Assembly: GCA_902764875.1 (NCBI GenBank) | Contig: CACWXP010000021.1 | Coordinates: 1-59,376, forward strand | From: an uncultured Eubacteriales bacterium | Lineage (GTDB): Bacteria > Bacillota > Clostridia > Christensenellales > Aristaeellaceae | DNA length: 59,376 nucleotides | Direction: 5' to 3' | In this document: positions 1 through 59,376 of the stretch, one piece after another | Layout of the letters: each line of letters opens with the position of its first letter | Numbering within the stretch: position 1 is the first letter of the stretch | Notes under the pieces: model-generated | What the model was told of the DNA's origin: nothing | The model's database searches: none | Seen by the model: only the letters and a program-made list of their open reading frames with translations | Translations under genes and position numbers: made by a program

Positions 1-92
1 TCACACCTGTTCCCATACCGAACACAGAAGTTAAGCCCTTCAGTGCCGATGGTACTTGACTGGTAACGGTCCGGGAGAGTAGGTCGCCGCCG
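1..92 (+). rRNA. rrf: 5S ribosomal RNA, 3' part
   Basis: This is the 3' portion of a 5S rRNA; its 5' end lies outside the window. The conserved GAACACAGAAGTTAAGCCC segment at 20-38 and the closing GGGAGAGTAGGTCGCCGCC at about 73-91 are diagnostic. It is followed 11 bases later by a tRNA, so this is the tail of an rRNA operon on the plus strand. The exact 3' end is uncertain by a few bases. Confidence 0.93.
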
Positions 93-102
93 GATTCCAT
101 AT

Positions 103-174
<72 letters not shown>

Positions 175-177
175 CGC

Positions 178-217
178 AAAAACCCTCGAAGAATCAACGC
201 TTCGAGGGTTTTCGTTT
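178..217 (+). terminator. Rho-independent terminator of the rRNA/tRNA operon
   Basis: A 12-bp stem, AAACCCTCGAAG (180-191) with CTTCGAGGGTTT (200-211), has an 8-base loop and is followed by a T-rich tail (TTCGTTTTG). It sits directly after tRNA-Asn. The converging metallo-hydrolase gene ends at 302, so a second role for minus-strand transcripts is possible. Confidence 0.85.
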
Positions 218-301
218 TGCTCAAGTCGGAAGGGCAACCGGACTTTCCGGGCTTGATATCGTAGTCAATTGGGAATCGAAGAGAAAGGGAAGTTGCTGAA
301 A

Positions 302-937
302 TCAGCTGTTGCAAAGGAAAGATGTGAAGCCCAAATCATAGACCATGATCTTCTGACCGTAGAAATCAGCAGAATGTCCTTCGGCTTTACCGGCCAGAAT
401 GCTTTCTGCGCCTTCCCGAAGCCTCGGGATACAGTCGGGACGGAGCGGAAGATCCGAATGGGAAGGCCAGATTTCATCAAATTCTGCTGTCCGCTTCTCC
501 AGTTTTTCCAGGCTGGCGATATAGTCCCGCATGCTGCGGTGTTCACCGAACATAAAGATTCTTCCGTGTTCCTGGATCGGATCTCCGCTGATCAGAATCC
601 GCCGGCTGACATCGAGCACGGCAATGCTTCCGGGAGTATGCCCGGGAAGGTGGATGATCTTCAGCTTCCGGCTGCCGAGATCGATTTCATCACCGTTCTG
701 CAAGGGAACCAGGGTTCCGCTTTTTCCGGTGCTGCGATAATGTGGTTCATCTGCCGGGTGCATATAGAAAGAATCAAACTGATCGTTACAACCGACATGA
801 TCCACGTCTGCATGTGTGTTTGCGAGAAGAACGGGAAGTCTGGTCAACGCTTCGGCAATGTTCCGGGCATGGCGGACCGTCATGCCGGAGTCGATCAGGA
901 TTGCTTTTTCCGTTCCTTTCAGCAGGAAAATTGTCAC
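302..937 (-). CDS. MBL-fold metallo-hydrolase
   Basis: A 211-residue protein with the metallo-beta-lactamase fold signature THADVDH (residues 41-47), a second metal His in LPGH (100), a bridging Asp in SGDP (119) and a late His in PSH (160). This is the di-metal site of small glyoxalase II-like hydrolases; the substrate cannot be read from the sequence. The start is GTG at 937, whose codon overlaps the TGA stop of the upstream diguanylate cyclase gene as GTGA, so translation is probably coupled. There is no signal peptide, so it should be cytoplasmic. Pairing with a GGDEF gene suggests a shared operon, not a proven shared function. Confidence 0.85.
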   Translation of the reverse strand: MTIFLLKGTEKAILIDSGMTVRHARNIAEALTRLPVLLANTHADVDHVGCNDQFDSFYMHPADEPHYRSTGKSGTLVPLQNGDEIDLGSRKLKIIHLPGHTPGSIAVLDVSRRILISGDPIQEHGRIFMFGEHRSMRDYIASLEKLEKRTAEFDEIWPSHSDLPLRPDCIPRLREGAESILAGKAEGHSADFYGQKIMVYDLGFTSFLCNS

Positions 938-2346
938 CGCCTCTGCTTCGGATTGCTTTGATAGTATTTTTCCTTATCCAGATACATCAGCTCGTCTGCT
1001 TTCTTCAGGGCGTCACGAATCTTTCCGGAATCCTGAATCACACACCAGCCGACCGCAAAACTGACATGCGGATAGTCGACAGCCAGCCGTTTGACTTCCT
1101 CACATCTCTTTTTGAGTTCTTCTTCCTCCATGCCGCGGGTCAGGATCATGAATTCATCGCCGCCCGCCCGGTAGATTTCATCCCCGGCAAAAACCTGACG
1201 CAGTATAGCTGCACCGTTTTTCAGCATGCGGTCTCCTTCTTCATGACCGTACCGGTCGTTGACGCGCTTCAGGCCGTTCAGGTCTGCGAAGACAATACCC
1301 GGACGATCCATACGGACTTTCCCTTCCCGAAGCTCGTCGATCCGGTTGTTCATTTCGTTCCGGTTCATGATGCCGGTCAGCAGATCCATCGTGCTGAGCT
1401 CTCTCAGCCGGGACAGAAGAATATAGTTGGCAATCTCGGAAGCGATAAAGTATGTACTCAGTTCAAGGGTTTCCTTAATCCTCAGGGTGTCCACCGTATC
1501 AAAATTAGTTGCCCAGATATAACCGAGCAGTTCGTCTCCGGATCTGAGCGGGAAAAGCACCAGGCTCTGGACCTGGGACTTGATCAGGGACGCATACCAT
1601 GCCGGGTTTCTTTTTCGAATGTATTCCATGTCTGCCTGATCCTTCACAATGAGACAGTTGCTTCCGCCGATCGTGTCAAGCCAGGACAGCGCAATGTCAT
1701 AGAAATCCGGCATCATTGCTCTTCTCAGATGATCCAGATCATCTGTGGCTTCCAGTGCTTCGCAGAGGATCCGGCAGGTTTTCTGTCGGGAATCCATCAG
1801 CAGAAGCACGCAGTTTTTGGCTTTGCACAGATCCCGCAGATCCAGGATCACGCTGCCCATCGTGCGCTCAAAACCGGATTCATCCTTTACGCCCCGCAGT
1901 TTGATACAGGTGCTGAGAACGTCCTGGGCAATATCCTGGGAAAGGCCGGCCATTTTTCCGGTTTCGGCCTGATGCGTAATTTCCTGGGTATAGGTACAGT
2001 AATGAATATGCCCTTCGCTTCCCACCGGGAGCATAAAAATGTCGAACCAGAAGTCAAAGCGTTCCGGGTGGACATAGGTATGCATGGGTTTCTTCCGAAC
2101 CGCACAGTTAAAACAGAACAGTTCAAAATTCAGATCTTTCGGTATATAGCGTTCATAGAGGCAGTTCGGCTCAAAACGGGTTGCCTTCAGCAGCGGAACA
2201 TCCGGAGAGGGGTTTTCAATCGAATCAATATAAGCTTTGTTTCCGGTTACAATCCGGATTTCTCCGCAGGAACCGTCTTCCTTTTCTTCCACCGACATGA
2301 TGCAGGTCATCGGCTCAATCTGATCCACGAATTTCTGCAGATCCAT
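934..2346 (-). CDS. GGDEF-domain diguanylate cyclase
   Basis: About 470 residues. The C-terminal third is a GGDEF domain with the motif AGGDEF near residue 396 and the closing ADELMY segment; it would make cyclic di-GMP from two GTP. No RxxD inhibitory site is seen five residues upstream. The rest of the protein lacks clear membrane segments and looks like a sensory region, part of it GAF-like (inference). The ATG at 2346 is chosen because GGAGGGG (2353-2359) lies just upstream; the open frame runs on to 3231 but that extension is antisense to adenine deaminase. The gene is divergent from adenine deaminase and coupled to the MBL gene. Confidence 0.88.
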   Translation of the reverse strand: MDLQKFVDQIEPMTCIMSVEEKEDGSCGEIRIVTGNKAYIDSIENPSPDVPLLKATRFEPNCLYERYIPKDLNFELFCFNCAVRKKPMHTYVHPERFDFWFDIFMLPVGSEGHIHYCTYTQEITHQAETGKMAGLSQDIAQDVLSTCIKLRGVKDESGFERTMGSVILDLRDLCKAKNCVLLLMDSRQKTCRILCEALEATDDLDHLRRAMMPDFYDIALSWLDTIGGSNCLIVKDQADMEYIRKRNPAWYASLIKSQVQSLVLFPLRSGDELLGYIWATNFDTVDTLRIKETLELSTYFIASEIANYILLSRLRELSTMDLLTGIMNRNEMNNRIDELREGKVRMDRPGIVFADLNGLKRVNDRYGHEEGDRMLKNGAAILRQVFAGDEIYRAGGDEFMILTRGMEEEELKKRCEEVKRLAVDYPHVSFAVGWCVIQDSGKIRDALKKADELMYLDKEKYYQSNPKQRR

Positions 2347-2403
2347 AAAACCCCTCCAAATGAAAACGGCACTCCGGATTGCGCAGTGTCTCAGGTCGCT
2401 TAT

Positions 2404-2432
2404 ATTGTACGTTATCGGCAATTGTGCGTCAA
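2404..2432 (-). promoter_or_regulatory. Sigma-A promoter of the diguanylate cyclase/MBL pair
   Basis: On the minus strand, TTGACG (2432-2427), a 17-base spacer and TACAAT (2409-2404) lie about 58 bases upstream of the start codon. Confidence 0.65.
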
Positions 2433-2456
2433 GCAGCCCGGTTGAAAGATCAGGCC

Positions 2457-2485
2457 TTTTTGTTGCGTCCGGAAAATGATATACT
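2457..2485 (+). promoter_or_regulatory. Extended -10 promoter of adenine deaminase
   Basis: TGATATACT at 2477-2485 is an extended -10 (TGn-TATACT). The matching -35 position (2457-2462, TTTTTG) is weak, as is usual for extended -10 promoters. It is divergent from the diguanylate cyclase promoter. Confidence 0.55.
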
Positions 2486-2520
2486 GAAGAATGAAAACCG
2501 GTTTGAGGAGGAGATCCACC

Positions 2521-4323
2521 ATGCTGAACAAATTTTGCAAAAAGCCTCTTTATGAAGTGACCAGAACCCTGGCAAAGGTTGCCATGGGTGCGGAAAAAGC
2601 CGATCTTGTGATCAAAAACGCCCGGTTGGTGAATGTCTGCACCTGCGAAATCCAGGAAAGGATTGATGTGGCGATTGCCGAGGGCAGGATCGCTCTGGTC
2701 GGCGATGCGGATCACTGCATCGGCGGAAAAACAAAAGTGATCAACGCGGCCGGGCAGTATATTGCCCCGGGTTTTATGGACGCGCATATCCATGTCGAGT
2801 CTTCCATGATCAGCGTCGGAGAGTATGCCCGGGCCGTTGTGCCTCACGGAACGACCGGGATCTTCATGGATCCGCATGAAATCTGCAATGTGTGCGGGCC
2901 GGAAGGCGTGAAGGCCATGATTGACGACGCCAAAAGATCGCCGCTGAAAGCGATGTCCAATGTGCCTTCCTGCGTTCCGGCTGTTGCCGGGTTTGAGGAT
3001 ACAGGATCGCATATCGGGCCGGACGAAGTGCGGGAGATGATGACCTGGGACGGTGTTATGGGCCTGGGGGAAATGATGAGCTTTCCGAATGTGCTCGGCG
3101 CGGAGGAAAACATCCACGGCGAACTGGCGGAAACGCTGAAAGCGGATCAGGTGATTACCGGCCACTATTCCGTTCCGGATACCGGGGCTGGCCTGAATGC
3201 CTATATTGCCTCCGGCATCCGCTGCTGCCACGAGTCAACGCGCGCGGAGGATGTGCTGGAGAAGATGCGGCGCGGCATGTATGCACTGATGCGCTACGGC
3301 AGCGCATGGCACGATATGCCGGTGATCATCCGCGCCATTCTTGACAACCAGATTGACGACCGCTTTGCCTGTCTGATCTCGGACGACACCCATCCGGACA
3401 CTTTAATTAATGAAGGACACCTGGATCATATTGTTCGCTGCGCGATTCGGGAGGGACTGGACCCCGTCAAAGCCATCCAGTATGTGACCATCAACCCTGC
3501 GACCTGCTTCCGGATGGATCATGAGATGGGCAGCATTGCTCCGGGCAAGTGCGCGGACATCGTTTTCTTCAGCGACCTGAATGATATCCGCATTACCCGG
3601 ACGATTATTGACGGGGAAGTGGTTGCAGAAAACGGGGCCATGACGGTGAAAATCGGACAGTCCCGGTTCCCTGCATCCGTTTATGACACTATGCATGTGG
3701 GTCATCCGGTCACGGCGGAAAGCTTCCGGATTGACGCTCCTGACGGCGGCGACACGGTGAAAGCTCGTGTGATCGAAATCATTCCGAATCGGGTCGGGAA
3801 TTATGAAAGGATTCTGGACCTGAAAGTGAAAGACGGTGCCGTTGAGGCGGATCCAGGTCAGGACGTGATGAAGATGGCGGTGTTCGAACGGCATCATGCC
3901 ACGGGAACCAAAGGCGTCGGTTTCGTAAAAGGATTCGGATTCAAAAAAGGCGCGATGGCACAAACCGTTGCCCACGACGCGCACAATCTGCTGGTTGCCG
4001 GAACCAACGACGAAGATATGGCACTGGCGGCAAACACGCTGATTGAATGCGGTGGCGGTATGTGCGCTGCTGCAGACGGAAAAGTTCTGGCGCTTGTTCC
4101 GCTGCCCATTGCCGGATTGATGAACGATCTGCCGGTTGAGCAGATGGCAAAGCTGGTGAACGACCTGAGCATTGCCTGGAAAGAAATGGGGTGCGTCATC
4201 AACTCGCCCTATATGACCATGGCGCTGATCCCGCTGGCCTGTCTGCCGGAGCTTCGACTGACAAACCGGGGACTTGTGGACTGCAGAACCTTCAGCTTTG
4301 CGGAGTTATTTGTTCAGGAGTAA
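2521..4323 (+). CDS. ade: Adenine deaminase
   Basis: A 600-residue protein of the amidohydrolase superfamily that converts adenine to hypoxanthine and ammonia for purine salvage. The metal-binding DAHIHVESSM motif, the GTTGIFMDPHEICNV segment and the long C-terminal domain (DAHNLLVAGTNDEDM) are characteristic of the bacterial Ade family, and the length matches it. The ATG at 2521 is preferred to an in-frame ATG at 2491 because a strong GAGGAGGAG site ends 8-9 bases before it. The gene is cytoplasmic and divergently transcribed from the diguanylate cyclase. Hypoxanthine produced here would bypass part of the de novo pathway encoded further right. Confidence 0.95.
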   Translation: MLNKFCKKPLYEVTRTLAKVAMGAEKADLVIKNARLVNVCTCEIQERIDVAIAEGRIALVGDADHCIGGKTKVINAAGQYIAPGFMDAHIHVESSMISVGEYARAVVPHGTTGIFMDPHEICNVCGPEGVKAMIDDAKRSPLKAMSNVPSCVPAVAGFEDTGSHIGPDEVREMMTWDGVMGLGEMMSFPNVLGAEENIHGELAETLKADQVITGHYSVPDTGAGLNAYIASGIRCCHESTRAEDVLEKMRRGMYALMRYGSAWHDMPVIIRAILDNQIDDRFACLISDDTHPDTLINEGHLDHIVRCAIREGLDPVKAIQYVTINPATCFRMDHEMGSIAPGKCADIVFFSDLNDIRITRTIIDGEVVAENGAMTVKIGQSRFPASVYDTMHVGHPVTAESFRIDAPDGGDTVKARVIEIIPNRVGNYERILDLKVKDGAVEADPGQDVMKMAVFERHHATGTKGVGFVKGFGFKKGAMAQTVAHDAHNLLVAGTNDEDMALAANTLIECGGGMCAAADGKVLALVPLPIAGLMNDLPVEQMAKLVNDLSIAWKEMGCVINSPYMTMALIPLACLPELRLTNRGLVDCRTFSFAELFVQE

Positions 4324-4328
4324 AGAGA

Positions 4329-4412
4329 ATGGAGAATCCGAAACGCATCCGGCGAAGGATTGAAGGCAACCTTTCGCGAAAACGAGCGTTAGGACGGACA
4401 GGGGTTTGCTGA
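4329..4412 (+). CDS. Possible 27-residue basic leader ORF
   Basis: A short frame starting MENPKRIRRRIEGN, rich in Arg and Lys. AGGAG (4316-4320), overlapping the end of ade, is well placed for its ATG. Its TGA (4410-4412) overlaps the ATG of the next gene as TGATG, a typical re-initiation arrangement. No homology is recognised. It may simply couple translation of the ATPase gene to ade, or be a chance frame. Confidence 0.35.
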   Translation: MENPKRIRRRIEGNLSRKRALGRTGVC

Positions 4413-5134
4413 TGAAAAATGATCTGTTTATCCGGGCTTTGTCGATTGACTGGAATGAAGTGGAAAAGGATTCTTATCTGAGGCATATTCCTGCCCTGAA
4501 GGATCTCGATTATCTGCAGTTTCGGGAAAACGTGACATTCTTTGTGGGCGAAAACGGTTCCGGAAAGTCCACGCTGCTGGAAGCCATTGCTGTTTCTTAC
4601 GGCTTCAATGCGGAAGGCGGAACAAAGAATTACAACTTCAGCACGTACAACGATCTGTCCGGTTTGGCAGAAGCCATTCGTCTGTCGCGGGGGATCATCA
4701 GACCACTGGCAGGGTATTTCTTCAGGGCGGAGAGTTTCTTCAACGTTGCAACAGCGATCATGGAGAAATACAACGACGACGGTTTTTTGCCTGATTATCA
4801 TAAGGTTTCCCACGGAGAAAGCTTTCTTGACTTCATGAGCCATTCCAACCGGCAGGGGATCTATCTGATGGACGAACCGGAAGCCGCGCTTTCTCCTCAG
4901 CGCCAACTGACGCTGCTGCTTCATATTATACAGATGGCAGAAGCAGGATCGCAGTTTATCATCGTTACTCATTCTCCGATTTTGCTGGGGATTCCGGACG
5001 CGGAGATTCTGGAGTTTTCGGACGCCGGAATATGCCCGTGCGAATACGAAGAAACAGAAAGCTACCGGATCACAAAGCTTTTCATCGAGAACAGACAGCG
5101 GATGCTGGACAGACTGCTGCATGACGATGAATAA
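4412..5134 (+). CDS. AAA/ABC-type ATPase, predicted ATP-binding protein
   Basis: A 240-residue single ATPase domain: Walker A GENGSGKS at residues 46-53, a Q-loop region, an SHGE signature in place of LSGGQ, Walker B IYLMDEPEAALSP and an H-switch VTHSP. This pattern is that of stand-alone SMC/RecF-like ATPases (AAA_15/AAA_21 type), not of transporter subunits; no membrane partner is nearby. The ATG at 4412 follows a weak GGGG site; a TTG at 4406 in the same frame is possible. Its stop-start overlap with the small ORF suggests expression as a distal gene of the ade transcript. Biological role unknown. Confidence 0.82.
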   Translation: MKNDLFIRALSIDWNEVEKDSYLRHIPALKDLDYLQFRENVTFFVGENGSGKSTLLEAIAVSYGFNAEGGTKNYNFSTYNDLSGLAEAIRLSRGIIRPLAGYFFRAESFFNVATAIMEKYNDDGFLPDYHKVSHGESFLDFMSHSNRQGIYLMDEPEAALSPQRQLTLLLHIIQMAEAGSQFIIVTHSPILLGIPDAEILEFSDAGICPCEYEETESYRITKLFIENRQRMLDRLLHDDE

Positions 5135-5170
5135 CGGGTTTAAACCGGTGGACGAAGTACACAAAAGTAA

Positions 5171-5244
5171 CGAAATTCATAAAATAAAAACAACGGAAAA
5201 GACGAAAAACATAAAACAAAAGTTGCGAAAAACATAAAATAAAT
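5171..5244 (+). repeat. Three A-rich 19-bp direct repeats upstream of flavodoxin
   Basis: Copies of CGAAAnnCATAAAAnAAA lie at 5171-5189, 5203-5221 and 5226-5244 (start spacing 32 and 23). The last two are nearly identical. They sit between the ATPase and the flavodoxin gene and overlap the flavodoxin promoter region. A small GGTTTAAACC palindrome precedes them near 5143-5152. Confidence 0.6.
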
Positions 5245-5252
5245 TTTAAAAT
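5223..5252 (+). promoter_or_regulatory. Candidate promoter of flavodoxin/DUF523 pair
   Basis: TTGCGA (5223-5228), an 18-base spacer and TAAAAT (5247-5252), within the A-rich repeats, about 30 bases before the flavodoxin start. Confidence 0.45.
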
Positions 5253-5283
5253 GCTGCCTGATGAGGGTAGCAGGAGGAAGAAA

Positions 5284-5721
5284 ATGAAAACAGCAATTGT
5301 ATACTATTCAAAGCACCACGGGAACACCAAAAAACTGCTGGATGCCATCGCGGCGGAGAATGAAGTGACGCTGATTGACGTGACCGAGCAGCCGTCAGCG
5401 GATCTTTCCGGTTATGACCGCATCGGTTTTGCTTCCGGCATTTATTACAACAGTTTCGCAAAACAATTGCTTACCTATGCCCAGGACTGTCTTCCTGCAA
5501 AGAAAGACGTGTTCTATCTCTTTACCCACGGCGCACCCAAGGGCGTCTTTCTGACGGCTATCCGTAAGATTGCCGAGCAGAAGCAGTGCAGAGAGATTGG
5601 ATCCTATCATTGTCTGGGATTTGACACCTTCGGTCCGTTCAAGCTGGTTGGCGGGATCGCAAAAGGTCACCCGACGGAAGAAGAGATCAACGAGGCAGTC
5701 GCCTTTTATCAGAAGCTATGA
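5284..5721 (+). CDS. Flavodoxin family protein
   Basis: A 145-residue flavodoxin-fold protein. The N-terminal phosphate loop SKHHGNTKK (residues 9-17) is the FMN-binding P-loop, and the sheet-helix pattern continues to HPTEEEI. The length matches short-chain flavodoxins and flavodoxin domains of Clostridia; it should carry electrons in the cytoplasm. AGGAGG (5272-5277) supports the ATG at 5284 over an upstream in-frame ATG. Its stop overlaps the start of the DUF523 gene by four bases, so the two are translationally coupled. Confidence 0.88.
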   Translation: MKTAIVYYSKHHGNTKKLLDAIAAENEVTLIDVTEQPSADLSGYDRIGFASGIYYNSFAKQLLTYAQDCLPAKKDVFYLFTHGAPKGVFLTAIRKIAEQKQCREIGSYHCLGFDTFGPFKLVGGIAKGHPTEEEINEAVAFYQKL

Positions 5722-6146
5722 AGATTATGGTCAGCGCCTGCCTTCTGGGCGAAAACTGCAAGTATAACGGCGGGAACAACCGAAGCCCGGAACTCCTTCT
5801 CCTGTTGTCTGGGCATGAGGTCGTTCCGGTCTGTCCGGAAGTGCTGGGCGGATTACCCACACCACGAGCTCCCGCGGAAATCGTGAATGGTGTCGTCATC
5901 AACCGCGAAGGGGTTTCTGTGGACGATGCCTTCAGGCTGGGAGCCAAAAAGGCAATAGAGATGGCAAGGCAGGAGAAACCGGATTTGATCATTCTGCAGT
6001 CACGGAGCCCCAGCTGCGGCGTGAAAGAGATCTATGACGGAACGTTCTCCGGAAAGCTGATTCCGGGTTACGGTGTATTCGCTGAGATGGCTTTGCAGGC
6101 CGGTTTCCGGGTGATAGACGCGGAAGACGTTCCGGAGATCATTTGA
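5718..6146 (+). CDS. DUF523 family protein
   Basis: 142 residues beginning MKIMVSACLLGENCKYNGG, the hallmark of DUF523, with the further family motifs VCPEVLGGLPTPR and SRSPSCGVKEIYDG. The conserved cysteines suggest a metal or redox site, but the biochemical function of the family is not known to me. It overlaps the flavodoxin gene by ATGA. The gene is followed by more than a kilobase without genes. Confidence 0.9.
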   Translation: MKIMVSACLLGENCKYNGGNNRSPELLLLLSGHEVVPVCPEVLGGLPTPRAPAEIVNGVVINREGVSVDDAFRLGAKKAIEMARQEKPDLIILQSRSPSCGVKEIYDGTFSGKLIPGYGVFAEMALQAGFRVIDAEDVPEII

Positions 6147-6240
6147 CTGAAGAAGCGTTTATTTCATTAAGTAAAGAGTAATTGAAACTAACCCGTGGTT
6201 CTCTTTTTTGAGGGCTTTGGGTTGATTTTTGTCCAGCAGA

Positions 6241-6279
6241 TTGATTTTTCGTCCAAAATCGAGTATAATTGGACGAAAA
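6241..6279 (+). promoter_or_regulatory. Strong promoter nested in an 11-bp inverted repeat operator
   Basis: TTGATT (6241-6246), a 17-base spacer and TATAAT (6264-6269) form a near-consensus promoter. A perfect inverted repeat, TTTTCGTCCAA (6246-6256) and TTGGACGAAAA (6269-6279), flanks the -10 box with a 12-base centre. A related half-site, ATTTTTGTCCA, lies at 6225-6235. The geometry is that of a repressor operator covering the -10. No gene follows for 900 bases on this strand. Confidence 0.7.
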
Positions 6280-6517
6280 GGGATCTGATCAGAACCCTGT
6301 GCCGCATTCGCCAGAGTCCGTCCCACTCTAAAGTAAACCGAAGTCTGCATCCCGAAAACCGATTGTCACTCTGTAACTATGCCACTCGGAATTCTGATTG
6401 TAACCCGATCGCGATATCCAGTCCCCTATCAACCAAAAATGCTGTCCAGCTGTCCACCTGTCCAGCAATTCGCTTTTGTGTTGACCCCGGCTTTTAGTAT
6501 TACCGAATGTGCCTATT

Positions 6518-7200
6518 CTTTGCCCCTAAAAGCAGGCAGAAATCCATAGATATCAACGTGTTCAGGCTATTCCTTGCACCTAAAAGGACGGGCTGACTGA
6601 CTGTGGCTCGGTATTCATAAAAGCTTATCCCACTCTACCACTCGACAGCTGGACGTCAACGAGCGATCAGCTTGTCATCCTGCCTTAAGTTCAGAGCTTT
6701 GGAGTATTCACAATTATTTATACCTATTGTCAAGAATGAGGAATATGGCATATTTTTGAAACAGGCAACAAAAAACTAACACGTTGTCCTGCTGATCAGC
6801 TGTCTAGCATGGAATTTATTGGTTTATGCCCAGTTAAACCAGTAGCACTAAACCGGAGTTGCACTAAAAACCGGCCTGAAGCAAGTGTTGATAATGGATT
6901 CAGCTTAATCGGTAGCACTAAAAAGCCGGTTTTCAAGGAAGGCTTTGTTTGAATAAAAGTGTGCTCGAAAAAGGCTGTACTCGAAAGATGCCAGGCAACA
7001 ACGAAGAATTTGCCCGGCTGCTGTACAGATGTATCACTCGAAATAAGTATCACTCGCTACTTTTTACCCTCGAGTATCTTTACCCTCGAAGCCTGCTCGT
7101 CTTTGCCCTCAAAATCCTTGCCCTCAAAGCCGGGAAGGCAGATTATTCACGCTTTTTGGCTGATTGAAACCCTGCCCTCAAGGATTTCTTGAGGGCAAAG
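6518..7200 (+). repeat. Family of short repeats that change stepwise along the region
   Basis: Small clusters of 10-18 base units resemble their neighbours more than distant units: TGCCCCTAAAAG/TGCACCTAAAAG (6518-6536, 6572-6591); GTAGCACTAAA..CCGG three times (6842-6856, 6858-6874, 6912-6929); GTGCTCGAAA/GTACTCGAAA (6961-6975, 6977-6992); GTATCACTCG twice (7031-7045, 7047-7060); TTTACCCTCGA twice (7061-7078, 7079-7093); TGCCCTCAA three times (7101-7117, 7118-7133, 7172-7187). Confidence 0.55.
7174..7196 (-). terminator. Hairpin after rubrerythrin, possible terminator
   Basis: A perfect 9-bp stem, GCCCTCAAG (7174-7182) with CTTGAGGGC (7188-7196), has a 5-base loop, 19 bases beyond the rubrerythrin stop. 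On the minus strand it is followed only by AGGGTTTC, a poor U-tract. Confidence 0.45.
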
Positions 7201-7214
7201 CTTCCTTATGCATA

Positions 7215-7754
7215 TCAGTAATTCTCTGCAGCGATCTCGAAGTAGCTCTGGGGATGGTTGCAGACGGGGCAGACATCGGGAGCCTTGGTGCCGACGACAA
7301 TGTGGCCGCAGTTCCGGCATTCCCAGATCTTCACTTCGCTCTTCTCGAACACCTGCTGCATTTCAACGTTCTTCAGCAGGGCGCGGTAGCGTTCCTCATG
7401 ATGCTTTTCGATGGCAGCGACGCCGCGGAACTTGGCGGCCAGCTCCGGGAAGCCTTCTTCCTCGGCGGTTTTGGCGAAGGATTCGTACATATCGGTCCAC
7501 TCGTAGTTTTCGCCTTCGGCAGCTGCCTTCAGGTTTTCCGTCGTGGAGCCGATGCCCTTCAGTTCCTTGAACCACATCTTGGCATGCTCTTTTTCGTTTT
7601 CCGCGGTTTTCAGAAAGAGGGCAGAAATTTGTTCATAGCCTTCCTTTTTCGCGACGGAGGCAAAGTAGGTGTACTTGTTCCGGGCCTGGGACTCGCCGGC
7701 AAAGGCGGCTTCAAGGTTTTTCTCGGTTTGGGTTCCGCTGTATGGATTCGACAT
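7215..7754 (-). CDS. rbr: Rubrerythrin
   Basis: A 179-residue non-haem iron peroxidase that reduces hydrogen peroxide in anaerobes. The four-helix diiron domain shows Glu21 and the two ExxH motifs (Glu54/His57 and Glu116/His119); the C-terminal rubredoxin domain shows CRNC (146-149) and CPVC (162-165). Length and domain order are canonical. A strong AAGGAGGAA site precedes the ATG. It is divergent from the HD-domain gene across a 171-base region holding back-to-back promoters. It should act in the cytoplasm with an electron donor such as rubredoxin or an NADH-linked reductase, not seen here. Confidence 0.96.
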
Positions 7755-7818
7755 GGTGGTTCCTCCTTGTTTTTCAAATTCTATCAGTCTGATTGTAACG
7801 ACCGGACTTTACGGGGAA

Positions 7819-7848
7819 ACCATACCACAAGGCGTAATTGTCTGTCAA
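7819..7848 (-). promoter_or_regulatory. Rubrerythrin promoter
   Basis: On the minus strand, TTGACA (7848-7843), an 18-base spacer and TATGGT (7824-7819) lie about 65 bases before the start codon. The -35 matches consensus fully. Confidence 0.6.
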
Positions 7849-7863
7849 CAGGCAGAAGCGGGG

Positions 7864-7892
7864 TTGACACGGGAGCAAGAAAGGAACATACT
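7864..7892 (+). promoter_or_regulatory. Promoter of the HD-domain gene
   Basis: TTGACA (7864-7869), a 17-base spacer and CATACT (7887-7892), 33 bases before the ATG. It is back to back with the rubrerythrin promoter; the two -35 boxes are 15 bases apart. Confidence 0.6.
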
Positions 7893-7925
7893 GCGTTTAT
7901 GCATTCACGAAGGAGGAACGGAAAC

Positions 7926-8495
7926 ATGCTGACACTGGAAAGAGCGGCGGAACTGAACGGAACCATGGTGACAGAAGAACACCTGATTATTCACGCGAAA
8001 AACGTGAGCTATGCCATGGGAGCTATGGCGGCGCACTTCGGAGAAGACGTGGAACACTGGCAGGCGGTGGGTCTGCTTCACGACTATGACTACGAAAAAT
8101 ATCCGGAAGAGCATTTGCAGCATACAAAGGAGCCGCTGCTGGCCGCCGGGGTTCCGGAGGAAGACGTTCGGGCGATCCTGAGCCACGGATGGGGGATCTG
8201 CACGGACGTGAAACCGGAAACGAACATGGAAAAGAGTCTGTTCACCGTGGACGAACTGACGGGCATTATCCAGGCCTGCGCCCGCATGCGGCCCAACGGT
8301 ATTCAGGATCTGGAGATCAAAAGCTTCATGAAGAAATACAAGGACAAAAAATTCGCGGCCAAATGCGACCGTGAACTGATTCAGAAAGGCTGCGACATGC
8401 TCGGAATGGAAGTTCGCGACGTTGCGGAGATCTGCATTGAGGGAATGAAACCCCACGCGGCGGAGATCGGCCTGGAGGGTACCGGCGCGGAATAA
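7926..8495 (+). CDS. HD/HDIG-domain hydrolase
   Basis: A 189-residue HD-superfamily protein: His23, the HD pair in LLHDYDYEKYPEEH (His52-Asp53) and a later SHGWGI histidine give the metal-binding pattern of a phosphohydrolase. Similar single-domain HDIG proteins are common in Clostridia; the nucleotide substrate is unknown. GGAGGAACGG before the ATG at 7926 fixes the start. It converges on the next minus-strand gene with only seven bases between stops. Confidence 0.85.
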   Translation: MLTLERAAELNGTMVTEEHLIIHAKNVSYAMGAMAAHFGEDVEHWQAVGLLHDYDYEKYPEEHLQHTKEPLLAAGVPEEDVRAILSHGWGICTDVKPETNMEKSLFTVDELTGIIQACARMRPNGIQDLEIKSFMKKYKDKKFAAKCDRELIQKGCDMLGMEVRDVAEICIEGMKPHAAEIGLEGTGAE

Positions 8496-8502
8496 AGCCG
8501 CT

Positions 8503-9120
8503 TCAGCCGACGGGTTCTTCTTCCCGGGACACAGAGAAAAGCTGCAGCGAACGGCTGAGGGAGGAAATACCGGAGGCGGCAGATTTCGGAACCGTCATGA
8601 CATAAAGGCCCGTGTCGGTGGCCGCGTGAACGCGGACGGTATCGGTATTCTCCATGCGTACGGACTCGACGCCGAAAAGCGTCGGACCGGCAATTGTACT
8701 GAAATGATAACCGTTATCCAGCAGGGAAAGCGCAGAAGCGGGATAGATGCTTTGCAGAATCAGAGGATCTCCGTCCGCGGTCTGCCAGTAAAGGGTGACC
8801 ACGCGGCCGAAGCCTCCGCTGAGTCCCGCGTCGGAAGAGGTTCCGGAAACAAAAGACATGCCCGAACCGCTCATAAAGCTGAGCACGGGAACGGGAAAAC
8901 TTTCCACCAGGGAACGGAGTTCGGTTTCATTGTCAATATTCAGGGCGGGACTGGCAGTCAGAAGGGGCTGCGGTTCCGCTTTTTCCTTATCCTCCTTTTG
9001 CGGCTGGGCCAGGACGAGCAGCGCACCGACCGCCGCAATCAGAACAATGGAAAAGAGACCTGTCAGAATTTTCAGCAGGGTGTGCAGGAATCCTTTCCGG
9101 CCGGATCCGGTTTCCGCCAT
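8503..9120 (-). CDS. Single-pass membrane protein of unknown function
   Basis: 205 residues: a short basic cytoplasmic N-terminus, one transmembrane helix at about residues 15-38, then an extracytoplasmic domain of about 165 residues. There is no cysteine lipobox, so it is probably an anchored envelope protein. I do not recognise a family. A consensus promoter with a palindrome over its -10 lies upstream (9183-9216). It is divergent from a secreted DUF3298-like protein, which also looks like an envelope factor. Confidence 0.7.
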   Translation of the reverse strand: MAETGSGRKGFLHTLLKILTGLFSIVLIAAVGALLVLAQPQKEDKEKAEPQPLLTASPALNIDNETELRSLVESFPVPVLSFMSGSGMSFVSGTSSDAGLSGGFGRVVTLYWQTADGDPLILQSIYPASALSLLDNGYHFSTIAGPTLFGVESVRMENTDTVRVHAATDTGLYVMTVPKSAASGISSLSRSLQLFSVSREEEPVG

Positions 9121-9182
9121 GGCAGCCTCCTTCCCGGAAGAACGGGATCATCCTCCTGCCGGAATCAATCCGGCGGAATGCA

Positions 9183-9216
9183 CCGTTATTATAACGGGGG
9201 CAAAACGGGGTGTCAA
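9183..9216 (-). promoter_or_regulatory. Consensus promoter with palindrome across the -10
   Basis: On the minus strand, TTGACA (9216-9211), a 17-base spacer and TATAAT (9193-9188) match consensus at all twelve positions. A perfect 15-base palindrome, CCGTTAT-T-ATAACGG (9183-9197), covers the -10 and looks like an operator. A further hairpin, GCCGGA/TCCGGC near 9159-9175, lies in the leader. Confidence 0.75.
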
Positions 9217-9227
9217 ACCGCTGAAAC

Positions 9228-9256
9228 TTGCCCGAAAGGGAAAACCGATGTAAAAT
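9228..9256 (+). promoter_or_regulatory. Promoter of the DUF3298-like gene
   Basis: TTGCCC (9228-9233), a 17-base spacer and TAAAAT (9251-9256), 23 bases before the ATG. Confidence 0.5.
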
Positions 9257-9279
9257 AAGATGTTATGGAGGGAAGAGGG

Positions 9280-10437
9280 ATGAGGAAGTTTCTGACAGTG
9301 CTGGCAGCGATCTGCCTGGGGGCGACGGCGGTTGCCGGCGCCGCAGGCGAAGAGATTGCGCTTGAGGAAAAAGCGCTGGAACTGGCCGGAAGCAGCCTTT
9401 GCTTTCCCGCCGTTACGGGAATGGAGGACGAAAGCCTGCAGGAGGCGGTCAACAGCCGGATTCGGGAGGATCTGGGGGTGGACGGATACCTGCAGCGGAT
9501 GAATGCCCTGATCTCGGACGACGCGCACACGATTACGGCGGGCTGGAGCGGGGAGATCCGCGGGGATGTTTTCAGCAGCCTGCTGGAGGCGGAAGGCGCG
9601 GTGAAGTCCCTGCGCGGGGGACACGAGTGGAAATGGAGCAACGTGGACCTGCGGGACGGGCACGAGATTGCCTTCGGAGAACTGTTTACCGACGAGGCCG
9701 CGGCCCGGGAAGCGATCGAAATCTATCTGGAGGAAACGGTGGCGCCGGAACTGAGCCCGCACCTGGGCAACAGCGCACTGACGCCCCTGCCGGAGGGATT
9801 TCGGATCGAGCAAACCGGACTGACCCTCCTTTATGAAGCGGAGCAGCTGAGTACCCTTCGGGACCGGGCCGGAGCCGTGAAGATCGGATGGAACGAGCTT
9901 CGGGATGTTGTAAACTGGAACGAAGACGGAATTCCGGCGCGTATCGGGGCGGCGGAAATGGCGGCCTTGACGGCGGACAGCGCGGAGGGAATCCGGGCGA
10001 TGACGGAAAGCGGAAAGCTTCCGGATATCCCGGTGAAAATCGGGGACAGCGTTTCGGAATGGACAGAGCGGGCGCATCTGCTGAACGATCCGGAGGAATA
10101 TACGGGCGGACGGATGTTTGCCCTGGAAGGCGCCGCTTTCCGGGATGTATACCTGCTGTCGGACGCGGTGAGCGACGACTGGGACAGAAGCCTTGTGCAG
10201 GGAATCCGGGCGGACCGGGGATGCTTTTGGGGCCTTTGCATCGGGGAGACCCGGGCGGAGGAATGGCACGCGCTGCTGGGGGAACCGGATCATTCGGCGG
10301 TGCTGGACGAGGAAGACGCGGAAGGCGCGCGAACGGTTCCGGGCACCTGCGACTATTATTTGTTCGGAGAATACCGGCTGCAGCTGCAGGCGGACACGGA
10401 CGGGTTTCTGGCGAGTATCACGCTTATGGCGCAATAG
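9280..10437 (+). CDS. Secreted protein with DUF3298/RsiV-like domain
   Basis: 385 residues. A signal peptide, MRKFLTVLAAICLGATAVAGA, is followed by a region resembling the DUF3298 fold of RsiV-type proteins (paired short strands, the FPAVTGMEDESLQEAVN opening and a later FGELFTDEAA segment). It is therefore probably exported and may bind a ligand or wall component; enzymatic function is not evident. ATG 9280 is chosen over 9265 because GGAGGGAAGAGGG lies between them. The gene is 22 bases before ftsK and may be co-transcribed with it. Confidence 0.7.
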   Translation: MRKFLTVLAAICLGATAVAGAAGEEIALEEKALELAGSSLCFPAVTGMEDESLQEAVNSRIREDLGVDGYLQRMNALISDDAHTITAGWSGEIRGDVFSSLLEAEGAVKSLRGGHEWKWSNVDLRDGHEIAFGELFTDEAAAREAIEIYLEETVAPELSPHLGNSALTPLPEGFRIEQTGLTLLYEAEQLSTLRDRAGAVKIGWNELRDVVNWNEDGIPARIGAAEMAALTADSAEGIRAMTESGKLPDIPVKIGDSVSEWTERAHLLNDPEEYTGGRMFALEGAAFRDVYLLSDAVSDDWDRSLVQGIRADRGCFWGLCIGETRAEEWHALLGEPDHSAVLDEEDAEGARTVPGTCDYYLFGEYRLQLQADTDGFLASITLMAQ

Positions 10438-10450
10438 GGTTTAGGTTTGG
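10437..10450 (+). repeat. Telomere-like spacer motif
   Basis: GGGTTTAGGTTTGG fills the gap before ftsK and runs into its ribosome binding site. Related motifs recur in other operon gaps of this window (near 16156, 20158, 25176, 29192 and 30441). Confidence 0.45.
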
Positions 10451-10459
10451 AGGATACGA

Positions 10460-13441
10460 ATGGCTCAGAACGGCGGCAAACGGAAACAGGCTCCGGCTTA
10501 TTCAGCGGACACCATGGCCTTGCGGTATATCGCAGGAATGGCGCTGGCGGCCCTTGGCGTCATGATTTTTATGGCGGTGGATCTGAACATGAGCGGGAAT
10601 ATTTTCCAGGGCCTGCGTCAGGTTTCCTTCGGTATTTGCGGAAGCCTGGCTTTTGTGCTGGCGGCGCTTCCGCTGTGGGCCGGCGGGCTGGTGATCTGGT
10701 CCACCCAGCGGCGGGCGCCTGTGCGTCCCTGGGTTTTTGCCTGCCTGAGCTTTATTCTGCTTTGCGCGTTTATTATGCTGATCAGCGGAAACGCGATGCA
10801 AAGTTTAGACCGGCTGAACGGCGGAAACTGGGGCGGCGTGATTTCCAGCGTTTACCGCGACTGCATTACAAAAGCACAGAGTGGACAGACCGCTTTGGGC
10901 GGCGGGGCGATCGGAGCGATGCTGGCCTGGCCGCTGTGGAAATTCCTGGGTACGGCGCTGGGTGTGGTGCTGGTTTTCCTTGGGATGGCTTTCTGTCTGC
11001 TGATGACGGTGAACCTGACGCCGGCGCGGATCCGGGATCTGATCACCGGACAGGCAGGGGCACGGCGGGAACAGCAGGAAGCGCAACGCGTACAGGCGGA
11101 ACAGCAGCAGATGGCCTGGCAGCAGCAACAGGCGATGCAGCAGCAGGCCTGGCAGCAACAGCAAGCTTATATTCTTGAACAACAGCAACAGCAATACTAT
11201 CAGCAGCAACAACAGCAGACGCGGCAGCCTGCACCGGCACAGCAGCCGACGCCGATGATGCCGGCGAATCCCGGGAACGGCGTTGCGCAATGGCAGGAAA
11301 CACTTACGGCGCAGCAAACCGCTGCAACGGCACCGACCAACCACCAGAGCCGGATTTTCGCGGCGGGGAGTATTGTAGAAGCGGCAAAGCCGGCAAGAAA
11401 CTGGAAGAGCAGGATCTTCGGGAAAAAAGAAGACGAATACGACGGACTGGTGGATCAAACCGAGACACAGGCGCCGGAACCCCCACAGCCCAGGAAGCCG
11501 GCCCGCCGCACTGCCACGGGGGAACCCATCGGTCAGCATGCTACGAGATGGGATTATGAAAACAGAGAAACGGAAGCGGCGATCCGTGAACAGGCCGCAA
11601 AACCCGCGCAGACAGCACAGACGAAGCGCGGCGAACGCACCGGCCAGCCAGCAGCGCAGCAGATGGTGCTGAATACCGACGAAGAACCGCGGACAGAAAC
11701 GCCGGCGCCGGAGATGCCGAAAACGGTGAATCGGGACAATTACCGGCGGCCCGGCAATGCTGCGGCGTCGGAAAAAGAAGAATCGGAAGAACCGGTTCGC
11801 ACCGGCCGCAGGCAGATGGGCACACGCGCAGAGACCCGGAGCGAGATGCCGGCGCCGAAACCCAACAAGGTGCCCGTGGTTCAGCAGACCATCAGCAATG
11901 AAACCTGGTCTCCGGATCCGAAACTTCCTCCCAGCGAAAAGAATCCGCACATGCCGGAAGAGGAAGAGTGGACGCCGCGGCAGTACAATTATCCGCCGAT
12001 TACGGACCTGGCGATGCCGCAGGCGGTGGCCTACGACACAAGCGCGGAGGACGAGATTCGCAGCCGGAAGCTGGAGGAGACGCTGGCTTCCTTCCGGGTT
12101 CAGGCCCACGTTGTGCACGTTACCCACGGGCCGGCGGTTTCGCGCTTTGAAATGGAACTGGCGGCGGGAACAAAGGTCAACAAGGTTTCGGAACTGGAGA
12201 AGGACATCGCCTATGGCATGGAAGCCACGACGGTCCGGATTGAGGCACCGATTCCCGGAAAGAGCCTGGTGGGCGTGGAGGTGCCGAACCGGAAGATCGA
12301 GACGGTTACGCTGCGGGAAGTGCTTTCCAGCGAGAAGATGCAGAATGCCCGGTCCCTGCTGACGGTGGCGCTGGGCAAAGATCTGACGGGGACACCGATT
12401 GTCTGTGACCTGGCGAAGATGCCGCACATGCTGATTGCCGGTCAGACGGGCAGCGGCAAATCCGTTTGCATCAACGCGATTATCAACAGCCTGCTTTACC
12501 GGGCTTCACCGGACGAGGTGAAACTGATCCTGGTAGACCCTAAGGTGGTTGAGCTTCAATGCTACAACGGCATACCGCACCTGCTGATTCCGGTGGTGAA
12601 CGACCCGCACAAAGCGGCGGCGGCGCTGGCCTGGGCAGTTGCGGAGATGAAGGAACGCTACGATAAATTCGCGGAGCGGAAGGTCCGGAACCTGGACGGA
12701 TACAACGCGGGGCTTTCGCGCGGTGAGAAGCCGATGAGCCGGATCGTCATTATTATCGACGAACTGGCGGACCTGATGATGGTTTGCAAAAAAGATGTTG
12801 AAGAATACATCTGCCGGCTGACACAGCTGGCCCGGGCGGCGGGCATTCACCTGATTGTCGCGACGCAGCGGCCTTCCGTGGACGTGATTACGGGCCTGAT
12901 CAAGGCAAACATTCCGAGCCGGATCGCCTTCAAGACGGCGAGCAGCGTCGACAGCCGGACGATCCTGGACCGGAACGGAAGCGAACAGCTGCTGGGCTGG
13001 GGCGACATGCTGTACCTGCCGACGGGGGCCTTTGCGCCGACGCGGGTGCAGGGCTGCTTCCTGAGCGATGAGGAAGTGAACCGGATTGTGAAGCACGTTC
13101 GGGACGCGAACCCCAGCACCTATGATCCGGACATTCTGGAAAAAATGGAAGAGATCGCCAGCGGCGGAAGCAACGAGAGCACCGGTGCGGATATGATTGC
13201 CGGGGAGATGACCGGCGGAGACGGCGGGCTGTTTGAACAGGCGGTTGAATATGCGATTGCTGACGGACAGATTTCCACGAGTACGCTGCAGCGGCGGCTG
13301 AAGATCGGCTATGCCCGGGCGGGACGGCTGACGGACGAGATGGAGGAGCGCGGGATCGTGGCGGCCAAGGACGGGAGCAAGCCGCGGAAGTGCCTGATTA
13401 CGCGGGAAGAATGGGAAGCCATGAAGGCGAACAGCGAGTGA
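10460..13441 (+). CDS. ftsK: FtsK/SpoIIIE family DNA translocase
   Basis: A 993-residue septal DNA pump that moves chromosomes during division or sporulation. Four N-terminal membrane segments (about residues 14-38, 53-80, 88-108 and 150-180) anchor it. A very glutamine-rich stretch (about 200-265) and a long charged linker follow, then the motor with Walker A AGQTGSGKS (about 658-666) and Walker B IVIIIDELADLMM (about 758-770). The C-terminal winged-helix gamma domain (about 925-990) would read orientation sequences. TTTGGAGGAT supports the ATG. Whether it is the FtsK or SpoIIIE orthologue cannot be decided here. Confidence 0.95.
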   Translation: MAQNGGKRKQAPAYSADTMALRYIAGMALAALGVMIFMAVDLNMSGNIFQGLRQVSFGICGSLAFVLAALPLWAGGLVIWSTQRRAPVRPWVFACLSFILLCAFIMLISGNAMQSLDRLNGGNWGGVISSVYRDCITKAQSGQTALGGGAIGAMLAWPLWKFLGTALGVVLVFLGMAFCLLMTVNLTPARIRDLITGQAGARREQQEAQRVQAEQQQMAWQQQQAMQQQAWQQQQAYILEQQQQQYYQQQQQQTRQPAPAQQPTPMMPANPGNGVAQWQETLTAQQTAATAPTNHQSRIFAAGSIVEAAKPARNWKSRIFGKKEDEYDGLVDQTETQAPEPPQPRKPARRTATGEPIGQHATRWDYENRETEAAIREQAAKPAQTAQTKRGERTGQPAAQQMVLNTDEEPRTETPAPEMPKTVNRDNYRRPGNAAASEKEESEEPVRTGRRQMGTRAETRSEMPAPKPNKVPVVQQTISNETWSPDPKLPPSEKNPHMPEEEEWTPRQYNYPPITDLAMPQAVAYDTSAEDEIRSRKLEETLASFRVQAHVVHVTHGPAVSRFEMELAAGTKVNKVSELEKDIAYGMEATTVRIEAPIPGKSLVGVEVPNRKIETVTLREVLSSEKMQNARSLLTVALGKDLTGTPIVCDLAKMPHMLIAGQTGSGKSVCINAIINSLLYRASPDEVKLILVDPKVVELQCYNGIPHLLIPVVNDPHKAAAALAWAVAEMKERYDKFAERKVRNLDGYNAGLSRGEKPMSRIVIIIDELADLMMVCKKDVEEYICRLTQLARAAGIHLIVATQRPSVDVITGLIKANIPSRIAFKTASSVDSRTILDRNGSEQLLGWGDMLYLPTGAFAPTRVQGCFLSDEEVNRIVKHVRDANPSTYDPDILEKMEEIASGGSNESTGADMIAGEMTGGDGGLFEQAVEYAIADGQISTSTLQRRLKIGYARAGRLTDEMEERGIVAAKDGSKPRKCLITREEWEAMKANSE
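11083..11235 (+). repeat. CAG/CAA-rich tract encoding polyglutamine linker of FtsK
   Basis: CAG and CAA codons dominate this stretch, giving a linker of mostly Gln with scattered Ala, Trp, Met and Tyr. Mixed codons keep it from being a pure microsatellite, but slippage and length variation between strains are likely. Confidence 0.8.
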
Positions 13442-13513
13442 AGAACAGAGGGCTTAGGGTATAGGATTCATGCTTAAGGGTTATGAGGATTTAGTAACAG
13501 GGGAGACTTGAGT

Positions 13514-14806
13514 TTGGGAAACATTATTGACTATTTATCCTGGCGGGGGGACGTTCCTTTTTCGGTGAGTCCCTGGAACGCTGTCGACGGACTGCTGCTG
13601 AGCGTGCTGAGCTATCTGGATTTTCACGGAGTGGCGGACCGGCGGGGCTGGACGATTCGGGAGGCAAAGCGGATTGACCTGCTGATGGAAGGCAGCGGGA
13701 ACACCTTCGAGATGCGGAAAAAGATGTTCGAGGCCATGGCAGAATCGGAACGGTTCGGGGATCTTCGGATGCATCACTTCATCGCGCTGACGAACGAGGA
13801 CATCAGCATGCAGTTTTCCGCGATGTGCATCGACCTGCCGGACGGAACGATGGCGATTGCTTTCCGGGGAACGGACAATACGCTGATCGGCTGGCGGGAA
13901 GACTTCAACATGAGCTTTCAGACACGGGTGCCGGGACAGCAGGCGGCGGCCTACTACCTGGCCAAGGCGGCGGGGCTTAGCGATGCGCCGATCCGCCTGA
14001 TGGGCCACAGCAAGGGTGGGAACCTGGCGGTCTACGCGGCGGCTCACGCGGGGGAGAAGGTTGCGGAACGGATCGAGAGCATCTGGAGTTATGACGGGCC
14101 GGGCATGAACTTGGAGCTTTCGCGGGGTGAAGGCTACGGGCGAATCCGGAAGAAGATCCACTCCTATATTCCGCAGACCAGTATTATCGGCCTGCTGATG
14201 GAATACTACCGGCCTTACACGGTGATTCGGAGCGTTGCAAAAGGACTGGAACAGCACGATCCGATGACCTGGCAGGTGTTCGGGCGGCGGTTTGAGGAGA
14301 TGGACAGCATTGATAAAACGGCGCAGGTTACCTGTGACACGCTGCATGAGATGCTGGCCAACAGCACGCCGGAGCAGCGATCGATCTTTGTGGACACGCT
14401 GTTCAAGCTGGCGGATAACACGAACGCCACGCGGATGAGCGACATTTTGAACGAAAAGTTCCGGAGCCTTTGGAAGATGGCGGGCGGACGGAAGGAAGTG
14501 GACCCGGAAGCCAGGCGGGTTTTCAACCGGCTGACAGCCCAGGCGGTTACGCTCGGCTTTGGAAACGCGGTTGAACGGGTGCGGAAGAAGAGCGAGGCGG
14601 AGGAGCCGGAGAGCAGCGGCGAATGGACCACGATGGAAGGGGCTCCGGAGCCGGCAGCGGCGGAAAAACAGGAAAAAATCACGGAGCCGGAGGCGGAAGC
14701 AGCAACGGAGAAGACGAAAAGGACGCGGAAAAAGAAGGCCAAAGCCGCACAGGAGGAAGCGAAAGAAAAGAGCGAAACGGCGCTTGACAAGAAGGCTGAC
14801 CTGTGA
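13514..14806 (+). CDS. DUF2974 (Mbeg1-like) alpha/beta hydrolase
   Basis: 430 residues. The N-terminal 330 residues carry a lipase-like fold: FRGTD (118-122) as oxyanion segment and the nucleophile elbow GHSKGGN with Ser166. This matches DUF2974, a family of putative lipases or esterases. The last 100 residues are Lys/Glu/Ala-rich, low in complexity and probably disordered. The TTG at 13514 is preferred because AGGGGAG (13499-13505) is 8 bases upstream; another TTG at 13508 is too close. Its 3' end contains the -35 of the pyr operon promoter. Substrate unknown. Confidence 0.83.
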   Translation: MGNIIDYLSWRGDVPFSVSPWNAVDGLLLSVLSYLDFHGVADRRGWTIREAKRIDLLMEGSGNTFEMRKKMFEAMAESERFGDLRMHHFIALTNEDISMQFSAMCIDLPDGTMAIAFRGTDNTLIGWREDFNMSFQTRVPGQQAAAYYLAKAAGLSDAPIRLMGHSKGGNLAVYAAAHAGEKVAERIESIWSYDGPGMNLELSRGEGYGRIRKKIHSYIPQTSIIGLLMEYYRPYTVIRSVAKGLEQHDPMTWQVFGRRFEEMDSIDKTAQVTCDTLHEMLANSTPEQRSIFVDTLFKLADNTNATRMSDILNEKFRSLWKMAGGRKEVDPEARRVFNRLTAQAVTLGFGNAVERVRKKSEAEEPESSGEWTTMEGAPEPAAAEKQEKITEPEAEAATEKTKRTRKKKAKAAQEEAKEKSETALDKKADL

Positions 14807-14812
14807 TAAAAA
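14784..14812 (+). promoter_or_regulatory. pyr operon promoter inside the preceding gene
   Basis: TTGACA (14784-14789) lies in the last codons of the DUF2974 gene, and TAAAAA (14807-14812) follows after 17 bases. An overlapping TGTGATAAA could act as an extended -10. The predicted start near 14818 leaves a leader of about 160 bases before pyrC. Confidence 0.6.
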
Positions 14813-14846
14813 AGGGAGCGGTGCCTGATCTTTAAGGCGATACGAG

Positions 14847-14941
14847 ATATCGGCAAGATCCGGATGAGACCGTTTGCCGCGGCGCGGCAGGCGGATATAA
14901 CAACGCGATCCGAACTCTGCCGATATGCGGCAGAGTTTTTT
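14847..14941 (+). promoter_or_regulatory. pyr attenuator (PyrR-type) with terminator
   Basis: Three mutually exclusive structures are visible. A 10-bp hairpin (14913-14922 with 14928-14937) followed by a T-run is a terminator. ATATCGGCA (14847-14855) is perfectly complementary to TGCCGATAT (14918-14926), forming an antiterminator. CGGCAA (14851-14856) also pairs with TTGCCG (14874-14879), enclosing GATCCGGATGAGACC, which resembles the PyrR-binding loop (ARUCCNGNGAGGYU) but with one extra base. Binding of PyrR-UMP there would favour termination. Confidence 0.78.
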
Positions 14942-14979
14942 CTGTCCGCGGGACTTTGAGATAAAAGGGAGAACGCGCG

Positions 14980-16161
14980 ATGATTGCCGGAGCGAAAGGG
15001 TTGATTCGAAAAGATCCGAACGGTCGGAACGGACAGGACGGCGTGTTTGTATTCCCCGGTTTCTGTGATGTGCATGTGCACTTTCGGGAACCGGGGTTTT
15101 CTTATAAGGAAACGATCGTGAGCGGAAGCCGGGCGGCGGCACGGGGCGGATACACGGCGGTGTGCGCGATGCCGAACCTGAACCCGGTGCCGGACAGCCT
15201 TGCACACCTGGCGGCGGAGGAAGCGCTGATCCGGGAAGCCGGGGATATTGTTGATGTTTACCCCTACGGAGCACTGACCGTCGGGGAGAAGGGCGCGGAA
15301 GCTGCGGACCTGGAAGGAATGGCGGAGCGGGTGATCGCCTTTTCCGACGACGGAAAGGGTGTTCAGAGCGAAAGCATGATGAGGAGCCTGATGGAGCGGT
15401 GCCGGAAGCTCGGGAAGATTCTGGCGGCCCACTGTGAGGACGAAAGGCTGGTGGCGGGCGGATATATCCACGACGGAAATTACGCCCGGACACACGGACA
15501 CAAAGGCATCTGCAGCGAGAGCGAATGGGGGCCCATTGCGCGGGATCTGCGGCTTGCGAAGGAAACGGGATGCGCCTACCACGTATGCCACATCAGCTGC
15601 CGGGAGAGCGTTGAGCTGATCCGGGCGGCGAAGAAGGAAGGCGTGGACGTTACCTGCGAAACAGGGCCGCACTACCTGCTGCTGGACGAAAACGATCTTC
15701 AGGAGGACGGACGGTTCCGGATGAATCCGCCGCTGCGGAGCCGGGAGGATCGGGAAGCCCTGGTTGAGGGGTTGCTGGACGGGACGATCGACATGATCGC
15801 GACGGACCATGCGCCGCACAGTGCGGAGGAGAAAAGTCGGGGACTGAGCGGGAGCGCCTTCGGGATTGTCGGGTTGGAATGTGCTTTCCCGGTGCTTTAC
15901 ACCGGGCTGGTGCGGACGGGAAGAATGAGTCTGGAATTGCTGGTTGAGAAAATGGCGATTGCGCCGCGGGTTCGGTTCGGGATTCCCCTTGCGGAGGGAG
16001 ACCGGACGGAATGGGACCTGGAGGCACGGTACTCAATCGATCCGGAAGAATTTCTGAGCATGGGACGGGCAACGCCCTTCGCTGGAAAAGAGGTTTACGG
16101 CCGGTGCCTGCGGACGGCGCACGGCGGCAGGATTGTTTGGGAGGGGCCCGGGAGAGTTTAG
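14980..16161 (+). CDS. pyrC: Dihydroorotase, class I
   Basis: 393 residues; closes carbamoyl-aspartate to dihydroorotate, step three of UMP synthesis. Metal-site motifs DVHVHFREPG, HCED, CHIS and ATDHAPH are all present. The N-terminus is short: only about 27 residues precede FPGFCDVH, whereas most class I enzymes have some 45-50, so part of the small beta-sandwich domain appears to be missing or reduced. The GAGAACGCGCG before ATG 14980 is a modest ribosome binding site. It is the first gene of the pyr operon, directly behind the attenuator. Confidence 0.94.
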   Translation: MIAGAKGLIRKDPNGRNGQDGVFVFPGFCDVHVHFREPGFSYKETIVSGSRAAARGGYTAVCAMPNLNPVPDSLAHLAAEEALIREAGDIVDVYPYGALTVGEKGAEAADLEGMAERVIAFSDDGKGVQSESMMRSLMERCRKLGKILAAHCEDERLVAGGYIHDGNYARTHGHKGICSESEWGPIARDLRLAKETGCAYHVCHISCRESVELIRAAKKEGVDVTCETGPHYLLLDENDLQEDGRFRMNPPLRSREDREALVEGLLDGTIDMIATDHAPHSAEEKSRGLSGSAFGIVGLECAFPVLYTGLVRTGRMSLELLVEKMAIAPRVRFGIPLAEGDRTEWDLEARYSIDPEEFLSMGRATPFAGKEVYGRCLRTAHGGRIVWEGPGRV

Positions 16162-16174
16162 GTTTTAGGGTTCA
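16156..16174 (+). repeat. Telomere-like spacer motif
   Basis: GTTTAGGTTTTAGGGTTC overlaps the pyrC stop and starts the 68-base gap before carB. It is nearly the same as the motif before pyrD. Confidence 0.5.
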
Positions 16175-16229
16175 GGCGGTAACGCTTACACGCGGAGATA
16201 CAGAGAGAAAAACGGAGGGGAGATTTTTC

Positions 16230-19200
16230 ATGGCAAAGCGGACAGACGTCAAAAAGGTATTGATTATCGGGAGCGGTCCCATCGTGATCGGGCAGGCGGC
16301 GGAATTTGACTACGCGGGCACGCAGGCCTGCCTGGCCCTGAAGGAAGAGGGATACGAGGTGGTGCTTTGCAACTCGAATCCGGCGACGATCATGACGGAT
16401 ACTTCCATTGCAGATAAGGTTTATATGGAGCCTTTGACACTCGAATACATTGCTAAAATTCTGCGGTATGAGCGGCCGGACGCCATCGTGCCCGGCATCG
16501 GCGGACAGACGGGCCTGAACCTGGCCGTGCAGCTGGAACGCAAGGGCGTGCTGAAGGAATGCGGAACGGAGCTGTTGGGGACCTCGAGCCGGAGCATCGA
16601 GCGGGCGGAGGACCGGGAACTGTTCAAGGAAATGTGCCAGAGCATCGGCGAGCCCGTAATCCCCAGCGAGATTACCTACAACCTGGAAGAGGCGAAGAAG
16701 GCGGCCTTGGATATCGGGTACCCGGTGGTTCTGCGTCCTGCCTTCACCTTGGGCGGCACCGGCGGCGGATTTGCCAACAACGAGGAAGAACTGATTGAAA
16801 TCGGGACGAACGCCTTCCGGCTGAGCCCGGTGCACCAGGTGTTGGTCGAAAAGAGTGTCCGCGGATACAAGGAGATCGAATTCGAGGTCATGCGGGACAG
16901 CAACGACAAGGCGATCACGATCTGCGGGATGGAGAACGTGGACCCCGTGGGCGTGCATACCGGCGACAGCGTGGTGGTGGCGCCGATTCTGAGCCTGAAC
17001 GACCACGACCTGAAGATGCTGAACGACAGCGCCATCAAGATCATCCGGGAACTGAAGGTTGAAGGCGGCTGCAACGTACAGTTCGCCCTGAACCCGAACA
17101 GCAGCGAGTACTTCCTGATCGAGGTCAATCCCCGGGTGAGCCGTTCTTCCGCCCTGGCCAGCAAGGCCAGCGGGTATCCAATTGCGCGGGTGACGGCGAA
17201 GATCGCGCTGGGCATGGCACTGGAAGAGATTCCGGTGGCCGGAGGAAACGCGGCGATGGAACCGAGCCTGGACTACATTGTCGCGAAGTTCCCGCGGTTC
17301 CCCTTTGATAAGTTTACATCTGCCAGCAATGCCCTGGGGACCCAGATGAAGGCTACGGGCGAAGTGATGGGCATCGGGAGCAACCTGGAGGAATGCATGC
17401 TGAAGAGCGTGCGGAGCCTGGAGACCGGAGTGTGCCATCTTCAGCTGGCCAAGTTTGATAACGAGAGTACCGAAGCCCTGCTGGAATACGTGAAGGAATT
17501 CCGGGCGGATACGCTTTACGCGGTTTGCGAACTGCTGCGCCGGGGGATCGGGATTGACGAGATCCACGAACGGACGATGATTACGGAGCTTTTCCTCGAA
17601 AGCCTGAAGAAAATCACGGACATGGAGAAAAAGCTGGCGGCGAAGAAGGGCGACGCGGAGCTGCTGCGGGAAGCGAAGAAAATGGGCTTCGGGGACGAGT
17701 ACATCGCGAAGCTGTGGGGCATGGCAGAGACGGAGATCTACGGGCTGCGGAAAGAAAAGGGCATCGTGCCGGTTTTCCGGATGGTGGACACGTTACACAC
17801 CGGGAAATACATCGCTTATCTTTACAGCAGCTACAGTAACGGGAACGATTCGATCCTGACGGACAAAAAGAAGATCGTGGTGCTCGGGGCCGGGCCGATC
17901 CGCATCGGCCAGGGCGTGGAGTTCGACTATTCCACGGTGCACGCGGTGCAGACCATCCGGCGGGCCGGATATGAAGCCATTATCATCAACAACAACCCGG
18001 AGACGGTTTCTACGGACTACACTACCGCGGACAAGCTGTACTTTGAGCCGCTGACGCCGGAAGACGTGATGGCGATCATCGACTTTGAACAGCCGGAGGG
18101 CGTAATCGCCTCCCTCGGCGGACAGACAGCCATCAACCTGGCCCAGCCGCTGATGGATCGGGGTGTGAAGATCATCGGGACGGACTGCGCGGCCATCGAA
18201 CGGGCGGAGAATCGGGACAGCTTTGAGAAGATTCTGCTGGATCTTGGTATTCCGCAGCCGAAGGGACAGGCTGTGACGAAAATCGAAGACGGCGTGCGGG
18301 CGGCGGAGGAGATCGGGTATCCGGTGCTGGTGCGGCCGAGCTTCGTGCTGGGCGGCCGGGCGATGCAGATTGTGGCCGACGAGAAGCAGCTGCGGCATTA
18401 CCTGAAAACCGCGGTGGAGATTGACGCGGACAAGCCGGTGCTGGTGGACAAATACATCCGGGGCAAAGAGGTTGAGGTGGATGCGATCTGCGACGGGCGG
18501 GACGTGTTCGTGCCCGGGATTATGGAACTGGTGGAGCGGACGGGCATCCACAGCGGTGACTCCATCTCCGTTTATCCGGCGTTTTCCATCAGTAACAAGG
18601 TGAAGGGGATCATCCTGCAGTACGCGAAGAAGTTGGGTCTCGGGATCGGGATCGTCGGGCTTTACAACATCCAGTTCATCGTGGACTCCAATGAGGATGT
18701 ATATATTATTGAAGTGAATCCGCGGTCCAGCCGGACGGTGCCGTTCCTGAGCAAGGCGACGGGGTATTCCCTGGCGGACATCGCCACGGAGGTGATTCTG
18801 GGGAAGAGCCTGAAGGAGCAGGGGATCTTCGACCTGTATCCGGAGGAGAAGAAGCGGTTCTATGTGAAGGTACCGGTGTTCAGCTTTAACAAGATCAAGG
18901 GACTGGACGCCTATCTGAGCCCGGAAATGAAATCCACGGGCGAGGCAATCGGCTATGACGACAAGCTGAACCGGGCGCTGTACAAGGCGCTGCAGGCCGG
19001 TGGAACGCGGCTGCAGAACTACGGAACGGTGCTGGCGACGATCGCCGACCGGGACAAGAACGAGGCGCTGCCGCTGATCCGGCGGTTCTACAACCTGGGG
19101 TTCAACATTGAGGCGACCAACGGCACGGCCCGGTTCCTGAAGGAGCACGGGATTCGCACCCACGCGCTGAAGAAGATCAGCGAGGGCAGCAACGAGATTC

Positions 19201-19403
19201 CCGAAAGCATCCGGCAGGGGCATGTGGCCTACATCATCAACACAAGCGAGATCGGGGCTTCGGACTCGGAAAGCGACGGGCTGAAGATTCGCCAGAGCGC
19301 CACGGAGAACAACGCTACGATCTTTACGAGCCTGGATACGGTGCGGGTGCTGCTGGACGTGCTGGAGGAGACGACGCTGACGATTTCGACGATCGACGCT
19401 TGA
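16230..19403 (+). CDS. carB: Carbamoyl-phosphate synthase large subunit
   Basis: 1,057 residues, the usual size. It has the duplicated ATP-grasp architecture: the first half opens VLIIGSGPIVIGQAAEFDYAGTQA, the second half opens VVLGAGPIRIGQGVEFDYSTVHA near residue 550, and a C-terminal MGS-like allosteric domain follows. It makes carbamoyl phosphate from bicarbonate, ATP and ammonia channelled from CarA. The GGAGGGGAG site fixes the ATG at 16230. No carA gene lies next to it or elsewhere in the window, which is unusual because carAB are normally adjacent. Confidence 0.97.
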   Translation: MAKRTDVKKVLIIGSGPIVIGQAAEFDYAGTQACLALKEEGYEVVLCNSNPATIMTDTSIADKVYMEPLTLEYIAKILRYERPDAIVPGIGGQTGLNLAVQLERKGVLKECGTELLGTSSRSIERAEDRELFKEMCQSIGEPVIPSEITYNLEEAKKAALDIGYPVVLRPAFTLGGTGGGFANNEEELIEIGTNAFRLSPVHQVLVEKSVRGYKEIEFEVMRDSNDKAITICGMENVDPVGVHTGDSVVVAPILSLNDHDLKMLNDSAIKIIRELKVEGGCNVQFALNPNSSEYFLIEVNPRVSRSSALASKASGYPIARVTAKIALGMALEEIPVAGGNAAMEPSLDYIVAKFPRFPFDKFTSASNALGTQMKATGEVMGIGSNLEECMLKSVRSLETGVCHLQLAKFDNESTEALLEYVKEFRADTLYAVCELLRRGIGIDEIHERTMITELFLESLKKITDMEKKLAAKKGDAELLREAKKMGFGDEYIAKLWGMAETEIYGLRKEKGIVPVFRMVDTLHTGKYIAYLYSSYSNGNDSILTDKKKIVVLGAGPIRIGQGVEFDYSTVHAVQTIRRAGYEAIIINNNPETVSTDYTTADKLYFEPLTPEDVMAIIDFEQPEGVIASLGGQTAINLAQPLMDRGVKIIGTDCAAIERAENRDSFEKILLDLGIPQPKGQAVTKIEDGVRAAEEIGYPVLVRPSFVLGGRAMQIVADEKQLRHYLKTAVEIDADKPVLVDKYIRGKEVEVDAICDGRDVFVPGIMELVERTGIHSGDSISVYPAFSISNKVKGIILQYAKKLGLGIGIVGLYNIQFIVDSNEDVYIIEVNPRSSRTVPFLSKATGYSLADIATEVILGKSLKEQGIFDLYPEEKKRFYVKVPVFSFNKIKGLDAYLSPEMKSTGEAIGYDDKLNRALYKALQAGGTRLQNYGTVLATIADRDKNEALPLIRRFYNLGFNIEATNGTARFLKEHGIRTHALKKISEGSNEIPESIRQGHVAYIINTSEIGASDSESDGLKIRQSATENNATIFTSLDTVRVLLDVLEETTLTISTIDA

Positions 19404-19413
19404 CGAGGTGTTC

Positions 19414-20145
19414 ATGAAACAACTGATTCTGAAGGTCTGGGAGAATGACCGGATTGCGGAAAGTGTTTACAGAATGGTGCTGGAAGGGCCGGAACTGGAG
19501 GAGCAGAAGCCGGGACAGTTTGTGAATATCCGGCTGGACGGGCAGTTCCTGCGGCGGCCGATTTCCGTCTGCGAGTCGGAGGCGGGAATGCTGACGATCA
19601 TCTATAAGGTGGTTGGCCGGGGAACGGAGGCGCTGAGCCGGCGCCGGCGGCGGGACACGCTGGATGTGCTGACCGGGCTCGGGAACGGGTATGACCTGTC
19701 GAAAGCCGGGGACCGGCCGCTGCTGCTGGGCGGCGGCGTGGGCGTGCCGCCGCTGGTGATGCTGGCCCGGAAGCTGCGGGAGCAGGGAAAAGAAGTGACC
19801 GCGGTGCTGGGGTTCAACACGAAAGAAGAAGTGTTCGGAGAGACGGCTTTCCGGATGATGGATTGCACGGCGATCGTGACCACGGTGGACGGCAGTTATG
19901 GCACGAAGGGGTTTGTGACCGACGCTTTGCCGGAGGATTACAGCTACTTCTATACCTGCGGACCGGAGCCGATGCTGAAGGCGGTATACCGGAAGACGGT
20001 GACCTCCGGGCAGTTCAGCTTTGAAGAGCGAATGGGATGCGGGTTCGGCGCGTGCATGGGATGCAGCTGCAGGACAATCACGGGGTACAAGCGGATCTGC
20101 CGGGAGGGGCCGGTGCTGGAGAAGGAAGAGATCCTGTGGGAATAG
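19414..20145 (+). CDS. pyrK: Dihydroorotate dehydrogenase B electron transfer subunit
   Basis: 243 residues of the ferredoxin-reductase type. It has an FAD-binding barrel (RRPISVCE), an NAD-binding half (LLGGGVGVPPL, CGPEPMLKA) and a C-terminal 2Fe-2S motif CGFGACMGCSCR followed by a distal Cys in KRICREGPV. It passes electrons from PyrD to NAD+. GAGG (19405-19408) supports the ATG at 19414; a GTG at 19408 in the same frame is less likely. Only ten bases separate it from carB, so coupling is likely. Confidence 0.95.
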   Translation: MKQLILKVWENDRIAESVYRMVLEGPELEEQKPGQFVNIRLDGQFLRRPISVCESEAGMLTIIYKVVGRGTEALSRRRRRDTLDVLTGLGNGYDLSKAGDRPLLLGGGVGVPPLVMLARKLREQGKEVTAVLGFNTKEEVFGETAFRMMDCTAIVTTVDGSYGTKGFVTDALPEDYSYFYTCGPEPMLKAVYRKTVTSGQFSFEERMGCGFGACMGCSCRTITGYKRICREGPVLEKEEILWE

Positions 20146-20157
20146 GGGTTACGGAGA

Positions 20158-20177
20158 GGTTTTAGGTTTTAGGGTTA
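20158..20177 (+). repeat. Telomere-like spacer motif
   Basis: GGTTTTAGGTTTTAGGGTTA sits in the pyrK-pyrD gap, the clearest copy of a G/T-rich motif that recurs in operon spacers of this window. Confidence 0.5.
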
Positions 20178-20198
20178 AAGAGTGGAGCGTGGGGAAAT

Positions 20199-21104
20199 TT
20201 GAGTGATATTTTGAAGACTTCGCTTTGCGGGATTGAGTTGGACAACCCGGTGATTCCCGCCAGCGGAACTTTCGGGTTTGGATATGAGTTCGCGCAGTGG
20301 TATGATATCAACTGCCTGGGGACCTTCTCCTTCAAGGGAACGACGAAGGAAGAACGGTTCGGAAACCCGACGCCGCGGATTGCGGAATGTGCGGCGGGGA
20401 TGATCAATTCCGTCGGACTGCAGAATCCCGGGGTGGAACGGGTCATTGCGGAAGAGCTGCCGAAGCTGAAACAGGTTTTCCGCAAAAAGGTAATGGCCAA
20501 CGTCAGCGGGTTCAGCGTGGAGGACTACGCTTATACCTGTGAAAAGCTGGACCGGGAGGAACAGGTGGGCTGGCTGGAGGTGAACATCTCCTGCCCCAAC
20601 GTCCACGGGGGCGGCATGAGCTTCGGCACGGATCCGAAGGCCGCGGCGGAAGTGACGGCGGCGGTGAAGCGGGTGACGACGAAGCCGGTGATCATGAAGC
20701 TGAGCCCCAACGTGACGGACATCACGGAGATCGCGAAGGCCTGCGAAGGCGCAGGGGCGGACGGGGTCAGCCTGATCAATACCCTGCAGGGAATGCGGAT
20801 CAGTCTGCGGACCCGGAAGCCGGTGCTGGCCAACGTGATGGGCGGCGTCAGCGGGCCGGCGGTGTTCCCGGTGGCACTGCGGATGGTGTGGCAGGTGTGC
20901 CGGGCGGTGAAGATCCCGGTCGTCGGCATGGGCGGCATCACGACGGCGGAAGATGTGCTGGAGATGATGATGGCCGGAGCCTGCGCCGTGGAGGTCGGAG
21001 CTGCGAACCTGACGGATCCCTGTGCGTGCAAAACGATTATCGACGGGCTGCCGGCGGCCATGGACAAATACGGCATCCGGAACCTTGAGGAACTCAGAAT
21101 ATAA
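20199..21104 (+). CDS. pyrD: Dihydroorotate dehydrogenase, catalytic subunit (class 1B)
   Basis: 301 residues of the FMN-binding TIM-barrel type. The substrate loop NISCPNVHGGG carries the catalytic Cys typical of class 1, and GGITTAEDVLEMMMAGACAVEVGAA is the phosphate/FMN end of the barrel. Pairing with PyrK defines the NAD-dependent 1B type. No ATG fits; the TTG at 20199 gives the expected MSDILKTSLCGIELDNP N-terminus, with a G-rich site just upstream. It acts in the cytoplasm as a PyrD2K2 complex. Confidence 0.95.
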   Translation: MSDILKTSLCGIELDNPVIPASGTFGFGYEFAQWYDINCLGTFSFKGTTKEERFGNPTPRIAECAAGMINSVGLQNPGVERVIAEELPKLKQVFRKKVMANVSGFSVEDYAYTCEKLDREEQVGWLEVNISCPNVHGGGMSFGTDPKAAAEVTAAVKRVTTKPVIMKLSPNVTDITEIAKACEGAGADGVSLINTLQGMRISLRTRKPVLANVMGGVSGPAVFPVALRMVWQVCRAVKIPVVGMGGITTAEDVLEMMMAGACAVEVGAANLTDPCACKTIIDGLPAAMDKYGIRNLEELRI

Positions 21105-21121
21105 GGAAGGAGCGGAACAGG

Positions 21122-21826
21122 ATGGGGAAAGACGTTATTGTTGCCTGTGATTTTGACAGCATGGAGAAGACCCTGGCTTTTCTGGACAGATTTCAGGGAC
21201 TGGGGCGGAAGCCTTTTGTGAAGATCGGGATGGAACTGTATTATGCGGAGGGGCCGCAGATTGTCCGGGAGATCAAGAAACGCGGGCACAAAATCTTTCT
21301 GGACCTGAAATTGCACGACATTCCGAACACGGTGAAGAAGGCCATGGCGGTGCTAAGCCGGCTGGATGTGGATATCTGCAATCTCCACGCGGCGGGGACG
21401 GTTCGCATGATGGAGGCGGCGCTGGAAGGGCTGACCCGGCCGGACGGAACCCGGCCGCTGCTGATTGCTGTGACGCAGCTGACCAGTACGGACCAGGCGG
21501 CGCTGGAACAGGACCTGTGGATTGAGCGGCCGATGGATGAAGTGGTGATGCACTACGCGAAAAACGCGAAGGCGGCCGGGCTGGACGGCGTGGTGTGCTC
21601 GCCGCTGGAGGCGGAGAAAGTGCATGCTTCCTGCGGCGCGGCGTTTCTGACGGTGACGCCCGGTGTTCGGTTTGCCGACGGGGACGTGGGCGACCAGAAA
21701 CGGGTGATGACACCGGCGGAGGCGAAAAAGATCGGCAGCGACTACATCGTGGTCGGGCGGCCGATCACCGCGGCGGAGGATCCTGTTGCCGCTTATGAGC
21801 GGTGTGTAAGGGAGTTTTGCGATTGA
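21122..21826 (+). CDS. pyrF: Orotidine 5'-phosphate decarboxylase
   Basis: 234 residues; converts OMP to UMP, the last step. The catalytic segment FLDLKLHDIPNTV and the phosphate-binding region YIVVGRPIT are complete, and the size fits the short bacterial family. GGAAGGAG upstream supports the ATG at 21122. It is 17 bases from pyrD in the same operon. Confidence 0.96.
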   Translation: MGKDVIVACDFDSMEKTLAFLDRFQGLGRKPFVKIGMELYYAEGPQIVREIKKRGHKIFLDLKLHDIPNTVKKAMAVLSRLDVDICNLHAAGTVRMMEAALEGLTRPDGTRPLLIAVTQLTSTDQAALEQDLWIERPMDEVVMHYAKNAKAAGLDGVVCSPLEAEKVHASCGAAFLTVTPGVRFADGDVGDQKRVMTPAEAKKIGSDYIVVGRPITAAEDPVAAYERCVREFCD

Positions 21827-21882
21827 TGGCGGCGCACGGGAAGAGTGCGGGAAACGAGAAACGGAAGAGGAGGATGCAGACA

Positions 21883-22527
21883 ATGACCAGAGAAGAAATC
21901 AATGTTCTGATCGCGAAGGATCTTTTGAAGATCAAGGCGGTGTTTTTCCGGCCGGAGGAGCCTTTTACCTGGGCCAGCGGGATCAAAAGCCCGGTTTACT
22001 GCGACAACCGGCTGACGCTGACCGCGCCGGAGGTTCGCAACGACGTGGAAAAATCCCTGGCACAGGTGATCGGCGAGGAGTATCCTTCGGTGGAAGTGCT
22101 GATGGGCACTTCGACGGCGGGCATTGCCCACGCGGCGATCACCGGCCATCTGATGGGCCTGCCCATGGGATATGTGCGTTCCGGGGCCAAGGATCACGGC
22201 CGGCAGAACCAGATTGAAGGGAAGCTAGAGCCCGGGCAGAAGGTGGTTGTGGTGGAAGATCTGATTTCCACCGGCGGCAGCGTGCTGGAAGTGGTCGATG
22301 TGCTGCGGGCGGCCGGCGCGGAAGTGCTGGGCATTGCCAGTATCTTTACCTATGGGATGAAGAAGGGGATCGAGCGGCTGGCGGCGGCGAAGGTGAGGAA
22401 CGTTTCGCTGACGAATTTCGATGTCATTGCCGAGGAGGCCGCGAAGGAAGGGTATATCCGGCCGGAGGACGTTTCGCGGCTGCTGAAGTTCCGGAACGAT
22501 CCCGCGGATGAGCACTGGCGGGATTAG
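21883..22527 (+). CDS. pyrE: Orotate phosphoribosyltransferase
   Basis: 214 residues; joins orotate to PRPP to give OMP. The PRPP loop VVVVEDLISTGGSVLEVV is diagnostic, along with the FTWASGIKSPVYCDNR substrate region. ATG 21883 is chosen because AGAGGAGG (21866-21873) is nine bases upstream; an in-frame ATG at 21874 would abut that site. It follows pyrF after 56 bases. Confidence 0.95.
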   Translation: MTREEINVLIAKDLLKIKAVFFRPEEPFTWASGIKSPVYCDNRLTLTAPEVRNDVEKSLAQVIGEEYPSVEVLMGTSTAGIAHAAITGHLMGLPMGYVRSGAKDHGRQNQIEGKLEPGQKVVVVEDLISTGGSVLEVVDVLRAAGAEVLGIASIFTYGMKKGIERLAAAKVRNVSLTNFDVIAEEAAKEGYIRPEDVSRLLKFRNDPADEHWRD

Positions 22528-22532
22528 GATTT

Positions 22533-22614
22533 ACGAGGACGTGTCCAAATCTATGATTTGGGTAATACGTCTCGTGCAACAACTGTCAAAGTCGCTTCGC
22601 GACTTTGGTAACAG
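22533..22614 (+). repeat. Double-hairpin palindromic element between pyrE and pyrB
   Basis: Hairpin one: ACGAGGACGT (22533-22542) pairs with ACGTCTCGT (22567-22575), and inside it CCAAATC (22545-22551) pairs with GATTTGG (22555-22561). Hairpin two: CAAAGTCGC (22587-22595) pairs with GCGACTTTG (22599-22607), extended by CTGT/ACAG (22583-22586, 22611-22614). No T-run follows, so it is not a simple terminator. It looks like a mobile palindromic element or RNA processing signal inside the operon. Confidence 0.7.
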
Positions 22615-22664
22615 CGATCGCAGGGGTCACGGGATTCAGGGGATTTAGAGAGGGGGAAGATTCT

Positions 22665-23597
22665 TTGGTTCGGAGTGTTATTGACGTACCGGATCTGAGT
22701 CTGGAGGAACTGACGGGGTTGATGGATACGGCGGAGGATATCATCGGGCATCCGGATGATTACGCGGATGCCTGCCGGCGGAAGAAGCTGGCGACGCTGT
22801 TCTTTGAGCCCAGCACCCGCACGCGGCTGAGCTTTGAGGCAGCGATGTATGAACTGGGCGGAAACGTGCTGAGCGTGACCGGCGCGGGGACCAGCTCGGC
22901 GGCCAAGGGCGAAAGCGTGGCGGACACGGCCAAAACGGTTTCCTGCTACGCGGATATCATCGCTATGCGGCATCCGAAGGAAGGCGCGGCGCTGGTGGCG
23001 GCGAAGGCGGCTTCCGTTCCGGTGATCAACGCCGGGGACGGCGGCCACTGCCATCCGACCCAGACACTGGCGGACCTGCTGACGATCCGGCGGGAGAAAG
23101 GGCGGCTTGGCGATCTGACGGTGGGTCTGTGCGGCGACCTGAAGTTCGGGCGGACCGTGCATTCCCTGATCAACGCCATGAGCCGGTATGAGGGACTGAA
23201 GTTTGTGCTGATCAGCCCGGAAGAGCTGAAGGTGCCCAGCTATGTGAAGAACGAATCCCTGAAAAAACGGGGTATTCCCTATGAGCAGACCACGGACCTG
23301 GAGCAGGTGATCGGGAAGCTGGATATCCTTTACATGACACGGGTGCAGCGGGAACGCTTCTTCAACGAGGAGGATTACCTGCGGCTGCGGGACAGCTATA
23401 TCCTGACGCCGGAGAAACTGAAGAAGGCGCGGCCGGATCTGTGTGTGATGCATCCCCTGCCCCGGGTGAACGAGATCAGCGTGGCGGTGGACGACGATCC
23501 GCGGGCATGCTATTTCAAACAGGTGCTGAACGGGAAGTATATGCGCATGGCGCTGATCCTGATGCTGCTTGGACTGACGGGAGGTGCTCGGGCATGA
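22665..23597 (+). CDS. pyrB: Aspartate carbamoyltransferase catalytic subunit
   Basis: 310 residues; makes carbamoyl-aspartate, the committed step. The carbamoyl-phosphate site [13 protein letters not shown], the [12 protein letters not shown] motif and the aspartate-side HPLPRVNEI are intact. The TTG at 22665 gives [15 protein letters not shown] and has AGGGGG (22651-22656) at good distance. It overlaps pyrI by ATGA, so both chains are made together. The presence of PyrI implies an allosteric holoenzyme, as in enterobacteria. Confidence 0.96.
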
Positions 23598-24016
23598 ATG
23601 TGGATTCCATCCGGGACGGGATTGTGATTGACCATATTTCCGCGGGCAACGGCATGAAGCTGTACCGGCTGCTGGGGCTGGAAGGGCTGGATGTGCCGGT
23701 GGCCATGATTACGAATGTGATTTCCCAGAAGCGGGGGCGGAAGGATATTATCAAGATCGACGCGGATATTCCGGTGAATTTCGACGTGATCGGATATGTG
23801 GATCCGGGAGCCACGGTGAACGTGATCCGGCATGGCGAGCTTTCGGAAAAAAAGCAGATCGGGATGCCGGAGCGGCTTACCAATGTGCTGTTCTGTAAAA
23901 ACCCGCGGTGCATTACCTCCTGCGAGCAGGAAATTGAGCATGTTTTCCGCCTGAGCGACCGGGGGAAAAAAGAATATCGCTGTATATGGTGCGAAACGAA
24001 GGCTGCTGAGTTATAA
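23594..24016 (+). CDS. pyrI: Aspartate carbamoyltransferase regulatory subunit
   Basis: 140 residues. The nucleotide-binding half begins [18 protein letters not shown], and the C-terminal zinc domain has Cys ligands in CKNPRC and CIWC, so it should bind CTP/ATP and zinc and dock to PyrB. Translational coupling to pyrB is clear. Its presence in an operon with PyrK/PyrD and a PyrR-type attenuator means pathway control both at transcription and by feedback on the enzyme. Confidence 0.95.
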
Positions 24017-24053
24017 TAGGAGCATCTTCGGTGTCGGAAAGGGGGCGGCCTGG

Positions 24054-24464
24054 GTGCAGATGGCAAGAAAGGGTACGGTCAGGGTCGTTCTGACGGTGCT
24101 CCTGCTGCTGGTGTTCAGCGCGTTTGTTTTCGCGCAGCCGGTTTTGCGGACAAGGAAATTCTGGTTCGCGTATCTTTGCGGCGTTTTCGCGGTGTTCTTC
24201 CAGTTTTACGCAATTAATACCGTCTATGGCAGAAAGATTGAGAAGGGCCGGTTCTACGGTTTCCCGGTCAGCCGCCTGAGTATCTATTATCTTCTGCTGC
24301 AGCTGGCGGCCAGTACGATTGAGATCACTTCGGGCATGAGCGGCTGGGGGATGCTGGTAATCAACGGGCTGCTGTTTGCTTTCCCGATCATCGGTTTTAT
24401 TACCACCAGAACCGTTCAGGCGGAGATTGCCCGTCAGGACGCGAAACGTAAACAGGCGGAATAA
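24054..24464 (+). CDS. Small four-helix membrane protein, unknown
   Basis: 136 residues with four hydrophobic helices (about 10-28, 35-56, 72-90 and 98-118) and a charged C-terminal tail ending ARQDAKRKQAE. No family is recognised. The GTG at 24054 follows GGGGG (24040-24044) at nine bases; an ATG at 24060 is an alternative. It is the last gene before the strong inverted repeat at 24505-24548, so it is probably the distal gene of the pyr transcript. A role in pyrimidine uptake is conceivable but not shown. Confidence 0.6.
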   Translation: MQMARKGTVRVVLTVLLLLVFSAFVFAQPVLRTRKFWFAYLCGVFAVFFQFYAINTVYGRKIEKGRFYGFPVSRLSIYYLLLQLAASTIEITSGMSGWGMLVINGLLFAFPIIGFITTRTVQAEIARQDAKRKQAE

Positions 24465-24504
24465 CAGCCAGATCGGTTCATTCGGCCAAAAGAAGACCAG
24501 AACA

Positions 24505-24548
24505 CACAAAAACACGAACGTTTAATTACGAACGTTCGTGTTTTTGTG
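24505..24548. terminator. 18-bp perfect inverted repeat: terminator and possible PurR operator
   Basis: CACAAAAACACGAACGTT (24505-24522) is the exact inverse of 24531-24548, with an 8-base loop. The T-run inside the right arm makes a plausible bidirectional terminator for the pyr operon. Each arm also contains ACGAAC, the PurBox core, and the pair of opposed CGAAC/GTTCG sites lies upstream of the purE promoter, so it may double as an operator. Confidence 0.75.
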
Positions 24549-24578
24549 ATATTTTCCGGAATATTCAGCAACCGTTCA

Positions 24579-24607
24579 TTGACATTGTTCGGATTTTCAG
24601 GTAAAAT
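24579..24607 (+). promoter_or_regulatory. pur operon promoter with PurBox in its spacer
   Basis: TTGACA (24579-24584), a 17-base spacer and TAAAAT (24602-24607) form a strong promoter. The complement of 24584-24596 reads AAATCCGAACAAT, a full match to the Bacillus PurR box AWWWCCGAACWWT. A further opposed pair, TGTTCG (24639-24644) and CGAACA (24655-24660), lies in the leader. Repression by a PurR-type protein, relieved by PRPP, is inferred. Confidence 0.75.
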
Positions 24608-24690
24608 GACAGAGGTTTTCAAGCGCACTGCGGTGGAATGTTCGTGCATAAAGGCGAACAATCCTGCCCGGGAAGGACGGATGGAAGCGC

Positions 24691-25179
24691 ATGAGGAAAG
24701 TCGGAATTGTCATGGGCAGCGACAGCGATCTGCCGGTGATCAAAAAGGCAACGGATCAGCTGAAAAAACTGGAAATACCTTTTGAGGTTCATATTTATTC
24801 CGCGCACCGCACACCGGCGGAGGCGCGGGATTTTGCGCTGAACGCCCGAAAGAACGGATTCGGCGTGATTATCGCGGCAGCAGGGATGGCGGCGCACCTG
24901 GCGGGCGCGCTGGCGGCAAACACGACGCTGCCGGTGATCGGAATCCCCTGCGCCGGGCCGGTTTTGGACGGGCTGGACGCGCTGCTGAGCACGGTGCAGA
25001 TGCCGACGGGGATCCCGGTGGCAACGGTGGCGGTTGGCGGCGGGGCGAACGCGGCCTTGCTGGCGGCCCAGATTCTGGCGGTGGAAGACGCGGAGCTGGC
25101 GGCGCAGCTGGACGCGAAGCGGGCAGCGGACGCGGCGGCGGTGCTGGAAAAAGATGCGGGCGTTTTGGAGAGAATTTAA
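24691..25179 (+). CDS. purE: N5-carboxyaminoimidazole ribonucleotide mutase / AIR carboxylase
   Basis: 162 residues with the PurE signature [13 protein letters not shown] at the N-terminus, SAHRTP at residues 38-43 and the [11 protein letters not shown] segment. It carboxylates aminoimidazole ribonucleotide. No purK follows, so either purK lies elsewhere or this is a class II enzyme that uses CO2 directly; the class was not decided here. It is the first gene after the PurBox promoter. Confidence 0.94.
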
Positions 25180-25223
25180 GGGTTACAAGGTTTAAGGCTA
25201 AAAGGCAGAGGAGATTTTGCAAT

Positions 25224-26648
25224 ATGGGCGGATTTTTCGGGATTGCTTCGAAGAAGGACTGCATGCTGGACGTGTTTTTCGGAGTGGACTATCACAGCCA
25301 CCTGGGAACGCGGCGGGGCGGCATGGCGGCATGGGACAGGGAGATCGGGCTGCAGCGGAAGATTCATAACATCTGCAACGCGCCGTTCCGGACGAAGTTT
25401 GAGCATGTTTTTGAGGAGATGCGGGGCACCTCGGCGATCGGGTGCATTTCGGACGCGGATCCCCAGCCGCTGCTGATCCGGTCGAACCTGGGAACCTACG
25501 CGATCTGCATGACCGGGGTGATCAACAACGCGGAGGAGCTGATTGAGCAGTTCCTGAGCTTCAGCGGCGGGCACTTCGACAGCATGACCGGTGGAAAGAT
25601 CAACCAGACGGAGCTGTTCAGCGCGCTGATGAACCAGAAGAGCAACTTCACCGACGGGATCCGCTTCGCGCAGAAGAGCATTCAGGGGACGGCGTCCATA
25701 ATGATCCTGACCGACAGCGGCAGCCTGATCGTGGCGCGGGACCGGATGGGACGGCTACCGGTGGCCATTGGCAGAAACGACGACGGATACGCCGCGGCGT
25801 TTGAATCCTTCGCCTTCCACAAAACGGGGTTTGAGGACGTCGGCGAGCTGGGGTCCGGGGAGATCGTTGAGCTGACGGCGACGGAGATGAAACAGCTTTC
25901 GCCGCCGCGGAAGGAAAAGAAGATCTGCAGTTTTCTCTGGAGCTATTACGGATATCCGACCTCTACGTATGAAGGCGTGAACGTTGAGGAGATGCGCTAT
26001 CGCAACGGGGCAATCATGGCGGAGAACGACGCGGCGGCGGGAAAGACCGATCCCATCGACTACGTGGGCGGGGTTCCGGACAGCGGGACGCCCCATGCCA
26101 TCGGATATGCCAATCGGAGCGGGATCCCCTTTGCCCGGGCATTCATCAAATACACGCCCACATGGAGCCGGAGCTTCATGCCGGCCAACCAGACGGACCG
26201 GGACAAGATTGCGAAGATGAAGCAGATCCCGGTGAATGCGCTGATTAAGGACAAGAATCTGCTGTTCGTGGACGACAGCATTGTGCGGGGCACCCAGCTT
26301 CGGGAAACGGTTGAATTCCTCTATGAAAGCGGAGCTAAATCCGTTCACATGCGGAGCGCGTGCCCGCCGATCATGTATGCGTGCAAATACCTGAACTTCA
26401 GCCGCAGCAACAGCGACATGGAATTGATCGCCCGGCGGGTGATCGTGGAGCTGGAAGGCGAAGAGGGACTGCAATACATAGACGAATATGCGGATGGCAC
26501 CACCGAGCGGGGCAAAAAGCTGCGGCAGGCGATCTGCGAGAAATTCAACTTTGCGTCGCTGGAGTTCCAGAGCCTTGAAGGGGTGATCCGGGCCATCGGG
26601 CTGGATCCCTGCGAACTGTGCACCTACTGTTGGAACGGAAAGGAATGA
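25224..26648 (+). CDS. purF: Amidophosphoribosyltransferase, Cys-less N-terminus
   Basis: 474 residues with the PurF two-domain plan: an N-terminal Ntn-type glutaminase region (YHSHLGTRRGGMA) and a phosphoribosyltransferase domain with the PRPP motif LLFVDDSIVRGTQ. The C-terminus has CELCTYC, possibly part of an iron-sulphur site. The protein starts MGGFFGIAS, so the position of the catalytic N-terminal Cys of normal PurF (CGIFGI type) is Gly. Glutamine hydrolysis by the usual mechanism is therefore not expected. I recall a Cys-less PurF-like subfamily in Clostridia and Bacteroidetes. AGAGGAGAT supports the ATG. Confidence 0.88.
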   Translation: MGGFFGIASKKDCMLDVFFGVDYHSHLGTRRGGMAAWDREIGLQRKIHNICNAPFRTKFEHVFEEMRGTSAIGCISDADPQPLLIRSNLGTYAICMTGVINNAEELIEQFLSFSGGHFDSMTGGKINQTELFSALMNQKSNFTDGIRFAQKSIQGTASIMILTDSGSLIVARDRMGRLPVAIGRNDDGYAAAFESFAFHKTGFEDVGELGSGEIVELTATEMKQLSPPRKEKKICSFLWSYYGYPTSTYEGVNVEEMRYRNGAIMAENDAAAGKTDPIDYVGGVPDSGTPHAIGYANRSGIPFARAFIKYTPTWSRSFMPANQTDRDKIAKMKQIPVNALIKDKNLLFVDDSIVRGTQLRETVEFLYESGAKSVHMRSACPPIMYACKYLNFSRSNSDMELIARRVIVELEGEEGLQYIDEYADGTTERGKKLRQAICEKFNFASLEFQSLEGVIRAIGLDPCELCTYCWNGKE

Positions 26649-26652
26649 GCGC

Positions 26653-27696
26653 ATGAACAACGAATCACGATCGGAAGCATACGCCGCGGCGGGGGTGGAT
26701 ATTACCGCCGGATACCGCAGCGTGGAACTGATGAAAAAACACATTGCCCGGACGAAGACGCCCGGGGCGGACACGGACGTGGGCGGCTTCGGCGGCTTAT
26801 TCCAGCCGGATCTTGGCGGGATGGCGGAGCCGGTGCTGGTTTCCGGAACGGACGGCGTGGGCACAAAGCTGAAAATTGCCTTCCTGATGAACAAACACGA
26901 CACGATCGGCATAGACTGCGTGGCGATGTGTGTGAACGACATCATCTGCTGCGGGGCACGGCCGTTATTCTTCCTGGACTATATCGCGTGCGGAAAGAAT
27001 GTGCCGGAAGTCATTGAGCAGATTGTGAAGGGTGTATGCGACGGATGCGTTCAGGCCGGATGCGCCCTGATCGGCGGGGAAACAGCAGAGCATCCCGGGA
27101 TGATGCCGGAAGACGAATACGATCTGGCGGGATATTCCACGGGGATTGTGGACAAGGCGAAGGTGATTGATAACCGGACCATGCAGGTCGGGGACGTCGT
27201 GATTGCGCTGCCGAGCTCCGGCGTTCATTCCAACGGCTTCAGCCTGGTGCGGAAGGTTTTCGACATCGAAAACGCGGACCTGAACGCGCCGGTGGCGGAG
27301 CTTGGGGGGAAGAGCCTGGGCGAAACACTGCTTGAGCCTACGAAAATCTATGTGAAGCCTGTGCTGGCTTTGCTGCGGGAAGTGGCAGTACGGGGCATCA
27401 GCCACATCACCGGCGGCGGCTTTTATGAGAACATTCCGCGGTGCATCCCGGACGGACTGTGCGCACGGATTGAGAAGAACAAGGTGAAAGTGCCGCCGAT
27501 TTTCGGGCTGATTGCCGATCGCGGCGCCATCAGCGAACACGACATGTTCAACACCTACAACATGGGCGTGGGGATGAGCGTTGTGGTTCCGGCGGCGGAG
27601 GCAGAGAAGGCGCTTCGGATTCTGGCGGAAAATGGCGTGGACGCCTATTTGATCGGGGAGATCGTGCGCGGAGAGCGGAAGATTGAGATTGTGTGA
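26653..27696 (+). CDS. purM: Phosphoribosylformylglycinamidine cyclo-ligase (AIR synthetase)
   Basis: 347 residues; closes FGAM to AIR with ATP. The motifs VSGTDGVGTKLKIA, DCVAMCVNDI, GGETAEHPGMM and THITGGGF-like SHITGGGFYENIPR are as expected, and the length is normal. It starts four bases after the purF stop, with AAGGA overlapping that stop, so translation is probably coupled. Confidence 0.96.
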   Translation: MNNESRSEAYAAAGVDITAGYRSVELMKKHIARTKTPGADTDVGGFGGLFQPDLGGMAEPVLVSGTDGVGTKLKIAFLMNKHDTIGIDCVAMCVNDIICCGARPLFFLDYIACGKNVPEVIEQIVKGVCDGCVQAGCALIGGETAEHPGMMPEDEYDLAGYSTGIVDKAKVIDNRTMQVGDVVIALPSSGVHSNGFSLVRKVFDIENADLNAPVAELGGKSLGETLLEPTKIYVKPVLALLREVAVRGISHITGGGFYENIPRCIPDGLCARIEKNKVKVPPIFGLIADRGAISEHDMFNTYNMGVGMSVVVPAAEAEKALRILAENGVDAYLIGEIVRGERKIEIV

Positions 27697-27777
27697 CGCG
27701 GTATGAGGTTCCGGGTTTTTCGGGGCCGCGCTGTGACGCGGCAGTGATTTGCGGACAGAGATCAGGAGATGAAACGG

Positions 27778-28398
27778 ATGATGAACGGAACGAAGGCGCG
27801 GATTGCGGTGCTGGTATCCGGAGGGGGAACCAACCTTCAGGCGATTCTGGACGCGGGAAACCGCGGAGAAATTCCCCACGGGGAAGTGACGCTGGTGGTC
27901 AGTGACCGGGCAGGGGCTTATGCCCTGGAGCGGGCCAGGAACGCGGGGATTCCCGCCCTGGAGATCAGCAAAAAGGCATGCGGCGGGCAGGCGGCTTTTG
28001 AGGAAAAACTGATGGCCGCGCTTGAGGAAAACCGGACGGACGTGATTGTGCTGGCCGGGTTCCTGAGCATTCTGACGGGGAACTTCACCGGGAAATATGC
28101 CCGCCGGATCCTGAACGTGCATCCCAGCCTGATTCCCAGCTTCTGCGGCGAGGGATTCTACGGACTGAAGGTGCATGAGGCGGCGCTGGCGCGGGGCGTG
28201 AAGGTAACCGGCGCGACGGTGCACTTTGTGAACGAGATTCCCGACGGCGGAGAGATCATCGCCCAGAAGGCGGTGGAGATCCGGGAAGGAGACACGCCGG
28301 AAGTGCTGCAGCGCCGGGTGATGGAGCAGGCGGAATGGGTGATTCTGCCGGCGAGCGTGGAGAAGGTATGCGCCGCGCTTGCGCGGGGTGCTGAATGA
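27778..28398 (+). CDS. purN: Phosphoribosylglycinamide formyltransferase
   Basis: About 206 residues; transfers formyl from 10-formyl-tetrahydrofolate to GAR. VLVSGGGTNLQAIL at the N-terminus and the catalytic NVHPSLIPSF with the later GATVHFVNEIPDGGEII are diagnostic. AGGAG (27764-27768) is nine bases before ATG 27778; ATGs at 27769 and 27781 are alternatives. An 81-base gap separates it from purM. Its folate cofactor can be made by the fhs product at the end of the operon. Confidence 0.94.
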   Translation: MMNGTKARIAVLVSGGGTNLQAILDAGNRGEIPHGEVTLVVSDRAGAYALERARNAGIPALEISKKACGGQAAFEEKLMAALEENRTDVIVLAGFLSILTGNFTGKYARRILNVHPSLIPSFCGEGFYGLKVHEAALARGVKVTGATVHFVNEIPDGGEIIAQKAVEIREGDTPEVLQRRVMEQAEWVILPASVEKVCAALARGAE

Positions 28399-28461
28399 GG
28401 GCAGAACGCGGAGAACGAAAGCAAAGAGATCATTGAAATAAGAAAGCGGAGGGAAAAGAGC

Positions 28462-29181
28462 ATGGACATCTATCGGATCAACACCATCGAGGAACTGCTG
28501 GCGGACAATACCTATCCCGGACGGGGCATCATCATCGGCAAGACGCCGGACGGTGCCAAGGCCATGACTGCATATTTCATCATGGGCCGCAGCGACAACA
28601 GCCGGAACCGGATTTTCACCGAGAAGAACGGCGAAGTGTTCACTGAACCTTTTGATGCCAGCCGCGTGCAGGATCCGAGTCTGATCATCTATGCGGCGAT
28701 CCGGCAGTTTGAAAACAACCTGATCGTGACCAACGGCAACCAGACGGATACGATTTACGACGGGCTGAAGGAAGGCAAGTGCTTCACGAAAGCCCTGGAG
28801 AGCCGTGAATTTGAGCCTGACGGCCCGAACTTCACCCCCCGCATCAGCGGTATGCTGACCTTCGGCGAAGGGGACTTCACCTACCAGATGAGCATCCTGA
28901 AGAGCGCTGACGCGGAAGGCAGCGCCTGCAACCGCTTCACCTGGAAGTATGCGCCGCTGAACGGTCTGGGACATTTCCTGCACACCTATGTGTGCGACGG
29001 GAACCCGATCCCGACCTTCCAGGGCGAGCCGGAACGCATCGCGGTGTGCGACAACATCGACGAAGAGACCGACCGGTTGTGGAAAGCGCTGAATGAGCAG
29101 AACAAGATCAGCCTGTATGTGCGGTACATTGACCTGAAAACCGGCGCCGTCGAAAACCGGCTGGTGAACAAGAACAAGTGA
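28462..29181 (+). CDS. purO: IMP cyclohydrolase, PurO type
   Basis: 239 residues resembling the stand-alone IMP cyclohydrolase family first known from archaea (PurO), with GRGIIIGKTPDGAKAMTAYFIMGRS at the start and NGNQTDTIYDGL and EPDGPNFTPRIS in the middle. It would close FAICAR to IMP. The next gene is an AICAR transformylase lacking the fused cyclohydrolase domain of ordinary PurH, which makes this assignment fit the pathway. GCGGAGGGAAAAG precedes the ATG. Confidence 0.88.
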   Translation: MDIYRINTIEELLADNTYPGRGIIIGKTPDGAKAMTAYFIMGRSDNSRNRIFTEKNGEVFTEPFDASRVQDPSLIIYAAIRQFENNLIVTNGNQTDTIYDGLKEGKCFTKALESREFEPDGPNFTPRISGMLTFGEGDFTYQMSILKSADAEGSACNRFTWKYAPLNGLGHFLHTYVCDGNPIPTFQGEPERIAVCDNIDEETDRLWKALNEQNKISLYVRYIDLKTGAVENRLVNKNK

Positions 29182-29242
29182 CCGCGCGGAGGGTATAGGT
29201 TTTAGGATGAAGGGAACGGACATTTGAAAGGAGAAACCACAG

Positions 29243-30427
29243 ATGAAAGAGTTTGAACTGAAGTACGGCTGCAACCCCAACCAGAAACCCGCGAAGATTT
29301 ACATGAAAGACGGCAGCGAGCTGCCGATCACGATCCTTTCCGGCCGTCCCGGATATATCAACTTCCTGGACGCCTTCAACAGCTGGCAGCTGGTGAAAGA
29401 ACTGAAAGCGGCTCTGGGCCTGCCGGCGGTGACCAGCTTCAAACACGTGAGCCCCACTTCCGCGGCGGTCGGCATCCCGCTGAGCGAAGACCTGAAGAAG
29501 GCCTGTTTCGTGGATGACATCGAAGGGCTGGACGATTCTCCTCTGGCCTGCGCGTATGCCCGGGCCCGCGGCACGGATCGGATGTGCTCCTTCGGCGACT
29601 GGGTTGCGATGAGCGATGTTTGCGACGTGACGACGGCAAAAATGCTGAAGCGGGAAGTTTCCGACGGCGTGATCGCTCCCGGATATACGCCGGAAGCCCT
29701 GGAGATTCTGAAAAGCAAGCGCAAGGGCAACTACAACATCGTGCAGATCGATCCCGACTATGTACCCGAGGTTCAGGAGACCAAGCAGGTGTTCGGCATC
29801 ACCTTCGAGCAGGGCCGGAACAACTTCGAGATTAACAGGGAACTGCTGAGCGACATCGTGACGAAGAACAAGGATCTGCCGGACAGCGCGGTTCGCGACC
29901 TGATCATTGCGCTGATCACGTTGAAATATACCCAGTCGAACTCCGTTTGCTACGCGGTGGACGGACAGGCAATCGGCGTGGGCGCCGGACAGCAGAGCCG
30001 CATCCACTGCACACGGCTGGCGGGTTCGAAGGCGGATACCTGGTTCCTGCGGCAGCACGGGAAGGTGCTGAATCTGCCCTTCCGGGCAGATCTGGGCCGG
30101 CCCGAGCGGGACAACGTGATCGATGGCTACATCAACCAGAACGAAGAAGACGTTTGCGCGGAAGGCAACTGGCAGAAGTATTTCACCGCGCAGCCTGCTC
30201 CCCTGACCGATGAAGAGAAGAAAGCCTTCCTGGCCACGCGGCAGAACGTGGCTCTGGGCAGCGATGCGTTCTTCCCCTTCAGCGACAACATCGAGCGGGC
30301 ATACCGCAGCGGCGTGAAGTACATTGCCGAGCCCGGCGGATCCATCCGGGACGACGCGGTGATCGAATGCGCGGATAAATACGGGATGGTCATGAGCTTC
30401 ACGAAGATGCGGCTGTTCCATCATTAA
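29243..30427 (+). CDS. AICAR transformylase, stand-alone
   Basis: 394 residues equal to only the C-terminal domain of bifunctional PurH: KYGCNPNQKPAKI, the catalytic FKHVSPTSAAVG, YTQSNSVCYAVDGQAIGVGAGQQSR and the closing FSDNIERA and YIAEPGGSIRDD. The MGS-like cyclohydrolase domain that normally precedes it is absent; PurO just upstream supplies that step. It transfers a formyl group from 10-formyl-tetrahydrofolate to AICAR. GAAAGGAG precedes the ATG. Confidence 0.93.
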   Translation: MKEFELKYGCNPNQKPAKIYMKDGSELPITILSGRPGYINFLDAFNSWQLVKELKAALGLPAVTSFKHVSPTSAAVGIPLSEDLKKACFVDDIEGLDDSPLACAYARARGTDRMCSFGDWVAMSDVCDVTTAKMLKREVSDGVIAPGYTPEALEILKSKRKGNYNIVQIDPDYVPEVQETKQVFGITFEQGRNNFEINRELLSDIVTKNKDLPDSAVRDLIIALITLKYTQSNSVCYAVDGQAIGVGAGQQSRIHCTRLAGSKADTWFLRQHGKVLNLPFRADLGRPERDNVIDGYINQNEEDVCAEGNWQKYFTAQPAPLTDEEKKAFLATRQNVALGSDAFFPFSDNIERAYRSGVKYIAEPGGSIRDDAVIECADKYGMVMSFTKMRLFHH

Positions 30428-30513
30428 TTTGAGGATGTCAGCATATAGGGTCAGGGTTACGGAGTCGGGAGAAGATTTTTAGAGATTGTTCACCGAAACG
30501 AGGTATTTCATTG

Positions 30514-31779
30514 ATGAAGATATTGGTTGTCGGCGGCGGCGGACGGGAACACGCCATCATTCAAAAACTGAAGGAAAATCCGGAGGTTACGGAGATCTTT
30601 GCTTTGCCCGGGAACGGCGGGATCGCCGCGGACGCAACCTGCGTTGCAATCGGCGCGAAGGATATCGACAGCATCGTGGCCTTCGCGAGGGAAAAGGGGA
30701 TTGACTACGCCGTGGTAGCGCCGGACGATCCGCTGGTGCTGGGATGCGTGGACGCGCTGGAAGCCATCGGTGTCCCCTGCTTCGGCCCCCGGAAGAACGC
30801 CGCTATCATTGAAGGCAGCAAGGTGTTTTCCAAGGATCTGATGAAGAAATACGGCATTCCCACAGCGGCTTACGATGTGTTTACTTCCCCGGAAGAGGCG
30901 CTTCGGTATCTGGAAACGGCGCCGATTCCAACGGTGGTCAAAGCCGACGGCCTGGCCCTGGGCAAGGGCGTGACGGTGGCCATGACGCGGGAGGAAGCCC
31001 GGGCCGCTGTTCGTGAAGCGATGGAAGACAAAAAGTTCGGCGAGAGCGGCAACCGGATCGTGATTGAGGAATACCTGGAAGGCCCGGAGGTTTCGGTGCT
31101 GAGCTTCACCGACGGGAATACGGTGATTCCGATGGTTTCCAGTATGGACCATAAGCGGGCGGGCGACGGAGATACCGGCCCGAACACCGGCGGCATGGGA
31201 ACGATTGCGCCGAATCCATATTACACGGAGACGGTGGCCGCGGAATGCATGGAGAAGATTTTCCTGCCGACGATCCGGGCAATGAAGGCGGAGGGCCGGG
31301 AATTCCGGGGATGCCTGTATTTCGGGCTGATGATCACGAAAGACGGACCGAAGGTAATCGAATACAACTGCCGGTTCGGGGATCCGGAAACACAGGTGGT
31401 ACTGCCGCTGCTGGAGAGTGATCTGCTGACGGTGATGCGGGCGTGCACCTATGGAACGCTGGAGGAATGCAAAGTAAAATTCCGGGAAGGGAATGCCTGC
31501 TGCGTGGTGCTGGCTTCGAAAGGATATCCGGGATCCTATGGCAAAGGATATGAGATTACGATTCCGGAAAGGCTGCGGCAGAATGTCTATGTAGCCGGTG
31601 CGGTGCTGAAGGACGGGAAACTGGTGACCGGCGGCGGCCGGGTGCTGGGCGTTACGGCAGTGGCGAAAACTTTGCCGGAGGCGGTGAAGGACGCTTATGC
31701 GATGGCAGAGCAGGTGACGTTTGAGAACCGGTATTACAGGAAAGATATCGGGGCGCGGGCGCTTAAAGCAGTGAAGTAA
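30514..31779 (+). CDS. purD: Phosphoribosylamine-glycine ligase
   Basis: 421 residues of the ATP-grasp type; makes GAR. The opening MKILVVGGGGREHAI, the VVKADGLALGKGV lysine loop, GPNTGGMGTIAPNP and the metal site EYNCRFGDPETQ are all present. CGAGG (30499-30503) precedes ATG 30514; a TTG at 30511 would add one residue. It is 86 bases after the transformylase, a gap that contains a G/T-rich spacer motif. Confidence 0.96.
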   Translation: MKILVVGGGGREHAIIQKLKENPEVTEIFALPGNGGIAADATCVAIGAKDIDSIVAFAREKGIDYAVVAPDDPLVLGCVDALEAIGVPCFGPRKNAAIIEGSKVFSKDLMKKYGIPTAAYDVFTSPEEALRYLETAPIPTVVKADGLALGKGVTVAMTREEARAAVREAMEDKKFGESGNRIVIEEYLEGPEVSVLSFTDGNTVIPMVSSMDHKRAGDGDTGPNTGGMGTIAPNPYYTETVAAECMEKIFLPTIRAMKAEGREFRGCLYFGLMITKDGPKVIEYNCRFGDPETQVVLPLLESDLLTVMRACTYGTLEECKVKFREGNACCVVLASKGYPGSYGKGYEITIPERLRQNVYVAGAVLKDGKLVTGGGRVLGVTAVAKTLPEAVKDAYAMAEQVTFENRYYRKDIGARALKAVK

Positions 31780-31790
31780 GGAGCAAAAAA

Positions 31791-34700
31791 ATGGTCTACA
31801 GAATCTTTGTGGAAAAGAAACCGGGACTGGACAATGAAGCGCGGGAGCTGCTGGGCGAAGCCCGGAACCTGCTGGGCATTACCGGGCTGGAGAAGGTCCG
31901 CCTGCTGAATCGCTATGACGCGGAAAACATGGATCCGGAACTTTTCCGGCGGGCGGTGAAAACCGTTTTCTCTGAGCCGCAGCTGGACATTGCGACGGAG
32001 GCGCCGAAGCTTGACGGGGCGACCGTGTTCGCGGTGGAATACCTGCCGGGTCAGTTTGACCAGCGGGCGGATTCCGCGGCGCAGTGCATCCAGTTCATCA
32101 GCCGGGGGGAACGGCCCCTGATTCGCAGCGCGAAGCTTTATGCCCTGTACGGAAAGCTGACGGCGGAAGAGATCGCGGAGATCAAAAAGTACGTGATCAA
32201 CCCGGTGGAAGCGCGGGAGGCTTCTCTTGAAAAACCGGAGACCCTGAAGATTGAATACGCGGTGCCCATGGAAGTGGCGACGCTTGACGGTTTTACGAAG
32301 CTGGACCGGGCGGGGCTTGAGAAGTTTGTGGAACAATACGGGCTGGCGATGGACGCCGACGATATAGCATTCTGCCAGCAGTACTTCCTGCAGGAAAAGC
32401 GGGATCCCACCATCACGGAGATCCGGATGCTGGATACCTACTGGAGCGATCACTGCCGCCATACGACCTTCCTGACGGAGATCGACGGCGTGGCGTTTGA
32501 GGATCCGCTGCTGGAGAAAGCTTACAGGGATTACCTGGATACGCGCAAGGCACTGGGCCGGACGAAGCCGGTGTGCCTGATGGACGTGGCGACGATCGCG
32601 GTGCGGGCACTGAAGGCCCGGGGCAAGCTGCCGAAGCTGGACGAGAGCGAAGAGATCAACGCCTGCACGGTGAAAATAGAAGTGGAGGCCGACGGAAAGA
32701 AAGAGCCGTGGCTGCTGCTGTTCAAGAACGAGACCCACAACCATCCCACAGAGATTGAACCCTTCGGCGGCGCGGCCACCTGCATCGGCGGGGCGATCCG
32801 CGATCCGCTGAGCGGCCGGGCATACGTCTACGGCGCGATGCGGGTGACCGGCGCGGCGGATCCGACCGTGCCCGTGAGCGAGACCATTCCCGGCAAGCTG
32901 CCCCAGCGCAAGCTGGTGACGACGGCAGCGGCCGGCTATGCTTCCTATGGCAACCAGATCGGCCTGGCCACCGGGATCGTGGACGAGATTTACCACCCCG
33001 GCTATGCGGCAAAGCGCATGGAGATCGGTGCAGTGGTGGCGGCGGCGCCGGCGGAGAACGTGCGGCGGGAGCGGCCCGAACCCGGGGACATTGTGATCCT
33101 GTTGGGCGGAAGCACCGGCCGGGACGGCATCGGCGGGGCGACGGGATCTTCCAAGGCGCATAACGCGCATAGCGTGGAAACCTGCGGCGCCGAGGTGCAA
33201 AAGGGCAACGCCCCCGAGGAACGGAAGCTGCAGCGGCTGTTCCGGAACGGCGAAGCGACCCGGATGATCAAGCGGTGCAACGACTTCGGCGCGGGCGGCG
33301 TGAGTGTTGCCATCGGCGAGCTGGCCGACGGGCTGGAGATCGACCTGAACAAAGTACCGAAAAAGTATGAAGGCCTGGACGGTACCGAACTGGCGATTTC
33401 CGAAAGCCAGGAGCGGATGGCCGTAGTCGTGGCAAAGGAAGATGCAGAAGCATTCCTTGCCCTGGCGCGGGAAGAAAACCTGCAGGCCTGCCCGGTGGCG
33501 GAAGTCAAGGCGGAACCTCGCCTGACCATGCACTGGAACGGAAAGACGATCGTGGATATCAGCCGCGATTTCCTGAATTCCAACGGCGCGCCGAAGCATA
33601 TTACCATTGCTCCGGCGAAACCGGAAGCCTGGCAGAAGAAGGCAGAGGGCTCCTTCACCGACAATCTGAAGCGGCTGGCCTCCGACCTGAACGTCTGCTC
33701 CCGCAGGGGCCTGAGCGAACGGTTCGACAGCACGATCGGCGCCGGCACCGTGCTGATGCCCTTCGGCGGAAAGCACCAGCTGACCCCCATCCAGGCGATG
33801 GCGCAGCTGGTGAGCATGGAAAAGAAGCACACGGAGGACTGCTCTCTGATGGCCTGGGGATACAACCCCTTCATCACGGAAAAGAGTCCTTATCACGGGG
33901 CATATCTGGCAGTGGTTGAATCGGTGAGCAAGCTGATCGCTAGCGGCGCGGATTTCCGCGATGTATACCTGACCTTCCAGGAATACTTCGAAAAGCCCGG
34001 GAAGGACGGAAAGCGCTGGGGCAAGCCCCTGGCCGCGCTGCTGGGCGCCTTTGAAGCCCAGATGGCGCTTGGGATCGCGGCCATCGGCGGCAAGGACTCC
34101 ATGAGCGGATCCTTTGAGAAACTGGATGTGCCGCCGACGCTGGTCTCCTTCGCGGTGACCATGGCGAAGACCGGCGACATCATTTCCCCCGAGACGAAGA
34201 AGGCGGGGAATAAGGTCGTCCTGCTCCGGACAAAGACGGACGCGGACGGTCTGCCGGAAACAGCGAGCCTGCTTTCAAATTTCGGGAAGGTGACCGCGCT
34301 GGTCCGGGCGGGGAAAGCCGTCAGCTGCTATACGCCCGGCATGGGCGGGATCCTCGGCGCGATCATGAAGATGAGCTTTGGTAACGGGCTGGGCTTCCGC
34401 TTTGCGGACGGCTGGAACGTAGAGGAGCTGACCGCGTGGCGGTACGGCGACTTCCTCGTGGAAGTTACAGGTGAAGCTGAAGGTGAACTGCTCGGCGAAG
34501 TAACAGACGACGGTCAGATTTCGATGGGTGGGGAAAGCGTTTCACTATCCGGACTGCAGAAAATTTGGGAGGACAGGCTGGAATCCGTGTTCGCCTGCAA
34601 TATTTCCACACCGGACGAAAAGGCGGAGAATGTTTCCTTTGAAGCGGTGAGCTGGCCGGCGCCGGCGGTGAAATGCGCAAAGCCCCGGGTGTTGATTCCG

Positions 34701-35477
34701 GCGTTCCCCGGCACGAACTGCGAATGCGACAGCGCGAAGGCGGTACTCGATGCAGGAGCTGAAGCGAAGATTGCGGTGATCAACAACCTGACGGCAGACG
34801 GCCTGAACCGGAGCATTGAAAGCTTTGCGGAAGAGATCCGGAAGAGTCAGATCATCTTCATCCCCGGCGGATTCAGCGGCGGCGACGAACCGGACGGCAG
34901 TGCCAAGTTCATCACGGCGTTCTTCCGGAACGAAGCGGTGAAGGAAGCGGTGGCGGACCTGCTGGACAGGCGGGACGGCCTGATGTGCGGGATCTGCAAC
35001 GGGTTCCAGGCACTGATCAAGCTGGGGCTGGTGCCTTTCGGAAAGATCATCGACACGGACGAGAGCTGCCCGACGCTGACCTTCAACACCATCGGCCGGC
35101 ACCAGAGCCGGATTGTGCATACCCGTGTTGCCAGTAACAAGAGCCCCTGGTTGCGGGGGGTGAACGTGGGCGACGTGTTTACGGTTCCGATCAGCCACGG
35201 TGAAGGCCGGTTCCTGGCGGACGACGCGACCCTGAAGCGGCTGGCGGGGAACGGCCAGATCGCCACCCAGTATGTGGATCTGAACGGACAGGCGACGATG
35301 GATATCCGGTTCAATCCCAATGGCAGCCGGATGGCCATTGAGGGCATCACCAGCCCGGACGGCCGGGTGTTTGGCAAGATGGGACACAGCGAACGGTGGA
35401 CAAAGGGACTTTATAAGAATGTACCGGGGAATTACGAGATCGGGATGTTTGAATCTGCAGTGAAGTATTTCAAGTGA
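31791..35477 (+). CDS. purL: Phosphoribosylformylglycinamidine synthase, large single-chain form
   Basis: 1,228 residues, with the synthetase and glutaminase fused. The middle has SDHCRHTTF, FKNETHNHPTEIEPFGGAATCIGG and a second half-repeat with GGKDSMSGSF; the C-terminal class I glutaminase has the nucleophile in GICNGFQ, then SHGEGRF. It converts FGAR to FGAM with its own ammonia supply, so separate PurS and PurQ are not needed. It starts 11 bases after purD behind a GTAAGGAG site. Confidence 0.96.
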   Translation: MVYRIFVEKKPGLDNEARELLGEARNLLGITGLEKVRLLNRYDAENMDPELFRRAVKTVFSEPQLDIATEAPKLDGATVFAVEYLPGQFDQRADSAAQCIQFISRGERPLIRSAKLYALYGKLTAEEIAEIKKYVINPVEAREASLEKPETLKIEYAVPMEVATLDGFTKLDRAGLEKFVEQYGLAMDADDIAFCQQYFLQEKRDPTITEIRMLDTYWSDHCRHTTFLTEIDGVAFEDPLLEKAYRDYLDTRKALGRTKPVCLMDVATIAVRALKARGKLPKLDESEEINACTVKIEVEADGKKEPWLLLFKNETHNHPTEIEPFGGAATCIGGAIRDPLSGRAYVYGAMRVTGAADPTVPVSETIPGKLPQRKLVTTAAAGYASYGNQIGLATGIVDEIYHPGYAAKRMEIGAVVAAAPAENVRRERPEPGDIVILLGGSTGRDGIGGATGSSKAHNAHSVETCGAEVQKGNAPEERKLQRLFRNGEATRMIKRCNDFGAGGVSVAIGELADGLEIDLNKVPKKYEGLDGTELAISESQERMAVVVAKEDAEAFLALAREENLQACPVAEVKAEPRLTMHWNGKTIVDISRDFLNSNGAPKHITIAPAKPEAWQKKAEGSFTDNLKRLASDLNVCSRRGLSERFDSTIGAGTVLMPFGGKHQLTPIQAMAQLVSMEKKHTEDCSLMAWGYNPFITEKSPYHGAYLAVVESVSKLIASGADFRDVYLTFQEYFEKPGKDGKRWGKPLAALLGAFEAQMALGIAAIGGKDSMSGSFEKLDVPPTLVSFAVTMAKTGDIISPETKKAGNKVVLLRTKTDADGLPETASLLSNFGKVTALVRAGKAVSCYTPGMGGILGAIMKMSFGNGLGFRFADGWNVEELTAWRYGDFLVEVTGEAEGELLGEVTDDGQISMGGESVSLSGLQKIWEDRLESVFACNISTPDEKAENVSFEAVSWPAPAVKCAKPRVLIPAFPGTNCECDSAKAVLDAGAEAKIAVINNLTADGLNRSIESFAEEIRKSQIIFIPGGFSGGDEPDGSAKFITAFFRNEAVKEAVADLLDRRDGLMCGICNGFQALIKLGLVPFGKIIDTDESCPTLTFNTIGRHQSRIVHTRVASNKSPWLRGVNVGDVFTVPISHGEGRFLADDATLKRLAGNGQIATQYVDLNGQATMDIRFNPNGSRMAIEGITSPDGRVFGKMGHSERWTKGLYKNVPGNYEIGMFESAVKYFK

Positions 35478-35527
35478 TTCAGGACGATGAACAACGAGCG
35501 GGAAGCGAAAGCAGGAGGTAAAGGAAA

Positions 35528-37207
35528 ATGGCATGGTTATCGGATATTGAGATTGCCCAGCAGTGCGAAATGAAGCCGATCATGGAGATTGCGAAAAGGG
35601 CCCATGTGGACGAGAAGTATGTGGAACAGTACGGACGGTACAAGGCCAAAATCGATCCCGCGCTGATTGACGAAACCGACCGGAAGCCCGGCAAGCTGGT
35701 GCTGGTGACGGCCATTACGCCTACGCCCGCCGGCGAGGGCAAGACCACGACCACTATCGGCCTGGCAGACGGCCTGAGCCGGATCGGCAAGGACGTGACC
35801 GTGGCGCTGCGGGAGCCGAGCCTGGGCCCGGTGTTCGGCGTAAAGGGCGGCGCGGCCGGCGGCGGATACGCCCAGGTGGTGCCGATGGAGGACATCAACC
35901 TGCACTTCAACGGCGATTTCCACGCCATCGGCGCGGCCAACAACCTGCTGGCGGCCATGCTGGACAACCACATTCAGCAGGGGAACGCCCTGGGAATCGA
36001 CGTGAAGAAGATCACGTGGAAGCGCTGCGTGGATATGAACGACCGGCAGCTGCGGTTTGTGGTGGACGGTCTGGGCGGCAGGACCAACGGCGTGCCGCGG
36101 GAGGACGGATTCGACATCACCGTGGCCAGCGAGATTATGGCTGTGTTCTGCCTGGCTTCCTCAATCAAAGACCTGAAGGAACGGCTGAGCCGGATCATCG
36201 TGGCCTATACCTATGACGACAAACCCGTGACCGCAGGGGACCTGAAGGCCACCGGTGCCATGGCGGCGCTGCTGCGGGACGCGCTGAAGCCGAACCTGGT
36301 GCAGACGCTGGAAGGGACGCCCGCCTTCGTACACGGCGGACCGTTTGCGAATATCGCCCACGGCTGCAACAGCGTGATGGCAACCCGGATGGCGATGCGG
36401 ATGGGCGACTATACCGTAACGGAAGCCGGCTTCGGCGCGGATCTGGGGGCGGAGAAGTTCCTGGACATCAAGTGCCGCATGGCCGGGCTGACTCCGGACG
36501 CGGTGGTGGTGGTCGGGACCGTGAGGGCTTTGAAGATGCACGGCGGACTGGACAAGAAACAGCTGTCGGAAGAAAACCTGGAGGCGCTGGAGAAGGGCAT
36601 TCCGAACCTGCTGCGCCACGTGCATAACATTAAGGAAGTGTATCAGCTGCCCTGTGTGGTGGCGATCAACCGGTTCCCGACGGATACAGACGCGGAGATT
36701 GATTTCATTATCCGCAAGTGCCGCGAGCTGGGCGTGAATACCGTGCTGAGTACCGTTTGGGCCGAGGGCGGCAAGGGCGGCGAGGACCTGGCCCGGGAAG
36801 TGGTTCGGCTGTGCGAAGAGGAGAAGGGCAACTTTACCTTCAGCTATGACCTGGAGATGAGCATCGAGGAGAAGCTGGAAGCCGTGACGAAGAAAATCTA
36901 CGGCGGAGCGGGCGTGGTGCTGACCCAGGCGGCAAAGAAGCAGGCGGAACGGCTGACCGCGCTGGGCTTTGACAAAATGCCCGTATGCGTGGCCAAGACG
37001 CAATACTCCTTCTCGGACGATCCGCTGCTTTTGGGCGCGCCGGAAGGCTTTATCGTCACCGTGCGGAATCTGAAGGTTTCGGCGGGGGCCGGATTCCTGG
37101 TGGCGCTGACCGGGGAGATCATGACGATGCCCGGGCTGCCGAAGGCGCCGGCAGCGGAGCGCATTGACGTGGACGACGTGACCGGAAAGATTACGGGGCT
37201 GTTCTGA
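35528..37207 (+). CDS. fhs: Formate-tetrahydrofolate ligase
   Basis: 559 residues; makes 10-formyl-tetrahydrofolate from formate, ATP and [20 protein letters not shown] is the family P-loop, and [26 protein letters not shown] and [16 protein letters not shown] are signatures. GCAGGAGGTAAAGG before the ATG is a strong site. Its place at the end of the pur operon fits its role as one-carbon donor for PurN and the AICAR transformylase. It converges on the NUDIX gene with four bases between the stops and no terminator of its own. Confidence 0.97.
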
Positions 37208-37211
37208 GGCT

Positions 37212-37682
37212 TTACCGGAACCTGTTTTCCCGCAGCAGCGGATACCTGATGCCTTCAAAGAACACATCCAGGGCTGCCCGGTGATCCTCCGCGAAAATTT
37301 CCGGAAGTTCGTCCTTTCCGAAGAAGCGCAGCTCATAGGATTCTTCGTCGATTCGCGGTTCCCCGCGGATAATCGACGCGGTAAACATAGCGGAAATCAC
37401 ATGGGCGGCGTCCCCGTTGCTCCAGACCATGTTGTGGTTGTGAAAGATTCCGAGAAAACTGTCCAGCTTTACCTCCAGGCCGGTTTCTTCCCGGATTTCG
37501 CGCAGCGCCGCTTGTTCATAGGTTTCGTTCATTTCCACCAGGCCGCCGATCAGGCCCCATTTGCCGTTGTCGGTTCTGCGCTGGAAAAGAATTTTCCCTT
37601 CCCGAACGATCACCGCGCCGGCACAGTTCAGAATGATCTTCCGCGGGCCGATTTCCTTTCGAAGTTCATGAATGTAATCCAT
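37212..37682 (-). CDS. NUDIX hydrolase
   Basis: 156 residues with a complete NUDIX box, GGLVEMNETYEQAALREIREETGL (the EExG and RE residues are intact), so it should cleave a nucleoside diphosphate linked to another group. The substrate is not predictable. The ATG at 37682 is set by AAGGAGAAGG at 37687-37695 upstream on the minus strand; the frame stays open to 37760. It may be co-transcribed with cysK, although a terminator lies between. Confidence 0.9.
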   Translation of the reverse strand: MDYIHELRKEIGPRKIILNCAGAVIVREGKILFQRRTDNGKWGLIGGLVEMNETYEQAALREIREETGLEVKLDSFLGIFHNHNMVWSNGDAAHVISAMFTASIIRGEPRIDEESYELRFFGKDELPEIFAEDHRAALDVFFEGIRYPLLRENRFR

Positions 37683-37754
37683 ACGAATCCTTCTCCTTCG
37701 GTTGGTCTGTATGCCTATTATCCCTGATCGGGCGGCTGATTTCAAGGAGAAAAA

Positions 37755-37800
37755 AGACAAACAGAAGCGGCTCTCCCGGGTATGAGGGAGAACCGCTTCT
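37755..37800 (-). terminator. cysK terminator
   Basis: AGAAGCGG (37763-37770) pairs with CCGCTTCT (37793-37800), with an inner CTCCC/GGGAG pair. On the minus strand the hairpin is followed by a T-rich tail ending TCTTTTTTC. It lies about 55 bases beyond the cysK stop. Confidence 0.8.
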
Positions 37801-37855
37801 GCTCTTTGGAGGTAAGGAGGTATTTTTCAAGGCGGAAAAGGATATCCGCATTCAT

Positions 37856-38788
<933 letters not shown>

Positions 38789-38835
38789 TGTTTTATCCTT
38801 CTTTCTTTTTATTTCTTATTTCATTTCTTCGGGGT

Positions 38836-38868
38836 AAAAGAAAACCGGGAGATTCTGCCCTCTCCCGG
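38836..38868 (-). promoter_or_regulatory. Attenuator terminator upstream of cysK
   Basis: On the minus strand, CCGGGAGA pairs with TCTCCCGG (plus coordinates 38861-38868 and 38845-38852), followed by TTTTCTTTT (38844-38836). It sits 48 bases before the cysK start and after the leader peptide. Its 5' arm TCCGGGA (plus 38863-38869) is complementary to leader codons 11-13 (plus 38925-38931), giving a competing antiterminator. Confidence 0.8.
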
Positions 38869-38893
38869 AATGGTTCCAAATGCTTTGTGTCCG

Positions 38894-38962
38894 TCAACAT
38901 CGATCGGCGGCGCGCACGGAAACATCCGGGATGTTCTTCAACCAGTACCAACAGTACTTCAT
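38894..38962 (-). CDS. Cys-containing leader peptide of cysK
   Basis: A 22-codon ORF starting MKYCWYWLKN and ending DRC, with Cys codons at positions 4 and 22, the last just before TGA. AAAGGAG lies upstream. With the terminator that follows, it forms a ribosome-mediated attenuator: a ribosome stalled at Cys4 leaves codons 11-13 free to pair with the terminator arm, whereas translation through to the end would cover them and allow termination. Confidence 0.72.
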   Translation of the reverse strand: MKYCWYWLKNIPDVSVRAADRC

Positions 38963-38996
38963 GATCCGCAGCGCTCCTTTCGTTTGAACTGAACAC

Positions 38997-39025
38997 AGGA
39001 TAACACTAAATACCTACTATGTCAA
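38997..39025 (-). promoter_or_regulatory. cysK promoter with inverted repeat over the -35
   Basis: On the minus strand, TTGACA (39025-39020), a 17-base spacer and TATCCT (39002-38997). TACCTA and TAGGTA, separated by nine bases (39011-39031), form an inverted repeat over the -35, a likely repressor operator. Confidence 0.65.
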
Positions 39026-39069
39026 TAGGTAAATTGATATTTTTTTCCTGCCGTATTGAGGAGGGAGCC

Positions 39070-39192
39070 ATGAAACAGTCCCGTTCCCGACGAACGGAAT
39101 CATGCTGTAATGACGCAAAAGTATCGGACAAACCGTTTCAGATGAAGACAACACAGAGAAAGGATGAAGAAAATGATGCGTCTCCGGAGTAA
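39070..39192 (+). CDS. Possible 40-residue small protein
   Basis: A small frame starting MKQSRSRRTESCCND and ending NDASPE, polar and highly charged, with a Cys-Cys pair. GAGGAGGGA (39058-39066) is an excellent ribosome binding site. It is divergent from cysK and converges on the SpoIID-like gene with six bases between stops. There is no convincing promoter on this strand. No family is recognised; it may be a real small gene or a second regulatory peptide of the cysK region. Confidence 0.4.
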   Translation: MKQSRSRRTESCCNDAKVSDKPFQMKTTQRKDEENDASPE

Positions 39193-39198
39193 GCCCGG

Positions 39199-40920
39199 TC
39201 AGGTTTCAGGGGACGGCGCTTCCTCGTATACCAGGAAGGATTCCATCACATAGCCCTCAATGACGTCGGTTTTTACATGCACCCAGCCGGGAACGTCGCT
39301 CTTCTCCAATACCGCCAGCTCCTGATGACGATACAGGCGCATCAGGATTTCCGCTCCGGCAGAAGGCTGCGCCCGGAGGTTCAGCGTGCTGTCATCGGCA
39401 ATGTTTTCCACCTTTGCCCGGAGTGCGCCTTCTGGCGGTTCTTCCGTGACGGGCATCAGGGTGGGCCTGGGCGTCGCGGTCGGGGCCGGGCCGGGATCCC
39501 GGGCCAGCATCGGCGGCGGCGTCGGCAGCGGAGCTGTTTCTCCGGCGTATTCCTTCAGCTTTGCGCCGGGGAAATAGAAGGAAAGGATTTCTTTGAAGGT
39601 TTTTTCTCCCTCCCGGGCCATCTGCTGGGCGCCGCGCTGGCTGAGACCGACACCGTGGCCGTAGCGGCCGGCGATCAGGGTGAAGGAGGTTTCATCTTCC
39701 TTCAGGGTAATGATTTCATTGTTTGCGCCGGAAACGCTCAGGCCCAGGGCGATCACGGTTTCCGGGAAAAGATCCAGTGTCACCGTCATGGGAACAGCGG
39801 AAAGAAGCTCGGTGATGTCGAGATCGTCTTCGGCCTCACCGGTTGCGCCATTGCCTTCGGAAGCCGGTTCACCTTCCGGGGCGTTGTTTTTCGAAACAGG
39901 TTTTATTTCAAAGGCAACCTGCAGCTGCGTCATCAGCCGGCTGGGGGCGGCGTATCGGGGCGTCATCAGTTCCAGAGAAACCAGCTTCTGAATGTAGAAA
40001 TCCATTTCTTCCGGAACGGATTCCTTCAGCGCAGGATTATTCAGCGCCGCCTGCCGCAGCAACTTCACGAAGGCAGGCGAGAGGTCGGTCCCGTCCCGAT
40101 TCAATATTGAGGTACGTATGGTGGATTCCGGGTTTTCCGCGTCCCACGGGTCATCGGTCATGGCGTAGCAGCGGGGAACATCGCCCTTCCAGATGTTGGA
40201 GGGCAGTTCTGTCTGTCCGCCGTTGGAGGCGCCGTACCAGGCAGTGATCAGCTTCCCGTCACATGTCAGCACCAGGCCGGCCGTATCCGCAACGGCCTGC
40301 AGGGATTTCGGACTGTTTTCGGGGATCCCGCGAAATACCTGGTCGTTGGTGGTGTCCACCACGTCCCAGGCCGCGTCCGGATTCAGATGGCTCAGAGCAT
40401 AGGTCCGGGCACAGACGGCCTGGGCCTTTAAAGCTTCCTCCGGAAAACCGTCGCCCATTTCATAGGGAACCACACCCTGCAGATAAGTTTCCACCGGCAG
40501 GGTGAGAACGGGAACGATTTTCAGAGTTCCGGAATCCGTATCTTTTTCTATGGATAGGGAGAGATCTCCGGGATAGAATCCGGCCTGCAGGTTAAAACGA
40601 ATGCCGGGGGCCGTATTTCCGGAATCCTGCCGCAGCAGGGTCAGTTTTTTGCCCATGTCGGCGGAAACGCTGCCGGAAAACAGAATCAGCCGTTGATCCT
40701 GCAGGAGGACGGTGACTTTTGCCCCGTCTGTCAACAGGAGTTCAGCGTCTTTTTCGGAGCGAACCAGGTATCGTCCGGACAGCGTCAGATCCGCGCGGTC
40801 CGTCAGGTACAGGCGCCGCAGCAGGACGCGCACTTCCGAGACTTTTTCACCTTTTGCGAGGGAAGCCGCCGGCACCAGCAGCATGCAGGCCAGCAGCAGG
40901 CAGAGGATTTTTTTCATCAT
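39199..40920 (-). CDS. SpoIID/LytB domain protein with C-terminal SH3-like domain
   Basis: 573 residues. A signal peptide (about 1-22) is followed by a SpoIID/LytB domain whose segments LPVETYLQGVVPYEMGDGFPEEALKAQAVCARTYAL and GRYGHGVGLSQRGAQQMA are conserved in this family of peptidoglycan lytic factors. A Pro/Thr-rich linker (about 470-515) and a bacterial SH3 domain at the C-terminus probably bind the wall. A region rich in acidic residues interrupts the SpoIID domain. It is likely exported and acts in wall remodelling or sporulation. RarA lies eight bases upstream in the same operon. The ATG at 40920 has AAGGA close by. Confidence 0.88.
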   Translation of the reverse strand: MMKKILCLLLACMLLVPAASLAKGEKVSEVRVLLRRLYLTDRADLTLSGRYLVRSEKDAELLLTDGAKVTVLLQDQRLILFSGSVSADMGKKLTLLRQDSGNTAPGIRFNLQAGFYPGDLSLSIEKDTDSGTLKIVPVLTLPVETYLQGVVPYEMGDGFPEEALKAQAVCARTYALSHLNPDAAWDVVDTTNDQVFRGIPENSPKSLQAVADTAGLVLTCDGKLITAWYGASNGGQTELPSNIWKGDVPRCYAMTDDPWDAENPESTIRTSILNRDGTDLSPAFVKLLRQAALNNPALKESVPEEMDFYIQKLVSLELMTPRYAAPSRLMTQLQVAFEIKPVSKNNAPEGEPASEGNGATGEAEDDLDITELLSAVPMTVTLDLFPETVIALGLSVSGANNEIITLKEDETSFTLIAGRYGHGVGLSQRGAQQMAREGEKTFKEILSFYFPGAKLKEYAGETAPLPTPPPMLARDPGPAPTATPRPTLMPVTEEPPEGALRAKVENIADDSTLNLRAQPSAGAEILMRLYRHQELAVLEKSDVPGWVHVKTDVIEGYVMESFLVYEEAPSPET

Positions 40921-40928
40921 GATCGTCC

Positions 40929-42257
40929 TTATTTCCGGTGTTCTTTCTTCCAGGCCAGGATCTGTTCCAGCCGCTCCTTGTAGCGGGCTTCCTGCCCCTG
41001 GGTGGTGGGGTGGTAGAAATGCCGGTCTTTCAGCACGTCCGGCAGACACTGCATGGCGGTAATTTTCTCTTCATAATCATGGGCGTACTGGTATCCGCGG
41101 CCATAGTTCAGTTCTTTCATCAGGCGGGTCGGCGCGTTGCGGATAACCAGCGGAACCGGCGCATCCGGTTCTTTTTCAATCGCTTCACGGGCTTCCATGA
41201 CGGCCATTTCCATGGCGTTGGATTTGGAAGCCAGGGACATATAAACGACCGCTTCGGCCAGATGCACGTTGCATTCCGGAACGCCGATAAAGTGGCAGGC
41301 CTGATAGGCGGCCACCGCGACCTCCATGGCCCGGGGATCCGCAAGCCCCACGTCCTCGGCAGCAAAGCGCAGAACCCTCCGGGCAATGTACAGGGGATCC
41401 TCCCCGCCTTCCAGCATCCGCATCATCCAGTACACCGCGGCGTCCGGATCGGAATTGCGCATGGATTTATGCAGGGCGGAAATGATGTTGTAGTGTTCCT
41501 CTCCGTCCTTGTCATACATCAGGTTTTTTCGGCTGAGGCACTGGGCTACGATTTCGTCAGATACGGTGATGCTGCCTTCGCCGGCGTCGCCGTTGAGCAC
41601 CACCATCTCCAGCGTACTCAAAGCGCTGCGGGCATCCCCGTTGCAGAAATCGGCAATGGATTCAAGCGCCGTGTCGCTGATTTCCACGTGATCCCGTCCA
41701 AAGCCGCGTTCATCCGTCAGCGCCCGGCGGAGCAAAGTCAGGATATCTTCTTTTGTCAGCGCCTGGAGCACAAAGACCTTGCAGCGGGAAAGAAGCGCGC
41801 TGTTGACCTCAAAGGAGGGGTTCTCCGTCGTCGCACCGATCAGCACGATACTGCCCTTTTCCACAAAGGGAAGGAAGGCGTCCTGCTGGGCCTTGTTGAA
41901 ACGGTGAATTTCATCCACAAACACGATAGTGCGCACGCCGTAAGTCCGGTTTTCCTCAGCTTTCAGCATCACCTGGCGGATTTCCTTGATCCCGCTGGTC
42001 ACAGCGGAAAAATCAATGAAGGTCGCCCGGGTCTGCAGGGCAATCACCCGGGCCAGTGTGGTTTTCCCGACGCCGGGCGGACCCCAGAAAATCATGGAAG
42101 AAATAACATCGGAGGAGATCAGGCGTCGCAGCACCTTTCCGGGACCCAGCAGATGCTGCTGGCCGACAATTTCATCCAGGGAAGCAGGCCGCATGCGGGC
42201 AGCCAGCGGCTGTCCGGCCAGGGATGGCTCTTCCGGAGGAAGCAGGGTTTCACTCAT
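40929..42257 (-). CDS. rarA: Replication-associated recombination protein A
   Basis: 442 residues of the AAA+ clamp-loader-like family (RarA/MgsA), acting at stalled replication forks. Walker [10 protein letters not shown] at residues 59-67, Walker [11 protein letters not shown], sensor 1 GATTENPSF and the tetramerisation region ([19 protein letters not shown]) are complete. Length is typical. GGAGGTG precedes the ATG. It is the promoter-proximal gene of a pair with the SpoIID-like protein. Confidence 0.96.
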
Positions 42258-42291
42258 TTGCAGCGCACCTCCTGAGGATGTATTCCTTCAC

Positions 42292-42320
42292 ATTATACCG
42301 GATTTTCTCCGGAATGAAAA
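42292..42320 (-). promoter_or_regulatory. rarA promoter
   Basis: On the minus strand, TTTTCA (42320-42315), a 17-base spacer and TATAAT (42297-42292), 34 bases before the start. The spacer contains the dyad CCGGA-N5-TCCGG (42298-42312). Confidence 0.6.
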
Positions 42321-42405
42321 GCGAACAAAACGTTGTCGGGTGAAGGCGGTGATCATGTCCGGGGAACAGGAAACGGGAAGGAAATCTGACCTGTTGATTA
42401 TTTCT

Positions 42406-42435
42406 TTGACAATTACCGCGCTTTGGAAATACAAT
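42406..42435 (+). promoter_or_regulatory. Promoter of the TIR gene pair
   Basis: TTGACA (42406-42411), an 18-base spacer and TACAAT (42430-42435), about 70 bases before the first TIR gene. It is divergent from the rarA promoter. Confidence 0.65.
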
Positions 42436-42506
42436 GTTTAATATACCATTATTCAGAACGAAATGAATGGCGAAGAACAGGAAAAGCGGAGGAGGCGCTG
42501 GATACA

Positions 42507-45494
42507 ATGCCCGGCTCAAAAACAAAGCCCGGTATGGATAAATACCTGGCATTTATCAGCTATAAGCATCAGGCACGGGATCAGAAAATCTCCGGCTTAT
42601 TGCGTCGGGGACTTGAATCATATGCGATACCCCGCGGCACCCGGATTTCAAAAAACCGAAAAGTTTTCCGGGATACAGACGAACTGCCGACCAGTTCGGA
42701 CCTTGGGAAAGACATTGAAGACGCACTTGCCGGAAGCGGCTGGCTGATCACGCTATGTTCGGAGGAGTATGCCAAATCCCGCTGGTGCCTGCGGGAAATC
42801 GATGAATTCATTGCATTGGGCAGAAAAGACAGAATCCTTCCTGTCCTGACCGTGGGTAATCCGGAAACAGCGATTCCCGAAGCGATCCGGGATGTTCCGA
42901 TTGCCGCTGATCTGCGGAAGGTAAAGGATCAGGCATTGGCGGGAGAGATGAAAAAACTGATCCCGTTACTTCTGAGCCGGATGTCGGGGAGTTCAGAATA
43001 TGAAATTGCGGCTGCGCAGCGGAATCGTCGGATTGCTGCGTGGGCAGGCGCTTTGGCGGCTTTGGCTGCTGCGGCTGTTGGTTTTGCGTTTTATGCTGTG
43101 CATACAGCGGATGTGATTGAGGGGAAAAACACGGAAATAGCTGAAGCTACCCGTCTTGCGGAACGTGAAAAAACAGAAGCGATTGTACAGCGAAACGATG
43201 CGCTGAAAAAGCGGTCTGCATATTATTCCGGTGAGGCGGAGAAGGCACTGCTGGACGGAAACGAGAGAGAAGCGGCAAAGCTCGCTCTTGAAGCAATGCC
43301 CGGAGAGGACGACGAGGAAACGGATGCCGCCCGGGCGGTGAATGTGCTGCGCCAGGTGCTGAATATCCCCGCGAAGCCAAAAGAAGGATACACGCTGACA
43401 TACAAAACGAATTGCGATTTCCTGATCGGCGGTGTGATGGAGCACCTGGAGGATGGCGTACGGCTTTATGACCGGGAGAATCCGGAAATCGCTCATATGG
43501 TTTCATTTGCGACGGGAGAAATATCCGAAGAGGAAAACGTTGCACAGCGGATGGCAAAGGAAAACGGATACAGGATTGGTCATTCGATCGTGAATGATTA
43601 TCAAAATATGATTCTCTACGGTTCCGACCGACAAATGCATGAAGATATCGGCGGGCATACGCAGCGGGATTTCACCCTGAAGGGTGAACCTTTTTATGCG
43701 GATCATCTCTGGCAGACCGCGAGCGGCAATTATCTTCTGGCCTGGCTGGAAGAACCCGAGGGAGAGCAGGAGATGCATACGGCACTGTTCAGAATTTACG
43801 GTGTCGGTCAAACTTCATATAAAAGAAACCCGTCTGAAGCATTGGCGGAGATTCGGGTAAAAGGGCCTGTTCTTTCGGCTGATATGTTGTCTTCCCGTTT
43901 GGCTGTTGTGGACGGGGGAGGGATATTGAGGGTTTTTGACATTTATTCCGGTGAATGCCGTACGCAGGCGGAAGGATCTTGGAGCTTTGTTCATTACGCC
44001 TACAATTCGGAAGGTCTTTTTGCCGTGACTGCAGACGGGCGGGGTATGCAACTGGATCCGGTGACTTTGGAAGTGGTTTACAAACTGGAGTCCCCGGCGT
44101 CTATGAAACAGATCTGGTACTGTCATCGGCGGAAACAACTGCTCTGCTGCTGTGATGACGGATTCAGGATTTATGACGTCACAGACGGATCGCTGGTGAC
44201 GGAAGTGGGGACGGAAGATGAACCGCTTGGCGTATACTGGGGTGGATATGATGGTTGGGTATTTTCCCATACCGGGAATACCGTGATGGTGTTGTATGAC
44301 CAAAGAGTGGAGATATACACGGTCGGTGTGATTCGTGATGAGAAGGTTTCTGACGCGATAACATTATACGAACCGGGGCTGCAGGAAGGATGCAGGACAA
44401 TCCTGATCAGCCCGGACAGCCGTTATGTTTATACAGAAGCCGGGCGCGGGAGCATTTATAAATGGGACGCGAAAAACGGGGAACTGATCTGGAAAAATGA
44501 GAACGTTTGGTCCACGCAGCCAAGTATATACTGCAGCGCGTTTCTTTCCCGGGATGGGAAAACGGTTTGGCGCGGTAACGATGCCATGGACGGTTATGTC
44601 AGCATTGATGCTGAAACGGGGGAGACGCTGCGGGAGCTTGAAGTTTCCCACGGTTCTGATCTGGAAACACCGGAGGAAAGTGCAGGGGGCCTCATGCTTG
44701 CAAAGAAACAGTACAACGGCGGATTCTATGTATTTGATCCATCCGGCGGGGAAACACTTTGGAACAAAGATGGGAAGGGAGATGTTTCCTTTTCTCCGGA
44801 TGGCGGGATTGTGGAATTTGTGGAACATATTACAGACAGGAAAACCTGGGAGGAATCCTATGTCTGGAAACGGTTTGATGCAAAAACCGGCAATGTGCTG
44901 GAGGAGAATACGCTGCTGTGTTTTGAAGCGGAGACCTATTGGAGCAACCTGGATGTTTCACCGGAAAACCGGGTGATTTTGATTCGGGCATATCATCATG
45001 ACGTTCCGGAAAACGAAATCATCTGGGGTGTGGATATGGAAACGGGGATCATACGAGAGTATCGGCTGGAACATGACCTGCTGAGTACATGGTTCCCTTA
45101 TACCGGCGGATCTGCTGCCGGATGGCAGGAGGAAAATCTATTCAGAATCAGTCGGATCTGCCGGCTGAATCCGGACGGTACCGTCGGAAAGGCGGAAGAT
45201 CCGGACAGCGAAGCGGGAAGGCGCCTGAGTACGGCCAAAGACGAGTACCTTGTACTGGATGATGAGGAATACAAAAAAACGTCCGGAACAGGGTTTGCCA
45301 TTACACGGCTGACGGATGGGGAGCCGCTTTTTAAGGCGATCCGGTCCACCAGCGTGTCCGGATATCTGTCGCCGGATGGCAGTTTTGTATGTGTTTATGG
45401 AAGAGATATAGCCCCTACAATTATCCGTTTATCGGAAGATGTACAGCTGAAAGAGAAAGCTCTGAAATGGCTGGAGGGCGAAAATGATGAATGA
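42507..45494 (+). CDS. TIR-transmembrane-coiled-coil-beta-propeller protein
   Basis: 995 residues. The N-terminal TIR domain (about 11-150) begins KYLAFISYKHQARD and has SRWCLREIDEF, placing Glu97 where NAD-cleaving TIR domains have their catalytic Glu. A transmembrane helix (about 176-197), a charged coiled coil (about 200-240) and a helical segment (SGEAEKALLDGNEREAAKLAL) follow. The last 700 residues show repeated strand motifs with WD40/PQQ-propeller spacing (ILISPDSRYVY, GYLSPDGSFVC). The likely layout is a cytoplasmic TIR with an external sensor. GGAGGAGG (42488-42495) supports ATG 42507; 42534 is an alternative. It overlaps the next gene by 11 bases. Role unknown; signalling or defence is inferred. 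Confidence 0.85.
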   Translation: MPGSKTKPGMDKYLAFISYKHQARDQKISGLLRRGLESYAIPRGTRISKNRKVFRDTDELPTSSDLGKDIEDALAGSGWLITLCSEEYAKSRWCLREIDEFIALGRKDRILPVLTVGNPETAIPEAIRDVPIAADLRKVKDQALAGEMKKLIPLLLSRMSGSSEYEIAAAQRNRRIAAWAGALAALAAAAVGFAFYAVHTADVIEGKNTEIAEATRLAEREKTEAIVQRNDALKKRSAYYSGEAEKALLDGNEREAAKLALEAMPGEDDEETDAARAVNVLRQVLNIPAKPKEGYTLTYKTNCDFLIGGVMEHLEDGVRLYDRENPEIAHMVSFATGEISEEENVAQRMAKENGYRIGHSIVNDYQNMILYGSDRQMHEDIGGHTQRDFTLKGEPFYADHLWQTASGNYLLAWLEEPEGEQEMHTALFRIYGVGQTSYKRNPSEALAEIRVKGPVLSADMLSSRLAVVDGGGILRVFDIYSGECRTQAEGSWSFVHYAYNSEGLFAVTADGRGMQLDPVTLEVVYKLESPASMKQIWYCHRRKQLLCCCDDGFRIYDVTDGSLVTEVGTEDEPLGVYWGGYDGWVFSHTGNTVMVLYDQRVEIYTVGVIRDEKVSDAITLYEPGLQEGCRTILISPDSRYVYTEAGRGSIYKWDAKNGELIWKNENVWSTQPSIYCSAFLSRDGKTVWRGNDAMDGYVSIDAETGETLRELEVSHGSDLETPEESAGGLMLAKKQYNGGFYVFDPSGGETLWNKDGKGDVSFSPDGGIVEFVEHITDRKTWEESYVWKRFDAKTGNVLEENTLLCFEAETYWSNLDVSPENRVILIRAYHHDVPENEIIWGVDMETGIIREYRLEHDLLSTWFPYTGGSAAGWQEENLFRISRICRLNPDGTVGKAEDPDSEAGRRLSTAKDEYLVLDDEEYKKTSGTGFAITRLTDGEPLFKAIRSTSVSGYLSPDGSFVCVYGRDIAPTIIRLSEDVQLKEKALKWLEGENDE

Positions 45495-47466
45495 AAGCAA
45501 CAGAATTCATGTAATCTATCCGGAAAGCAATCCTGAGGCTGCGAATCTTGCCGGTGAGATTAAGCAAAACATAGAGCGCTTCCGCATCCCACACAGGCTT
45601 GTGAAGAGAACGGGTATTCGAAGGATTCAGGACGCAAAGGAAGAGTGGCTGATTGTAATCTGCACGCCGGAAACACCGGAAGATGAGAAAGTCAACCGGG
45701 AAATCAACCGCTTTATTGACGCGGGTAAATTTGGACGAATCCTGACGCTTCTGGCGGAGGGAACGCCGGATACCAGTTTCCCGGAAAGCCTGATCTATGA
45801 GAAAAAAACGGACGGCACCATTGTCGAACATGAACCGCTGGCCGCAAACGTAGCCGGAACAGTCGGACGGGAACAGCGAAAAAGACTCAGAACGGAACAG
45901 CTTCGCCTGTTTGCTCCGATTCTGGGCGTTGGGTTTGATGACCTGATGGACCGGAAACGCAAGGCACGGAACAGGAAGATAATTGCAGCAGGCGCTGCAC
46001 TGCTGGCGGGTGCTCTTGTGTTCCTTGGGTACGCGGTGAACCGGATACAGATCATCGCAAAAAAGAACACAGAGCTGTCCGAGCAGCATGATATCGCGTC
46101 GGCAGCCCGGGATGAAGCGGCACGCCAGAAGGACGCGGCGTATGAATCGTATGTGCAGACAGTGGAACTGGAAGCGCGCACCTGCATGCAACAGGGTCAG
46201 AACGAAAAAGCCCTGCAGCTTTTGCTGCAAGTTTTACCGGATATGCAGGATGTGCCCGGAATCCGGGAAACCTTTGGGAATACGCTGGAGAACCTTTGCT
46301 CTGGAGGATATGTGCCCGTAGCATCCCGGGCGGATTATCTGGTCTCCCGCGGAATTGCTCTTCAAGAGAAGACCCATAAGGTATATGAGGATGAGATATG
46401 GCTCCCGCCGCCGCCGGAAACGGAAACCGAAGATCTGCGGATTCAGTATAAAATAAGGAATGAATCAAAGGAATACGGCTATCAGGTTGCAACCTCGAGC
46501 GGCAAGGATTTGGCGTTTACCATCATTCATTTTCCACAAAATCCGGAAAGAGATTATTTCCTGCGGGATGAAACTGGGACGCACTACTATGTCCAGCTGT
46601 GCGACGCGCCGGTTCGGCACGGAGGAGTTGGAGTTACGGACAACTGTGTGATTCTTGAAGACGGAACGATGATTGACATACATAACGGGGAAGCAAAACG
46701 GATCAATCTTCTGACGGGACATTTTATCCCCTTCTTTGATGAAAACGGATCCGGAGAATCCCTGTCAGAAAAGGGCGAAAAGGGTTATACTCATATTCTG
46801 GATTATGAAGAATGCGATGTACTGATCGCGCTGACGGAAGAAGGTGCCGAAATCTGGCAGCGTAACCCTTTTCGGTATCTGTACACCCTGGAATCCGTTC
46901 AAGATATGATCGATGCAGGCGGAACCACAACACTCATCGGAAGCGGGAAAGGACTTACCGTCTTCAACCGGAATCCCTTCCGGGAATTATATACGATTCA
47001 GGACGCGGAGTGGGGAGATGTCCCGGTTGAAGATCACTTTGTGACAACGGTGGAATGCGGAAAAGGGGTCAATTGGCTTACCTGCGATTGGGAAATATAT
47101 GATCTGAATACAGGAGAAGAAATCCGATCTTTTGAAGAAGAAGGGGCGTTGGGTTCCGGCAGTGCAAATGCTCCGATGTTTACTGCCGAGGGATATGCGT
47201 TGATTCCCGGATTCAAAAGTGTCAGTGTCTGGGATTTAAAGAGGCAGAAACAGATGGCCCGAATCAGAAAAATTGTCGGTGTGCCCGTTGCGGGCCTTGG
47301 CGGCTATGAAGCATATGGCACAGAGGATTCGGGAACCGGGCTGAGATCAGGTTCAGCCATTCTGTTTGACGGTCTTGTTTATGTGTGGCGGGAAAAACGA
47401 GATATTCCGCCTGGAATGGAAAATCGTATAGAGCTGGCAAAAGAATTGCTTGAACTGAAAGATTGA
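45484..47466 (+). CDS. Degenerate TIR-like, transmembrane, coiled-coil protein
   Basis: 660 residues with the same plan as the upstream gene but shorter. The first 150 residues read like a worn TIR domain: IHVIYPESNPEAANLA replaces the FISY box and CTPETPEDEKVNREINRF replaces the SxWCxxE box, so NAD cleavage is doubtful. The typical domain end, FAPILGVGFDDLMDRKRKARNR, is kept. A transmembrane helix (about 166-186), a coiled coil (about 190-230) and a propeller-like region follow. GGAGGG upstream and the 11-base overlap with the previous stop show coupled translation, suggesting the two products form one complex. Confidence 0.8.
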   Translation: MMNESNRIHVIYPESNPEAANLAGEIKQNIERFRIPHRLVKRTGIRRIQDAKEEWLIVICTPETPEDEKVNREINRFIDAGKFGRILTLLAEGTPDTSFPESLIYEKKTDGTIVEHEPLAANVAGTVGREQRKRLRTEQLRLFAPILGVGFDDLMDRKRKARNRKIIAAGAALLAGALVFLGYAVNRIQIIAKKNTELSEQHDIASAARDEAARQKDAAYESYVQTVELEARTCMQQGQNEKALQLLLQVLPDMQDVPGIRETFGNTLENLCSGGYVPVASRADYLVSRGIALQEKTHKVYEDEIWLPPPPETETEDLRIQYKIRNESKEYGYQVATSSGKDLAFTIIHFPQNPERDYFLRDETGTHYYVQLCDAPVRHGGVGVTDNCVILEDGTMIDIHNGEAKRINLLTGHFIPFFDENGSGESLSEKGEKGYTHILDYEECDVLIALTEEGAEIWQRNPFRYLYTLESVQDMIDAGGTTTLIGSGKGLTVFNRNPFRELYTIQDAEWGDVPVEDHFVTTVECGKGVNWLTCDWEIYDLNTGEEIRSFEEEGALGSGSANAPMFTAEGYALIPGFKSVSVWDLKRQKQMARIRKIVGVPVAGLGGYEAYGTEDSGTGLRSGSAILFDGLVYVWREKRDIPPGMENRIELAKELLELKD

Positions 47467-47469
47467 CGC

Positions 47470-47802
47470 ATGAATCGGTTGCAAAAAAGGACAGGGACAA
47501 TGTATAATTCTGCGCAAGACGAACAATTTTTGGTCAGAAAACTGACGGCCGGAGGGATCAGCGGCGCCGAATTCTGCTGTGTGCTGCTGCTGGACACGGA
47601 CGAAGAAGAAATGCGGCGGAAGATTGCCGAAATGAAGAAAAAAGCCGAAATGTTTGACAACGTCCGGTTCGCTGCGGGATACAGCCTTGTGCGGCCGGGC
47701 ATGGATCTGCGGGAAGCCCTGGCAGAAGCCGACGCCCGCATGTATCAGGACAAGGAAGATTATTACCGGGAGCATCCGGAGATGAAGAGGAGAACACCAT
47801 GA
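47470..47802 (+). pseudogene. Truncated, degenerate GGDEF-domain fragment
   Basis: 110 codons matching only the C-terminal part of a GGDEF domain: SGAEFCCVLLLD stands where GGDEF should be, and FAAGYSLVRPG with ALAEADARMYQDKEDYY is the domain end. The cyclase active site is lost and the N-terminal half is missing. No good ribosome binding site is seen at ATG 47470, and a promoter at 47479-47508 overlaps its first codons. The end overlaps the acetyltransferase start by ATGA. It is most likely a remnant kept as a translated leader; compare the intact cyclase at 934-2346. Confidence 0.65.
47479..47508 (+). promoter_or_regulatory. Promoter inside the GGDEF remnant
   Basis: TTGCAA (47479-47484), an 18-base spacer and TATAAT (47503-47508). 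It would drive the acetyltransferase gene independently of the TIR pair. Confidence 0.55.
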
Positions 47803-48842
47803 ATAAAGCCGGAACACAGCGGATAGAGACGCATCGGCTGATCCTGCGTCCGTTCAGGATGGAGGACGCGGAAGACATGTTCGGCAACTGGACTTCCGAT
47901 CCGGAGGTTACCCGGTTTCTGACCTGGCCGACCCACAGCAGCATAGAAGCTACGCGGTGGGTGCTGAGCGACTGGATGCCCCGGTATGAGAACGGAGATT
48001 ACTTTAACTGGGCTATCGAGTGGAAAGAAACCGGTGGCGTGATCGGAAGCATTGCGGTTGTAAAACTGGACGAAGAAAAGGAATCGGCCGAGATTGGCTA
48101 CTGTCTGGGGCAGGCATTCTGGGGCAGGGGCATCATGCCTGAAGCGCTGCGGGCGGTGATGGATTATCTGTTTGATACGGTCGGGGTCCACCGGATCGCG
48201 GCAAGCCATGACGCAAGGAATCCGAAATCAGGCCGGGTAATGGTAAAAGCCGGCATGAAGAAGGAGGGTGTCCTGCGCGGCGCGGGAAAGAACAATCAGG
48301 GTATCTGTGATGACGTCTGGTATGCCATGCTGAAAAGCGACAGAACGCCGAAGCCTGAAACAGAAAAAGCGCAGGTGACAGTGCGGTTTGCCCGGAAGGA
48401 AGACCTGAACTGGGTCAACGAACTGCGCAGGCAGGTGAATGATCTGCACGTGGCCGGGAAGCCGGAGGTGTTCAAACCGGGCTTTGACGACGAACTTCGG
48501 GATTTCATTTATACAGTCTGGGACGACCCGAACAAGGCCATTGTCGTGGCGGAAGCGGACGGAACTATCTGCGGGTTTGCCGTGCTGAATCATATCATCC
48601 GGCCGGAGAATCCCTTTATGTATGAGCGGAATTTCCTGGATATCGATGAATTCTGCGTGGATGAAACCTTCCGCCGCCGGGGTGTTGCCGGTGCGATGAT
48701 CCGTTTTATCCGGGAACACGCCAAAGAAAAAGGCTTCCGGCGGCTGGAACTGAACATGTGGGAGTTCAACCGCGGAGCCCTTGCGTTCTATGAAGCGGCG
48801 GATTTTAAAACCTACCGGCGGTATATGGAAATCTTTCTGTAA
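47799..48842 (+). CDS. Tandem GNAT acetyltransferase fusion
   Basis: 347 residues made of two acetyltransferase domains. Residues 1-185 are RimJ/RimL-like (RIETHRLILRPFRMEDAEDMF, GYCLGQAFWGRGIMPEAL, NPKSGRVMVKAGM). Residues 190-347 form a second GNAT fold (VRFARKEDLNWVNELRR, DEFCVDETFRRRGVAGAMI, ALAFYEAADFKTYRRYMEI). Both keep the acetyl-CoA loop (Q/RxxGxG/A type). Substrates are unknown; RimJ-like domains often act on protein N-termini or antibiotics. GAGGAG before the ATG is good, and the start overlaps the GGDEF remnant. Confidence 0.9.
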   Translation: MNKAGTQRIETHRLILRPFRMEDAEDMFGNWTSDPEVTRFLTWPTHSSIEATRWVLSDWMPRYENGDYFNWAIEWKETGGVIGSIAVVKLDEEKESAEIGYCLGQAFWGRGIMPEALRAVMDYLFDTVGVHRIAASHDARNPKSGRVMVKAGMKKEGVLRGAGKNNQGICDDVWYAMLKSDRTPKPETEKAQVTVRFARKEDLNWVNELRRQVNDLHVAGKPEVFKPGFDDELRDFIYTVWDDPNKAIVVAEADGTICGFAVLNHIIRPENPFMYERNFLDIDEFCVDETFRRRGVAGAMIRFIREHAKEKGFRRLELNMWEFNRGALAFYEAADFKTYRRYMEIFL

Positions 48843-48847
48843 AGGGA

Positions 48848-49393
48848 TCAGTCCTCGCCTTTCAGCTGAACCGTCCGGAGGGTATGACCGGTGGCCGGCA
48901 GATAGATCCGGAGAATATCCTGCGTGAGGATTTTCAGGCTGGACGTGCAGACACAGGGATGGCAACCGATATATTCATCTTTGAGCACATCCTCGTCCAC
49001 CAGCAGCTGAACCGCGTGATCACGGTCGTTCATCAGGCCCATGATGCTTACGGCTCCCGGCTCAATGTCCAGATGTTTCAGCATATCTTCCGGACCCGCA
49101 AAGGACAGGCGGGCGGACTGGATCTGAGCGGAAAGCTCTTTGGTTTTGAACTTTTTGTCACCGGACATCATCAGAAGATAAAAGGCGGTTTTCTGCCGGT
49201 TGCAGAGAAACAGGTTTTTGCAGATGATAACGCCCAGCACGGCATCGATTTCGTTGCAGGCTTCCATGTTGTCTGCCCGTTCATGATCCGTCCGCTGATA
49301 CCGGATACCGAGATTGTCCAGAAAATCATATGTACGGATTTCCCGCGGAAGACGGCCTTCCGGGTTTTCCGGACGGCCTGTATACAGTTCCAT
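48848..49393 (-). CDS. YbaK/prolyl-tRNA deacylase domain protein
   Basis: 181 residues of the YbaK/ProX fold, a trans-acting editing family that removes wrong amino acids from tRNA. The DNLGIRYQRTDHERADNMEAC opening, LSFAGPEDMLKHL, GAVSIMGLMND and HPCVCTSSLKI are typical of the prolyl-tRNA deacylase (PrdX-like) group in Clostridia. It is cytoplasmic. The gene follows the flavoprotein gene by 17 bases in a two-gene operon. Confidence 0.9.
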   Translation of the reverse strand: MELYTGRPENPEGRLPREIRTYDFLDNLGIRYQRTDHERADNMEACNEIDAVLGVIICKNLFLCNRQKTAFYLLMMSGDKKFKTKELSAQIQSARLSFAGPEDMLKHLDIEPGAVSIMGLMNDRDHAVQLLVDEDVLKDEYIGCHPCVCTSSLKILTQDILRIYLPATGHTLRTVQLKGED

Positions 49394-49410
49394 AATGAAG
49401 CTCCTTCATT

Positions 49411-50037
49411 TTATTTCCCGTCCGGGAAGCTGGTGAATGAACCGTGCTCTGCCTCGGGCAGGCCGTATTTTTCTTTTGCGTCCGCGATGGCACGGATCAG
49501 GAAGGACATGTTCCGGGCCAGATTGCGCATGGTCTGCAGACCTTCCAGATCCTTGGCCACATCTTCGGGGGTGAATCCGTGAACCTGATTCCAGTAGGTG
49601 CTGGAAGCAACCGGCATGCCGGAGATGGTGAAATATTTGTTCAGCACGTCGAAGGAAGCCGTATTGCCGCCTCTTCTGGCGCTGACAACCGCCGCACCGA
49701 CCTTCATATGCTTGGAGAAGTGGGTGGAATAGAAAAGACGGTCCATAAAGGAAAGAATGGTTCCGTTCGGGCTGGCGTAATACACGGGACTCCCGACCAC
49801 CAGACCGTCGGCGGCCTCGAACTTCGGCGCGACTTCATTGACCAGATCATTGAAGATGCATTTTCCGGTTTTTGCACAGGAACCGCAGGAAATACAGCCG
49901 CGGATATCCTTGTTTCCAACATGAATGATTTCGGTTTCAATCCCTTCGGCTTCAAAAACAGGGATCATTTCCTTCAGCGCTGTCGCGGTGCAGCCGTTCG
50001 GCCGGGGGCTGCCGTTCAGAAGCAGTACTTTTGCCAT
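49411..50037 (-). CDS. NADPH-dependent FMN reductase-like flavoprotein
   Basis: 208 residues. The flavodoxin-like FMN loop is LLLNGSPRPNGCTATAL, and a Cys-rich segment, GCISCGSCAKTGKC, suggests an iron-sulphur or redox Cys cluster, as in iron-sulphur flavoproteins. The VVGSPVYYASPNGTILSFMDR segment is the flavin-ring loop. ATG 50037 follows GGAGGAG; the frame stays open eight codons further. Probably a cytoplasmic NAD(P)H-linked reductase of unknown substrate. Confidence 0.9.
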   Translation of the reverse strand: MAKVLLLNGSPRPNGCTATALKEMIPVFEAEGIETEIIHVGNKDIRGCISCGSCAKTGKCIFNDLVNEVAPKFEAADGLVVGSPVYYASPNGTILSFMDRLFYSTHFSKHMKVGAAVVSARRGGNTASFDVLNKYFTISGMPVASSTYWNQVHGFTPEDVAKDLEGLQTMRNLARNMSFLIRAIADAKEKYGLPEAEHGSFTSFPDGK

Positions 50038-50069
50038 GTCTTTCTCCTCCTTCGATTTCATTTTTCATG

Positions 50070-50098
50070 ATTATAGCAGACGGAGCGGATTCTGTCTT
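50070..50098 (-). promoter_or_regulatory. Promoter of the flavoprotein/deacylase pair
   Basis: On the minus strand, AAGACA (50098-50093), a 17-base spacer and TATAAT (50075-50070), 32 bases before the start. Confidence 0.55.
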
Positions 50099-50125
50099 GC
50101 TTTTTTTCTGCGGCAGTAGTACATT
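50097..50125 (+). promoter_or_regulatory. Promoter of the zinc-ribbon/MATE pair
   Basis: TTGCTT (50097-50102), a 17-base spacer and TACATT (50120-50125), 34 bases before the ATG. Its -35 abuts the -35 of the divergent flavoprotein promoter. Confidence 0.45.
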
Positions 50126-50159
50126 GTCCTTAATGTGAAACTATTGCCGGAGGAATCGT

Positions 50160-50573
50160 ATGCGTCTGCTTGAGAAAGTGAAGAATCTGTTCCGAAAACC
50201 GGCTTTGCCGGAAGCACCGAAGGCGGCGGAGGAAAAACCGGCTGCCCGTCCGCGGAAAGCCTGCAAAAAATGCGGAAAGATGTTCTCCTATGACCCGTCC
50301 TGGGAGTTTATACCCAATTACTGCAAGGATTGTAAAAAGCAGTTCACCCGGGAGAAAGAGGAAAAGCAGCGGGCCGGCGCACCGAGGAAAGTCAAGCGGA
50401 AATGTAAGGAATGCGGAAAGTTCTTTACATTCCCGAATACCATCGCGCATTATCCGAATTACTGTCCGAACTGTCGGAAGGCTCATCAGGCGGCTATGAA
50501 GGCCAAATACAGCAGGAAACCGGCTGATAAGAACGGAAACGGAAAGGGATCAAAAACGGATGGAAATCGATAA
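50160..50573 (+). CDS. Small basic protein with two zinc ribbons
   Basis: 137 residues, very rich in Lys and Arg. Two similar treble-Cys units are visible: CKKCGKMF...PNYCKDCKK (about residues 35-60) and CKECGKFFTF...PNYCPNCRK (about 81-106), each with the pattern CxxCGKxF-n-PNYCxxC. This fits zinc-ribbon proteins that bind nucleic acid or act as assembly factors; the family is unknown to me. CCGGAGGAA precedes the ATG. Its end overlaps the MATE gene by 14 bases, so they are co-translated. Confidence 0.75.
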   Translation: MRLLEKVKNLFRKPALPEAPKAAEEKPAARPRKACKKCGKMFSYDPSWEFIPNYCKDCKKQFTREKEEKQRAGAPRKVKRKCKECGKFFTFPNTIAHYPNYCPNCRKAHQAAMKAKYSRKPADKNGNGKGSKTDGNR

Positions 50574-51927
50574 GAAAGAGTTTAACGCCAAACTGAAGAA
50601 ACTGACGCTGCCGATCGCGTTCCAGAGCCTGATGCTGGCTTCGGTGGCGGCCGGGGATGCGCTGATGCTGGGCCGGGTGGCACAGGATCAGATGACGGCG
50701 GTGTCGCTGGCGACGCAGATCCAGTTTGTGCAGAACATGTTCATCATGGCCGCGACGGCGGCCGGGGCCATCCTGGGAGCCCAATACTGGGGCAAGGGTG
50801 ACAAGATCACGCTGCAGAAGATTTTCAATCTGATGCTTCGCTGGAGCGGGTTGATCTCGCTGCTGTTTTTCGCAGCCTGCGAAATTGTGCCCGAAACGCT
50901 GATGCGCCTGTTTTCCCACGATGATCCGATCATTGCCATCGGCAGCGGATACCTGCGGATTGCCGGATTTTCCTATTTGATGACCGGGATTTCCCAGTGC
51001 TATCTGACGACGATGAAAGTGACGGATCATGTCGGACCCTGCGCCTGGATTTCCAGCAGTGCGGTGGTGCTGAACATCCTGCTGAACGCGGTGTTTATCT
51101 TCGGACTGCTGGGAGCACCGAAAATGGAAGCCCGCGGCGCCGCACTGGCGACGACGCTGGCCCGCGTTGTCGAGCTGGCACTGTGCCTGATTCTGTCGGC
51201 CGGTGAGAAATATATCCGGCCGGCCTGGAGCCGCTTCTTCGAACGGCATAAGGAACTGACCCGGGATTTCCGGAAGCAGTGTCTGCCCCTGCTGGGCGGC
51301 GGTCTTTTCTGGGGCGTCGGGTTTACGTCCTATACCGCAATCATGGGACACATGGGAACGGACGCGGCTGCGGCGAATTCTGTGGCGGCGGTGGTCCGGG
51401 ATCTGATCTGCTGTGTTTGCAACGGTGTTGGCAGCGCGGCAGGCATCATGGTCGGCAACGAGCTGGGGGCCGGCAACCTGGAAAAGGGCAAGGCGTACGG
51501 TATCCGGCTGAAGAATATTTCATTTGTCATAGGGTTTGTCTCCATGCTGGTGGTCTTTGCCCTGACGCCGTTGGTGACGCGGATGGTCATTCTGACAGAC
51601 GAAGCCCAGAGCTATCTGACCGGCATGATGATCATCATGGGCGTCTATATGATCGGCCGCAGCGTCAACACGGTGACGATCAACGGCGTGCTGGACGGAG
51701 GCGGAGATACCCTGTTCGATATGTATTCCCTGGCGGTGTGCATGTGGGGTGTCGCGATTCCCCTGGCGCTGCTGGGCGCCTTTGTGTTCCACTGGCCGGT
51801 GCTGCTGGTGTATGCCTGTACCTGCCTGGATGAGGTGGGCAAGATTCCCTGGGTGATGGCCCGCTTCCGGAAGTATAAATGGGTCAAAAACCTGACCCGG
51901 GACACGGAAGAAGCCCAGCCCGGCTGA
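50560..51927 (+). CDS. MATE family efflux transporter
   Basis: 455 residues with about twelve hydrophobic helices arranged as two six-helix bundles, typical of MATE cation antiporters exporting drugs or metabolites. The N-terminus LTLPIAFQSLMLASVAAGDALMLGRV and AATAAGAILGAQYWGKGD are family segments. The start lies within the end of the zinc-ribbon gene. Another MATE gene converges on it from the right; they differ in sequence, so they are not a recent duplication. Confidence 0.93.
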   Translation: MEIDKKEFNAKLKKLTLPIAFQSLMLASVAAGDALMLGRVAQDQMTAVSLATQIQFVQNMFIMAATAAGAILGAQYWGKGDKITLQKIFNLMLRWSGLISLLFFAACEIVPETLMRLFSHDDPIIAIGSGYLRIAGFSYLMTGISQCYLTTMKVTDHVGPCAWISSSAVVLNILLNAVFIFGLLGAPKMEARGAALATTLARVVELALCLILSAGEKYIRPAWSRFFERHKELTRDFRKQCLPLLGGGLFWGVGFTSYTAIMGHMGTDAAAANSVAAVVRDLICCVCNGVGSAAGIMVGNELGAGNLEKGKAYGIRLKNISFVIGFVSMLVVFALTPLVTRMVILTDEAQSYLTGMMIIMGVYMIGRSVNTVTINGVLDGGGDTLFDMYSLAVCMWGVAIPLALLGAFVFHWPVLLVYACTCLDEVGKIPWVMARFRKYKWVKNLTRDTEEAQPG

Positions 51928-52044
51928 TTGACCGTTCAGACATTCATTTTGACCGTTCGTTCCGAAAGCATATATGAGAAAAGGCTTCGCCATGTATGAT
52001 CTTCGGCTGAAGGAATTGTGGGAAAGGAGGACCTTGTCTGAGGA

Positions 52045-53385
52045 CTATTCTGCCTGTCCGGTGTTTGTCCGATACAGCGCGGCATAGAGCCCCAACGCCA
52101 GGGCGGCGCTGAGGATGTCCGCGATGAACTGGCTGGCCAGGATGCCGTTATAGCCCGCGAGTTTCACGGCGATCAGCAGCACGATGATGAACACGATGCC
52201 CTGGCGGCTGAGGGAAAGGATCATCGCGGGAAGCGCTTTGCCGGAGGCCTGGAACAGGCAGGTCAGGAGCATGACGATGCCGCCGAAGACACAGCCCGCC
52301 ACCTGCCAGCGCAGCATGGGTACGGCCAGCTCCGTCAGCTCCGCGTCCGGCGTGATCAGGGAGATCAGCGGCCCGGCGGCCAGGATGACCACGGCGCTGA
52401 CGGACAGGGCCAGGATACTGAGGAAACTGAGGCAGAAGCGGAGCAACTGCTTCAGTTTTTCTTTCTGCCCGCTGCCGATCAGGAAGCCAAACAGCGGGAT
52501 TCCGCCGAAGGCGAATCCGATCATGATCATATTCACAATCATGGCGACCTTGAGCACGATGCCCATGGCTGCGATTTTATCGTCGCCGTAGGGCAGGAGC
52601 TGCTGGTTGATCAGCATGATGCACAGGCTGGAAGCCAGGTTTGTGATGGCGGCGGTGATGCCGATGGCGATGATGTTTCGCGTCTGCTTTCCTTCGATCC
52701 GGAAAACCGGACGGATAGAAAGGACTTTGCTTTTCGTCAGCACGATGACCAGCAGGAACAGATCGCTGCAAAGATAGCCGATGACCGTTGCGGCCGCCGC
52801 TCCGGCGGCGCCCATGGAGGGAATCATCAGGGGGTCCAGAATGACGTTGACGATAGAGCCGAGAGCGGTGCCGGCCATGGAAAGACCGGACATCCCTTCA
52901 CAGCGGAGCAGGTTCATATGGATGAAATTGACGACGATCAGCGGCCCGCCGAGCATCAGAACCGTTCCGTACTCCCTTGCATACGGCAGTGTGTCGGCGC
53001 TTGCGCCGAGCAGCTTCAGCAGGGGATCCCGGAACAGGAACATCAACCCGCCGACCACCGCGCCTGTGATCAGCGCCATCCAGAAGCAGAAGGCGCTGAC
53101 GCGGCCGACGGCATCCGTCTCCTTTTTTCCCAGGAGACGGGAAATCAGAGAGCTGCCGCCCTGGCCGAAGATGTTGCCGAAGGCCATCAGGATCATGAAT
53201 AGCGGGGAGCAGACCGAAACGCCGGCGACCAGCTTCGCATTGTTCGTCTGGGCGATGAAATAGGTATCTGCCAGATTGTAGATGATGGTGATGATGGATC
53301 CGATCACCACGGGAAGCGCCAGATGGAAATACGTTAAAACAATATGCTCTGTATCCAGGCCGCCGGCTTTCCGGTTTTCTTCCAT
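52045..53385 (-). CDS. MATE family efflux transporter
   Basis: 446 residues, twelve hydrophobic segments, with the MATE opening FHLALPVVIGSIITIIYNLADTYFIAQTNNAKLVAGVSV and GNIFGQGGSSLISRLLGKK. It is likely a Na+ or H+ coupled exporter in the cytoplasmic membrane. ATG 53385 has AAGGAG at the right distance; the frame is open further upstream without support. The gene follows GH3 on the same strand after 22 bases, so it may be co-expressed with the glycosidase. Confidence 0.93.
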   Translation of the reverse strand: MEENRKAGGLDTEHIVLTYFHLALPVVIGSIITIIYNLADTYFIAQTNNAKLVAGVSVCSPLFMILMAFGNIFGQGGSSLISRLLGKKETDAVGRVSAFCFWMALITGAVVGGLMFLFRDPLLKLLGASADTLPYAREYGTVLMLGGPLIVVNFIHMNLLRCEGMSGLSMAGTALGSIVNVILDPLMIPSMGAAGAAAATVIGYLCSDLFLLVIVLTKSKVLSIRPVFRIEGKQTRNIIAIGITAAITNLASSLCIMLINQQLLPYGDDKIAAMGIVLKVAMIVNMIMIGFAFGGIPLFGFLIGSGQKEKLKQLLRFCLSFLSILALSVSAVVILAAGPLISLITPDAELTELAVPMLRWQVAGCVFGGIVMLLTCLFQASGKALPAMILSLSRQGIVFIIVLLIAVKLAGYNGILASQFIADILSAALALGLYAALYRTNTGQAE

Positions 53386-53407
53386 GTCTCTTCTGCTCCT
53401 TTTCGGA

Positions 53408-55891
53408 TTATGCCTGCCGGTTTTCCTCGCAGACCAGCGCGGCGGCAATCAGCCGGACGATGCTTTCATCCAGTTTTTCCTCCGTCAGGACAGGCAGACG
53501 CCTGCCTTCCACCGCGTCAATGATTTCCTGAATATCGCTGTCCTTGCCGGGCATGATCAGGTCGTTGCCGGCCCGGATACATTTGGCTGCGTTGGAGCCG
53601 CCGCCGTTGGTGGTGGACCAGTCGGTCATGATGAATCCGCGGAATCCCCATTCCTGCCGGGCAACCCGGGTGCAGAGATCGTAGTTGTTGGCGGAATGGA
53701 CGCCGTTGATCCGGTTGTAGGAGGTCATGATGGTCATGGGGTCTGACGTCTTCACGGCGATTTCAAAGCCCTTCAGATAGATTTCCCGCAGGGTCCGTTC
53801 CGTGATGATCTCGTTGACATGCATCCGGTTGTCTTCCTGGTTGTTGCAGGCAAAGTGTTTGATGGATACACCGAGGCCGGGCGAACGCTGAACACCCCGG
53901 GTAATGGCGGCGGCCATGGCGCCGCTGATGAGCGGATCCTCGGAATAGTATTCAAAGTTCCGGCCGCACAGGGGATTGCGGTGAATATTCATGCCAGGCG
54001 CAAGCCATACGGCGATGCCGAAGGCGCGCAAATCCTCCGCGACGGCGGTGCCGACTTCCTCCAGCAGCGCGGTGTCAAAACTCTGGGCAAGCAGAGTTCC
54101 GATGGGGATCGCTGTGGCGATCTGGTAGCGAAGATCCGCGTTCTCATGCCGGATCACTTTTCCGAAGAATCGAATCTCGAGCATTTCAAACCAGTCTTTC
54201 GGCGGGATAATGCCGCCGATTTTCCGGTCAATCTCGTATTCCCGGTTGATCCGCACGCCGGCGGGGCCGTCCGCCAGCACCATGGCCGGAATACCATATT
54301 TTTCAAAGGCCACTGTTTCCCCGGCGGCGCCGGGAACAGAATGAGCCTGGGAGCCGACGATTTCCCCTGCCATGGCGCTCCGGGCGCCGACAACGAGACA
54401 GGCTTTGTCGTGCAGCGTCATACGCGAAGCGATCTCCGCAGCTTTTTTGAGGATGGTTGGATCGGCGGGGACTTCCGTGAAGGGAGCCTGGGCGGAAAGC
54501 GCTTCCGCGGCTTCGGTGATCCGGATTTCCGGCAGGGGGAAGACAAAACGGCTCAGGTCCTCATCCGGCTGCACAGGACAGATCTCTTTGATTGCTTCCT
54601 GGGTTTCACAGATGTTGGTGACTTTTTCGATGACAACGGTTTTGTCCAGACAAAGCTTCACGGCGGGGAACAGCGTTTCCGCATTATCCCCGATGAGAAT
54701 CCCATATTCTCCGGCCTGCAGGATCCAGGAAGCCTTCCGTTCATGATAGGAGGTCAGCAGGCGCAGGGAGAAGGACAGGGAAAGGATCTCTTCCCCGCCC
54801 GGGGCCAACAGCCCGGTTTTTCCGAAGGCAGCCAGGCGTTTCCGCTCGGTGGTCAGTTCGGCGGAGGGGCAGGCGGCATACAGCTGAATCACCTGCCGGC
54901 CGGCGGTGGTTCCGGTGTTCCTGACTTTGACGGATACGGTCAGATCCGTGCCCTGCAGCGCGGCACCGCAGACTTCGGAGGCAAAGGAGGTATAGGAAAG
55001 CCCGTATCCGAAAGGATACCGGGGTTTCAGGCCGAAAGCATCGAAATACCGGTAGCCCACCCAGATGCCTTCGGTGTAGAACTCTTCCGTCAGCTCGCCG
55101 TTCCGGTGGGAGAAAGTTGCGGCGGAAGGATAATCTTCATATTTATATGCATAGGAATCCGTCAGCCGGCCGGAGGGGCTGACTTTTCCGGAGAGTATAT
55201 CCGCGACGGCGTTTCCGCCCTCGCTGCCGGGCTGGGAGATCAGAACCAGAGCGGAAATCTTCAGCGAATTCGCAAAGGAAAGGTCGATGATGCCGCCGAC
55301 GTTCAGCAGAACGATCAGGGGCAAGCCGAAGGCAGCAAGGGTTTTCAGATCCGCTTCTTCCTGATCGCTCAGATAATAGTCTCCCTTTTCCGCATGCCGG
55401 TCCGCGAACTCGCCGGAGATCCGGGAAATCACATAAATCAGGGCATCTGCGTCCGCTGCGTCCTCCCGGAGAATCGGCAGTTCGGGAAGCTCCGGCACGA
55501 TGGTGGCGTGGGCGTGATACAGTTTTTTCGGATCCCGGTCTTCCCCGGCTTCCCGATAGATTTTCTCTTCACACCGTTTTTTGCTTGCAACAAATTCTTC
55601 GTCAAACCGGTCCAGCCAGGCTCGGTTCACAATGCTGAACCCGGCGGCGGAGAGCCCCTGCTCCACGGAAATCGTGTTGCGGGAGTTTACGTCGCCGCTG
55701 CCGGTGCCGCCCTTGATGGTGTAGCGGGCTCCCTGGCCGTACAATGCCAGTTTCGTGCCTTCCTTCAGCGGCAGGATGCCGTCGTTTTCAAGCAGAACCA
55801 TACCTTCCGCGGCGGCTTTCCGGGCAACTGCGCGGACGCGGGTTTCACGCTCGGATACGCTGAGATCGGTTTGTCCGGGATATTTCTTCAT
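53408..55891 (-). CDS. Glycoside hydrolase family 3, domain-permuted beta-glucosidase
   Basis: 827 residues in which the usual GH3 domain order is reversed. The GH3 C-terminal alpha/beta domain comes first (AEGMVLLENDGILPL, GGTGSGDVN), then a fibronectin III-like part (VRNTGTTAGRQVIQLY), and the catalytic TIM barrel last (MVLADGPAGVRI, SIKHFACNNQED, nucleophile Asp757 in FIMTDWS). This permuted order is known from rumen and gut beta-glucosidases. There is no signal peptide, so it acts on imported oligosaccharides such as cellobiose. A LacI-type operator lies in its leader. Confidence 0.95.
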   Translation of the reverse strand: MKKYPGQTDLSVSERETRVRAVARKAAAEGMVLLENDGILPLKEGTKLALYGQGARYTIKGGTGSGDVNSRNTISVEQGLSAAGFSIVNRAWLDRFDEEFVASKKRCEEKIYREAGEDRDPKKLYHAHATIVPELPELPILREDAADADALIYVISRISGEFADRHAEKGDYYLSDQEEADLKTLAAFGLPLIVLLNVGGIIDLSFANSLKISALVLISQPGSEGGNAVADILSGKVSPSGRLTDSYAYKYEDYPSAATFSHRNGELTEEFYTEGIWVGYRYFDAFGLKPRYPFGYGLSYTSFASEVCGAALQGTDLTVSVKVRNTGTTAGRQVIQLYAACPSAELTTERKRLAAFGKTGLLAPGGEEILSLSFSLRLLTSYHERKASWILQAGEYGILIGDNAETLFPAVKLCLDKTVVIEKVTNICETQEAIKEICPVQPDEDLSRFVFPLPEIRITEAAEALSAQAPFTEVPADPTILKKAAEIASRMTLHDKACLVVGARSAMAGEIVGSQAHSVPGAAGETVAFEKYGIPAMVLADGPAGVRINREYEIDRKIGGIIPPKDWFEMLEIRFFGKVIRHENADLRYQIATAIPIGTLLAQSFDTALLEEVGTAVAEDLRAFGIAVWLAPGMNIHRNPLCGRNFEYYSEDPLISGAMAAAITRGVQRSPGLGVSIKHFACNNQEDNRMHVNEIITERTLREIYLKGFEIAVKTSDPMTIMTSYNRINGVHSANNYDLCTRVARQEWGFRGFIMTDWSTTNGGGSNAAKCIRAGNDLIMPGKDSDIQEIIDAVEGRRLPVLTEEKLDESIVRLIAAALVCEENRQA

Positions 55892-55953
55892 GCTGGTGTT
55901 CCTCCGTCTTCATGATTCATTTGTTGAGGGCCTATGGCTTACGCGCCGCAGGC

Positions 55954-55967
55954 TGAAAACGATTGCG
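55954..55967 (-). promoter_or_regulatory. LacI/CcpA-type operator in the GH3 leader
   Basis: TGAAAACGATTGCG matches the TGnAAACGnTnnCA operator pattern except for the last base. It lies just downstream of the GH3 -10 box. It shares AAACGATTGC with the site at 58928-58941. Confidence 0.55.
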
Positions 55968-55979
55968 TGTTCTGAGGAG

Positions 55980-56008
55980 AGCATATCACAGAAACCTCGG
56001 TTCCGCAA
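55980..56008 (-). promoter_or_regulatory. GH3 gene promoter
   Basis: On the minus strand, TTGCGG (56008-56003), a 17-base spacer and TATGCT (55985-55980), about 90 bases before the start. Confidence 0.5.
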
Positions 56009-56066
56009 CTCCAAAACCACAGGGGAAATATCGAGAACAACGGCACAGGAGTGGGATGTGCAGACA

Positions 56067-56095
56067 TTGACAAAAGGTCTGCATTGCTGTATGAT
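56067..56095 (+). promoter_or_regulatory. ABC-F gene promoter
   Basis: TTGACA (56067-56072), a 17-base spacer and TATGAT (56090-56095). The transcript would have a leader of about 190 bases, long enough for the attenuation elements seen before the ABC-F start. Confidence 0.7.
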
Positions 56096-56166
56096 CCAGA
56101 CATCGAAAAGAAAGGACGGTATTGTGAACGGATGAGAATCCGCAACTGACTTCGGCATTCACAGGG

Positions 56167-56188
56167 CTCCCGGATCCAATCCCGGGAG
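56167..56188 (+). promoter_or_regulatory. Stable hairpin in the ABC-F leader
   Basis: CTCCCGG (56167-56173) pairs with CCGGGAG (56182-56188) over an 8-base loop, 19 bases before the leader ORF ribosome binding site. No T-run follows. It may shape folding of the leader. Confidence 0.5.
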
Positions 56189-56219
56189 AAAGTTTGTGTT
56201 GCCGTTTGGAGGTTGCGTG

Positions 56220-56381
56220 ATGCGATACCAGACGTTTTTCTTTATGTTTGCTGTATTCTGCGCTCCTCCGCGGCATGGGAGGAGCGATTTTTATGAGCAG
56301 AATTCTACTGGAAGCGGATCGGCTCCGCAAATCTTTCGGAACCCGTCATCTGATCGATGTGAATCATCTGACCGTATATGA
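56220..56381 (+). CDS. Leader ORF upstream of and overlapping the ABC-F gene
   Basis: A frame with a good ribosome binding site (GGAGG, 56208-56212), starting MRYQTFFFMFAVFCAPP, a hydrophobic Phe-rich peptide. Codons 15 onward run through the hairpin at 56261-56286, and the frame continues 53 codons, overlapping the ABC-F start out of frame. Ribosomes stalled by an antibiotic in the early codons would alter the hairpin, the classic logic of inducible resistance leaders. Confidence 0.6.
   Translation: MRYQTFFFMFAVFCAPPRHGRSDFYEQNSTGSGSAPQIFRNPSSDRCESSDRI
56261..56291 (+). promoter_or_regulatory. Attenuator hairpin that also hides the ABC-F ribosome binding site
   Basis: CGCTCCTCC (56261-56269) pairs with GGAGGAGCG (56278-56286) over 8 bases and is followed by ATTTTT: a 9-bp terminator-like hairpin. 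Its 3' arm is the Shine-Dalgarno site of the ABC-F gene at 56293, so it could control both transcription and translation. Confidence 0.72.
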
Positions 56382-57960
56382 CAATGAACGAATCGGCCTG
56401 ATCGGCGAGAACGGCGCAGGAAAAACGACGCTGCTTCGCATTCTTTCCGGTGAGACAGAGGCAGACGAGGGAACCGTCCACCGCCCCGGATCCCTTGCTT
56501 TTATTCATCAGCAGGGAAAGGAAGACGGAGAGGCAGACCGCCAGCTGCAGGCAATTTTCTGCACAAAGACCCGGCGGGAAGGCCTCTCTGGAGGAGAGAT
56601 GACCCGCAAACGGATTGCCGCGGCGCTGTCCGCCCGTCCCCAGTTGCTGCTGGCGGATGAACCTACCACCGACCTGGACGAAGAAGGACTGGCGATTCTC
56701 CGGAAAGAGCTTCAATCTTTCCCCGGCGCCCTGATTCTGATCTCCCACGACCGGGCGCTGCTGCGGCTTCTCTGCAAAAAGATCTGGTACCTCGAGGACG
56801 GAAAGATCACCGAATTCCCCGGCGGATACGACGCGTTCATGGAGGAACGGAAACGGCAGCGGGAATTTCAGCAGTTTGAGTATGAACAGTACAAAACCGA
56901 GCAGAAACACCTGAAAGAATCCGCCCAGCGGATGACGGAATGGGCTTCCTCCGTCAAAAAAGCCCCGAGCCGCATGGGTAACAGCGAGGCCCGGCTGCAC
57001 ACGCGTGAATGGACTAACGCGGTCCTGCACGTCAGCCATGCAAAACGTACCATCCAGAACCGGATGGATCATCTGGAGGTCAAGGAGAAACCCAGGAATA
57101 TGCCGGATATCCGGATGAAACTTGGCGTCACAACACCCGTGGAAGCCAAAACCGTCCTGAAGATGCACTGCAATCAGCTTTCTGCCGGGAAAACGGTTCT
57201 GCTGGACAAAACGGAACTGACGCTTCCGACGTGGAGCCGTACTGCCCTGATGGGCGCCAACGGCTGCGGAAAAACCACCCTGCTCCGGGTGCTGACCGGG
57301 CAAAACGAAGCGCCCGTCCGTTTTGACGGGCAGGTGCAGTTCAATCCCGCGGCCCGGATCGGCTGGTTTGACCAGCACCATGAAAAGACGCTGGATCCGG
57401 ACAGAACCATTCTTGAAAACATCATGGACGTTTCCGTTCATCCCGAAACGCTGGCCCGGACCGTCCTGATCCGGCTGAATTTCAGGCGTGAGGAAGTTTT
57501 TAAACCGGTCTCGGTGCTCTCCGGCGGGGAGCGGGCAAAGGTCGCGCTGGCCAGGTTGCTGCTGACGGACTGCAACGTGCTGATTTTGGACGAACCGACG
57601 AACCATCTGGACATTTTTACACTGGAGGAACTGGAACATCTTCTGGCCGATTACGGGGGCACAGTCCTCTTTGTCAGCCACGACGAGGAGTTCGTCCGGA
57701 AAACCGCAACACGGATTGTTCGCTTTGACAGGAAAAAGCTGATTTCTTTTGAAGGCACGCTGGACGACATGAAAAAAGCAAAGAACAGGGACACCTCTGC
57801 CGAGGATCTCCGGATTGCCGTTTCAACGCTGGAAATGCGCATGGCGGCGCTTTTCGCCCGGATGGCCGCGCCGAAGAAGGGAGACCGGCCGGATCGGCTG
57901 CAGGCAGAGTATATGGAAATGGCGGATAAACTCAGGGACCTGAAAAGGAAAGGAAACTGA
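56293..57960 (+). CDS. ABC-F ribosomal protection-type ATPase
   Basis: 555 residues with two ABC domains and no membrane helices. Walker A motifs are GENGAGKTT (38-46) and GANGCGKTT; signatures are LSGGE and LSGGERAK; Walker B segments are LLLADEPTTDL and LILDEPTNHL. A charged helical linker of about 60 residues between the domains is the arm that reaches the ribosome. ABC-F proteins of this size in Clostridia often protect ribosomes from lincosamide, pleuromutilin or streptogramin-type drugs; the leader ORF and attenuator support an inducible resistance or stress role. Exact drug specificity cannot be read. Confidence 0.9.
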   Translation: MSRILLEADRLRKSFGTRHLIDVNHLTVYDNERIGLIGENGAGKTTLLRILSGETEADEGTVHRPGSLAFIHQQGKEDGEADRQLQAIFCTKTRREGLSGGEMTRKRIAAALSARPQLLLADEPTTDLDEEGLAILRKELQSFPGALILISHDRALLRLLCKKIWYLEDGKITEFPGGYDAFMEERKRQREFQQFEYEQYKTEQKHLKESAQRMTEWASSVKKAPSRMGNSEARLHTREWTNAVLHVSHAKRTIQNRMDHLEVKEKPRNMPDIRMKLGVTTPVEAKTVLKMHCNQLSAGKTVLLDKTELTLPTWSRTALMGANGCGKTTLLRVLTGQNEAPVRFDGQVQFNPAARIGWFDQHHEKTLDPDRTILENIMDVSVHPETLARTVLIRLNFRREEVFKPVSVLSGGERAKVALARLLLTDCNVLILDEPTNHLDIFTLEELEHLLADYGGTVLFVSHDEEFVRKTATRIVRFDRKKLISFEGTLDDMKKAKNRDTSAEDLRIAVSTLEMRMAALFARMAAPKKGDRPDRLQAEYMEMADKLRDLKRKGN

Positions 57961-57974
57961 TCTTTCGCTTGCGA

Positions 57975-58805
57975 TTATTCGATCATGCTGCGATCCCTCA
58001 GCCACTGAACGGATTTCTTTAATGCTTCAATCGTTTTTGTCTCCAGCACACAGCGGGCATTCCGGCTTTCGGCAAGCCGCAGCCTTTCTGCGAGATCAAT
58101 CTCTCCGTCGCCAAGAGCCAGGTGGTTCTTCGGCGGCGTTTCCGTTCCGTCATGAATGTGAAAATGGATCAGGCGGTCCTGATGCGCCAGGATAAAGGGA
58201 ACGTCTGCTTCACGGACAGCTTTGGAATGGCCAATGTCCCAGGTCAGGCCGAACTTCGGGCTTTCCAGCAGGTATTCGATGGCTTTCTTTTCATAGCCGC
58301 GGAATCCGTCCGTATTTTCAACGGCAATCATCAGTTCATTATCTCCGATCCATTCCTCACACAGAGACCGGAAAACGGAAAAAGACTTCATATATGTATC
58401 AAAATCCCGATCATACATCTGTACTTTCCGGTCCGGGAGGGTGATGAAAATCCCGTGATGCATATGCATGTTCAGGGTCAGCGGCCGGCTGCCGGCGCCG
58501 AAACGCTCTCTGAGGCAGAGGAACTTTTTGGCGACCTCCACGGTGCGCCGAACAGTTTCCAGATAGGCGTCGGAAACCAGACGGTTGAAGTCAGAGATGT
58601 TCAGGTTTTCATCCAGATGAATCGTATAATAGATCCCTGCCTGTTCCGCCGCGCGCAGCAGCAGATCCGTCTGTTCCAGGCGGTCAGTCTGATATTCCGG
58701 GAAGTTCATGTTCAGTTCGATGAACCGGAGGCCGAGGTTTTTACACAAAGCAATATTGTCTTCCAACGTCCGGTTTTCAATGAGCGTCGGCATTCCGAAC
58801 TGCAT
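57975..58805 (-). CDS. Sugar phosphate isomerase/epimerase-like TIM barrel protein
   Basis: 276 residues of the xylose isomerase-like/AP endonuclease 2 barrel family. Metal-ligand segments appear as ENTDG (Glu), TWDIGHSKAV (Asp/His) and HFHIHDG (His). This family includes isomerases, epimerases and inosose-type enzymes, so the sugar substrate is open. ATG 58805 has AGAGGTGG upstream; the frame reaches 58835 without better support. It is divergent from the GH94 gene, so a role in sugar use is plausible. Confidence 0.85.
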   Translation of the reverse strand: MQFGMPTLIENRTLEDNIALCKNLGLRFIELNMNFPEYQTDRLEQTDLLLRAAEQAGIYYTIHLDENLNISDFNRLVSDAYLETVRRTVEVAKKFLCLRERFGAGSRPLTLNMHMHHGIFITLPDRKVQMYDRDFDTYMKSFSVFRSLCEEWIGDNELMIAVENTDGFRGYEKKAIEYLLESPKFGLTWDIGHSKAVREADVPFILAHQDRLIHFHIHDGTETPPKNHLALGDGEIDLAERLRLAESRNARCVLETKTIEALKKSVQWLRDRSMIE

Positions 58806-58830
58806 AATCTGCCACCTCTTTTCGAAAGAG

Positions 58831-58859
58831 ATCATACATTACTTTCTTTCAAAAAGCAA
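58831..58859 (-). promoter_or_regulatory. Promoter of the isomerase-like gene
   Basis: On the minus strand, TTGCTT (58859-58854), a 17-base spacer and TATGAT (58836-58831), 25 bases before the start. Confidence 0.55.
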
Positions 58860-58882
58860 AAGTTCATTGTGAGAAAAAACAG

Positions 58883-58913
58883 TTGACTTAGAGTGCACTC
58901 CAGGGTTTAATAT
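58883..58913 (+). promoter_or_regulatory. MerR-type promoter with 19-bp spacer
   Basis: TTGACT (58883-58888) and TAATAT (58908-58913) are separated by 19 bases, the overlong spacing of MerR-family promoters. The spacer centre is the perfect palindrome GAGTGCACTC (58891-58900), flanked by CTT and AGG. Activation by a MerR regulator, not encoded in the window, is inferred. It reads towards the GH94 gene. Confidence 0.7.
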
Positions 58914-58927
58914 TTGCTTACAGGAAT

Positions 58928-58941
58928 TGCAAACGATTGCA
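58928..58941 (+). promoter_or_regulatory. LacI-type operator upstream of GH94
   Basis: TGCAAACGATTGCA is a palindromic match to the LacI/CcpA operator pattern (TGCAA and TTGCA arms around ACGA). It lies 15 bases after the MerR-type -10. The remaining bases to the GH94 gene hold only a small ORF, a second operator and a promoter. Confidence 0.65.
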
Positions 58942-59054
58942 CCACGCACTCTTTGCAACGGAATGAAAAAGCCATATGTGCCGGTTGACTGCGGAAATCA
59001 TCAGGGAGCACCTGGCTGAAGGTACTCCGCTGATCATTAATGAAGGGAGCGGTG

Positions 59055-59144
59055 ATGAACATGGGCGGCGGATCTTCCCGGTTCATGTTCCTGGTACTCG
59101 CAGTTCAGGAACTGATGACAGAAAAATCAGAAAATCAGCAGTAA
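59055..59144 (+). CDS. Possible 29-residue small ORF upstream of GH94
   Basis: A short frame starting MNMGGGSSRFMFLVLAVQEL, with a hydrophobic centre and polar end. AAGGGAG lies about six bases before the ATG. It sits between the MerR-type promoter and the GH94 promoter. It may be a small membrane peptide, a leader peptide or a chance frame; nothing similar is recognised. Confidence 0.35.
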   Translation: MNMGGGSSRFMFLVLAVQELMTEKSENQQ

Positions 59145-59146
59145 AG

Positions 59147-59184
59147 AGAAAACGTTTGCACGTGGATAATAAGTATGCTATACT
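59147..59184 (+). promoter_or_regulatory. GH94 promoter overlapped by a LacI-type operator
   Basis: TTGCAC (59156-59161), a 17-base spacer and TATACT (59179-59184) form the proximal promoter. AGAAAACGTTTGCA (59147-59160), one base from the LacI/CcpA pattern, covers the -35, where binding would block transcription. Confidence 0.65.
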
Positions 59185-59235
59185 GACTAAAAGACCGTTT
59201 CTGAACGGACAAATGACAGAAGGGAGACGGACTCC

Positions 59236-59376
59236 ATGAAATTCGGCCACTTTGACGACAAGGCGCGGGAGTATGTGATCGAGACACCCCGCACGCCCTA
59301 TCCCTGGATCAACTACCTCGGGTGCGAAAAATTCTTCGGCATCATCAGCAACACCGCCGGAGGCTACTGCTTCTAC
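59236..59376 (+). CDS. GH94 phosphorylase (cellobiose phosphorylase-like), 5' end
   Basis: The first 47 codons of a gene cut by the window edge. [20 protein letters not shown] and [21 protein letters not shown] are the usual opening of GH94 cellobiose or cellodextrin phosphorylases, which split beta-glucosides with phosphate in the cytoplasm. AGGGAG precedes the ATG. With the GH3 enzyme it suggests intracellular use of cellobiose-type sugars. The substrate cannot be fixed from this fragment. Confidence 0.88.

Follow-up and report, generated by a model that had tools for sequence, protein, structure and literature searches.

Two overlapping genes, P1 and P2, in the genome of a gut-type Clostridia look like a matched membrane receptor pair with one live-looking and one dead-looking TIR head. 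They lie on contig CACWXP010000021.1 of assembly GCA_902764875.1, from an uncultured Eubacteriales bacterium (Clostridia; Aristaeellaceae), within a stretch of 59,376 nucleotides that was analysed as a whole (the window). We propose, with middling confidence, that P1 and P2 are two subunits of one membrane receptor, P1 contributing the enzyme and a BB loop and P2 a docking surface. The need of TIR enzymes to assemble and the roles of pseudo-TIRs have been studied mostly in plants, in animals, or in self-assembling bacterial proteins, and a natural pair from which opposite contact halves appear to have been removed would offer a clean test of why such enzymes assemble.

Layout and inheritance of the gene pair

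An earlier note on this DNA had described two genes that overlap by 11 bases under their own promoter and share one layout of TIR or TIR-like domain, membrane helix, coiled coil and propeller-like region. The overlap was borne out (Table 1), as was the common layout; the profiles of the two proteins align across residues 17-717 of P1 and 10-606 of P2 (hhalign 99.9, E 3.2e-32, 567 columns, 18% identity). The promoter is plausible only: a site close to consensus does lie ahead of P1, but promoter-like sites are no commoner in the region than in shuffles (5 observed versus 5.5 expected). A GGAGG resembling a ribosome site stands ahead of the P1 ATG. For the coiled coil, AlphaFold2 predicts a long helix after the membrane segment in both proteins; that of P1 spans residues 164-249, with low confidence at 181-200. 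The propellers are clear in P1, where PQQ_2 lies above its cut-off at residues 634-754 (34 bits, cut-off 27.6) and the Foldseek matches to the model are two-propeller proteins, the best across 708 columns, whereas in P2, for which AlphaFold2 also predicts propeller strands, a propeller is matched only loosely. Propellers fill the Foldseek matches listed for the two models, among which no TIR structure appears.

Table 1. Positions of the genes and their features in the window
Feature	Residues	Position	Strand	Basis or remark
Promoter-like site TTGACA-18-TACAAT ahead of P1		42406..42435	+	Consensus match 11/12
P1 gene: TIR, membrane helix, long helix, two propellers	995 aa	42507..45494	+	
P1 TIR core	11-137	42537..42917	+	TIR_2, ThsB_TIR and TIR above Pfam cut-offs
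P1 betaB-BB loop-alphaB stretch	53-74	42663..42728	+	Missing in P2
P1 Glu97 codon	97	42795..42797	+	Candidate catalytic residue
P1 membrane helix	175-201	43029..43109	+	Sole hydrophobic segment above threshold; positive charge on N side
P1 long helix past membrane	202-249	43110..43253	+	AlphaFold2
P1 first propeller	290-608	43374..44330	+	
P1 second propeller	about 630-975	44394..45431	+	Predicted strands, PQQ_2, Foldseek
Overlap of P1 end with P2 start, 11 bases		45484..45494	+	
P2 gene: TIR-like, membrane helix, long helix, looser propeller-like region	660 aa	45484..47466	+	
P2 TIR-like core	6-125	45499..45858	+	Without betaB, BB loop, alphaB
P2 stretch before strand E plus EPLAAN strand	103-122	45790..45849	+	Shortened in P1
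P2 membrane helix	164-191	45973..46056	+	
P2 long helix past membrane	192-236	46057..46191	+	AlphaFold2 helix 194-236
P2 propeller-like region	274-637	46303..47394	+	

Both proteins have a single-span layout, the TIR and the sensor being separated by one membrane helix. A single hydrophobic segment is present in 12/12 P1 and in 12/13 P2, the contig-cut L124 stopping before it. Net charge over 15 residues is higher before the helix than after it in all 12 P2 having a helix and in nine of 12 P1; L114 and L119 show no difference and L121 the opposite one. The TIR end may lie in the cytosol, with the propellers on the outer side.

The search of genome neighbourhoods that had been suggested found the pair in relatives, with P1 and P2 adjacent at 12 of the 14 loci found and contig ends cutting the remaining two. 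Intergenic gaps run from -22 to +13 bases, with start codons of our choosing, and the gene order is P2-P1 at one locus. The TIR core of P1 is 58-73% identical to the window's in 10 relatives and the TIR-like core of P2 45-61% identical in 11, and each protein forms one group in the tree (P1, 100/98; P2, 100/99). Partner distances correlate (r 0.93, nine pairs, Mantel p 0.0001; L117, L122, L124, L129 and L080 left out), as expected when genes are inherited together. A scan of genome contigs with P1 returned 16 pattern stretches and no relative.

Opposite losses in the two TIR heads

The P1 head matches three Pfam TIR families, with bits (cut-offs) of 37.5 (28) for TIR_2, 26.7 (21.2) for ThsB_TIR and 25.4 (21.3) for TIR. 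The claim that Glu97 is a candidate catalytic residue held up, Glu being present in 12/12 P1 and in 27/27 other collected relatives; together with Trp93, conserved in the same 12 P1, it makes up the TIR NADase mark. The betaB-BB loop-alphaB stretch is occupied at 20/20 counted columns in all 12 P1 and, at a mean pairwise identity of 87% (n=12), is the most conserved of the P1 blocks compared. The D-E stretch before strand E, on the other side of the head, is down to three residues in 12/12 P1, and helix E has a mean identity of 32% versus 65% for the core.

P2 reverses this pattern. In 12/12 P2 the Trp is lost, the D-E stretch has 14 residues and both strand E and helix E persist, strand E at a mean identity of 95% (n=12); the BB stretch is reduced to one residue in 11 and to six in the other. 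All 27 other relatives have Glu, Trp, BB stretch and D-E stretch together, the last with 12-32 residues. Helix E identity relative to the betaC-betaD core is 0.50 in P1 (12 rows), 1.20 in P2 (12) and 0.97 in the others (27). Block identities are those for all rows; an earlier run omitted L116 and L129 from P1/P2 as well as L069, L072, L082 and L083 (12 of 16 genus relatives used). Counts and trees leave out the contig-end-cut P1_L080 and P2_L124 and S_L081, a near-copy of L071. The 27 relatives are a convenience collection, not a census, in which some adjoin each other (L073, L149, L150) and from which TIR genes coding for shorter proteins, near 500 aa, were excluded.

That P2 has a TIR-like domain stands in part: closer profiles and predicted elements argue for a TIR origin, P2 scoring 168.9 bits with a profile of the TIR and membrane part from 15 relatives outside both the P1 and the P2 group, but the Pfam TIR cut-offs are missed, with no family of any kind above cut-off and no TIR family even at E up to 1. 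Of the two boxes said to be lost, FISY is gone, as is the Trp-Cys of WCxxE, but the window's P2 has Glu73 at the aligned position. Among the counted P2, Glu is found there in two of 12 (the window and L114), and by eye also in the cut L124; because these three retain it, loss of Glu was not taken as a mark of inactivity, and calling P2 inactive rests on its other losses.

The description of the second TIR as worn was not upheld. The deletion is common to all 13 P2 displayed (partial in L129), frames are open in all 11 P2 free of contig-end cuts, and dN/dS of the TIR-like part is 0.14 in one close pair, L115/L116. The argument uses this pair alone because between the window and L114 (0.09 for the P1 TIR, 0.17 for the P2 TIR-like part) synonymous change is near saturation. 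Given the common deletion and purifying selection in the close pair, the P2 head looks like a specialised partner, and the idea of an active plus an inactive TIR on one membrane scaffold agrees with an active-looking P1, an inactive-looking P2 and coupled genes.

A second pair, Q1/Q2 (family f11; L145-L148, L163-L165), also places a complete and an altered TIR membrane protein side by side, with TPRs and a PDZ-type match where P1/P2 have propellers and with the dead gene preceding the live one. Q2 lacks Trp and Glu in 4/4, its D-E stretch has 23 residues versus seven in Q1, and helix E identity relative to the core is 0.63 in Q1 and 1.34 in Q2, each represented by four rows of which three are close. 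The pattern departs from that of P1/P2 in that strand E of Q1 is still conserved (93%, ratio 1.08) and the BB stretch of Q2, at 16 residues, is changed but not removed. Q1/Q2 appear to have much the same split, from one or two origins; a single P2 plus Q2 clade was not rejected by the AU test (p 0.509), in a tree with long branches.

A receptor model and its alternatives

The receptor model builds on the genes and their overlap, the conservation of the pair, homology, complementary losses and purifying selection on P2, measured for one close pair. In this model each protein would be anchored by its single helix, its propellers facing outwards and its TIR lying in the cytosol. P1 would carry the enzyme, with BB loop, Trp and catalytic-type Glu, and P2 would be a pseudo-TIR minus the BB loop that retains the opposite face (D-E stretch, strand E and helix E), P1 being its reverse, with a full BB loop, a short D-E stretch and a relaxed helix E. 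Because the two heads lost opposite faces, they would stack one way only, the P1 BB loop onto the DE/helix-E face of P2; it is through this contact that other TIR assemblies would complete their NADase site. Once the propellers had bound something in the surroundings, the two heads would meet in this way and P1 would start to cleave NAD+, so that NAD+ would fall or an ADP-ribose signal would be made.

The gene data also fit a model in which P2 is a brake, its pseudo-TIR holding the P1 TIR in an inactive mixed dimer until ligand frees P2 and the P1 heads self-assemble. A TIR devoid of a BB loop would cap a head-to-tail stack, and a similar arrangement has been proposed for plant RRS1-RPS4, a complex believed to inhibit itself up to the point where an effector breaks it apart, and in which the RRS1 TIR lacks the catalytic glutamate (excerpts of PMC7282519 and PMC9153377). 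However, P1's own acceptor side looks degraded, and P1-P1 stacking looks impaired because the D-E stretch is short and helix E little conserved; we consider a brake unlikely, if a serious contender. It is more doubtful still that the heads are not enzymes and serve to bring in a further protein, in the manner of animal TIR adaptors. NAD+ hydrolysis is not universal among TIRs (excerpt of PMC9153377), but the conservation of Glu97 and Trp93 in P1 and in the 27 other relatives, the strong conservation of the BB stretch and the lack of a recurring third gene among the nearest flanking genes at 10 loci argue against this reading. Finally, P2 might have arisen by duplication of a single TIR receptor and now be decaying, as the several TIR motifs missing from it would suggest; the common deletion, the single branch (100/99) and the dN/dS of 0.14 in the one close pair contradict random decay, and with the open frames they make this reading highly improbable.

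The receptor model is compatible with a purpose unrelated to phages, the sensing of host or community signals or of the cell wall, which we consider plausible but somewhat short of an even prospect. By eye, flanking genes look ordinary at 10 loci, with no defence signs among them. The records point to goat ileum, goat omasum, sheep rumen and similar sources (RUG in record names presumably denoting rumen), and it is in the outer part that relatives differ most from the window (mean identity 33% in P1, 30% in P2). Against this, bacterial TIR enzymes that have been characterised are in many cases effectors of defence. PADLOC matches are weak (P1 16.7 bits, P2 13.3 bits). Separately, MATE was seen upstream of rarA in 10 of 30 cases.

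Comparison with known systems

In the open-licence PMC literature we recognised no paper on membrane-anchored bacterial TIRs with propeller/WD40 sensors and none on live/dead bacterial TIR pairs; the excerpts of PMC10907252, PMC8195603 and PMC7159879 make no mention of a P1/P2-type layout. The closest systems are single-gene proteins of Clostridia with the same layout of TIR, membrane helix and WD40/PQQ propeller and a related TIR and membrane part (L070, L071). In the two such proteins checked, WD40 families lie above the Pfam cut-off, and P1 beyond residue 190 matches L070 (E 2.9e-6). Unlike P1 and P2, the single-gene proteins have a complete TIR in which the BB stretch and a long D-E stretch occur together (27/27 collected relatives), and the stretches fetched for them held no P2- or Q2-type partner. 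Membrane TIR receptors that are single genes in many Clostridia searched would here have been turned into apparent heteromers.

P1 resembles Thoeris ThsB in passing the Pfam ThsB_TIR cut-off. ThsB, however, is a soluble TIR working with ThsA, whereas P1/P2 have a membrane helix, propellers and a pseudo-TIR partner; a ThsA-type effector with a STALD domain was found in 0/1 source genome, by a search also silent in the control genomes (0/14). RPS4 and RRS1 are cytosolic NB-ARC/LRR proteins, and Pfam shows no NB-ARC match in P1 or P2, even at E up to 1. They form a complex in which the RPS4 TIR has the catalytic Glu and the RRS1 TIR does not (excerpt of PMC7282519), and the likeness to P1/P2 lies in one TIR with and one without catalytic-type residues, although P2 of the window retains Glu73. 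In TIR-APAZ/Ago (SPARTA), TIRs are arranged head to tail, two of four units looking competent and two inactive, and the BB loop sits between the DE and CD loops of the neighbouring TIR, adding to a composite active site (excerpt of PMC10474274). The D-E stretch counted here probably equals that DE loop. There, one protein supplies competent-looking and inactive-looking units alike, with no dedicated paralogue, and the trigger is nucleic acid. Receptors of the IL-1R family and Toll-like receptors are likewise single-span with a cytosolic TIR, and IL-1Rs act as heterodimers (excerpt of PMC7075850), but their sensor is N-terminal, their TIR C-terminal and their outer part Ig or LRR.

More tentatively, P1/P2 and Q1/Q2 may represent a class of receptors whose head-to-tail TIR contact is split between two genes, donor plus enzyme and acceptor, so that the site forms only when the two are combined. 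With its two families, their different sensors and either one or two origins, the class would parallel in bacteria the heterodimeric TIR receptors known from animals and plants. The P1/P2 arrangement, which is kept in relatives, would by analogy resemble the paired immune receptors of plants and animals.

Architecture and conservation of the paired genes

P1 and P2, neighbouring genes for a TIR and a TIR-like membrane protein, share 11 bases between the end of the one and the start of the other, as the earlier note had described, and each protein has one hydrophobic segment (residues 175-201 in P1, 164-191 in P2), in agreement with the single membrane helix proposed for each. Three TIR families and PQQ_2 exceed the Pfam cut-off in P1; no Pfam family does so in P2. 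In the AlphaFold2 model of P1 (mean pLDDT 82.2, pTM 0.63; 11 rows in the alignment), the predicted TIR domain comprises betaA (13-18), alphaA (23-38), betaB (53-55), alphaB (66-76), betaC (77-84), alphaC (92-103), betaD (110-114), a short alphaD (119-122) and alphaE (141-160), followed by a helix at 164-249 and, from 292 to 974, mostly strands. The P2 model (pLDDT 78.2, pTM 0.56; 12 rows) has betaA (8-11), alphaA (17-32), a short helix (37-43), betaC (55-60), alphaC (68-79), betaD (86-90), short helices and strands up to 115, and alphaE (129-147); betaB and alphaB have no counterpart in it, except perhaps the short helix. Beyond these lie two helices (151-175 and 194-236; confidence is low over 164-199) and then strands spanning 275 to 636. 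A charge bias around the membrane helix, present in 9/12 P1 and 12/12 P2 proteins with the helix, leads us to infer that the TIR ends may be cytosolic and the propellers external.

Genes and regions, with coordinates
Feature	Sequence	Coordinates	Strand	Description
P1	window	42507-45494	+	TIR membrane protein gene
P2	window	45484-47466	+	TIR-like membrane protein gene
GGDEF-like frame	window	47470-47802		110-aa frame
MATE gene	window	50560-51927		same gene as upstream of rarA in 10 loci
TIR trio	L084, window's genome	9017-17116 (G000:C3 about 114.0-122.1 kb)		three consecutive genes with TIR or TIR-like starts
Single-kind trio	L073 (G008:C58)	2605-14843		three TIR membrane genes in about 9 kb
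MSY(S/T)AIEKMR gene	L068	10264-12309		681 aa
MSY(S/T)AIEKMR gene	L072	8152-10188		678 aa
Split live partner	L164 (G432:C60)	1835-3786		two overlapping open pieces

The GGDEF-like frame begins 3 bases past the P2 stop and resembles the C-terminal part of GGDEF domains at 16.1 bits, under the Pfam cut-off of 23.8.

Residues and stretch lengths were all counted in one alignment, where the BB stretch covers betaB, the BB loop and alphaB, and the D-E stretch lies between alphaD and strand E. The candidate catalytic Glu noticed earlier in the first protein is kept, with the Trp, in all 12 P1 proteins, which have a BB stretch of 20 residues and a D-E stretch of 3. The 27 other relatives, single TIR membrane genes, likewise all keep Glu and Trp, with a BB stretch of 20 and a D-E stretch of 12-32. 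The WCxxE box was said to be gone from the second protein: the Trp is indeed found in 0/12 P2 proteins, but the Glu persists in 2/12. The P2 BB stretch is 1 residue in 11/12 and 6 in one, and the D-E stretch is 14. Mean pairwise identity over all rows was, for BB, core, strand E and helix E, 87, 65, 54 and 32% in P1 and 64, 51, 78 and 50% in the other relatives; in P2, core, strand E and helix E stood at 52, 95 and 63%. The ratio of helix E to core is thus 0.50 in P1, 1.20 in P2 and 0.97 in the 27 others. Nei-Gojobori dN/dS in the one close pair of loci, L115/L116 (155 and 165 codons), was 0.14 for the P2 TIR-like part versus 0.22 for the P1 TIR, and in that pair the P2 part is under purifying selection. 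The second TIR, described earlier as worn, has lost the Trp and the BB stretch and keeps its D-E stretch, strand E and helix E.

Distribution, inheritance and setting of the pair

Among 45 genomes of the genus, P1 and P2 each matched in 19, most of these matches being to the TIR and membrane region in other genes. The same pair does recur in relatives, as had been proposed to be checked: full-length pairs occur only in the window's genome and in G030, which has three, and G025 has a P1 interrupted by a contig end. In the family (300 genomes), the P2 profile matched in 72, with a P2-type gene recognised in six (G000, G030, G218, G276, G065 and G125, the last interrupted by its contig end) and the remaining matches confined to model positions 15-308. 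In the class (391 genomes) it matched in 35, extending past position 257 in the window's genome only. It follows from these searches that many of the Clostridia covered have TIR membrane genes of this type and that, within these genome sets, the pair turned up only in the window's family. A scan of a contig database with the P2 profile returned 13 named loci: RUG363 (three), RUG13544, RUG11878, Tb.RUG.137, RGIG2447 (three), RGIG2707, RGIG6984 and two Lachnospiraceae, these two scoring highest with the other-relatives profile rather than with that of P2.

In a 47-row tree of the TIR and membrane part, a single branch separates P1 from all other rows (100/98) and another does so for P2 (100/99); each branch recurs in 100% of 200 bootstrap trees, and P2 is placed amid the other relatives. 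P1 and P2 tree distances correlate across 9 complete pairs (r 0.93, Mantel p 0.0001; r 0.88, p 0.0002 with the near-copy L116 left out), which fits pairs inherited and duplicated as units. Both genes adjoin at 12 of the 14 distinct loci having either; at the other two a contig end interrupts P1 (L080) or P2 (L122). P1 comes first at 11 loci and P2 at L117, with a spacing of -22 to +13 bases that depends on the start codons we selected.

At 10 loci the two closest neighbours per side, assessed on the first 45 residues of each, are dissimilar and ordinary-looking; sigma or anti-sigma-like genes flank two (L115, L120) and two-component-like genes one (L121). The site of the window pair varies within the genus: rarA is present at the cut-off used in 38/45 genomes, and in the 1.5 kb upstream of it, inspected at 30 of those 38 loci, the pair occurs at 2 (window and G030), a MATE gene at 10 and neither at 18. 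The window pair has a closer relative in G030 than the pair that occupies this site there: P1 identity is 36% to the latter and 56% to another G030 copy. Bacterial TIRs are usually met in a defence setting. P1 and P2 match PADLOC models weakly, the TIR parts of seven further proteins (the L084 protein apart) gave weak matches or none, and no sign of defence was seen in PADLOC matches or neighbour genes of P1 and P2. A search for a ThsA-type effector with a STALD domain matched neither the one genome examined nor any of 14 control genomes.

Other TIR gene arrangements

Adjacent TIR genes found by the class search in G594, G380, G611 and G521 form another live/dead-looking pair, in which the order is dead-looking (429-452 aa, in an open frame), then live-looking (564-896 aa). 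PDZ_2 was tested in two dead partners and scored 27.2 (cut-off 27) in one and 22.8 in the other, and TPR matches were weak; in the one live partner tested, several TPR families exceeded the cut-off and TIR_2 scored 39.7. In 32 genomes of this pair's family, 11 matched and 7 had the dead partner proper (at least 265 bits, across almost the entire model), followed by the live partner in 7/7; the split live partner in L164 reflects either mutation or assembly error. In four aligned pairs, the dead partners (Q2) lack Glu and Trp (4/4), with a BB stretch of 16 residues and a D-E stretch of 23, and the live partners keep both, with 20 and 7. Helix E to core is 0.63 in the live and 1.34 in the dead partner, but the live partner's strand E remains conserved (93%). 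A tree uniting P2 and Q2 in one clade was not rejected (AU p 0.509); the two dead-looking partners may have one origin or two.

The L084 trio, all with long TPTPTP stretches, is perhaps a third live/dead arrangement: its first gene scores 23.5 for TIR_2 (cut-off 28), its middle gene 58.6, over cut-off, with LRRs, and its third (1855 aa, LRRs, no Pfam TIR match) is TIR-like by eye only. The L073 trio adjoins a long frame opening with a TIR-like IFISYSHHDK (by eye) and makes up a cluster of receptor-like genes. The MSY(S/T)AIEKMR genes, whose proteins begin with that motif and by eye seem to be one family, occur in two genomes, each close to single TIR receptor genes, and are possible partners of these.

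Possible roles of the two TIR domains

NADase products are tabulated in PMC9092222 for TIR domains of some gut Clostridia (Clostridium bolteae, Coprococcus eutactus and Dorea formicigenerans). For plant TIRs, PMC9153377 describes how the BB loop slots beneath the alphaD/alphaE surface of the neighbouring unit, a contact that creates an active NADase. P1 and P2 look like such a donor/acceptor asymmetry fixed in two genes, by analogy: P1 would donate the BB loop and be the putative enzyme, and P2 would accept that loop. Alternatively, P2 may act as a brake, on the pattern of the RRS1/RPS4 pair, in which the TIR of RRS1 has no Glu (PMC7282519).
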